A stretch of DNA of 37,799 nucleotides from Acidobacteriota bacterium (GTDB taxonomy: Bacteria > Acidobacteriota > Blastocatellia > Pyrinomonadales > Pyrinomonadaceae). The notes beneath the pieces were generated by a model. The model worked only from the letters and a program-made list of their open reading frames with translations. It did no database searches and was not told where the DNA came from. Every line of letters starts with the position of its first letter. Position 1 is the stretch's first letter. This document shows, one piece after another, positions 1-37,799 of the stretch. Position numbers and translations under genes: made by a program. The stretch covers positions 1 to 37,799 of the forward strand of contig JAIVJC010000154.1 of the NCBI GenBank assembly GCA_020200235.1, read 5' to 3'.

Positions 1-340
1 GGCACGGGGCTTGCCAAGAGTACACACCATGACGAGGGCGACGGGGCGAGCGGGGGGCCGCGAAGAGAAAAGTTTTTACCCTTCGCCCGTCACACGCCGC
101 CCGTCACGTAAAAATTTTTCTGCCACGAAATCAACGGCGGCGGTGTTTTGAGAGTAGAAGCAGGCAGTTGCTTGAAAATTCGGTGGTGCTGAAACATTCC
201 GCCCCGTGGTCGCGTCTATCAAACCGGGGCGCCAGGGAAGCGAGTCGCGAAAACGCGATGTAACTTTTTCGGAACTGGGATGTTTTACCAGAGTAATAGT
301 AATCAGCGCCCTGGATTTTCACGGCAGGAGGAGGAGCGAG
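1..340. other. Non-coding leader before the first gene
   Basis: I recognise no gene here. Two frames are open from the left edge (to about 111 and about 150), so the tail of an upstream gene could be present, but neither translation resembles a known protein. The stretch contains A/T-rich patches unlike the surrounding coding DNA (near 66-78 and 108-120), and the 10-mer CGCCCGTCAC occurs twice, at 84-93 and 98-107, 14 bases apart. These could be part of a regulatory region for the gene starting at 341. Confidence 0.4.
271..299 (+). promoter_or_regulatory. Possible promoter upstream of the 341 gene
   Basis: GGAACT at 271-276, a 17-base spacer, then TAATAG at 294-299 lie 41 bases before the first start codon. 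GGAAC is the usual -35 core of many ECF sigma factors, and an ECF sigma gene lies at 11442; the -10 looks more like a housekeeping site. I did not find a convincing copy of the same motif in front of the other genes of the locus, so this is tentative. Confidence 0.25.
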
Positions 341-1144
341 ATGAGACAAAAACTTAACGTCACCATTCTCGCCGCGGTCATCACGCTCGCGGGGGCGGGC
401 GAAGCGCTCACGCAGTTCGACGCGCTCAAGACTTCCGTCAACGACTGGACGCGGACGAGCCTCCTCGGGAGCCTCCTCGTCTACGCCGCCGACGGGACCG
501 AGAGTCCGGCGCAAGCAGCGCAGCCGACTGTCCTCCTCGCACACGCCGCAGCCGCCGACGGCTGCGGCAAGTCAACCTCCGCGGCTCTCGCGAGCCGCCC
601 TGCTTCGAGAAACAGAGTCGCCGCCCGAGGGCACGCGCGCGCGGCTGAGAAGCTCGCGCGCGGGCTCGAAGAGCTGGCGATGAGTTTCGCCGCCACGCCG
701 GACGCGCCGATGAAATGGAAGGCGCGCGAGGAGTTCGTCTTCAGGGTCATGCCCCGCGTCGCAGGCGCGGCGAAATCGGCGGGCGTGGGCTCGGACGAGC
801 GCGAGGCGATGCAAGCGGTTCGCGCCTACAAGGGCGTCGAGGCTGGGGCGGCACGCACGCGCGTCGCCGCGGAGTTGAAGAAGCTCGGTCTGCGGAAGGT
901 CTTCGTCCGCGTCGCGGAACTGGACGGCGTGAGCCTCCCCCCCGCGGCGTTCGAGTTCCGCCTGCCGGAGCCCGTCGTGCCCGAGCCCGCCGCGAACCCG
1001 CGCGCGGGTCTCGGCGACGAAGCGCCCGACCGGGACGCCGACGGCGGCGCGCCCGCACGCGCGCACGCGCCGTCCCTCGACTGCGTCACGCTCTTCGACA
1101 CACCCGCCACGACCGTCTCACTCGACTGCGACCCGCGCGGCTAG
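341..1144 (+). CDS. Secreted protein of unknown function
   Basis: This encodes 267 residues and I recognise no family. ATG 341 was chosen because a strong purine-rich ribosome site (GGAGGAGGAGCGAG) lies just before it; the frame is open upstream but carries no better start. The N-terminus (MRQKLNVTILAAVITLAGAG) is a positively charged and hydrophobic segment consistent with a signal peptide. Residues about 100-135 are Arg/Ala-rich and helical, followed by a region (about 125-210) with alternating charged and hydrophobic residues. The C-terminal 60 residues are Pro/Ala-rich and contain two cysteines (SLDC twice) close to the end. The gene heads a run of DUF4097 genes on the same strand, 103 bases before the next start, so it may be co-expressed with them. 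Function cannot be assigned. Confidence 0.6.
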   Translation: MRQKLNVTILAAVITLAGAGEALTQFDALKTSVNDWTRTSLLGSLLVYAADGTESPAQAAQPTVLLAHAAAADGCGKSTSAALASRPASRNRVAARGHARAAEKLARGLEELAMSFAATPDAPMKWKAREEFVFRVMPRVAGAAKSAGVGSDEREAMQAVRAYKGVEAGAARTRVAAELKKLGLRKVFVRVAELDGVSLPPAAFEFRLPEPVVPEPAANPRAGLGDEAPDRDADGGAPARAHAPSLDCVTLFDTPATTVSLDCDPRG

Positions 1145-1160
1145 TTTCCTTGCCCAACCC

Positions 1161-1179
1161 CGAACCGGACTTCGGTTCG
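1161..1179 (+). other. Small intergenic hairpin
   Basis: CGAACCG (1161-1167) and CGGTTCG (1173-1179) form a perfect 7-bp stem with a 5-base loop just after the stop at 1144. There is no T-run, so it is not a classical intrinsic terminator; it may tune expression between the two flanking genes. Confidence 0.35.
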
Positions 1180-1247
1180 CGCGCCACGGAGCGTGCCGGG
1201 GGTTGGTGCGCCTAAAAAGCGGAGTACGAGAGGAGCGGTTAAAGACG

Positions 1248-2084
1248 ATGAGAAAAAATATTCTGACCAAGCTCGCCGTCGCGTTCGCGGCTTGCCTGTC
1301 AATAACGACTGCGCGCGGCGCGGCCTTCGATCACGAAGACGACTTCAAGGAGCGCGACGCCTCGCGGCAGACCTACGCGCTCGCGCCCGGCGCGATCGTC
1401 GAGATCAACTCGGTGAGCGGCGGCGTCACCGTCGAGACTTCCGAGTCGAGCCGGGCGGAGGTCGAGATCGTGCGCACGGCGCGCACGCGCGCAGACCTCG
1501 ACTGCCGGCAGTTCAAGGTCGAGACCTCGTCGGATCGCTTGCGGCTCGACGGCAACGACGACCGCCGGCAGTGCCGCAACGTGCAGGTTCACCAGACCCT
1601 AAACTTGCGCCTGCCGCGCCGCGTCAACCTCGACGTGAACTCCGTCAGCGGCCACGTCCGCGTCGGCGCGCTCGACGGGTCGGCGCGCCTGAACAGCGTC
1701 AGCGGGAACGCCTCGGTCGAGCGCGCGTCCGGCAAGATCGTGTTTTCGAGCATCAGCGGGAGCGCCACGGTCGCGCGGGCGTCGGGCGACGTGGTCTTTT
1801 CGAGCATCAGCGGCCGCGTCCGCTTCGACCTCACGAGCCTCGGCGGCGGGGGCGTGCGCGTCAACAGCGTGAGCGGCACCGTGGACGTCGGACTGCCCGA
1901 CGGCGCGAACGCCGACATCAGTGTGCGCAGCATCAGCGGCAGCGTGACCTCGAACGTGCCGGGGCTGACCATCAACAAGATCGAGAACTCCTCCGACTAC
2001 GAGGGGCGCGTCGGCGGCGGCGGCACGAAGCTGACCTTCAACAGCATCAGCGGCAACGTCCGCTTCCACCGCACGGGCGAATAG
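1248..2084 (+). CDS. DUF4097 family secreted beta-repeat protein (1)
   Basis: This 278-residue protein begins with a signal peptide (residues 1-25, ending near TARGA). The mature part is a DUF4097 ('putative adhesin') domain: an N-terminal segment in which DFKERD is followed by QTYAL and an APGA strand, then a ladder of short strands separated by Gly turns. The turn motif NSVSG or SSISG/RSISG recurs at about 18-21 residue steps from residue 54 to the C-terminus. This regularity suggests a right-handed beta-solenoid or beta-ladder. ATG 1248 follows AGAGGAGCGG. DUF4097 proteins occur in envelope-stress operons such as Bacillus lia, but the biochemical role is not established. The gene is the first of three adjacent DUF4097 paralogues, 56 bases before the next. 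Secretion to periplasm or cell surface is inferred from the signal peptide. Confidence 0.85.
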   Translation: MRKNILTKLAVAFAACLSITTARGAAFDHEDDFKERDASRQTYALAPGAIVEINSVSGGVTVETSESSRAEVEIVRTARTRADLDCRQFKVETSSDRLRLDGNDDRRQCRNVQVHQTLNLRLPRRVNLDVNSVSGHVRVGALDGSARLNSVSGNASVERASGKIVFSSISGSATVARASGDVVFSSISGRVRFDLTSLGGGGVRVNSVSGTVDVGLPDGANADISVRSISGSVTSNVPGLTINKIENSSDYEGRVGGGGTKLTFNSISGNVRFHRTGE

Positions 2085-2140
2085 AGCCGCGCGCGGAAAA
2101 GTTTTTTAACGCGGATCAAGTTCAGGAGGCACTGAAAAAA

Positions 2141-3040
2141 ATGAGACTCAGGTTGATGTCGATGACACTCCTCGCGGCGCTCGCTTCGCTCGCGCTTTTG
2201 GGCGGCACGCTCTCGCCCCTCCCCGCTTCGTCGAGCGCGGCGACTCTCGCGCGCGGCGAGCGCCAGGACAAAGAGAAGCATAAACACGACGGCGACGACC
2301 ACGACACCCAGAAGGACAAGCACCGGGGCGGCGACGACGACAGGGAGTTCACCGAGCGCGACGAGTTCCGGCAGAGCTACGCGCTCGCGCCCGGCGCGCA
2401 GGTGCGCGTCTCCGGCATGAACGGCTCGGTGGACGTGGAGACTTCCGCGGGCGGCGCGGCGGAGGTGTACGTCCTGCGCACGGCGCGCAACCGCTCCGAC
2501 CTCGACTACCACAAGGTGATCGTCGAGCAGACCGCGACGGGTCTCGTCGTGCGCGGCGAGAGCAATAAAGGCGGGGGCTGGCGCGGCGATAACCGACAGG
2601 TGCGCCAGCGCGTGATGATGAAGATCCCGCGCAACGTCGATTTCACGGCGAGCGGCATCAACGGCAAGGCGACGGTGGGCGAGCTGGACGGACCCGTCAA
2701 GCTCTCCGGCATTAACGGCCGCGTCGACGTCGCGCAGGCGCGCGGCTACGTGGACATCTCCGGCATCAACGGCGCGGTGTCGATGCTGATCACGCAGATC
2801 ACCGAGCGCGGCATCCGCGTCTCCGGCGTCAACGGCTCGGTCGTGCTGCGCTTCGACGGCGCGCTCAACGCGGACCTCGCGGTCAGCGGCATCAACGGCT
2901 CGGTCAACGCCGACATGCCGAACGTGACGATGCAGGGCAGGGTCAGCCGCACGAGCTTCAACGCGAAGATCGGCGCGGGCGGATCGCCCATCAACGTCTC
3001 GGGCGTGAACGGCAGCGTCAAGCTTCTCCCGCGCTCGTAA
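2141..3040 (+). CDS. DUF4097 family secreted protein (2), SG(I/V/M)NG repeats
   Basis: This 299-residue DUF4097 protein has a signal peptide (hydrophobic residues about 8-22) followed by a very acidic, His/Lys/Asp-rich segment (about 43-67) that could bind metal or act as a flexible linker. The DUF4097 part starts at ERDEFRQSYALAPGA. The turn motif SG(I/V/M)NG occurs seven times (residues 91, 171, 189, 207, 228, 249 and 287), at 18-21-residue spacing in the middle. The neighbouring paralogue uses NSVSG/SSISG at the equivalent turns, so the copies share a fold but have diverged in turn chemistry. ATG 2141 is preceded by CAGGAGG at suitable distance. Function beyond envelope or surface localisation is unknown. 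Confidence 0.85.
   Translation: MRLRLMSMTLLAALASLALLGGTLSPLPASSSAATLARGERQDKEKHKHDGDDHDTQKDKHRGGDDDREFTERDEFRQSYALAPGAQVRVSGMNGSVDVETSAGGAAEVYVLRTARNRSDLDYHKVIVEQTATGLVVRGESNKGGGWRGDNRQVRQRVMMKIPRNVDFTASGINGKATVGELDGPVKLSGINGRVDVAQARGYVDISGINGAVSMLITQITERGIRVSGVNGSVVLRFDGALNADLAVSGINGSVNADMPNVTMQGRVSRTSFNAKIGAGGSPINVSGVNGSVKLLPRS
2411..3019 (+). repeat. Seven coding repeats of SG(I/V/M)NG in the DUF4097 gene
   Basis: Near-identical short DNA units of the form (A/T)(G/C)CGGC(A/G)T(C/G/T)AACGGC start at 2411, 2651, 2705, 2759, 2822, 2885 and 2999. They encode one turn each of the predicted beta-solenoid. The DNA-level similarity could favour slippage or recombination between units. Confidence 0.7.
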
Positions 3041-3060
3041 AGTCGAGAGCGCGGGCGGGG

Positions 3061-3135
3061 CGCGGCGCGTGCGCGCGTCGGCGGCAAGGTTGAGATGTGG
3101 GTCTCCGATCTCGACGCCGACGCGCGCGCGCCGCG
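3061..3135 (+). other. GC-rich imperfect hairpin between DUF4097 genes
   Basis: Arms 3061-3083 and 3115-3135 pair almost completely, with a two-base bulge, around a 31-base loop. The stem is nearly pure G/C. It lies in the 115-base gap between two DUF4097 genes, without a T-run, so it may stabilise or attenuate the transcript rather than end it. Confidence 0.45.
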
Positions 3136-3155
3136 TCAATCAGCGGAGTAAAAAA

Positions 3156-4928
3156 ATGAAGCCCAGCAGACTCGTCGCCCTCGCCCTCGTCGCCGCGTTC
3201 GCGTTCACGAACGTGGACGCGCTGCGCGTCGCGAGCGCCGAAGGCGGCGCCGGCGCGGAGGAGTTCCGCGAGGAGTTTCACCAGACTTACAAGCTCACAG
3301 CCGGGGGCCACGTCGCGCTGCGCAACATCAGCGGCGGCGCGCGCCTCTCCGTCTGGGATCGCGACGAGGTGCGGGTCGACGCCGTCAAGCACGCGCGCAC
3401 GCGCGAGCGGCTCGCCGAGGCGACGATCGAGGTCGAGGCGACGGGCGACTCGGTGAGCGCGCGCACGCGCTACCCGACGGACGAGCTGCGCTGGGACGGG
3501 CGCGACACCCTCGACAACCCGGCGAGCGTCGAGTACACGCTGACGGTGCCGCGCCGCGCGCGCGTCGATTCCGTCGAGCTCATCAACGGCGCGCTCGACG
3601 TGGAGGGCGTCGCCGGGCTCATCAAGGCGACGTGCGTCAACGGCCGCCTCACCGCGCGAAACCTCGCGGGCGAGGCGCGGCTCTCGACGATCAACGGCGC
3701 GCTCTCGGCGGAGTTCGACCGGCTCGAAGAGGGGAAGACCATCACGCTCGGCTCCGTCAACGGCACGCTCGACGCCGTGCTGCCGTCGGACGCGAGCGCG
3801 ATCTTAAAAGCCGAGACCGTCCACGGCACGATCACGAGCGATCTGGGCCTGCCCGTCAAACGCGGGCAGTACGTCGGCGCGTCGCTCGAAGGGCAGCTCG
3901 GCGCCGGAGCCGCGCGCGTCAAGCTCTCGAACGTCAACGGCATCATCCGCGTGCGCCGCGCGGCGGACGGTCGCCCGCAAAGTCCCGTGACGAACCTGTC
4001 GAGCAACGAGGGGCGCGACGCCGAGACGCGCGAAGAGTTGCGCGAGCGCGTGGATCGGCAGGTCGCGAACGCGACGCGGCGCGGGCGCCCCGACTCGGAA
4101 CGCGAGGGCGCGCGCGTTAATCGCGAGGAGCTAGATCGGATCAAGGAGGACGCCCGCCGCCGTGCGGAACAGCCCGACCGCGCCTTCGAGCGCGAGCTGG
4201 AAAGGCTCGGGCGCGACGCGGAGCGGGTGGCGCGCGAGGCGCAGTCGGCGATGCAGGGCGCGGGGCGCGAAGAGCGCGCGGAAGAGACGCGGCGCACGGA
4301 CGGCTACCGTCTCTCCGAGGTCGAATACAGATCGTTCCCGGTCGGCACACGCCCGCGCATCTCGCTCTCGACCTTCGACGGCGAGATCAGCGTCGAGGCT
4401 TGGGACAGGCAGACGGTGAGCGTCACGGCGACCAAGCGGGCGCGCGACGAACGGGCGATGCGCGGCATCGTCTTGGCAGTCGCCGCCGGCGGGTCGCCCG
4501 ACGCCGTCAGCTTCGGCGCGGAGTTCCCGCGCGCGCGGCGGACGGCTGCTGTCACGTGGGCTTCGGTCTCGCTCGAAGTGCGCGTGCCGCGCAACGCGAA
4601 CGTCACGGTGAGGAGCGGCGACGGGCGGCTCCGGCTCGCGGGCGTCTCCGGCGCGCTCGACCTGCGCACGGCGGACGGCGCGATCGAGGTCTTCGACAGC
4701 CGCGGTACGCTCAACGCCGTGACGGGCGACGGGCGCGTGCGCGTCACGGCGTTCGAGGGCGACGCGATCGCCGAGACGCGCGACGGGCGCATCACGCTCG
4801 ACGGTCGCTTCCGCCAGCTCGCGGCGCGCGCGCGCTCGGGGGCGATCACGCTCGCGCTCGCGCCGCTCGCGGCAGGCGGTTCCGACTTTGACAGCGACGA
4901 GTCGCCGACCGGGACACCGAATTTATGA
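3156..4928 (+). CDS. Two-domain DUF4097 protein with charged helical linker
   Basis: This 590-residue secreted protein has a signal peptide (about 1-30) and then a first DUF4097 domain (about 33-270) that begins EEFREEFHQTYKL and uses INGAL, CVNGRL and SVNGTL turns. Residues about 285-385 are extremely rich in Arg, Glu and Asp with heptad-like spacing, so they probably form a long helix or coiled coil. A second, shorter DUF4097-like domain follows (about 390-575), starting with EVEYRSFPVG and carrying DGEISVEAWDRQ and repeated 'DGR' turns. ATG 3156 follows GCGGAG and A-rich sequence. It is the third DUF4097 gene in a row and about twice the usual length. The two-headed layout would let one polypeptide bridge two partners, but this is inference. 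Confidence 0.82.
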   Translation: MKPSRLVALALVAAFAFTNVDALRVASAEGGAGAEEFREEFHQTYKLTAGGHVALRNISGGARLSVWDRDEVRVDAVKHARTRERLAEATIEVEATGDSVSARTRYPTDELRWDGRDTLDNPASVEYTLTVPRRARVDSVELINGALDVEGVAGLIKATCVNGRLTARNLAGEARLSTINGALSAEFDRLEEGKTITLGSVNGTLDAVLPSDASAILKAETVHGTITSDLGLPVKRGQYVGASLEGQLGAGAARVKLSNVNGIIRVRRAADGRPQSPVTNLSSNEGRDAETREELRERVDRQVANATRRGRPDSEREGARVNREELDRIKEDARRRAEQPDRAFERELERLGRDAERVAREAQSAMQGAGREERAEETRRTDGYRLSEVEYRSFPVGTRPRISLSTFDGEISVEAWDRQTVSVTATKRARDERAMRGIVLAVAAGGSPDAVSFGAEFPRARRTAAVTWASVSLEVRVPRNANVTVRSGDGRLRLAGVSGALDLRTADGAIEVFDSRGTLNAVTGDGRVRVTAFEGDAIAETRDGRITLDGRFRQLAARARSGAITLALAPLAAGGSDFDSDESPTGTPNL

Positions 4929-4943
4929 GAAACATTTTCGCGC

Positions 4944-4968
4944 GCGTCGGCGTCTAACGCCGCGACGC
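4944..4968 (+). other. Small bulged hairpin before DUF5916 gene
   Basis: GCGTC+GGCG (4944-4952) pairs with CGCC+GACGC (4958-4968), with a two-base bulge and a 5-base loop, in the 114-base gap between the DUF4097 and DUF5916 genes. No T-run follows. I see no other signal in this gap. Confidence 0.25.
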
Positions 4969-5042
4969 CGATTCGACGAATCCCCAGCGCGAGCCGGTCG
5001 GTCATTCCATTTAATCCAGTCAGCAAACGTAAAAAAGAAGCC

Positions 5043-7724
5043 GTGAAAGTTTTAGCGTTAACTCTCTGCCTGTTCGCCCTGCACGTCTGCGCGCTCGCGC
5101 AGACGCCGGCGGTCTCGACGCCTTCGCCCTCGCCCACCGCCGCGGCGAAACAGACTGACGACGCGAAGGAGATCGCGCCGGAGGGGAAGACCGATCCGGG
5201 CGCGAAGGCTCTCGCCGCGAACTCCCCGGCGGGCGGGCGCACGATCCGCACTTCGTCGGGCGTGATCACGGTGCCCGCCGAGAAGTTAGTCCCCATCCGC
5301 GTCCCGCGCTTCGACAAAGCCCCGGTCATCGACGGCAAGCTCGACGACGAGGTGTGGAAGCGCGCCGCCGTCTTCAAAGACTTCTACCAGGTGCAGCCGG
5401 GCGACAACACGCCTGCGTCGAAGCCCTCCGAGGCTTTCATCGGCTACGACTCGCGCTTCCTCTACCTCGCCTTCCACGCCTACGACGATCCCACGCAGGT
5501 GCGTGCGCGCGTCGCCAAGCGCGACGGCATCTTCGACGACGACTTCATCGGCGTCTACCTCGACACCTACAACGACAAGCGCAAGGCGATCGAGTTCTTC
5601 TTCAACCCGCTGGGCGTGCAGGCGGACGCCGTGCGCACGGAAGGGTCGGGCGAGGACTTCAGCATCGACTTCGTCCACGAGTCGAAGGGGATGCTGACGT
5701 CGGACGGCTACGTCGTCGAGGCGGCGATCCCCTTCAAGTCTTTGCGCTACACGGCGGGCAAGGACAAGCTCTGGGGCTTCCACGTCTTCCGGCGCATCCA
5801 GCGGTTCAACTCCGAGCTCGACTCGTGGCTGCCGCTCTCGCGCGAAATCTCCGGCACGCTCATCCAGGAGGGCTTCATCACCGGGCTCGAAGGCATCTCG
5901 AACGAGCGCAACGTCGAGCTGGTGCCGAGCCTCACGGTCTCGGAGACGGGCCGGCGCGCGCGCGCCTTCGCCCCCGCCGCGCTCGGCGCGCCGCCGCCCC
6001 TGCTCGACTCCCGCACGCTCAACGCGCCCATCGATTTCGATCCCGGCTTGACCGTCAAGTTCGGCATCACGCCGACCGTCACGCTCGACGCGGCGATCAA
6101 CCCCGACTTCGCGCAGGTCGAGGCGGACGCCACCGTCGTCACGGCGAACCAGCGCTTTCCCATCTTCTTCGAGGAGAAGCGACCGTTCTTCCTCGAGGGC
6201 AAGGAAGTCTTCCAGACGCCGCTCACCATCGTTCATACGCGCGCCATCGTCGATCCCGATCTCGCCGTTAAACTTTCGGGCAAGCGGGGGCGCAACACCT
6301 TCGGCTTGATCGTCGCCTCAGACAACGCCCCGGGCAACTTCAGCCAGGACGAGATCGACGAGCGCTGGCTGAAGGTCAACCGCATCGCCGACCCCGACGC
6401 GCGGCGTGCCGCCGAGGCTGACCTGCGCGGCGGCTTCCTCGACAAGCTCGTCGGCAAGAACGCCACCATCGGCGTACTGCGCCTGAAGCGCGACGTAGGT
6501 AGAGAGAACACGCTGGGCTTGATCGCGACGACCTACAGCTTCCCCGACCGCTACAACCACGTCGGCGGCGTGGACGGCCGCTTCAAGCTCGACCCCAAGA
6601 CGGTCTTCAGCTTCCAGCTCCTCGGCACGCGCTCGCACCGCCCGTTCTTCGAGCCGGAGCTGGGCGCGAACGTCGACCGCACCGGCAACGCCTTCGCCTA
6701 CCGCTGGAGCTACGACCGCAGCGAGCGCAACTACGGCATCAACGTCAACGGCGACGGCTACACGCGCGACTACAAGGCTGACGTGGGCTTCACCACGCGC
6801 ACGAACACGAACGCCGTCCGCATCAACCCGCGCTGGAACAGCGAGCCGAACACGAAGAACCAGATCATCTCCTACCGCGCCAACGCCTCCGTCGTCTACC
6901 AGACCGACTTCCAGGGTCGGTCGCAGCGCGTGGACGTGCAGCCGATGTTCGGCTTCAACCTCCAGCGCCAGACCGCCGTCATCTTCGGCTACCGCCGCGC
7001 CTACGAGCGGCTGATCGAGGAGGAGTTCGGGAAGAAGCGCTCGGTGGCGCACCCCTGCGATCCGGCGTTCGAGGACATCAACCTGCCGCCCGATCGACGC
7101 CGCCCGAACTGCGGGTTCTACGGCGCGGACCCGGAGCGCTCGACCTACAAGCACAGCGTCATCGGCGTCGTCGAGTCGCAGTTCTCGAAGAAGTACTTCG
7201 TCTTCTTGCAGGTCATCCGCGACATGAACGTCTTCGACTTCGACTTCGGCAACGGGCGCAAGTTCCCGCGCGTGAGCCCGGCGGCGCTGCTGCTCGGTCA
7301 GGGCGCGCCGCTCGATCCGGGCGCGGGCGATCTGTGGAACATCCAGAGCTCCTTCGTCTACCAGCCGTCGAACGCGCTGCGCACCTCGCTCGACTACACG
7401 AAGCAGCGGCTCGTGCGCGACGACACGGGGCGCACCGCCTTCGACGAGAACATCATCACCTCGCGCACGACCTACCAGTTCACGCGCTTCCTCTTCGCGC
7501 GCGCCCGCGCCGATTACTCGACGCTCGCCTCGCGCATGCGCGGTCAGTTTCTGGTGGGCTGGACCCCGAACCCGGGCACCGCCTTTTACGTAGGTTACAA
7601 CGACGACATGACGCGCAGCGGCTTCGACCCCTTCTCCGGGAGTCTCCAGCCGGGCTTCCGCCGCAACGGTCGCACCTTCTTCATCAAGATGTCATACCTC
7701 ATCCGGCGCAGCTTCGGCGGCTGA
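5043..7724 (+). CDS. CBM9-like/DUF5916 outer-membrane protein (1)
   Basis: This 893-residue protein starts at GTG 5043, after an AAAAAAGAAG stretch, with a signal peptide cleaved near ALA-Q (residue 19). A low-complexity Pro/Thr/Ala stretch is followed by a carbohydrate-binding family 9-like domain (about 80-285; note IDGKLDDEVWK and the SRFLYLAFHAYD strand). The rest, from about 290 to 893, is a DUF5916 region with alternating aromatic/polar strands (for example FAYRWSYDRSERNYGI) typical of a beta-barrel. The C-terminus, KMSYLIRRSFGG, is rich in aromatic residues like outer-membrane signals. DUF5916 proteins are predicted outer-membrane proteins of unknown function, often near TonB-type receptors. 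A close paralogue follows immediately. A role in binding or passage of a glycan or hydrophobic compound is only inferred. Confidence 0.85.
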   Translation: MKVLALTLCLFALHVCALAQTPAVSTPSPSPTAAAKQTDDAKEIAPEGKTDPGAKALAANSPAGGRTIRTSSGVITVPAEKLVPIRVPRFDKAPVIDGKLDDEVWKRAAVFKDFYQVQPGDNTPASKPSEAFIGYDSRFLYLAFHAYDDPTQVRARVAKRDGIFDDDFIGVYLDTYNDKRKAIEFFFNPLGVQADAVRTEGSGEDFSIDFVHESKGMLTSDGYVVEAAIPFKSLRYTAGKDKLWGFHVFRRIQRFNSELDSWLPLSREISGTLIQEGFITGLEGISNERNVELVPSLTVSETGRRARAFAPAALGAPPPLLDSRTLNAPIDFDPGLTVKFGITPTVTLDAAINPDFAQVEADATVVTANQRFPIFFEEKRPFFLEGKEVFQTPLTIVHTRAIVDPDLAVKLSGKRGRNTFGLIVASDNAPGNFSQDEIDERWLKVNRIADPDARRAAEADLRGGFLDKLVGKNATIGVLRLKRDVGRENTLGLIATTYSFPDRYNHVGGVDGRFKLDPKTVFSFQLLGTRSHRPFFEPELGANVDRTGNAFAYRWSYDRSERNYGINVNGDGYTRDYKADVGFTTRTNTNAVRINPRWNSEPNTKNQIISYRANASVVYQTDFQGRSQRVDVQPMFGFNLQRQTAVIFGYRRAYERLIEEEFGKKRSVAHPCDPAFEDINLPPDRRRPNCGFYGADPERSTYKHSVIGVVESQFSKKYFVFLQVIRDMNVFDFDFGNGRKFPRVSPAALLLGQGAPLDPGAGDLWNIQSSFVYQPSNALRTSLDYTKQRLVRDDTGRTAFDENIITSRTTYQFTRFLFARARADYSTLASRMRGQFLVGWTPNPGTAFYVGYNDDMTRSGFDPFSGSLQPGFRRNGRTFFIKMSYLIRRSFGG

Positions 7725-7741
7725 CGGCGGGTGGCGAGTTT

Positions 7742-7825
7742 CAAGCTCCGGGTCGCCGCCGTCGCGGCGGGTCGGGTCGGTGGGCTTCTTACCCGCGCGC
7801 CGGGCGGCGGGCGACCCGGAGCTTG
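7742..7825 (+). other. Long inverted repeat between the DUF5916 genes
   Basis: CAAGCTCCGGGTCGCC (7742-7757) is perfectly complementary to 7810-7825. The 52-base interior can form a further short stem (GCGGGT near 7766 with ACCCGC near 7791). No T-run follows. The structure supports placing the next start after it, at 7863, rather than at GTG 7731, which would translate through it. Confidence 0.6.
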
Positions 7826-7862
7826 GAAGCATTTGCGGCGGAACGTGAAAGGCAGAACGAGG

Positions 7863-10800
7863 ATGAGCCCAAGGGCAAGTCGCGCCCCACAGCGCGCACT
7901 ACCACCTACCACCAGTAACTTTTTCAGACTCGCGTCCGGACTGACGGACGAGCCGCCCCGCGGCGCGACGCGGCGAAGACTCTCCGTCTTCGCCGCCGCC
8001 GTTTTATGCGCCGCCGCTTTAGCCTCAGCCGCGAGCGCGCAGCAGATCGCGCGCCTCTCGGGCGACAAGACGGCCGCGTCGAAACCGGCAGCCGCGGGCG
8101 AGGAGCGCGGCGCGCTCAAGCGCATCGCCTCGCTGCGCGGCGGCGAGACTTTGGACGGCTGGCGCGTCGTCGTCACGTCCGACTCTTCGCTCGACGACTA
8201 CGCCGCCCGGCGCGAGGGCTCGCGCTTCGTCGTCCGCCTGCCGCGCGCCGACGCCTCCGCGATCTCGAACTCGGTCGGCGGCGCGATCGCCGGGGCGCGC
8301 GTCGAGCAGCGCGGCGCGGACGTCGTGCTCTCGTTCGCGCTGCCCGAAGGGGTCGCGGCGCGCGTGCGCCAGAGCTTCAACCGGCTCGAAGTCATCTTCA
8401 ACAGGCAGGACGCCGCGCAGTCGGGCGCGTCCCAGCAGCCGCCCGCGAAGCCGACGCCGGCTCCGGTCGCGCCTGAAGTCAAGCCGGCCGATCCGTCGAA
8501 CACGGTGCCGGGCGCGCCCGCGACGACCGATCCGCTGACCGTGCGCGAGGCGGTCGGCGCGTCGAAGACGGTCGCCTCCGGGGGCGGGCGCAACGCCGTC
8601 AAGTTGCCGCCCGAAAAGGCGCAGCCCGTCCGCGTCCCACGCTTCGAGAAAGCCCCGACAATCGACGGCAAGCTCGACGACGAGGTGTGGAAGCAGGCGG
8701 CGGTCTTCAAAGACTTCTACCAGATCGAGCCCGGCGACAACATCGCGCCCTCGAAGCCGACCGAGGTGAGGATGGGCTACGACTCGCGCTTCCTCTACCT
8801 CGCCTTCCACGCCTACGACGATCCCACGCAGGTGCGTGCGCGCATCGCCAAGCGCGACGGGATCGACGACGACGACCTGGTCGGCGTCCTGCTCGACACG
8901 TTCAACGATCAGCGCAAGGCTTACCAGCTGGAGTTCAACCCGCTCGGCATCCAGGCGGACGCGATCTACAGCGACAGCAACGGCGACGATTCCAGCTTCG
9001 ATCTCGTGATGGAGTCGAAGGGCACTCTGACGGCTGACGGCTACACGGTGGAGGTCGCCGTGCCGTTCAAGTCGCTGCGCTACGAGGCGGGCAAGGGCAA
9101 ACTCTGGGGCATCCACCTCTACCGCGAGATCAGGCGATTCAACAACGAGTCAGACACCTGGATGCCCCTCTCGCGCGACGTCTCGGGCGTGCTCATCCAG
9201 GCGGGCAAGATCACCGGGCTCGAAGGCATCTCGACCGAGCGCACGCTGGAGATCATCCCCAGCCTCACCGTCTCGGAGACGGGCAGGCGCGCGCGCTCCT
9301 TCGCCCCGGTCACCGTCGGGCAGCCGCCGCCCGCGCTCCCCGGCCGCCTTTTGAACGAGCCCGTCGCCTTCGACATCGGAGTGACGACCAAGTACACGCT
9401 GACGCCGACCGTCTCGCTCGACTTCGCCTTCAACCCCGACTTCGCGCAGGTCGAGGCGGACGCCACCGTGGTGACGGCGAACCAGCGCTTTCCCATTTTC
9501 TTCTCCGAGAAGCGCCCCTTCTTCCTCGAAGGCAAGGAAATCTTCGAGACCTCGAACTCGGTCGTCCACACGCGCGCCATCGTCGATCCCGACTACGCCG
9601 TCAAGCTCACGGGCAAGCGCGGGCGCAACAGCTTCGGCGTCATCCTCGCCTCCGACAACGCGCCCGGCAACTTCAGCGACGACGAGCTGGACGAGCGCCG
9701 GCTCGGCGTCCTCGGGATCGCCGACCCCGACGTGCGCAGGCGCGAGGAGGCGAAGTTCCAGACCTTCATGGAGAGGTTCGTCGGCAAGAACGCCTACATC
9801 GGCGTCTTCCGCGTCAAGCGCGACGTGGGGAAGGAGTCGAGCGTCGGAGCGTTCGCCACGACCTACAACTTCATCGAGCGGCACAACCACGTCGTAGGCG
9901 TAGACGGTCGCTTCAAGATCGACGCCAAGACGGTCGCGGGCTTCGAGGTGGTCGGCACGAACTCGCGCCGCTTCTTCCGCAACCCCGATCTCGACTACAC
10001 GCTCACGCACCCGGACGATCACCCGACCTCGCCCGGCGAGCCGGTCTATCCGGGTCAGCAGATTTTCCGCACGGGCAACGGCTTCGCCTACTCGTGGGTC
10101 TGGGACTATACGGGCCGCCACTTCGGCTACGTCTTCAACGGCTCGGGGCGCACGCGCGACTACCGCGCCGAGGTGGGCTTCACCCGCCAGACCAACACGA
10201 ACAACGCGCTCGCGGGCTGGCGCTGGAACACCGAGCCGAACCCGAAGGCGACGCTGACGAAGTTCACTATCCGCAACTTCACCGCCGCGTGGTGGAACTG
10301 GCAGTCGAGCCTCCAGAGCTGGTCGAACGGCACGAACTTCGGGTTCAGCCTCGCGCACCAGACCTTCGTGCAGCTCGGCACCAACTTCGGCTACGAGCGC
10401 ATCTTCGAGGAGGAGTTCGGTCCGCGCCGGGGTCAGGCGCGCCCCACGGGCAAGCTCATCGAGGGCGCGTTCGCCGGCCTGGACGGCGAGCGGCAGGTGC
10501 GCCGCAAGGCCGTCTTCATGTACGCCGAGCGGCAGTTCACCAAGCAGGTCTACGCCAACCTCTTCGTGGGCACGCAGCGCGGCATCTTCGACTTCGACTT
10601 CGGCGCCGGCCCGCGCTTCCCGCGCGTCAGCCCCGTCGCGCTCGCGCTCGGTCAGGACGCGCCGCTCGATCCCGGCGCCGCCAACGGCTTCGACATCAAC
10701 ACGGGCGTTAACTACAAGCCGACCAACGCGCTGAACCTCTCGCTCAACTACACGAAGGCGCGACTCGCGCGCCGCGACACCCGCCTCCTCGCCTTCGACG

Positions 10801-11075
10801 AGAACATCTATCAGCTCCGCGCCACCTACCAGTTCACGCGCTTCCTCTTCGCACGCGCCCGCGTCGATTACGAGACGCTCGACGCGAACGCGCGCGGGCA
10901 GTTCCTCCTCGGCTGGACGCCCAACCCCGGCACGGCCTTTTACGCGGGCTACAACGACGACATGACGCGCAACGGCTTCAACCGCTTCACCGGCGAGCTC
11001 GAGCCCGGCTTCCGCCGCAACGGCCGCACCTTCTTCGTCAAGATGTCGTACCTCTTCCGCAGGAGCTTCGAGTAG
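7863..11075 (+). CDS. AMIN-like/CBM9-like/DUF5916 outer-membrane protein (2)
   Basis: This is about 1070 residues if ATG 7863 is used. The true start is uncertain: the frame is open from 7731, and the hydrophobic signal core lies only at residues 41-58 (cleavage near ASA-QQ). An extra N-terminal domain (about 90-180) with strands such as WRVVVTSDSS and VVLSFALPEGVAARV resembles AMIN domains of PilQ and AmiC, which bind cell wall. A Pro-rich linker leads to a CBM9-like domain (about 258-460, with IDGKLDDEVWK) and a DUF5916 barrel to the end (KMSYLFRRSFE). Long stretches are almost identical to the upstream paralogue, indicating tandem duplication, while the N-terminal addition is unique. Together they may form a paired outer-membrane system; the substrate is unknown. 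Confidence 0.82.
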   Translation: MSPRASRAPQRALPPTTSNFFRLASGLTDEPPRGATRRRLSVFAAAVLCAAALASAASAQQIARLSGDKTAASKPAAAGEERGALKRIASLRGGETLDGWRVVVTSDSSLDDYAARREGSRFVVRLPRADASAISNSVGGAIAGARVEQRGADVVLSFALPEGVAARVRQSFNRLEVIFNRQDAAQSGASQQPPAKPTPAPVAPEVKPADPSNTVPGAPATTDPLTVREAVGASKTVASGGGRNAVKLPPEKAQPVRVPRFEKAPTIDGKLDDEVWKQAAVFKDFYQIEPGDNIAPSKPTEVRMGYDSRFLYLAFHAYDDPTQVRARIAKRDGIDDDDLVGVLLDTFNDQRKAYQLEFNPLGIQADAIYSDSNGDDSSFDLVMESKGTLTADGYTVEVAVPFKSLRYEAGKGKLWGIHLYREIRRFNNESDTWMPLSRDVSGVLIQAGKITGLEGISTERTLEIIPSLTVSETGRRARSFAPVTVGQPPPALPGRLLNEPVAFDIGVTTKYTLTPTVSLDFAFNPDFAQVEADATVVTANQRFPIFFSEKRPFFLEGKEIFETSNSVVHTRAIVDPDYAVKLTGKRGRNSFGVILASDNAPGNFSDDELDERRLGVLGIADPDVRRREEAKFQTFMERFVGKNAYIGVFRVKRDVGKESSVGAFATTYNFIERHNHVVGVDGRFKIDAKTVAGFEVVGTNSRRFFRNPDLDYTLTHPDDHPTSPGEPVYPGQQIFRTGNGFAYSWVWDYTGRHFGYVFNGSGRTRDYRAEVGFTRQTNTNNALAGWRWNTEPNPKATLTKFTIRNFTAAWWNWQSSLQSWSNGTNFGFSLAHQTFVQLGTNFGYERIFEEEFGPRRGQARPTGKLIEGAFAGLDGERQVRRKAVFMYAERQFTKQVYANLFVGTQRGIFDFDFGAGPRFPRVSPVALALGQDAPLDPGAANGFDINTGVNYKPTNALNLSLNYTKARLARRDTRLLAFDENIYQLRATYQFTRFLFARARVDYETLDANARGQFLLGWTPNPGTAFYAGYNDDMTRNGFNRFTGELEPGFRRNGRTFFVKMSYLFRRSFE

Positions 11076-11093
11076 GGCGCGGGGCAGCGAGCC

Positions 11094-11326
11094 AAGCCCC
11101 TGAAATGGGCGACACCCTAACGAAGCCCCTGAAAGGGGCGACAGATAGTAGCCCACGGCGTGAGCCGTGGGTGACTCGATAGGTAGAAATTCGAGAGCCC
11201 CTGAAAGGGGCGAAAGAAATTCAAGCCGCAATTTCTTTCGCCCCTTTCAGGGGCTCTCAATCTTTTTTATGTCGTTAGTCCCACGGCTCACGCCGTGGGC
11301 TAAAATCTTCCGCCCCCTTCGGGGGC
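11094..11326. repeat. Cluster of interspersed palindromic repeats
   Basis: This 366-base gap before the sigma gene holds palindromic units of two kinds. Type A (AGCCCCTGAAAGGGGCG and variants) starts at 11095 (imperfect), 11124 and 11196, with inverted copies at 11239-11255 and 11311-11327 (CCCCC variant). Type B (TAGCCCACGGCGTGAGCCGT plus GGG) lies at 11149-11171, with a perfect inverted copy at 11280-11302. On each side the order A, 8-base spacer, B is identical, so two composite elements face each other around a central A hairpin. Similar composites recur, as I recall, in many Acidobacteria and Planctomycetes genomes. They are probably mobile or REP-like repeats, not genes. Beyond them, 11330-11441 holds only the presumed sigma promoter region, in which I could not identify a clear promoter. 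Confidence 0.8.
11193..11268 (+). terminator. Strong hairpin with T-run downstream of DUF5916 gene
   Basis: Arms 11193-11221 and 11230-11258 are perfectly complementary over 29 bases with an 8-base loop, followed within four bases by TCTTTTTT (11261-11268). It is long and GC-rich at the base with an A/T-rich tip. It would serve as an intrinsic terminator separating the DUF5916 pair from the sigma operon. It is built from two inverted copies of the type A palindromic repeat. Confidence 0.65.
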
Positions 11327-11441
11327 TGGTCGCCTTTTCGTCGGATAATGGTACTCTCCCTGCCGCGCCGGGCGTTTTTCTCTCGACATTCGTCCGCCTT
11401 CGCTGAAACTTTTCCCCCTCACGCGTCACTTACTAGGCGGG

Positions 11442-12083
11442 ATGATGATGGAACGACTGGCGATCGAGACATTTGACGCTGCCGCGGCGAGCCAGTCGGG
11501 CGCGCGGAAGACCGCCCCACAGATGAGCACAGCCTCGACCCCCATCGCGCGCGCGCGGCGCGGAGACGCCGAAGGGTTCCGCCTCCTCTTCGAGCGCTAC
11601 AGCCGCCCCGTCATCTCGTTCGTCTTTGACATGGTCGGGGATCGCGCGCTCGCCGAAGACCTGACGCAGGAGACCTTCGTCCGCGCCTACCGCCACCTCG
11701 GCGAGCTGCGCGAGGAGGAGAAGTTCTCGACGTGGCTCTTCTCCATCGCCAAGAACGTCGCCCGCGAGCACCTCCGCAGCGGCGAGCGGCGCGCGACGAA
11801 GGTCGAGCTCGACGACGAGTCCGTGCTCGAGCTGCGCGACGGGAGGCAGACGCCCGCGGGCGAGCTGCTCGACAAGGAGCTGAATTCGGTCGTGCGCCGC
11901 GCGCTCGGCGCGCTCGACGAGGACAAGCGCATGGTCTTCGCCTTGAAAATTTTCCAGCAGCGCAGCTACGAGGAGATCGTCGAGATCACGGGGTTCTCCC
12001 TGCCGAAGGTCAAGACCGATCTCCACCGCGCGCGCGCCGAGATGCGCCGGCGCATCGGACCCTACATGGGGGTGAAGCAATGA
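11442..12083 (+). CDS. ECF-family RNA polymerase sigma factor
   Basis: This encodes 213 residues. Sigma region 2 covers about 45-105, including FERYSRPVISFVFDMVGD, the DLTQETFVRAYRHL signature and FSTWLFSIAKN. Region 4 covers about 150-205, including ALDEDKRMVFALK and the helix-turn-helix SYEEIVEITGFSLPKVKTDL. No region 3 is present, as usual for ECF factors. Three ATG codons follow one another (11442, 11445, 11448); the AGGCGG site is best spaced for 11448, and a further ATG at 11523 lies at the usual family start. The stop overlaps the start of the zinc-finger anti-sigma gene (ATGA), so the two are translationally coupled. Its targets are unknown. The surrounding DUF4097 genes are natural candidates, and autoregulation is common in the family. 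Confidence 0.93.
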   Translation: MMMERLAIETFDAAAASQSGARKTAPQMSTASTPIARARRGDAEGFRLLFERYSRPVISFVFDMVGDRALAEDLTQETFVRAYRHLGELREEEKFSTWLFSIAKNVAREHLRSGERRATKVELDDESVLELRDGRQTPAGELLDKELNSVVRRALGALDEDKRMVFALKIFQQRSYEEIVEITGFSLPKVKTDLHRARAEMRRRIGPYMGVKQ

Positions 12084-13018
12084 TGAAGTGCCAGGAGTGT
12101 GAAAACTTTTTAGAGGGATACGTGGACGGCGAGCTCGAAGCGCGCGACCGCGACGCGGTCGGAGCACACCTCGCCGCCTGCGCCCTGTGCGCCGACGCCC
12201 ACCAGGCGCTCGTCTCCGAAGCCTCGCTCTACGCGAGCTACGAGCGCGGCGTCGAGGCGGCGGCGCCGCGACTGTGGGGCGGTGTCGAGGCGCGGATACG
12301 CGCGGAAAAAACTGTCGGTGATGTGGGTCTCCTCCAGAGAGTCTCCGCGTGGTTCGCCCCCCTCCTCACCGCCCCACGCTTCAGCCCGGCGCTCACCGCC
12401 GCGCTCGTCCTCGTCGCCGTCCTCCTGACGGTCGGCGTGATGAAGCTCACCGGCTCGCGTGAACAGCCGCAGCAGCCCACGCTCGCGACCAACGTCCCGC
12501 AGTACGATCCGAATCGGGTCGCGGCGACTTCTCCGACTATGCAGCCCGCCGCGACTTCAACCCCCGCCGCCGTCGTCGCCCCGTCGGCTGCGCCGGGCGC
12601 GTCGCCCGAACAGAAGAGCCCGCAGCCCGAGAACCGCAAGAGCCCGTCGGACGAGCAGCGCAGGCGCGCGAACGAGTTGCCGGGCGGCGGCGGTCGCGTC
12701 GAGCAGGCTGTGAACGCCACGCCGACGCCGGGTCGCGACAGCAAGGCGACGCCCGACCAGCTCGTGCGGGAGGCGGAGCAGCGCTACATCGCCGCCATCC
12801 GCATGCTCGAGCGCGACGTGAAGAGCCGGCGCTCGCTCCTCGACCCGCAGACCGCCGCCCGCTTCGACGAGACGCTCGCCGCCATCGACCGCTCCATCGG
12901 CGAGACGCGCCGCACCGTCCGGAAGCACGGCAGCGACCCCGTCGCCGTCCAGTACATGCTCTCGGCTTACGCCAAGAAGGTCGAAGTCCTGCGCGAGATG
13001 GCGCACGCCGAACGGTGA
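12080..13018 (+). CDS. Zinc-finger anti-sigma factor, membrane-anchored
   Basis: This 312-residue protein begins with a zf-HC2 anti-sigma domain: C4 and C7, then H30-x3-C34-x2-C37 within AHLAACALC. A single membrane segment (about 103-122, ALTAALVLVAVLLTVGVM) separates the cytoplasmic finger from a Pro/Ala/Ser-rich linker (about 128-220). The C-terminal part is helical and charged (about 225-312) and resembles a sensor domain only in general character. It would bind and hold the sigma factor encoded just upstream until an envelope signal releases it. The ATG overlaps the sigma stop by four bases. The start could also be the second ATG at 12083. Confidence 0.88.
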   Translation: MMKCQECENFLEGYVDGELEARDRDAVGAHLAACALCADAHQALVSEASLYASYERGVEAAAPRLWGGVEARIRAEKTVGDVGLLQRVSAWFAPLLTAPRFSPALTAALVLVAVLLTVGVMKLTGSREQPQQPTLATNVPQYDPNRVAATSPTMQPAATSTPAAVVAPSAAPGASPEQKSPQPENRKSPSDEQRRRANELPGGGGRVEQAVNATPTPGRDSKATPDQLVREAEQRYIAAIRMLERDVKSRRSLLDPQTAARFDETLAAIDRSIGETRRTVRKHGSDPVAVQYMLSAYAKKVEVLREMAHAER

Positions 13019-13099
13019 AATTTGATCGAGGCAATGAAATTGATCGAGTCGGACGAGCCCGCGCCCCCCGAGTCTGAACGAAAAGAGTAATCAACGAAA

Positions 13100-14292
13100 A
13101 TGAGGAAACGAACTTTTACCGCAATCATCAACGCGCTCGCCCTCGCGGCTTGCGCGACGCTGCAACCGCTCGCCGCGACGGCGCAGGAGTCGGGCGGCAC
13201 GGTCTCTCTGAGCAACCAGTCGGGGCGCGTCTCGGTGAAGCTGGAGCGCGGCAGCCGCGTCTCGGTCAGCAACCGCTACGGGCACATCAACATCACGGGC
13301 TGGGATCGCGACACGGTCGAAGCCTCGGCTTCGAGCAGCCGGGGCGCGGAGGCGGTGCAGGTGGAGATGACCGCCGACCCGCAGGCGAGCTCCCGTCTCT
13401 CGCTCGCCGTCGTCGGCCGCAACCGCGGCCTGTCCGGCGGCTTGTACGGCAGCAGCCCGGCGATGTGCATGGAATGCCGAACGTCACGGTCGACCTGGGG
13501 AACATCGTCGTCACCACGCCGCAGTCTCCGCAGCCCGCGCGGCCGCCCGCGCAGCCGCGCGTCGCGGGCGGCGGAGCGGGTGCGGGCGTCGGGTCGGACA
13601 CCGGCATCACGCTCGACGTGAAAGTCCCGCGCTACGTGCAGCTCGACGCCATCGAGGCGCGCGCGGGCGCATTGAACGTCTCCGGCATCGACGGTCCCGT
13701 CTCGATCATGAGCGGCAGCAGCGACATCAACGTCAGCCGCGTCGGCTCGCTGGAAGTCCGCGCGCGCGGCGGCGAGGTCAACGTCGAGGACGTGGGCGGC
13801 CTCGTCTACGTCGTCTCGACGAGCAGCGAGATCAACGTCAAGCGTTCGAGCGGCGACGTGCGCGTCACGACGATCAACGGCAACATCGACATCCAGTGCG
13901 TCAAGGGGCGCGTGGACGCCGGGACCTCGCGCGGCAAGATCACGCTCACCAACGTCGGCGGCGACGTGGAGGCGACGACCACCGACTCCGACATCAACTT
14001 CACCGGCGCGATCGCGCAGAACGGCCGCTACCGTCTGAAGTCGATGGAGGGGCACGTCCGAATGTCGATCCCCGACGGCTCGCCCGGCTTCACCGCGAAC
14101 CTGATGTCCTACAACAGCGACGCCGTCAGCGACTTCGCGGTGCGCGCCTCCACCCCGCGCCCCGACTCGCAGGCGATGCGCCGCGTCGAGGTCAGGCAGG
14201 GCGACGGGCAGGCGCAGATCACGCTCGACTCGTTCAGCCAGACCGTGCGCCTCTCGAAGCTCGCGCCCGGCGCGGCTCCCGCGTGCCGGTAA
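13100..14292 (+). pseudogene. DUF4097 family protein, interrupted by a one-base frameshift
   Basis: The first part (13100 to about 13470) reads as a signal peptide plus DUF4097 start (QESGGTVSLSNQSG, then YGHINITGWDRDTVEASA). The second part (about 13475-14292) continues in another frame with NVTVDLGNIVV, a Gly/Ala/Pro-rich linker and a long repeat ladder (LNVSGIDGPVSIM, INVSRVGSLEV, EINVKRSSGDVRVT). Joining the frames needs a one-base shift near ATGGAATGCCGAACG at about 13465-13480, equivalent to a missing base. There is no slippery heptamer, so programmed frameshifting is unlikely. It is either a true pseudogene or a sequencing/assembly indel. If intact it would be a secreted protein of about 397 residues. 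It lies 81 bases after the anti-sigma gene and 33 before the next DUF4097 gene. Confidence 0.75.
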
Positions 14293-14325
14293 AACAACCC
14301 CGCCGAATTTAAGGAGTGACGGAAG

Positions 14326-16155
14326 ATGAGAATGAAGCTGATCGCAGTCGTCGCCCTCGGCGCGTCGGTCGCCGCCGCGTTCGCCGCGCGGGGCGCGAGC
14401 GCGCAGGAGGCGCGCGTCTCGCCGCGCGTCGAGATCAAGCCGGAGATCAGGATCGACACGAAGATCGCGCCCGTCGCGATCAGCCTGCCCGACATCCAGA
14501 TCAACATCCCCGACTTCGACTTCCAGATGCCGCCGATGCCCGCGCTGGCTCCGCTGCCGGACATGCCCGACATCTACATCAACGGCGGCGACATCTGGAC
14601 GGGCGACGAGACGACCGAGCGCGAGGAGCTGCGGCAGACTTTCCAACTCTCGCCAGGCGCGCGCGTCGAGCTCTCGAACATCGACGGGCCCGTCCACATC
14701 GACACGACCGACGGGGCGGGCGCCGAAGTCGTCGTCAAGAGTTTTTCTTACGCCGCCAGCCCGCGCAAGCTCGTCTTTGAGCAGACCTCTTCGAGCCTGA
14801 CCCTGCGCGGACCCGAGCGGAGGGAGAAGGGCGACTTCGACTCGGCGGACGGCACGCGCCACTCGGTGCGCCTCACCATCCCGCGCCGCTCGAACCTCGT
14901 GCTGACGAATGTCCGCGACAGCGTGCGCGTCGGCGAGCTGGACGGGACGGTGAAGCTCGACCGCGTGGCGGGCCGCGTCGGCATCGCGCAGGCGAGCGGG
15001 GGCGCGGAGATTTCCGACGTGTCGGGGTCGGTCTCGATGGCGCTCTCGCGCCTGTCTGGTCGCGGCGTCACGGTCTCGAAGGTCGCCGGCAAGGTCACGC
15101 TCCGCTTCCTCGAAGACGTGAACGCGGAGTTGCAGACCGGGGGCGTCAAGGGCAAGGTCTACGTCGAGCTGCCGAACGTCGCCGTGCAGGGCGAGATGAC
15201 GAAGACGGACTTCCGCGCGAAGGTCGGCGCGGGCGGCGTCCCCGTCAACGTCAACGACGTGACGGGGACGGTGCGCCTCGCGCGCGGTCAGAACGTCGCG
15301 GAGATGCTCGCGGTCTTGAAGTCGTCCGACCGCAGCACGAACCGCAACCAGGCGGTCTCCGATCTCGCGCTGCACGTCTCGAACCCGCAGGTGCGGCAGG
15401 CGTTCGTCGAGGCGCTGCGCGACGAGCAGAACAACCTCGTGCAGATGACCGCCGCGCGCGAGCTGGCGGCTTACGCTGTAGAGCCCGAGGTGCGCGACGC
15501 GTTCCTGCGCGCGCTCGAAACGGGCAAGAACGACTCGGTGCGGATGACGGCCGCCTCCGCGCTCGCCAAAAAATACGCGGGCGAGAGGGACGTGCGCGAC
15601 CGGCTGCTGAAAGTCCTCGCGACCGAGAAGAAGGACGTCATCCGCTCGACCATCATCGGCTCGGTCGCGAAGTACGTTGACGACCCCGCCGTCATGCGCG
15701 CGCTCGTGGACGCGCTCCGCTCGGACGCGAAAGAGCTGGTGCGCTCGCGCGCCGCCCGCGCCCTCGCCGCGAAGGTCGAGAACGCGGAGGTTTACGACCT
15801 GCTCCTGAACGCCGCGCGCTCGGATCAGAAGCGTGTCGTGCGCATGGTCGCGCTCGACGGTCTGAGCCGGCGCATCCGCGAGCGAGCCGAGCTGCGGGAG
15901 CTCTTCGTCGGCTACCTCGAAGACGAGTCGCAGTCGATGCAGTTCCACGCGCTCAAGGGGCTCGTCGAGTTGAACGACCCGACATTGAAGCCGCGGCTCG
16001 TCGAGAAGGCGCGCGAGATCATCCTGACGGACTACCGCCGCGGGTGGAACACGAGCACGGTCCTGAGCACGCTCGTGCTGCTGCGCAAGCTCGACCCGCC
16101 GGAGGCGGATCGGATGCTCGAACAGTTGGGCAACGAGCGCGTCAGGAGTTTTTAA
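14326..16155 (+). CDS. DUF4097 protein fused to HEAT-like repeats
   Basis: This 609-residue protein has a signal peptide (about 1-26, ending GASAQ) and a stretch of Pro/Ile/Asp-rich short strands (about 30-90, for example SLPDIQINIPDFDF). A DUF4097 domain (about 95-320) starts EREELRQTFQLSPGA and carries DGTV, VSGSV and VTGTV turns. The last half, from about 325 to 609, is alpha-helical with regularly repeated 30-residue units (VRQAFVEALRDEQNNLVQM, VRDAFLRALETGKNDSVRM, VRDRLLKVLATEKKDVIRS), typical of HEAT/PBS-lyase-like repeats that scaffold protein contacts. The ribosome site AAGGAGTGACGG precedes the ATG. The solenoid-plus-solenoid layout suggests a surface or periplasmic scaffold. It closes the sigma-linked group and is followed by a strong hairpin. 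Confidence 0.85.
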   Translation: MRMKLIAVVALGASVAAAFAARGASAQEARVSPRVEIKPEIRIDTKIAPVAISLPDIQINIPDFDFQMPPMPALAPLPDMPDIYINGGDIWTGDETTEREELRQTFQLSPGARVELSNIDGPVHIDTTDGAGAEVVVKSFSYAASPRKLVFEQTSSSLTLRGPERREKGDFDSADGTRHSVRLTIPRRSNLVLTNVRDSVRVGELDGTVKLDRVAGRVGIAQASGGAEISDVSGSVSMALSRLSGRGVTVSKVAGKVTLRFLEDVNAELQTGGVKGKVYVELPNVAVQGEMTKTDFRAKVGAGGVPVNVNDVTGTVRLARGQNVAEMLAVLKSSDRSTNRNQAVSDLALHVSNPQVRQAFVEALRDEQNNLVQMTAARELAAYAVEPEVRDAFLRALETGKNDSVRMTAASALAKKYAGERDVRDRLLKVLATEKKDVIRSTIIGSVAKYVDDPAVMRALVDALRSDAKELVRSRAARALAAKVENAEVYDLLLNAARSDQKRVVRMVALDGLSRRIRERAELRELFVGYLEDESQSMQFHALKGLVELNDPTLKPRLVEKAREIILTDYRRGWNTSTVLSTLVLLRKLDPPEADRMLEQLGNERVRSF

Positions 16156-16178
16156 AGCGGCGCGCGACGACGGTCAGG

Positions 16179-16227
16179 AAACTCTACAGCCCGCCGGGAC
16201 GTAAAGTCCCGGCGGGCTGTAGAGTTT
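16179..16227 (+). terminator. Perfect 22-bp hairpin after the DUF4097-HEAT gene
   Basis: Arms 16179-16200 and 16206-16227 are perfectly complementary around the loop GTAAA. Only three T residues lie at the arm end, so it is a weak intrinsic terminator by sequence, but the very stable stem sits exactly between two transcription units. It could also be a copy of a dispersed palindrome. Confidence 0.55.
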
Positions 16228-16264
16228 GCGCTCTCTCATCAGGCGTCGGTAGAATCCGAGCATC

Positions 16265-17356
<1,092 letters not shown>

Positions 17357-17437
17357 CCCCGCCGGTGCGCCGCCCGCGCGTGAGTCCGTTTGACGAACTG
17401 CCCGCGAATTATTTTCCCGATAAAGAGGCGTCCCGTG

Positions 17438-18679
17438 ATGAACCGGATGAAAGCATGGCTCGCGTTGTCCGCCGTCGCCCTCCTCGCCTCGTCCGCGCGC
17501 GACTGTGCGGCGCAGGACTGGACGCAGTGGCGCGGCGCGAACCGCGACGGCGTGCTCAAGAGTTTCGCCGCGCCCGCGGCGTGGCCCAAGGCTCTGACGC
17601 AGAAGTGGAAGGTGGCGGTCGGCGGCGGCTACTCCTCCCCGGTCGTCGCGGCCCAGCGCGCCTACCTGCACTCGCGCCAGAACGATCAGGAGGTCGTCAC
17701 CGCCTTCGAGATAGCGACCGGCAAGACCGTCTGGTCGAAGCCTTACCCCGCGCCGTTCGCGAAGAACCAGTACGCCGTCAAGATGGGCATGGGTCCGAAC
17801 TCGACGCCCGTCCTGCACGGCGGCCGGCTCTACACGCTCGGCGTCGGCGGCGTGCTCTCGAGCTTCGACGCGGCGACGGGCGAGCTGAGGTGGCGGAAAG
17901 ATTTCGGGCAGTTGGATACCTCGAAGCTTTTTTGCGGCACGGCGATGTCGCCGGTCGTCGAGCAGGGGATGCTCGTCGTGCAGGTCGGCGACGACCGCGG
18001 CGGCTCGGTCGTCGCGCTCGATCCCCGGACGGGCGCCGAGAAGTGGAAATGGCAGGGCGACGGTCCCGGCTACTCCTCGCCCGTCGTCGCGAACCTCGCG
18101 GGCGCGCGCCAGATCGTCACGCTGACGGACAAGTCTGTCGTCGGCATCGCGGCTGAGAGCGGAAAGCTTCTGTGGAAGCTGCCGTTCCCTGACGAGTGGA
18201 ACGAGAACATCGTGACGCCGGTCGTCTACGGGCAGACCGTCATCGTCTCCGGCGTGAGGAAGGGGACGACGGCGTACGAAGTCGTGAAAGGCGCGAACGG
18301 CTTCGAGGCGAAGCAGGTCTGGCACAACCCGCAGGTGGCGATGTACATGTCTTCGCCCGTGCTCGACGGCGATTACCTTTACGGCTTGTCTTCCTTACGC
18401 AAGGGCCAGTATTTCTGCCTGAACGCGAAGACGGGCGAGAGCGTGTGGGCGACCGAGGGGCGCGAGGGCAACCACGCCTCGGTGCTCAACGCGGGCAACG
18501 TCCTGCTGTTCCTGACGGCGGACGCAGACCTGATCGTCGCCGCCAAGAGCCGCAAGGGCTTCGAGCCGCTCGCGCGCTACGACGTAGCCGACAGCGCGAC
18601 GTGGTCGCACCTCGTCGCCTTCGGCAAACAGTTTTTGATCAAAGACGACGCATCGCTCGCCCTCTGGAGCGTCGAGTGA
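17438..18679 (+). CDS. Secreted PQQ-like beta-propeller protein
   Basis: This 413-residue protein has a signal peptide (hydrophobic about 5-18, then DCAAQDW near 22-28) and the WTQWRGANRDG motif at the mature N-terminus. Propeller repeats follow: AFEIATGKTVWSKPY, SFDAATGELRWRKDF, ALDPRTGAEKWKWQ, AAESGKLLWKLPF. These match the PQQ-binding-like/BamB-type repeat (A-D-x-x-TG-x-x-x-W). The ATG at 17438 has AAAGAGG nine bases upstream; an upstream TTG was rejected because it adds an N-terminal extension before the signal peptide. No quinoprotein catalytic residues could be assigned, so enzyme or binding role is open. It lies between an acyl-activating enzyme and an aldehyde dehydrogenase, an unexpected place that may link it to the same pathway. 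Confidence 0.8.
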   Translation: MNRMKAWLALSAVALLASSARDCAAQDWTQWRGANRDGVLKSFAAPAAWPKALTQKWKVAVGGGYSSPVVAAQRAYLHSRQNDQEVVTAFEIATGKTVWSKPYPAPFAKNQYAVKMGMGPNSTPVLHGGRLYTLGVGGVLSSFDAATGELRWRKDFGQLDTSKLFCGTAMSPVVEQGMLVVQVGDDRGGSVVALDPRTGAEKWKWQGDGPGYSSPVVANLAGARQIVTLTDKSVVGIAAESGKLLWKLPFPDEWNENIVTPVVYGQTVIVSGVRKGTTAYEVVKGANGFEAKQVWHNPQVAMYMSSPVLDGDYLYGLSSLRKGQYFCLNAKTGESVWATEGREGNHASVLNAGNVLLFLTADADLIVAAKSRKGFEPLARYDVADSATWSHLVAFGKQFLIKDDASLALWSVE

Positions 18680-18722
18680 AATTTGATCTGATCAGTTGGC
18701 CGGTTCCCGGAGAGACTACGCG

Positions 18723-19908
18723 ATGCTTCACATCCCGCTGCTGCGCAAGGGGAAGGAATACAAGAGCCTCGACGCGGTGCGCGTCGCGCACCACCGGACG
18801 CGCGAGCCGTTCGTCGAGATCAGCCAGGCGAACGTCGGGCTCGTCCGGCGCGACCTGAACGAACAGGAGTCGGCGCGCCGAACGCTCGCGGCGTTCACGA
18901 CGGACGAGCTGATCGCTTTGAGCGAGCGCGCGGCGAAGATTTTCGCGGGTGACGAGCTGCCGGTCGGCGACGCGGCGCAGACGCCCGAGGATTACGTCGC
19001 GCAGGTGTCGGCGACGACCTGTCTGCCGTTCGTGATGGCGCGTCGCAACATGGAGAAGGTGCGCGGCGTGATGGCGGAGATGCGCACAGTCCTCAACGGG
19101 CTCACGCGCAATCTCCCCTTCGACGCGCTCGACCGCGGCTACGGCGAGGTCGCCGGTCAGACCGTCAGCTTCTTCCCGCGCGCGCTCTCGCTCGGAGTCG
19201 TCCTGCCCTCGAACTCGCCCGGCGTCCACACGCTCTGGACGCCGTCGGTCGCGCTCAAGACGCCGCTCGTCCTGAAGCCCGGCGGCGCGGAGCCCTGGAC
19301 GCCCTACCGCGTCGCGCAGGCTTTCATCAAGGCGGGCGCACCCCGCGAGGCTTTCAGCTACTACCCGACGAGCCACGCGGGCGCGGGCGAAATTCTCCTG
19401 CGCACGGGTCGCGGCATGGTCTTCGGCGACGCGGGCTCGACCTCGCAGTGGCGGGACGACGCGCGCGTCGAAGTCCACGGACCCGGCTACAGCAAGATCG
19501 TCTTCGGGGAAGACTGCGCCGACGACTGGGAGAAGTACCTCGACGTGATCGCCGCGTCCGTCCTCGACAACGGGGGGCGCTCGTGCGTCAACGCTTCGGG
19601 CGTCTGGACTCCGGCGCACGCCGAAGAGATCGCCGCGTCGCTCGCCGAACGCTTCGCGAGCGTAAGCCCGCGAGCCGACGACGACGAAGGGGCGCAGCTC
19701 GCGCCCTTCGCCGACCCGCGGGTCGCCGCGCGCATCAGCGCGATAATCGACGAAGGGCTAGCGCTTGGGGGCGCGCGCGACGTGACGGCGGAGTTGAGGG
19801 GCGGCGGGAGCCGCGTCGCGGAGTGGGGGGGCTGCGCGTACCTGCTGCCGCAACCTCTTCGAGCACCTCTACGCGCGCCGCGCCTTCCAGCGCGCTGCGG
19901 TCGCATGA
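18723..19908 (+). pseudogene. Aldehyde dehydrogenase/acyl-reductase-like, internal deletion
   Basis: ATG 18723 follows GGAGAG. Residues to about 375 match the aldehyde dehydrogenase fold: the nucleotide-binding region ...GVVLPSNSPGVHTLW... with LVLKPGGAEPWTPYR, and the catalytic cysteine in NGGRSCVNAS (C288). The frame breaks near 19850, right after GGCAYLLP. In a different frame the next bases read NLFEHLYARRAFQRAAVA and end at TGA 19906-19908, just before the next gene's ATG at 19912. That tail fits the C-terminus of an aldehyde dehydrogenase of this type, so the segment between (by family length roughly 100 residues) appears to be missing, with a frame change at the junction. A direct readthrough in the first frame instead gives a nonsensical tail into the next gene. 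The break could be an assembly collapse. Intact, it would reduce an acyl thioester to an aldehyde or oxidise aldehyde. Confidence 0.75.
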
Positions 19909-19911
19909 AGG

Positions 19912-21279
19912 ATGAAGATTCTCTCGATCACGGCGGGCGCGGCGCAGATGTACTGCGGGAGCTGCCTGCGCGACAACGCCCTGGCGGCTGAGCTGATCCG
20001 GCGCGGGCACGACGCCATGCTCCTGCCCGTCTACACGCCGACGCGCACGGACGAGGTGAACGTCAGCGCGGACAGAGTCTTCTTCGGCGGCATCAGCGTC
20101 TACCTCGAACAGCACGTCCCCGTCTTCCGCAAGTCTCCGAAACTCTTCGACCGCCTGTGGGACTCGACCGCCGCGCTCCGCTTCGCCTCGCGCCGCTCCA
20201 TCGCCGTCGATCCCTCGTCGCTCGGCGCGCTCACGGTCTCGATGCTGAAAGGCGAGGCGGGGAACCAGCACAAGGAGGTGGAGAAGCTCGTCGAGTGGCT
20301 GCGCCACGAGACAGCGCCCGACGTGACGGTGCTGCCGAACTCTCTGCTCATCAGCCTCGCGCGACCCGTCAAAGAGGCGACCGGGCGACCCGTCTGCGTC
20401 ACGCTGCAAGGCGAAGACCTCTTCATCGACGGGCTCCCCGAAGCGGATCGCCGACAGACGCTCGAACTCATCCGCGCCAACGTCCCCCACGTCGACGCGT
20501 TCGTCGCCGTCAGCGACTACTACGCCGCCTTCATGCGCGAACTGCTCGGCGTCCCCGAAGAGAAGATGCGCGTCGTGCCGCTCGGCATCAACCTCGAAGG
20601 CTTCGAGCCGCGCGCGCGCGAGGCGAACGACGCTGATGATGCGGCCGGTGCGCGCGATCATACGTTCACGGTCGGCTTCTTCGGCCGCGTCGCGCCGGAG
20701 AAGGGGCTGCACGTGCTCGCCGAGGCATACAAACTTTTCCGCGAGCGCGATGGTGGCGGCGCTGGCTCTTCCCGCCTCGAAGTCGGCGGCTACCTCGCGC
20801 CGGAGCACCGCGACTATCTGCGCGGCGTCGAGCGCAGGATGAAGGAGTGGGGGCTCGCTTCGGAGTTCGGCTACCGCGGCGCGCCGGGACGCGACGCGAA
20901 GATCGAATTCCTGCGCGGGCTCGACGCCTTCTCGCTGCCCGCCACCTACGACGAGCCGAAGGGCCTCTCGCTCATCGAGGCGATGGCGTGCGGCGTGCCC
21001 GCGGTCGTGCCCCGCCGCGGCGCGTTCACGGAGCTCATCGCGCGCACGGGCGGCGGCTTGCTCGTCGAGCCCGACGACGCACGCGCCCTCGCCGACGGGC
21101 TCGACGCGCTCCGGCGTGATCGCGCGCTGGCGGACGGACTCGGCCGCGCGGGCGCGGCGGGCGTGCGCGAAAACTATTCTGTCGCGCGGATGGCGGATCG
21201 CGCGCTCAAAGTTTACGGCGACGTGGCGCGGGTAGCCGGGGGCGCGCCGGGCCGCGCGCCGCACGCAGTCGTCGCGTAA
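19912..21279 (+). CDS. Family 4 glycosyltransferase
   Basis: This 455-residue GT-B glycosyltransferase begins MKILSITAGAAQMYCGSCLRD, with the N-terminal acceptor domain to about 220. The C-terminal nucleotide-sugar domain includes VGFFGRVAPEKGLHVLAEAY and the E-x7-E motif with E348 and E356 (EPKGLSLIEAMACGVPAVVP), typical of retaining GT4 enzymes. It transfers a sugar from a nucleotide donor, probably at the cytoplasmic membrane face. The C-terminal 20 residues are Gly/Ala/Arg-rich and low in information. The ATG lies three bases after the stop of the broken aldehyde dehydrogenase reading, with AAGG close by, so the two were probably translated together. Acceptor and sugar are unknown; an envelope glycolipid or exported product fits the neighbours. 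Confidence 0.88.
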   Translation: MKILSITAGAAQMYCGSCLRDNALAAELIRRGHDAMLLPVYTPTRTDEVNVSADRVFFGGISVYLEQHVPVFRKSPKLFDRLWDSTAALRFASRRSIAVDPSSLGALTVSMLKGEAGNQHKEVEKLVEWLRHETAPDVTVLPNSLLISLARPVKEATGRPVCVTLQGEDLFIDGLPEADRRQTLELIRANVPHVDAFVAVSDYYAAFMRELLGVPEEKMRVVPLGINLEGFEPRAREANDADDAAGARDHTFTVGFFGRVAPEKGLHVLAEAYKLFRERDGGGAGSSRLEVGGYLAPEHRDYLRGVERRMKEWGLASEFGYRGAPGRDAKIEFLRGLDAFSLPATYDEPKGLSLIEAMACGVPAVVPRRGAFTELIARTGGGLLVEPDDARALADGLDALRRDRALADGLGRAGAAGVRENYSVARMADRALKVYGDVARVAGGAPGRAPHAVVA

Positions 21280-21313
21280 GGCCTTCGCGGGGGACAGTCG
21301 GGGGTCGCGCTTC

Positions 21314-21991
21314 TTGCTCGAAGTCAAAAACCTATCGAAAGAGTACCGCACGCCGCGCGGCGCGCTGCCCATACTCGACGGCGTGAACCTGACGCTCAGG
21401 CGCGGCGAGGCAATCGCCGTGATGGGACCTTCCGGCAGCGGCAAGTCGACGCTGCTCTACATCCTCGGCGCGCTCGACTCGCCGACGGCGGGCACGGTCA
21501 CGCTCGACGGCCGCAACCCCTTCGAGCTCGGCGAGCGCGACCTCGCCGCCTTCCGCAACGAAGAGGTCGGCTTCATCTTCCAGGATCACTGCCTGCTCCC
21601 GCAGTGCAGCGTGCTCGAAAACGTCCTCGCGCCCACGCTCGTCGCGGGCGGGCGCCGCGGCGGCGGCGGCGACGACCTGGAGCGCGCACGCTCGCTGCTC
21701 GACGAGGTCGGCTTAACGGATCGGCTCGAACATTTGCCCGGCGAGCTCTCCGGCGGGGAGAAGCAGCGCGCCGCGCTCGCGCGCGCCCTCATACGCGAGC
21801 CCTCGCTGCTGCTCTGCGACGAGCCGACCGGCAACCTCGACCGCGACTCCGCCGAGCGCGTCGCCTCGCTCCTGACGGAATTGCACCGCCGGCAAAAGAC
21901 CATCCTCGTCGTCGTCACGCACAGCAACGATCTCGCCGCGCACCTCCCCGCGCGCTACGAGCTGCACGAGCGGACGCTGATAAAAGTATGA
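21314..21991 (+). CDS. ABC transporter ATP-binding protein (LolD/MacB type)
   Basis: This 225-residue ATPase starts at TTG 21314 (the protein begins MLEVKNLSKEYRTP, matching the family start). Walker A GPSGSGKST at 38-46 (K44), signature LSGGE at 145-149, Walker B with D169 and E170 in LLLCDEPTGNLD, and the H-loop H203 in VVTHS are all present. The sequence pattern belongs to the MacB/LolD/FtsE-type group, which powers mechanotransmission rather than classical substrate pumping. The partner permease follows 79 bases downstream, and its TGA lies in the left arm of an inverted repeat (21984-22018). It is in the same direction and operon as the glycosyltransferase. Confidence 0.93.
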   Translation: MLEVKNLSKEYRTPRGALPILDGVNLTLRRGEAIAVMGPSGSGKSTLLYILGALDSPTAGTVTLDGRNPFELGERDLAAFRNEEVGFIFQDHCLLPQCSVLENVLAPTLVAGGRRGGGGDDLERARSLLDEVGLTDRLEHLPGELSGGEKQRAALARALIREPSLLLCDEPTGNLDRDSAERVASLLTELHRRQKTILVVVTHSNDLAAHLPARYELHERTLIKV

Positions 21992-22057
21992 ACGATGAAC
22001 GATGAACGATGAACTGAAACGCCTTTGTCTTCAGTTCATCGTTCATCGTTCATACTT
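21984..22057. repeat. Inverted repeat with tandem GAACGAT heptamers
   Basis: Left arm 21984-22018 carries three tandem GAACGAT units; right arm 22030-22057 is the exact complement of the left arm with one unit fewer (28 against 35 bases). The loop is 11 bases. The stop codon of the ABC ATPase (21989-21991) lies in the left arm, and the permease start (22070) lies 12 bases after the right arm, so the hairpin may act on coupling of the two genes. Its sequence is A/T-richer than its surroundings. Confidence 0.7.
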
Positions 22058-22069
22058 CTTCGTTACAGC

Positions 22070-25000
22070 ATGAAGACAACGACACTGATCCGTCGCAGTT
22101 TACGTTACCACTGGCGCACGAACGCGGCGGTGGTGGCGGGCGTCGGCGTGGCGGTGGCGGTGCTGGCGGGCGCGCTCGTCGTGGGCGACTCGGTGCGCGC
22201 TTCGTTGCGCGATCTGTTCCTGGGCAGGCTGGGTAAGACGGAGGCAGTCGTCTCCGCGACGAGCTTCTTCCGCGAGCGACTGGCTGATGACTTGGTCGCG
22301 AGCGGGAAATTGAAAGAGGCGGGCTTCGACGCGGCGTGCCCGGTCGTCGTGCTCGACGGCGTCGTGACGCACGAGGAGACTCGCGGTCGCGCGTCCGGGG
22401 TCGCGGTCTACGGCGTGGACGAACGCTTCTGGAAGTTTCACGGCGCGCAAGTGACGACGCCCGGCGAGCGAGACATCCTGTTGAGTCAGAGTCTCGCCGA
22501 CGAGCTGGGCGCGAAGGCGGGCGACGGGGTGCTCGTGCGCGTGGAAAAACCTTCGGCGATCCCGGTCGAATCCCTCCATGGTCGCAAGGAGGACGTCGGG
22601 CGCACCGTCCGGCTCACGGTGCGCGAGGTGCTTCCCGGATCGCGGCTCGGGGAGTTCTCTTTGCGCCCCGCGCAGGGCGAGGTGCGCGCGGCGTTCCTGT
22701 CGCTCGCGCGCCTGCAAAAGGAGACGGGGCAGGGGGGCAAGGCGAACGCGATCCTGCTATCGAGTGCGCGGCCCGAAGACGATCCGACGCGCGCCGCGGC
22801 GCGGCGCGATCTCGCGGAGCAATCTCTGCGCGAGACGTTCGCGCTCGCAGACCTCGGCGCGAAGGTGCGCGTGCTCGGCGAGCAGCATGCCCTCTCGCTC
22901 GAAAGCGACGGCGCGCTCGTCACCGACGAACTCGCGACCGCCGCGCGCTCGACCGCCGCGAAGTCGAACCTCGAAGCGGTCGGCGTCTACTCCTATCTCG
23001 CCAACGCGATCCGCGCGAACGGGCGCGAAGTCCCTTACTCGCTCGTCACGGCAATCGACGACAAAGAGTTCGGCAGGCTCGCGCGCGCGGATCGGAGCGC
23101 GACCGGAGAAGCGATCGCTTCGCGCGAAATTGCGACCGCCGCGCCGCCGCAGTCGCAGCCGTTGCCGCCGATCATCTTGAACGAGTGGGCGGCGAGCGAT
23201 CTCGGCGCGAAGGCGGGCGATGAAGTCACGCTCGACTACTACCTCTGGCGCGAGGAGGGAAGGCTCTCGACGGAGACGGCGCGGTTCCGTGTCGCGGGCA
23301 TCATGCCGATCAGCGGGCTCGCGGCGGATAAGAATCTGACGCCGGAGTATCCGGGCATCAGCGGCGCGGAGAGTCTGTCCGATTGGGACCCGCCGTTCCC
23401 CGTCGATCTCTCGCGCGTGCGGAAGAAAGACGAGGACTACTGGCACGAGTACCGCACGACGCCGAAGGCTTTCGTCCCGCTCGCTGAAGGGCAGCGGCTC
23501 TGGCAGACGCGCTTCGGCAGGCTGACCTCGCTGCGGCTCTTCCCGCCCCCTGCGGCGCAGCCCGACTCTTTAGGCGGCGCGCAGCTCGAAGCGGCGCGGA
23601 CGGAGTTCGAGAAAAACTTACGTGCGTCGATTGACCCGTTGCGCGCAGGGTTCACGGTCGCCTCCGTGCGCGCCGAGGGCTTGCGCGCCTCGCGGGGCGC
23701 GACGGACTTCGGAGAATACTTCCTCTACTTCAGCTTCTTCATCGTCGCCTCGGCGCTCCTTCTCGCGAGCCTCTTCTTCAAGCTCGGCGTCGAGCAGCGC
23801 GCGCGGGAGATCGGTCTGCTGCGCGCGTCGGGCTTCCCCGCGTCGAGGGTGCGCGCGCTGTTCCTCGCCGAAGGCGTCACGCTCGCTTGTCTGGGAAGTC
23901 TGCTCGGTATCGCGGGCGGGTTGGCTTACGCGGCGCTGATGTTGTGGGGCTTGCGCACGTTCTGGGTCGGCGCGGTGGGCACGCGTCAGCTCGCGCTGCA
24001 CGCCTCGCTCCTCTCGCTCGCCGCGGGGTACGCGGGCGGCGTCGTCGCGGCGGCTCTGTGCGTCTGGTGGACGCTGCGCGCCCTCTCGCGCGTCTCCGCG
24101 CGCGGGCTCCTCGCCGGATCGCTCGAAGCCGAGGAGACGAACGCCCCGCGCGGCTGGAGACTGAGGCGCGGCAGCGCCGCGCGCGGATCGGTCGCGACGG
24201 ACACGCCCGCGCGGCGCCGCTCGTCGCGCGCGAGGACGACTCTGATCGTCGGTCTCGCGCTATGCGTTTGCGGCGTCGCATTGATCGCGGTCGCGGCGTC
24301 GAAGGCGGTCGGCGAGACCGCAGGGTTCTTCGGCGCGGGCGTGCTGCTGCTCGCGGGGCTGCTGTGCCTGGAGTCGGCGTGGCTGCGCGGCGGCGCGAGG
24401 CGGGCGATTGCGGGGCGCGGCTGGTGGGCCGTCGCGCGCCTCGGCTTGCGCAACGCGGCGCACAGACCGGCGCGCAGCGTCCTGTGCGTCGCGCTCGTCG
24501 CCTCGTCGGCGTTCATCATCGTCGCCGTCGACGCGTTCAGGCAGCGCGGCGTCGAAGACTCCGCGGACAAAAATTCCGGCGGCGGGGGCTACCCGCTCGC
24601 GGCGGAGTCGTTGTTGCCCGTCGCGCACGATCCGAACACGGAGGGGGGCGGGGAGGCGCTGAACCTGAAGGTGACGAATTTGACGGGGGGCGCGGATGCG
24701 CTCGGGGGGATCCACTTCGCGCGCTTCCGCGTGAGGGCGGGCGACGACGCGAGCTGCCTGAACCTCTACCAGCCGCGCGAGCCCCGCGTGCTCGGCGCGA
24801 CCCCGGACTTCCTGCGCGAGGACCGCTTCGCGTTCGCGTCGTCGCTCGCCGCCTCGAAGGAGGAGGAAGCGAACCCGTGGCTGCTGCTCGAAAAAGATTC
24901 GGGCGACGGCACGATCCCGGTCGCGGCGGACGCCAACTCGCTCGCCTACGTGCTGCACAAAAAACTGGGCGACGTGATCGAGGTGCGCGCAGGCGGTGGC

Positions 25001-25630
25001 GAGACAGCGCGCCTGCGCTTCGTCGCCGCGCTCTCGGACAGCATCTTTCAGAGCGAGCTCGTGATGGGCGAGAAGAATTTCCTGCGCGCGTTCCCGGAAG
25101 TACAGGGCTACCGCTTCTTCCTCATCGACGCGCCGCCGGAGCGCGCCCAGGCGGTCGCCGCGCGCCTCGAAGAGCAGTTGTCCGACTACGGCTTCGACGC
25201 CGTCTCGACCGCCGACCGGCTCGCGGCCTTCCACCGCGTCGAGAACACTTACATCTCGACCTTCCAGACCCTCGGCGGATTGGGCACGGTGCTCGGCACG
25301 CTCGGGCTCGCCGCCGTGCTCCTGCGCAACGTGCTGGAGAGGAGGCGCGAGCTGGCGCTCCTGCGCGCGGTCGGCTATGGCCGCAAGGATTTCGCGCTGA
25401 TGATCGTCGCGGAGAACGCGCTGCTGCTCGTCGCGGGGCTCGCGACGGGCGCGCTCTGCGCCGCGCTCGCCGTCGCGCCCGCGCTCCTGCGGCGCGGAGG
25501 CGCGGGCTCGTCGCACGCGACGCTCGCCCTGCTGCTCCTCGCCGTGCTCGCCGCGGGCTTGCTCGCCTCGCTCGCCGCGACCGCCGCCGCACTGCGCGCG
25601 CCGCTGCTGCGTTCCCTGCGCGCCGAGTGA
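22070..25630 (+). CDS. Large FtsX-like ABC permease
   Basis: This 1186-residue membrane protein has one N-terminal segment (about 18-40, AAVVAGVGVAVAVLAGALVV) and a large extracytoplasmic domain (about 45-555). A first FtsX core (about 560-680) includes EYFLYFSFFIVASALLLAS and REIGLLRASGFP. Central hydrophobic segments lie at about 740-790 and 815-835. A second extracytoplasmic region leads to a second FtsX core (about 1080-1186) with ERRRELALLRAVGYGRKDF. Duplicated FtsX modules and large size fit the LolC/MacB-like superfamily 'FtsX-like permease' seen with a separate ATPase. ATG 22070 was chosen because it begins the N-terminal membrane segment; no strong ribosome site is visible. The partner ATPase is just upstream. 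It probably moves a lipid-linked or envelope substrate; identity is unknown. Confidence 0.85.
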   Translation: MKTTTLIRRSLRYHWRTNAAVVAGVGVAVAVLAGALVVGDSVRASLRDLFLGRLGKTEAVVSATSFFRERLADDLVASGKLKEAGFDAACPVVVLDGVVTHEETRGRASGVAVYGVDERFWKFHGAQVTTPGERDILLSQSLADELGAKAGDGVLVRVEKPSAIPVESLHGRKEDVGRTVRLTVREVLPGSRLGEFSLRPAQGEVRAAFLSLARLQKETGQGGKANAILLSSARPEDDPTRAAARRDLAEQSLRETFALADLGAKVRVLGEQHALSLESDGALVTDELATAARSTAAKSNLEAVGVYSYLANAIRANGREVPYSLVTAIDDKEFGRLARADRSATGEAIASREIATAAPPQSQPLPPIILNEWAASDLGAKAGDEVTLDYYLWREEGRLSTETARFRVAGIMPISGLAADKNLTPEYPGISGAESLSDWDPPFPVDLSRVRKKDEDYWHEYRTTPKAFVPLAEGQRLWQTRFGRLTSLRLFPPPAAQPDSLGGAQLEAARTEFEKNLRASIDPLRAGFTVASVRAEGLRASRGATDFGEYFLYFSFFIVASALLLASLFFKLGVEQRAREIGLLRASGFPASRVRALFLAEGVTLACLGSLLGIAGGLAYAALMLWGLRTFWVGAVGTRQLALHASLLSLAAGYAGGVVAAALCVWWTLRALSRVSARGLLAGSLEAEETNAPRGWRLRRGSAARGSVATDTPARRRSSRARTTLIVGLALCVCGVALIAVAASKAVGETAGFFGAGVLLLAGLLCLESAWLRGGARRAIAGRGWWAVARLGLRNAAHRPARSVLCVALVASSAFIIVAVDAFRQRGVEDSADKNSGGGGYPLAAESLLPVAHDPNTEGGGEALNLKVTNLTGGADALGGIHFARFRVRAGDDASCLNLYQPREPRVLGATPDFLREDRFAFASSLAASKEEEANPWLLLEKDSGDGTIPVAADANSLAYVLHKKLGDVIEVRAGGGETARLRFVAALSDSIFQSELVMGEKNFLRAFPEVQGYRFFLIDAPPERAQAVAARLEEQLSDYGFDAVSTADRLAAFHRVENTYISTFQTLGGLGTVLGTLGLAAVLLRNVLERRRELALLRAVGYGRKDFALMIVAENALLLVAGLATGALCAALAVAPALLRRGGAGSSHATLALLLLAVLAAGLLASLAATAAALRAPLLRSLRAE

Positions 25631-25702
25631 AGCGGCACGAGCTTGTCGCGCTCGTCGAAAGGCACGTGATCTGAGTGGGCGTGAGAGTTGTTCCCGCCGG
25701 GG

Positions 25703-26263
25703 TCAGTCGAAAATCTCTGAGACGCGGCAGCGGAAGCCATCGATCACGTCGCCGAGATCGAGTTCGTCGGCGTCGGTCAGGCGCGAGATGTCCGCGGGCG
25801 AGCGATAGACGGTGACGGAGCGCGAGGCGGGGTTGACGACGAGCGCGCGGCGCACGCCCGCCGCGAGCCACGATGCGATCTTCTCCTCGACCTCGACCGC
25901 CGTGTCTGAGGGCGAGAGCGTTTCCGCAATCAAGTCTGGCGCGAGCTCAAGGAACTTCGAAGTGTCGGCGTCAGCCGGGACTCGGCCACGCGCAACGAAC
26001 GCCACGTCGGGCGCGCGAACAGTCGCACGACCGTCCTCCGTGCGCGCGATGACGAATCCGGTCTCGGCGGCTAAAACGAAGCCGAGTTTATGTTTTAGGA
26101 CGTGCGCCCCTAGCAAGATGTGAAGTTTGCCGGTGCAGTTTCCATGATCAAAGCCGGTGGGGGACATTTGTCGCAGCTCTCCTTCGATGAGTTCGTAGCG
26201 GAAGCCGTCGTCGGGCATCCGCAGGAGTTCGTCCTCGGTCATCAGTGTCCGCGTGGTTGTCAT
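25703..26263 (-). CDS. Uma2 family endonuclease (PD-(D/E)XK fold)
   Basis: This 186-residue protein begins MTTTRTLMTEDELLRM, and the ATG is preceded on this strand by GAAAGGAAGCGAG, so ATG 26263 was chosen over the upstream frame opening. It shows the Uma2/DUF820 pattern: FRYELIEGELRQMSP, APDVAFV (Asp of the nuclease core), DLIAETLSPSD and EEKIASWLAAGVRRALVVNP (Glu/Lys of the active site). The family is predicted to be restriction endonuclease-like, usually without a known role, and is frequently expanded in Acidobacteria and Cyanobacteria. It is convergent with the ABC permease and divergent from the propeller gene at 26370. Confidence 0.88.
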   Translation of the reverse strand: MTTTRTLMTEDELLRMPDDGFRYELIEGELRQMSPTGFDHGNCTGKLHILLGAHVLKHKLGFVLAAETGFVIARTEDGRATVRAPDVAFVARGRVPADADTSKFLELAPDLIAETLSPSDTAVEVEEKIASWLAAGVRRALVVNPASRSVTVYRSPADISRLTDADELDLGDVIDGFRCRVSEIFD

Positions 26264-26319
26264 ACTCGCTTCCTTTCGGATTCTCACAGGCGCGACCGCG
26301 TGAAAGGTAATCGCGTCAG

Positions 26320-26332
26320 CCCCAAGTTGGGG
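26320..26332. promoter_or_regulatory. Small palindrome in divergent intergenic region
   Basis: CCCCAAGTTGGGG is palindromic around a central G, and TAATATTA follows directly. It lies in the 106-base gap between the divergent Uma2 and propeller genes, so it may be an operator with an overlapping -10-like element. No regulator is encoded next to it. Confidence 0.3.
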
Positions 26333-26369
26333 TAATATTAAGTCCATTCCGTGTGGGGAGGGAAGAGCC

Positions 26370-27638
26370 ATGCGCGTTAAAACTTATCGCCTCGTGGTCG
26401 CACTGCTGCTGGCGTCGTCGGGCGTCGCCTTCGGGGAGAACTGGCCCCAGTGGCGCGGCCCGAATCTGAACGGGACGAGCGGTGAAAAGAACCTGCCGCT
26501 GAAGTGGGGCGCGGAGGAGAACGTCGCGTGGAAGTTACAGCTTCCGAGCTTCAGCGGCTCGACGCCCGTCGTGTGGGGCGAGCGCGTGTTCCTCAACGTC
26601 GCCGACGGCGAGGAGTTGTCGCTCTGGTGCGTGGACAAAAAAACGGGCGCGGCGGTGTGGAAGAAGCCGCTCGGCGGCGGCAACCGCAAGGCGCGCAAGC
26701 AGAACATGTCTTCGCCCTCGCCCGCGACCGACGGCCGAGGCGTCTACGTGATGACGGGGACGGGCGTGCTCAAGGGCTTCGACTTCGACGGCAGGGAACT
26801 GTGGGCGCGCGACATCCAGAAGGACTACGGCGAGTTCGGTCTCAACTGGGGCTACGCCTCGTCGCCGCTCCTCTTCGACAACGCGCTCTACGTGCAGGTG
26901 CTCCACGGCGCGCGCACCGACGACCCCTCCTACGTCCTGCGCATCGACAAGGCGACGGGCAAGACCGTCTGGAAGGTGAAGCGCGAGACGGAGGCCGTGA
27001 TGGAGTCGCCCGACTCCTACACGACCCCCGCGCTGCTGCGCTACGAGAAGGCGACCGAGATCGTCATCACGGGCGGCGACGTGGTGACGGGTCACGACCC
27101 GGCGACCGGCAAAGAGCTGTGGCGCGCGAAGGGGCTCAACCCCGACAACAACCCTTCGTACCGCATCGTCGCCTCGCCCGTCGTCTTCGACGGCATCGTC
27201 TACGCGCCGACGCGCGTCAAGCCCTTGCTCGCCTTCCGCGCGGGCGGGCGCGGCGACGTCTCGCAGTCGCACCTCGTCTGGTCGGCGCAGTACGGGCCCG
27301 ACGTGCCGACGCCCGTCACCGACGGGAAGTATTTCTACATCGTCCACGACAAGGGGATCGTCTGGTGCCTGGACGCGAAGACGGGGAAGGAGATTTACGG
27401 ACCCGTGCGCATCGCCAACGGCACCTACTCCGGCTCACCCGTCCTCGCCGACGGGAAGATTTACGTGACGAACGAGGACGGGCTGACGACCGTCATCAAG
27501 GCGGGGCCGACCTTCGAGGTGCTGGCGGAGAACGCGCTGAACGACTACTGCCTCAGCTCGCCCGCCATCTCCGACGGGCAGATTTTTATCCGCACCTCCG
27601 GCGCGCTCTACTGCATCGGCAAGCGCGCCGCCAAGTGA
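26370..27638 (+). CDS. Secreted PQQ-like beta-propeller protein (2)
   Basis: This 422-residue protein has a signal peptide (about 1-22, [15 protein letters not shown]) and the mature motif [15 protein letters not shown], as in the propeller at 17438. Repeats follow: [45 protein letters not shown] and [13 protein letters not shown], compatible with a PQQ-binding-like eight-bladed propeller. Strong ribosome site GGAGGGAAGAG precedes the ATG. No catalytic quinoprotein motif was recognised. It may act in outer-membrane assembly or substrate oxidation. The next gene follows 30 bases downstream with an almost identical leader, so the two are probably co-transcribed. Confidence 0.85.
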
Positions 27639-27668
27639 GAAGTTATCTAAGAAGTGGAGGGGAAGAGC

Positions 27669-28160
27669 ATGCGAATGAAACTCGTCATGGCCATCTTGTT
27701 GTTGCTCGCGTGTTGTGGGCGGGAAGCCTTCGCCTGTAGCTGTCTCCCCGTGGGGGATGACCATTACCCCGACCCGGTGAAACGGATTAAAGGCGACACG
27801 AGCGACACGATCTTCCTCGGCAAGGTAATCAGGATCGAAGAGGATAAGCACGCCGCGTATGATCCGGAAGCGATGCTCAGCGTCGCGTTTTCAATCGAAA
27901 GGGTGTGGGCTGACAGCCGCCCGAGTGCTGAGGACTATTCGAGCATCACGATACGGACGAGCAATAACGACGGGATGTGCGGATTCCATTTCAAAGTCGG
28001 GGGGCGGTACTTCGTTTTTGCCAAGAGCCTCACGACGTATTTATGCACTCCGACTGACGAGTATGACGAGAAGACCGCGCCTGAATACTTCAAGGCGCTC
28101 GGCAAAGGCAGCGAGCCGAAAAAGCCCGCCGCCCAAGACCCGCCCGTGAAGAAGAATTAG
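27669..28160 (+). CDS. Small secreted CxC protein, TIMP/netrin-like pattern
   Basis: This 163-residue protein has a signal peptide ending FA-C at residue 22/23, so the mature N-terminus reads CSCLPVGDD, and SDTIFLGKVIRIEED follows. This is the CxC...(F)xGxV pattern of the TIMP/NTR OB-fold superfamily. Two further cysteines (DGMCGF and TYLCTP) could make the two disulphides with C23 and C25 expected in that fold. An alternative lipobox (LLAC, Cys 15) would make it a lipoprotein. The C-terminus is Lys/Pro-rich. ATG 27669 follows GTGGAGGGGAAGAG; GTG 27654 would add five residues. Base composition is lower in GC than the neighbours, hinting at different ancestry. Activity is unknown: protease inhibition is known for animal TIMPs but cannot be assumed. 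Confidence 0.65.
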   Translation: MRMKLVMAILLLLACCGREAFACSCLPVGDDHYPDPVKRIKGDTSDTIFLGKVIRIEEDKHAAYDPEAMLSVAFSIERVWADSRPSAEDYSSITIRTSNNDGMCGFHFKVGGRYFVFAKSLTTYLCTPTDEYDEKTAPEYFKALGKGSEPKKPAAQDPPVKKN

Positions 28161-28168
28161 TTAATCGC

Positions 28169-28642
28169 TTAAGACTGCGGCTTGAAGTAGAGCACCATGC
28201 CGGCGCCGGCGGCGGCGAGCAGGAAGCCGACGTAGAGCAGCGGGTTGGGCGTCTGCTTCGGCGGGTGCTGCCACACCGTGTAGAGGACGTTGACGAGGGG
28301 CGCGCCCGCGAAGACGAGCGGCATCACGATGGTCGGCGAGCCGCCGTTGCGGAAGGCGTAGATGATGCAGACCGCGCCGAGCGCGCCGAGCGTGCCGGCG
28401 ATGACGGCGACGGTCGTGCCCGATCTGTTGAAGCCTCCCAAGCCACCCTGCGACCAGAGCGCGCCGACGGGCACGAGGATGCCGATCAGGAAGTAGGCTA
28501 ACCCGACGCACAGCAGCGCGCGCATCGGGCTGCCGAGCTTCAGCTGACCCTGGTGCAGCATCGCGCCGTAGATGCCCCACGACAGCAGTGCGCCGAAGAC
28601 GAAGACGAGCCAGAGCATTGATTTCTGTTTCCCTTTTTCCAT
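28169..28642 (-). CDS. Small multi-pass membrane protein (EamA/DMT-like)
   Basis: This 157-residue protein has about five hydrophobic segments: WLVFVFGALLSWGIYGAML, ALLCVGLAYFLIGILVPVGA, TVAVIAGTLGALGAVCIIYAF, IVMPLVFAGAPLVNVLYTVW and LYVGFLLAAAGAGMVLYF. The GTLGALGAVCIIYAFRNGG pattern and the Gly-rich helices resemble the drug/metabolite transporter (EamA) half-unit, which has about five helices. A start at 28618 (nine residues later) is equally possible because an AAGGG site precedes it. It lies 11 bases downstream of the receptor gene on the same strand. Substrate is unknown; it could also be a membrane protein outside the DMT superfamily. Confidence 0.6.
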   Translation of the reverse strand: MEKGKQKSMLWLVFVFGALLSWGIYGAMLHQGQLKLGSPMRALLCVGLAYFLIGILVPVGALWSQGGLGGFNRSGTTVAVIAGTLGALGAVCIIYAFRNGGSPTIVMPLVFAGAPLVNVLYTVWQHPPKQTPNPLLYVGFLLAAAGAGMVLYFKPQS

Positions 28643-28653
28643 TTTCCCGTAAC

Positions 28654-31589
28654 TTAAAACTCGAGCCTCACGCCCAACTGAATCTGGCGCGACGAGCCGA
28701 CGGTCGAACGTGTCTGACCGAAGGTCGAGAGCGGGCGCTCGTTGTCAGCCGCGCCCGTGAAGACGATGAGCGAGGGCGGCGCGAAGTTCGCCCGGTTGAA
28801 GAGGTTGAACGCCTCGACGCGCAGTTGCAAATTCGTCGCCTCGCCGAGCCACGAGTGGAAGCGCGTGCGCTTGACGGCGGCCAGGTCGAAGGTGCGGTAG
28901 TTCGGGCCGACGAAGGCGCCGCGGCCCGTGTTGCCGAGCGTGCCCGCGGGCTGGAGGACGAAGGCTTTCGGGTCGAAGTACTGATCGGGGCGGCCGATGA
29001 CCGCCGTCTCGTAGGTGTAGCCGGGCGCGATGGAGGCGCGGTCGAAGCCGATGCCGGGCGCGAGCGAGGGCGACCACAGCGAGCGCGAGCGGTTGCGCGC
29101 GACGAAGACGGTCAGAGGGTTGCCCGAGCGAGCCTGCCCGATGCCGGCCAGCTCCCAGCCGCCGAGGAGCGCGCCCTCCCAGCCGTCGAGCCCGCGCCCG
29201 AACGGGAGAGCCCACGTGAAGTTCACCACCCAGTTGTGCTTGGCGTGGTAGTCGGCGAGCCCCTTGTTGTAGTTCATCCCCGGAAACTCGGGGAAGGCGG
29301 TGGTCGTGCCGTTCGTCGCGTCGGAGAAGAAGGTCGAAGCCTGCGTCGTGTCGATGTTGCGCGAGAAGGTGTAGGACGACTGGAAGTTGAAGCCGCGGCT
29401 CCAGCGCTTGCGCACTTCGAGGATGCCCGCGTTGTACCACGAGTTGCCGTCGCTCGACTTCAGCTCGATGGTCGAGAAGGCGGTGTTGCGGCGCGGCGCG
29501 TTCGCCGGGAAGAAGACCGTGCCGTCCGCGGAGACGGTCGGGACGGCGGTGTTCACGTCGTTGCTGCGCAGGAGGTGGATGCCGCGGGAGCCCGCGTAGC
29601 CGACGGTGACGACGGTGTCCCACCACAGCTCGCGCTGGACGTTCAGGTTGTAGACGTTGACGTAAGGGTTGTCGAGATCGAACTGGACGGGGCGGATCGA
29701 GTTGCCGACGCCGAGGTTCAGGGGCGCGACGGGGAAGAGCGGCGCGTTCGTCGGGTTGCTCCCGATGATGATGCGCGGCGTGAGCGCCAGTAGCGGTCGA
29801 GCGCGCCCTCGGGCGTGAGACCGATGAAGCGCTGAGGCTGGTTGCGCAGGAAGCCCGCGATGTTGCCGAACGTCCAGATGCCGAGGCTGAAGGTCGGGTT
29901 GTAGAGGTTGTCCTGGTAGCGCTCGACGAGACCGCCCGCCTTGATCAAATGACGACCGCGCGTGTGCGCCATGCCGTACTCGAAGCCGAAGACGTTCTGC
30001 GTGAGCTTGACGTTGACCGAAGACTGCGGACCGAAGCGCGGGATGCCGCCGATGTCGATGTCGCCGATCAGATCGCGCCCCGCGATGAAGGGCGTGAGCC
30101 CCGCGTTCGTCGTGTGCGACTCCACGTCCTGCCCCACTCTCGTGCGGCTGAAGCCGAAGCGGAAGGTGTGGAGCGTCCTGCCCGACTGGACGAAGCGATC
30201 CTCGGCGGTGAAGAACTGGTTGCGCGAGACGAAGGAGCGCGGGAACTGCGGGAAGTCGGTCGGCAGGAACTGATCGCCGTCGTCGAAGGTGTAGCGCGCG
30301 AAAGCCTGGTTGCGCGAGTTGACGTTCCAGTCGTAGCGCCCCTGCAAGAAGGTCTCGCGCAGCGTCTGGCTGAAGCCGAAGACGTGCGAGGCGAGGTTGC
30401 CGAGGACGGTCGATGGTCCGGAATTGGGGAGCGGGAACTCTTCGAGGTACGGTCTGACGGCCGGGTTGATGCCGACGTTGGTGCGGACGATGCGGCAGGT
30501 GGTGTCGTTCGGAGCCGTGCAGCCCGCCGGCAGGCTCGTGATGATGCCGCCTCGCGCGTCCAGGTCGGGCACGACGGTCGTGACGGTCTTGCCCAGGTTC
30601 TCGCGCAGCGCCTCGACGTTGAGGAAGAAGAACTGCTTGTCCTGCCTGACGGGACCGCCCACAGAGCCGCCGAACTGGTTGCGCTTGAACTCGGGTCTGC
30701 CGCCCGCCTTGCAGCCCGAGCCGCCGCCCCGGCAGCGGTCGAAGAAGTTGCGCGCGTCGAAGTTGTCGTTGCGGTGGAACTCGTAGAGGCTCCCGTGCCA
30801 CTCGTTCGAGCCGGACTTCGAGATGGCGTTGATCTGCCCGCCCGAGTTGCGCCCGAACGACGCGTCGTAGGCGTTCGCCTCGACGCGGAACTCCCTGATC
30901 GCCTCGACGCCGAGAGCCGTCCCGGCGGCGCTCCCCGCCGGACCGTTCGTGAAATCGTTCTGCGGCGTGCCGTCGATCAAATAGACGTTCGAGCGCGGGT
31001 CCTGACCGTTGACGCTCGCGCCCGCGCCGTGCGCGACGACCGAGCCGCCGTCGCGGTGCGGGTAGGTGATGACGCCGGGCTGGAGGAGCGCGAGGTCGGT
31101 GTAGTTGCGCCCGTTCAAAGGCAGCTCGCGGATGTCGCGCTCGCTCACCAGGTAGCTCAGCTCGTGCGTCTGCGTGTTGACCTGCGCGGCGGAGTCGGTG
31201 ACGCTCACCTCCCCGCCGACCGCCGCGACTTCGAGCGAGATGTTCTGCACGAACGTCTCGCCGATGACGAGGCGCACCTGCTGCTGCCGGAAGGGCTTGA
31301 AGCCCTGCCGCTCGGTGCTGATGTCGTAGGAGCCGACGGGCAGCGCGACGAAGGTGTAGCGGCCCTCCTCGTCGCTCGTCGTCGTGCGCGTGAAGCCGGT
31401 CTCGGTGTTGCGCGCCGACACCTGCGCCCCGGCGACGGCTGCGCCGTTCTGATCCTTGACCTCGCCCGTGATCGTCGCGTCGGTCTGCTGGGCGAAGGCT
31501 GGGGGGGCGGCGAGGGAGAAGAGGAGGATGAAACTAGCGGCGAGCGTCGCTCGTAAAAGTGAGCGCGTGGGAACAGTTCGGGATTTCAT
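28654..31589 (-). pseudogene. CarboxypepD_reg/TonB-type outer-membrane receptor, one-base frameshift
   Basis: Read across the break, the protein is about 978 residues. It has a signal peptide (about 1-33, cleaved near AFA-QQ), a carboxypeptidase-regulatory-like domain (about 37-115, [20 protein letters not shown]), a plug-type segment (about 140-260, [18 protein letters not shown] and [19 protein letters not shown]) and a beta-barrel to the terminal ...GVRLEF, an outer-membrane F-ending. It resembles Oar-like receptors abundant in Acidobacteria. The first frame ends after EGALDRYW near 29790, and [19 protein letters not shown] continues in another frame; a single missing base near CGCTACTGGCGC (RC) explains this. 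No slippery site or recoding signal was seen. The ligand is unknown. It diverges from the DUF3311/symporter operon. Confidence 0.8.
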
Positions 31590-31758
31590 TGAACCTCGTT
31601 GAGCGGTCTCTAAAAAATTTCGGGTTATCAGTGTCGGCTGCGGTCAAGTCCGGGGTCGGAATATTCTAGCGTTGATGCTTGACTGTGACAACGCGCCCGC
31701 CGCACTATGCCTGTTGTTACGTACCCGTTGACCCCGCAGTTTCCACATAAAAAAGCAG

Positions 31759-31998
31759 ATGAAGAACATCCTACTCGTCGCGGCGGTTCTGCTGCTCTAC
31801 GTGCTCCACCAGGACTTCTGGAACTGGCGCACCGCCCACCCGCTCGTCTTCGGCTTCGTCCCCATCGGCCTCTTCTACCACGCGTGCTTCGCGGCGGCGT
31901 CCTCGCTCCTGATGTGGCTGCTCGTGCGGTTCGCGTGGCCCGGGCACCTGGAGCGGGAGATCGAGAGTCAGGAGCAAAGGGAGGACACCGCGCGTTGA
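31759..31998 (+). CDS. DUF3311 small membrane protein
   Basis: This 79-residue protein has two hydrophobic helices (about 2-16, [18 protein letters not shown]; about 28-60, [20 protein letters not shown] and [11 protein letters not shown]) and a charged, Glu/Arg-rich C-terminus. DUF3311 proteins are typically encoded directly before sodium:solute symporters, as here: the TGA (31996-31998) overlaps the TTG start (31995) of the symporter. It is probably a small accessory subunit. The role within the complex is unknown. Confidence 0.75.
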
Positions 31999-33662
31999 TC
32001 CCCGCCATCTTCGTCTTCGTCTACCTCGCCGTCGTCCTCTACATCGGCGTCTTCGCCTTCCGCAAGGCGCGCGGGAAAGAAGAGGCGGAGGACTACTTCC
32101 TCGCCAGCCGCTCGCTCGGGCCCGTCGTCTTCCTGCTCTCGCTCTTCGGCACGAACATGACGGCGTTCGCCATCCTCGGCTCTTCGGGGCACGCCTTCTC
32201 GAACGGCATCGTGACCTTCGGGCTGATGGCGACCTCCTCGGGACTCGTCATCCCGCTCACCCTGTTCCTCATCGGCACGCGCGTCTGGGCGCTGGGGAAG
32301 AAGTTCGGCTTCATGACGCCCGTGCAGATGTTCCGCGACCGCTGGGAGTGCGGGCACATCGGCACCGTGATCACGGTCGTGCAGGCGGCGCTGCTCGTGC
32401 CCTACATCATCATCGGCGTGATGGGCGGGGGCACGACCCTGAACGTCATCAGCGGCGGGCTCGTGCCCTTCTGGTTCGGCGGGGCGGTGGTGGCGCTGGT
32501 GGTGATGAGCTACGTCTTTTTCGGCGGGATGCGCGGCACCGCCTGGGTCAACACCTTCCAGACCGTCCTCTTCCTGATCTTCGGCGCCATCGCCGTCGTC
32601 GTGATCGGCTCGGCGATGGGCGGCTTCGCGGGCGCCATCGGCGCGATGCAGAACGCGCCCGCGCTCGCGCCGCTGCTGACGCGCGAGCGCGTCTCCCCTT
32701 ACTACTTCTTCAGCTACACCTTCATCCCGCTCTCGGCGATCGCCTTCCCCCACATCGCGATCTTCTGCCTGACGGCGCGGAAGATGAGCCAGTTCAAGAA
32801 GACGGTCATCTTCTACCCGCTCTGCATCATGGCGATCTGGCTGCCGTGCGTCTTCCTCGGCGTGGTGGCGAACCGCGTGACGGACGTGCCGGAGATTCGC
32901 CAGAAGATCGAGGCGCGGCGCACGCTCGCCACGCAAGGGAAGTCGCTCGCCCCCGAGCAGCGCGACGAGCTGCGCGAAGAGGCGGCGGGCGACGACGTGC
33001 TGCTGATCCTGCTCAAACGTTTCGCCCCGCTCTGGCTCGCCGGGATTTTGGGCGCGGGGATCATGGCGGCGGTGATGGCGTCCGACTCGCAGATCCTCGC
33101 GCTCTCGACGATGTTCGCCGAAGACATCTTCGCTTACTACGGCGGGCGGCGCCGCTACGGCGAACGCGCGCAGGTGCAGACCGGGCGCGTCTTCGTCATC
33201 ATCCTGACGCTGTTCGCCTACCTCGTCGCCCTGCGCGCGCCGGAGACGATCTTCGAGCTGGCGATCCAGTACGCCTTCTCGGGCTTCGCGGCGCTTTCGC
33301 CGCTGCTGGTCGCCGCGCTCTTCTGGCGCGGCAGCACGAAGTGGGGCGCGCTCGCCTCGACCGTCTGGACGGCGCTCGCCGTCATCGCCGTCGCCATCTT
33401 CCAGGCGCGCTTCCCAGCGCCCGCGCCGGGCGGCAACGTAGTCGCCGCGACGCTCGGCGGGTGGGAAGCCATCACGCGCACGCCCGGCGGGACGGCGATC
33501 TTCGGCTTCATGCCGGTCGTCCCGATGGTCATCGTCTCCGCGCTCCTGATGATCCTCGTCTCGCTCGCGACGAAGAAGCCGCACGAGGCGACGCTCCGCC
33601 GCTACTTCGCGCGCGCGCGCGGCGACGTGCGCGCGGCAGATGAGCTGGCTCAAGCCGCCTGA
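31995..33662 (+). CDS. Sodium:solute symporter family protein
   Basis: This is a 555-residue protein. TTG 31995 was chosen because AAAGGGAGGA lies about ten bases upstream and the reading overlaps the DUF3311 stop by three bases; the frame is open upstream but lacks a convincing start. It begins [20 protein letters not shown] and has about 13 membrane segments, with the SSS/SLC5 features [42 protein letters not shown] and [22 protein letters not shown]. It would couple solute uptake to sodium entry. The substrate (amino acid, sugar, carboxylate, etc.) is not evident from the sequence alone. It is translationally coupled to DUF3311 and followed 20 bases later by the UPF0314 gene. Confidence 0.9.
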
Positions 33663-33682
33663 CGCCGAGCGACGTCGCGCCG

Positions 33683-34282
33683 ATGAAAGATACCGAGCCG
33701 CGGCGCGAGCCGCCGATAAACACTGTCCGGCGGCTCGCGCCGTGGCTCGTCTCTCTGCTCGTCGTCTCGCTCGCCGCGCTCGCCTTACGCCTGCAAGGTC
33801 GGATGTTTGTCTGCGCCTGCCCGCGCGTGCTCGCGTGGACTTCCGACGCCTGGAGCGCGGAGACCTCGCAGCACCTCTTCGATCCCTACAACCTCACGCA
33901 CCTGCTCCACGGCTTCGCCTTCTGCGGGCTGCTCGCGCTCGCCGCGCCGCGCTCCGACCCGCGCTGGCGCCCCTGCCTCGCGGTTCTGATGGAGTCTGCG
34001 TGGGAGGTCGTCGAGAACACGGACGCCGTCATCAACCGCTACCGCGAGGCGACCGCCGCGCTCGGCTACACGGGCGACACCGTAATCAATTCACTCGGCG
34101 ACATTATCGCCTGCGGCGTCGGCTTCCTCGTCGCGCGCCGGCTGGGCTGGCGGCGCACGCTCGTCGCATTCGCGGTGGTCGAGCTGATCTTGATCATCTG
34201 GATCAGGGACAGCCTGCTGCTGAACATCCTGATGCTGCTCCACCCCTCGGACGCGATCAGGGCTTGGCAGGCGGGGCATTAA
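33683..34282 (+). CDS. DUF2585/UPF0314 membrane protein
   Basis: This 199-residue protein has hydrophobic segments at about 19-38, 70-88 (THLLHGFAFCGLLALAAP), 130-150 (SLGDIIACGVGFLVARRLGW) and 158-185. The region SAETSQHLFDPYNLTHLLHG and ESAWEVVENTDAVINRYRE is the conserved core of the DUF2585 (UPF0314) family, whose His, Asp and Glu residues suggest a membrane enzyme or metal site. Biochemical role is unknown. It is the last gene of the symporter run and converges on the M28 peptidase gene. Confidence 0.85.
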   Translation: MKDTEPRREPPINTVRRLAPWLVSLLVVSLAALALRLQGRMFVCACPRVLAWTSDAWSAETSQHLFDPYNLTHLLHGFAFCGLLALAAPRSDPRWRPCLAVLMESAWEVVENTDAVINRYREATAALGYTGDTVINSLGDIIACGVGFLVARRLGWRRTLVAFAVVELILIIWIRDSLLLNILMLLHPSDAIRAWQAGH

Positions 34283-34309
34283 CGCCGGTCGGCGCGAGCG
34301 GAAAGACAT

Positions 34310-34380
34310 TCACCACGGAGGCCACGGAGGCGCACGGAGGTAATACAATCCTCCATGCGCCTCCGTGTCCTCCGTGGTGA
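34310..34380. terminator. Long convergent hairpin (CACGGAGG repeats)
   Basis: Arms 34310-34340 and 34350-34380 pair over 31 bases with two mismatches and a 9-base loop. The left arm contains CCACGGAGG twice. It lies between two convergent genes, so it would serve both as a bidirectional terminator. Similar CACGGAGG-containing inverted repeats are widespread in bacterial intergenic DNA, as I recall. Confidence 0.6.
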
Positions 34381-34402
34381 GTCCCGCTTTAGTTGCGCCG
34401 GC

Positions 34403-36172
34403 TCAGCGGTGATCGCCGCTGCCCACGCCGCCCATCGTGGCGTCGCGCTTCGCCTTGAACTCCGAGCCCGCCTTCCACTCCGGCATCTTATCATTCTGCG
34501 CGACGCGGTAGCCGATGACGGTCAGCATCTGCGCGTCCTCGACGCCGCCGGACAAGTCCCAGTCGGGCTTAATCTCGTCCGTGGGCTTGTGGTAGTCGTT
34601 CTCGGTGTACTGGTCGCGCTTCTGCTTGCTGTAGCCCTCGTCCTTGCCGATGTACTTCGTGCCCTCGCCCGTGTAGAGCGCGGGCACGCCCTCCTTGGCG
34701 AACTCGAAGTGATCGGAGCGGTAGTAGAAGCCCTTCTCCGTCTCCGGATCGGGATCGACCGCGCGCCCCTGCATCCCGGCGACCTCGCGCAGGAGGTCTA
34801 TGAGCGAGCTGTTGTCGTCGCCGACCATCACGACGTTGCTCGTCTTGCCCCACTGGTTGAGCCCGTCCATGTTGATGTTGGCGACCGTCTTGTTGAGCGG
34901 GTAGAGCGGGTTCGTCGCGTAATACTTCGCGCCGAGCAAGCCCTTCTCCTCGGCGGTGACGGCGAGGAAGAGGATCGAGCGTTTGGGCGCGGGCTGCGCC
35001 TTCGTGAGGGCTTCGGCGATCTCCAGCATCTCGCCGACGCCGGAAGCGTTGTCGATCGCGCCGTTGTAAATCTGATCGCCCTGAAGCTTCGGGTCGCGCC
35101 CGAGGTGATCCCAGTGCGCCGAGTAGACGACGTACTGATCCTTGAGCGCGGCGTCCGATCCTTCGAGCTTCGCGACGACGTTCTTCGAGTTGATCTCGCG
35201 CAGCGCGTTGTTGATGCGGAAGTTCGCCTTCGCGGTGAGCGTGACGGGCCTGAAGTCTTTCGTCACGGCCTGCTTCTTCAGGGCGTCGAAGTCCTGACCC
35301 GAGGCGGTCAGGAGTTCCTTCGCGCGGTCGAGCGTGATCCAGGCTTCGACGGCGGGGCGATCCATGTTCTTGTTGGGCGTCTGGATGTCAAAGTTCTCGC
35401 GCGACCAGCTGCCCGAGACGACCTCGTAAGGGTACCCGGCGGGTCCCGTCTCGTGGACGATGACGGCGGCGGCGGCGCCCTTGCGCATCGCCTCCTCGTA
35501 CTTGTACGTCCAGCGGCCGTAGTAGGTCATCGCCTTGCCCTTGAACATCTTGTCGTCAAGTTTGTTCGGATCGGCGGCGTCCGGCACGGCAGGGTCGTTG
35601 ATGAGCATGATGATGGTCTTGCCCTTCACGTCGACGCCCTTGTAATCGTCCCAGCCGTACTCGGGCGCGACCACCCCGTAGCCGACGAAGACCACGTCGG
35701 AGTTTTCGACCTTCGACTCGGGGACGAAGCGGCGCGAGACGGCGACGTAGTCGGTCGGGAACTTGAGATCGATCTTTTTGCCGCCGACGCTGAAGGACGC
35801 GGTCGGGTCTTGCGCGGTGAAGCCGACGAGCGGGACTTTCTGGACGTAGGTGCCGTCGGGGTTGCCGGGCTTCAAGCCGAGCTTCTGGTACTGCTCGGTG
35901 ATGTACTTGACGGACAGCTCCTCGCCCGGCGTGCCGGGACCGCGCCCCTCGAACTCGTCCGAGGAGAGCGTCTTGATGTGGCGCATGATGTCGTCGGCGT
36001 TGATCGTGTCGAGCGCGGGCTTGAGCTCGGCGGGGAGCCCCGCTGCCGTCTGCGGCGACGCGGCGTTGGTGTTCGAGTTCGTGTTCGTCGTCGGCACGGG
36101 CTGGCAGGCGATGGCCGCGGCGGCGAGCGCGGCGGCGGCTGCGAGCGAGAGAGAAAGAGTGCGCTTCTTCAT
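34403..36172 (-). CDS. M28 family zinc metallopeptidase, probable lipoprotein
   Basis: This is a 589-residue protein. ATG 36172 was chosen because it begins [22 protein letters not shown], a signal peptide ending in a cysteine (a weak lipobox, AIAC). A Thr/Asn/Ser-rich spacer follows. A PA-like domain (about 150-265, including [20 protein letters not shown]) interrupts the peptidase. M28 metal and catalytic residues are all present: H353 and D355 in SAHWDHLG, D374 in AIDNASG, E408 and E409 in TAEEKG, D436 in NINMDGL, H488 in RSDHFEF. It should be an active two-zinc aminopeptidase or carboxypeptidase-type enzyme in the periplasm or outer envelope, processing peptides. The 128-base gap before it separates it from the two genes upstream on the same strand. 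Confidence 0.92.
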
Positions 36173-36300
36173 CTTGGGACTTGCCTCGGTTTTCTGGATT
36201 GGGAACTGTTGCACAAGTTTCTATGACGAAACGGGCGGCAAGTCAATCGCCGCCCGTCACGGTGAGAAGTTGAGCGCGGGAGCCGCGAACGACGCGACAG

Positions 36301-36963
36301 CTACCCACAATTCTCACTGATCATGACATTTGAACTGCCGAGCGGATCAGCACTCTTCTTTTCTTGCCAAGAAACGTTTGAGTTCCACCACGTCTGGAAT
36401 GACGTCTTCGCCTCCGGCAATCCTTTCTCAACCCACCATTCACGTTCATTAAAGTTTGGCGGCGCGGACTTCAGAAAATCTCGCGGGAAGAAGTACGCCT
36501 TGCAAACAATCTTTCCCCGCCTCATCTGTTCCACCATCACAAGCGCCCCGTATGCCTGCCGATTGTCATAGGCATCAAGCCGTCCGAGCAGCAGAGGGAT
36601 GGCTCTCCGTCTGACTTCATCGGGAAGCTGGGTGATCCCGTAACCTTCACGCCCACCCGCGCGGAGGCTGTAAAACTCCAAGACCGCCTTCATCTCCGCG
36701 TCGGGAGGGTTCGACGCGAGTCTCGAACACAGGAAACGCTCGATAGATATTCCCATGTACCCGGCATTGTTATTGTCTAAAAAATAAGAATACTGCCGGA
36801 GCATCCAGCCCCGCGTCTGCGGGACGGAATAAGCGGTTCTGAACATGGTGTAGCGGAGGAAGCTGTTGGGCTGCGCCGCCGCGTAAGCGAGAGCGAATAG
36901 AATAACGGCGGCAGCCATCAGACCGAAAATTATTTTCTTACTGAACAGCCTTCGCAGTTTCAT
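36301..36963 (-). CDS. Membrane-anchored protein of unknown function
   Basis: This 220-residue protein has one strong N-terminal hydrophobic segment (about 11-30, IIFGLMAAAVILFALAYAAA) after a basic start, so it is a membrane anchor or uncleaved signal. The rest is soluble, with many aromatic residues and a repeated R-rich helical region (QLPDEVRRRAIPLLLGRLDA). I recognise no family. Its GC is visibly lower than the neighbours (it includes AT-rich codons and GTGTAG-type usage), which may mean recent transfer. The stop of the upstream propeller gene lies three bases before its ATG (36963), so the two are co-transcribed. Confidence 0.65.
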   Translation of the reverse strand: MKLRRLFSKKIIFGLMAAAVILFALAYAAAQPNSFLRYTMFRTAYSVPQTRGWMLRQYSYFLDNNNAGYMGISIERFLCSRLASNPPDAEMKAVLEFYSLRAGGREGYGITQLPDEVRRRAIPLLLGRLDAYDNRQAYGALVMVEQMRRGKIVCKAYFFPRDFLKSAPPNFNEREWWVEKGLPEAKTSFQTWWNSNVSWQEKKSADPLGSSNVMISENCG

Positions 36964-36966
36964 GAA

Positions 36967-37799
36967 TCACCCGAAGCAGTACAGCCGCCCGTCCTGCGTG
37001 CCGATGACGATGCGCCCCGAGGCGACGGCGGGCGAGGCGGAGAGGGCGGAGCCGGCTTCGAACTCCCACACCTTCGCGCCCGTGTAGAAGTCGAGCACGT
37101 AGAACCTGCCGTCGTTCGAGCCGATGAAAACTCGACCCGATGCTAACGCGGGCGACGACTCGACCCTCGCCTTCGTCGCGAACGTCCACATCGCGCGCCC
37201 CGTCCTCGCGTTGAGGCAGTGGACGTACTTGTCCCGCCCGCCCAGGACGACCCGCCCCTCGACCACGCCCGCCGAAGAGTAGAAGGGGAACTGCCGCTGC
37301 GCGTTGCGGTAGCGCCAGCGCAGCCGCCGCGCCTGCAAGCTCACGCTCAAGACCTCGTTGTCGAACGTGCCGTAGAACGCCGAGCCCTCCATCAGCGCGG
37401 CGCTCGCGCCCGTGTACGCGCCCGACACGAACTGGAAGACCTGCTGGCCGTCGCTGATGCGGATCGCGCGGAAGTTCTCGTCGCAGCCCGCGACGAAGGC
37501 GAGCCCGTTCGAGACGGCGGCGGTCGCGTGCACCGGCCCCCCCGTCTTGTACTTCCACAGCACTGATCCGTTGCGCGCGCTCAAACAATAGAGGTGCGAG
37601 TCGTAAGAGCCGATCAGGAGTTTGTCGTCCACGACGACGGACGACGACTTCACTTCCGCGCCGGTCTTGTAAGTCCACATCCTGCGACCGTCGCGCGCGT
37701 TGACGGCGTGAACCGTGCCGTCGAGGTCGCCGACGTAGACCGCGCCGTTCGCTATCGCCGGGGAAGACTCGCCGATCCCTTCGCGCGCGCCCGTCGCGT
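36967..37799 (-). CDS. PQQ-like beta-propeller protein (3), partial
   Basis: The gene is cut by the window's right edge: the reading frame stays open from 37797 to the stop at 36967, and the upstream residues (GESSPAIANGAVYVGDLDG) continue the propeller repeat. The visible part includes LSARNGSVLWKYKTGGPV, LNARTGRAMWTFATK, LDFYTGAKVWEFEAG and a last blade IVIGTQDGRLYCFG. These are PQQ-binding-like repeats of the BamB type. Signal peptide and start lie outside the window. It differs from the two other propellers by having no WxQWRG motif in view. It is followed three bases later by the unknown membrane protein. Confidence 0.85.
   Translation of the reverse strand, partial: ATGAREGIGESSPAIANGAVYVGDLDGTVHAVNARDGRRMWTYKTGAEVKSSSVVVDDKLLIGSYDSHLYCLSARNGSVLWKYKTGGPVHATAAVSNGLAFVAGCDENFRAIRISDGQQVFQFVSGAYTGASAALMEGSAFYGTFDNEVLSVSLQARRLRWRYRNAQRQFPFYSSAGVVEGRVVLGGRDKYVHCLNARTGRAMWTFATKARVESSPALASGRVFIGSNDGRFYVLDFYTGAKVWEFEAGSALSASPAVASGRIVIGTQDGRLYCFG

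Follow-up and report, generated by a model that had tools for sequence, protein, structure and literature searches.

Two paralogous ECF sigma/anti-sigma modules with predicted separate promoters and secreted DUF4097 and DUF5916 proteins in Pyrinomonadaceae

The Toastrack domain (DUF4097) is a described partner of the phage-shock/Lia envelope stress response, where it was predicted to be intracellular (PMC11237479), and the beta-strand C-terminal domain of LiaX is reported to inhibit its own signalling system (PMC10269926). For ECF41 sigma factors, the tested promoter form is TGTCACA-N16-TGTT/CGTC (PMC3426412). Both DUF4097 and DUF5916 are common families without an assigned role. In the literature searched, we found no paper on DUF5916 by name, none that joins DUF4097 with ECF sigma and anti-sigma factors, and no account of a DUF4097/DUF5916/ECF composition, in agreement with a sequence-only reading of the DNA described here, which knew of no such system.

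We analysed a stretch of 37,799 nucleotides (hereafter the window) that makes up all of contig G000:C127. The draft Acidobacteriota genome to which it belongs comprises 4.08 Mb in 258 contigs and is 87.6% complete, and its closest relatives in our searches were Pyrinomonadaceae/Blastocatellia metagenome genomes. The sequence-only reading had placed five DUF4097 genes (one two-headed, one HEAT-fused and one frameshifted), two DUF5916 paralogues and an ECF/zf-HC2 pair between positions 341 and 16155, and had proposed that they form one surface system controlled by this sigma factor. Pfam searches and alignments bore out the inventory, with B, C, D, I and J as the DUF4097 genes, E and F as the DUF5916 pair and the ECF/zf-HC2 pair at 11442-12083 and 12080-13018; all named genes lie on the plus strand. 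Assignment of the gene at 341 (A) to DUF4097 proved wrong, as A belongs to a separate secreted family without a name. By sequence comparison, the window joins two paralogous modules, A-F (module 1) and ECF2, H, I and J (module 2).

Module 1 (341-11075) begins with A (341-1144), for which no Pfam or NCBIfam match was found. It is followed by B (1248-2084), a LiaG-like secreted DUF4097 (Toastrack) protein (PF13349, 7e-8), and C (2126-3040), a secreted DUF4097-like protein with no Pfam match of its own, which aligns to J at 41% identity and weakly resembles the LiaX C-terminal domain. D (3156-4928) is a two-headed DUF4097 gene in which two PF13349-type stretches were matched (3e-9), and genes of this type adjoin DUF5916 across Pyrinomonadaceae genomes. 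The DUF5916 genes E (5043-7724) and F (about 7863-11075) both contain CBM9_1 by Pfam; E is modelled as a CBM9-like domain joined to an outer-membrane beta-barrel, and F carries a long N-terminal extension. In the tree, E groups with the module 1 DUF5916 of genome G019 and F with the module 1 copy of G021 (L038_6686), which is why we assign both to module 1.

The 366-bp gap between F and the ECF2 gene contains a strong hairpin. A REP/BIME-like nested inverted repeat (11125-11305, z -15.8) lies between the modules and has 46 matches in its own genome. No canonical terminator was detected in a scan of the F-ECF2 interval, so transcription of module 1 may read through into the ECF2 gene. Gene G (11442-12083) encodes ECF2, a SigW/RpoE-like sigma factor with regions 2 and 4 (Pfam), whose true start is probably a conserved Met at 11523 rather than 11442. 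It overlaps H (12080-13018), which encodes the zf-HC2 anti-sigma factor (Pfam). Gene I (13100-14292), a secreted DUF4097 gene whose 3' part matches PF13349 (4e-8), is split into two frames. Its orthologues in relatives have one intact frame of 438-466 aa, and the frameshift is thus specific to the window's assembly; alignment with an intact orthologue places it only as near 13460, the variability of the linker in this region preventing a more exact placement. J (14326-16155) encodes a secreted protein that combines DUF4097 with HEAT repeats (HEAT_2, 1e-26), an architecture shared by its orthologue L036, which matches both DUF4097 and HEAT by Pfam. Downstream of module 2, both the window and G021 carry genes for metabolism and transport (K and M-P).

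The order of each module is kept in other genomes and is not unique to that of the window, a point that the sequence-only reading had singled out for checking. Module 1 runs ECF1, zf-HC2, DUF4097, A and/or small DUF4097 genes, two-headed DUF4097 and DUF5916, with some members missing from some genomes; module 2 runs ECF2, zf-HC2 and two DUF4097 genes, the second HEAT-fused in close kin. The triad of sigma, anti-sigma and DUF4097 genes occurred in 27/27 ECF1 loci with room for it and in 17/24 ECF2 loci, both far above chance, and a DUF4097 gene was absent near the ECF2 and anti-sigma genes in the other 7/24. All three families (ECF, DUF4097 and DUF5916) are numerous in these genomes, which would fit an ordinary neighbourhood where unrelated secreted and outer-membrane genes merely happen to lie next to a common ECF pair. 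Given the invariant ECF1 triads and a promoter motif (P1, below) that also detects DUF4097 genes at unlinked positions in the genomes, we regard such a neighbourhood as highly improbable.

Direct fusion of the two modules was found only in the window's genus: in G021 about 80 kb of a single contig lies between them, and G019 has them on different contigs. In a genus-mate (G001, locus L035) they stand side by side, the contig ending within the DUF5916 gene that lies upstream of ECF2. ECF1 was detected in 16/17 sampled Pyrinomonadaceae genomes (E <= 1e-40); at that threshold, no ECF1 emerged from about 230 other Acidobacteriota. ECF2 extends to other families of Blastocatellia.

Searching the window's own genome with ECF1, we found a fragment at 5545-5955 of contig G000:C240 that runs to the contig end and is preceded by a P1 site at 5489-5514. 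Genes resembling haem-biosynthesis genes lie beside it, and their relatives also adjoin ECF1 in G019, G013, G010 and G007. The window's own P1 site lies 121 bases in from the left edge, and the counterpart of that site in G021 and G019 is flanked by the first DUF4097 gene and A. The simplest interpretation of this synteny is that C240 adjoins the window's left edge, in which case the gap would hold the rest of ECF1, its anti-sigma gene and a DUF4097 gene. ECF1, encoded on C240, is the predicted sigma factor of module 1.

Regions upstream of ECF1 genes share the pattern TTGYCACAAA-N10-GCGGTGTTTT, that is, TGYCACA-N16-TGTT (P1). In the window, a predicted P1 promoter precedes A on the plus strand (121-147), with a -35 element TGCCACG (121-127), a 16-nt spacer and a -10 element TGTT (144-147). 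It scored 28.2 against a null maximum of 14.3, the null being the same upstream regions read backwards and not an independent genome sample, and no second site in the window reached the P1 reporting cut. We trained the P1 and P2 matrices on sigma-gene upstream regions alone and then tested them on other gene classes. P1 sites preceded ECF1 (31/31), A (8/8), small DUF4097 (15/34) and two-headed DUF4097 genes (19/46), a minority of DUF5916 genes (11/100) and, weakly, one of the 37 ECF2 genes, with none before the first DUF4097 gene of the operon (0/50), anti-sigma genes (0/66) or J (0/7).

Whole-genome scans served as an independent check. The first P1 pattern gave 40 matches against one reversed-control match in 25 Pyrinomonadaceae genomes; by our own count, 11 precede ECF1, 12 DUF4097 genes, 7 A genes, 2 LytTR-type regulators and 2 small secreted proteins, and 6 have no assigned gene. 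A second P1 form gave 54 matches and no control match in 32 Pyrinomonadaceae genomes, and no match in 9 genomes from the same class but other families. The distribution of P1 thus mirrors that of ECF1, both being found only in Pyrinomonadaceae. The LytTR-type response regulators preceded by P1 (in G016 and G002) raise the question of whether P1 serves some other regulator, such as these, as an operator and is not a sigma promoter. We consider this unlikely: the two boxes of P1, always 16 nt apart, follow the layout of ECF41 promoters (PMC3426412), P1 precedes every ECF1 gene tested and is absent from outgroup genomes in which ECF1 was not found, and its sites stand before the leading gene of each unit, not within operons.

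ECF2 genes share a different upstream pattern, TGAAACYTTT-N11-GNNACTNA (P2), the -35 element of which matches that of SigW (PMC2375139); a literature search with the literal -35 string returned unrelated matches only, among the matches listed. The predicted P2 promoter before ECF2 (11402-11436, plus strand) comprises TGAAACTTTT (11404-11413) and GTCACTTA (11425-11432) and scored 39.7 against a null maximum of 18.5. It is the only site found in the assembly with the strict P2 pattern, and a further match in the window, at 257, scored 12.3, under the null maximum. Across gene classes, P2 preceded 25/37 ECF2, 5/34 small DUF4097, 5/100 DUF5916, 3/46 two-headed DUF4097, 2/66 anti-sigma, 1/31 ECF1 and 1/8 A genes, the matches outside ECF2 and small DUF4097 genes being mostly weak, and it preceded neither the first DUF4097 gene (0/50) nor J (0/7). 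A whole-genome scan of 33 genomes gave 20 matches before ECF2 genes against 2 controls. P1 and P2 sites are absent inside operons and tend to precede first genes, as expected of promoters. With so few P2 targets outside its own operon, the case for ECF2 control beyond I-J is thin.

The common promoter motif that the sequence-only reading had expected upstream of 341, 1248, 5043, 11442 and 13100 is absent: 341 has P1, 11442 has P2 and the other three match neither matrix. This bears on whether the ECF2 of the window governs every DUF4097 and DUF5916 gene at 341-16155 as one system. The genes are co-located on one strand, also in the genus-mate, and ECF2 modules of another family (L137 and L151) carry both DUF4097 and DUF5916 genes. 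However, A-F have P1 and not P2, an ECF1 gene with the same P1 site exists in the window's genome, neither G021 nor G019 has the two modules adjacent, the tree places E and F with module 1 genes from other genomes, and the gap with its hairpin separates F from ECF2. Control of all these genes by ECF2 is therefore quite unlikely. The association of ECF/anti-sigma pairs with DUF4097 and DUF5916 genes stood, with its conserved order and with predicted promoters before DUF4097 and some DUF5916 genes, but a single system under the window's ECF factor gave way to two modules with different promoters. Because gene order and regulation are conserved, the core idea of that reading holds.

The model of anti-sigma factor H comprises a helical zinc-binding N terminus, one transmembrane helix, a disordered linker of about 95 residues and a periplasmic three-helix bundle (pLDDT mostly above 90). 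This C-terminal region is conserved in both modules and, despite the good model, has no Pfam family and no PDB match at E <= 0.001. In the E model (pTM 0.78), a signal helix and a CBM9-like domain accompany a beta-barrel that is similar to TonB-dependent receptors and porins; the DUF5916 profile had no match among PDB sequences. By a crude rule, the DUF4097 proteins of the window begin with signal peptides and are therefore predicted to lie outside the cytoplasm. The rule gives false positives among cytosolic ECF genes if many starts are tried, and we thus used only the defined starts of the window. Weak profile matches linked two DUF4097 proteins to LiaG and two to LiaX.

The computation established the gene content and order, two motifs with separate target sets, the co-occurrence of ECF1 with P1, and predicted export and folds. 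We consider it likely that the locus represents two paralogous envelope ECF/anti-sigma modules, with ECF1 acting through P1 on A-F and ECF2 through P2 on ECF2, H, I and J. The zf-HC2 anti-sigma factor, with its transmembrane helix and periplasmic three-helix domain, would keep the sigma factor inactive until a signal, presumably from the envelope, frees it. The freed sigma factor would transcribe its own operon (sigma, anti-sigma and secreted DUF4097) and target operons, the products of which would be secreted DUF4097 (Toastrack) proteins and DUF5916 outer-membrane proteins that combine CBM9 with a barrel; module 1 would be read from P1 by ECF1 and module 2 from P2 by ECF2. We infer that each sigma factor binds its own motif. 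Periplasmic DUF4097 proteins may sense or feed back on the anti-sigma factor, with DUF5916 as the putative surface output. More tentatively, Blastocatellia could possess a previously undescribed form of envelope signalling. Its ECF/anti-sigma switches would come in pairs with orthogonal promoters and would have secreted Toastrack proteins as sensors or feedback partners in the periplasm, the output at the outer membrane would consist of DUF5916 proteins with their CBM9 domain and barrel, and the ECF1 branch would be confined to Pyrinomonadaceae. The two motifs and two sigma factors turn a vague envelope association into a predicted, testable regulon and suggest a route by which an ECF module duplicated and gained a separate promoter, in a lineage of soil-type Acidobacteriota (Pyrinomonadaceae) known here almost only from metagenomes.

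Among known systems, ECF41 resembles module 1 in its promoters, P1 having the same form (TGYCACA, 16-nt spacer, TGTT). Unlike ECF41, ECF1 is about 200 aa long and paired with a zf-HC2 anti-sigma factor. We rejected ECF1 as an ECF41 member on domain content, as only sigma regions and no C-terminal extension were found, and on its neighbours, which are anti-sigma and DUF4097 genes instead of the ECF41 partner (a carboxymuconolactone decarboxylase, oxidoreductase or epimerase gene). As in the phage-shock/Lia response, DUF4097 is tied here to envelope-signal regulation, with weak LiaG and LiaX matches; however, the DUF4097 proteins of the window carry signal peptides, whereas Toastrack was predicted to be intracellular (PMC11237479), and Pfam scans of the main window ORFs found no PspA, PspC, LiaI-LiaF-TM or LiaFSR two-component genes. 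A further likeness is to ECF/zf-HC2 (ZAS) pairs of the SigW/RpoE type: ECF1 and ECF2 have only regions 2 and 4, the anti-sigma gene is adjacent, a conserved motif precedes the sigma gene and the anti-sigma factor has one transmembrane helix and a periplasmic domain. Positive autoregulation from a dedicated promoter, a trait of ECF group IV, may apply here, with conserved motifs before 31/31 ECF1 and 25/37 ECF2 genes. Unlike that type, the anti-sigma factors here end in a three-helix domain without a Pfam or PDB match, the output consists of DUF4097 and DUF5916 genes, and two parallel modules use different promoters.

Divergent from the gene fragment of ECF1, the module 1 sigma factor, at the end of contig C240 in the window's own genome (G000), we observed genes resembling hemE, hemH and protoporphyrinogen oxidase (L155, G000:C240:1108-5200), labels that were read from sequence starts rather than from a family search. 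This divergent arrangement is kept in relatives. In relatives, predicted ECF1 promoter sites (P1) are found as well upstream of genes for response regulators of the LytTR type and for small secreted proteins (L260, L268, L256 and L258). Sites of P2, the motif predicted for the window's sigma factor ECF2, lie in genome G032 upstream of genes for a DUF4097 protein, a protein of the PDZ type and an ABC transporter resembling LolD (L109, L113 and L115). Locus L182 holds an additional ECF/zf-HC2-like pair (4229-6042), with a DUF5916 gene about 4 kb downstream, and at L272 (G000:C137) a zf-HC2-like gene (6719-7852) and a DUF5916 gene are some 5 kb apart.

Loci L273 (G000:C246) and L302 (G002:C334), on contigs of two species' genomes, have equal gene coordinates and are identical at all 10,001 bases compared, suggesting cross-binning between G000 and G002.

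Within the window, an outer-membrane barrel gene (OMP_b-brl_4, CarboxypepD_reg; 28654-31589, minus strand) is divided between two reading frames. The gap between modules 1 and 2 holds a REP/BIME-like nested inverted-repeat element (11125-11305) with 46 matches across G000, many of them in pairs whose two members share a position on opposite strands.
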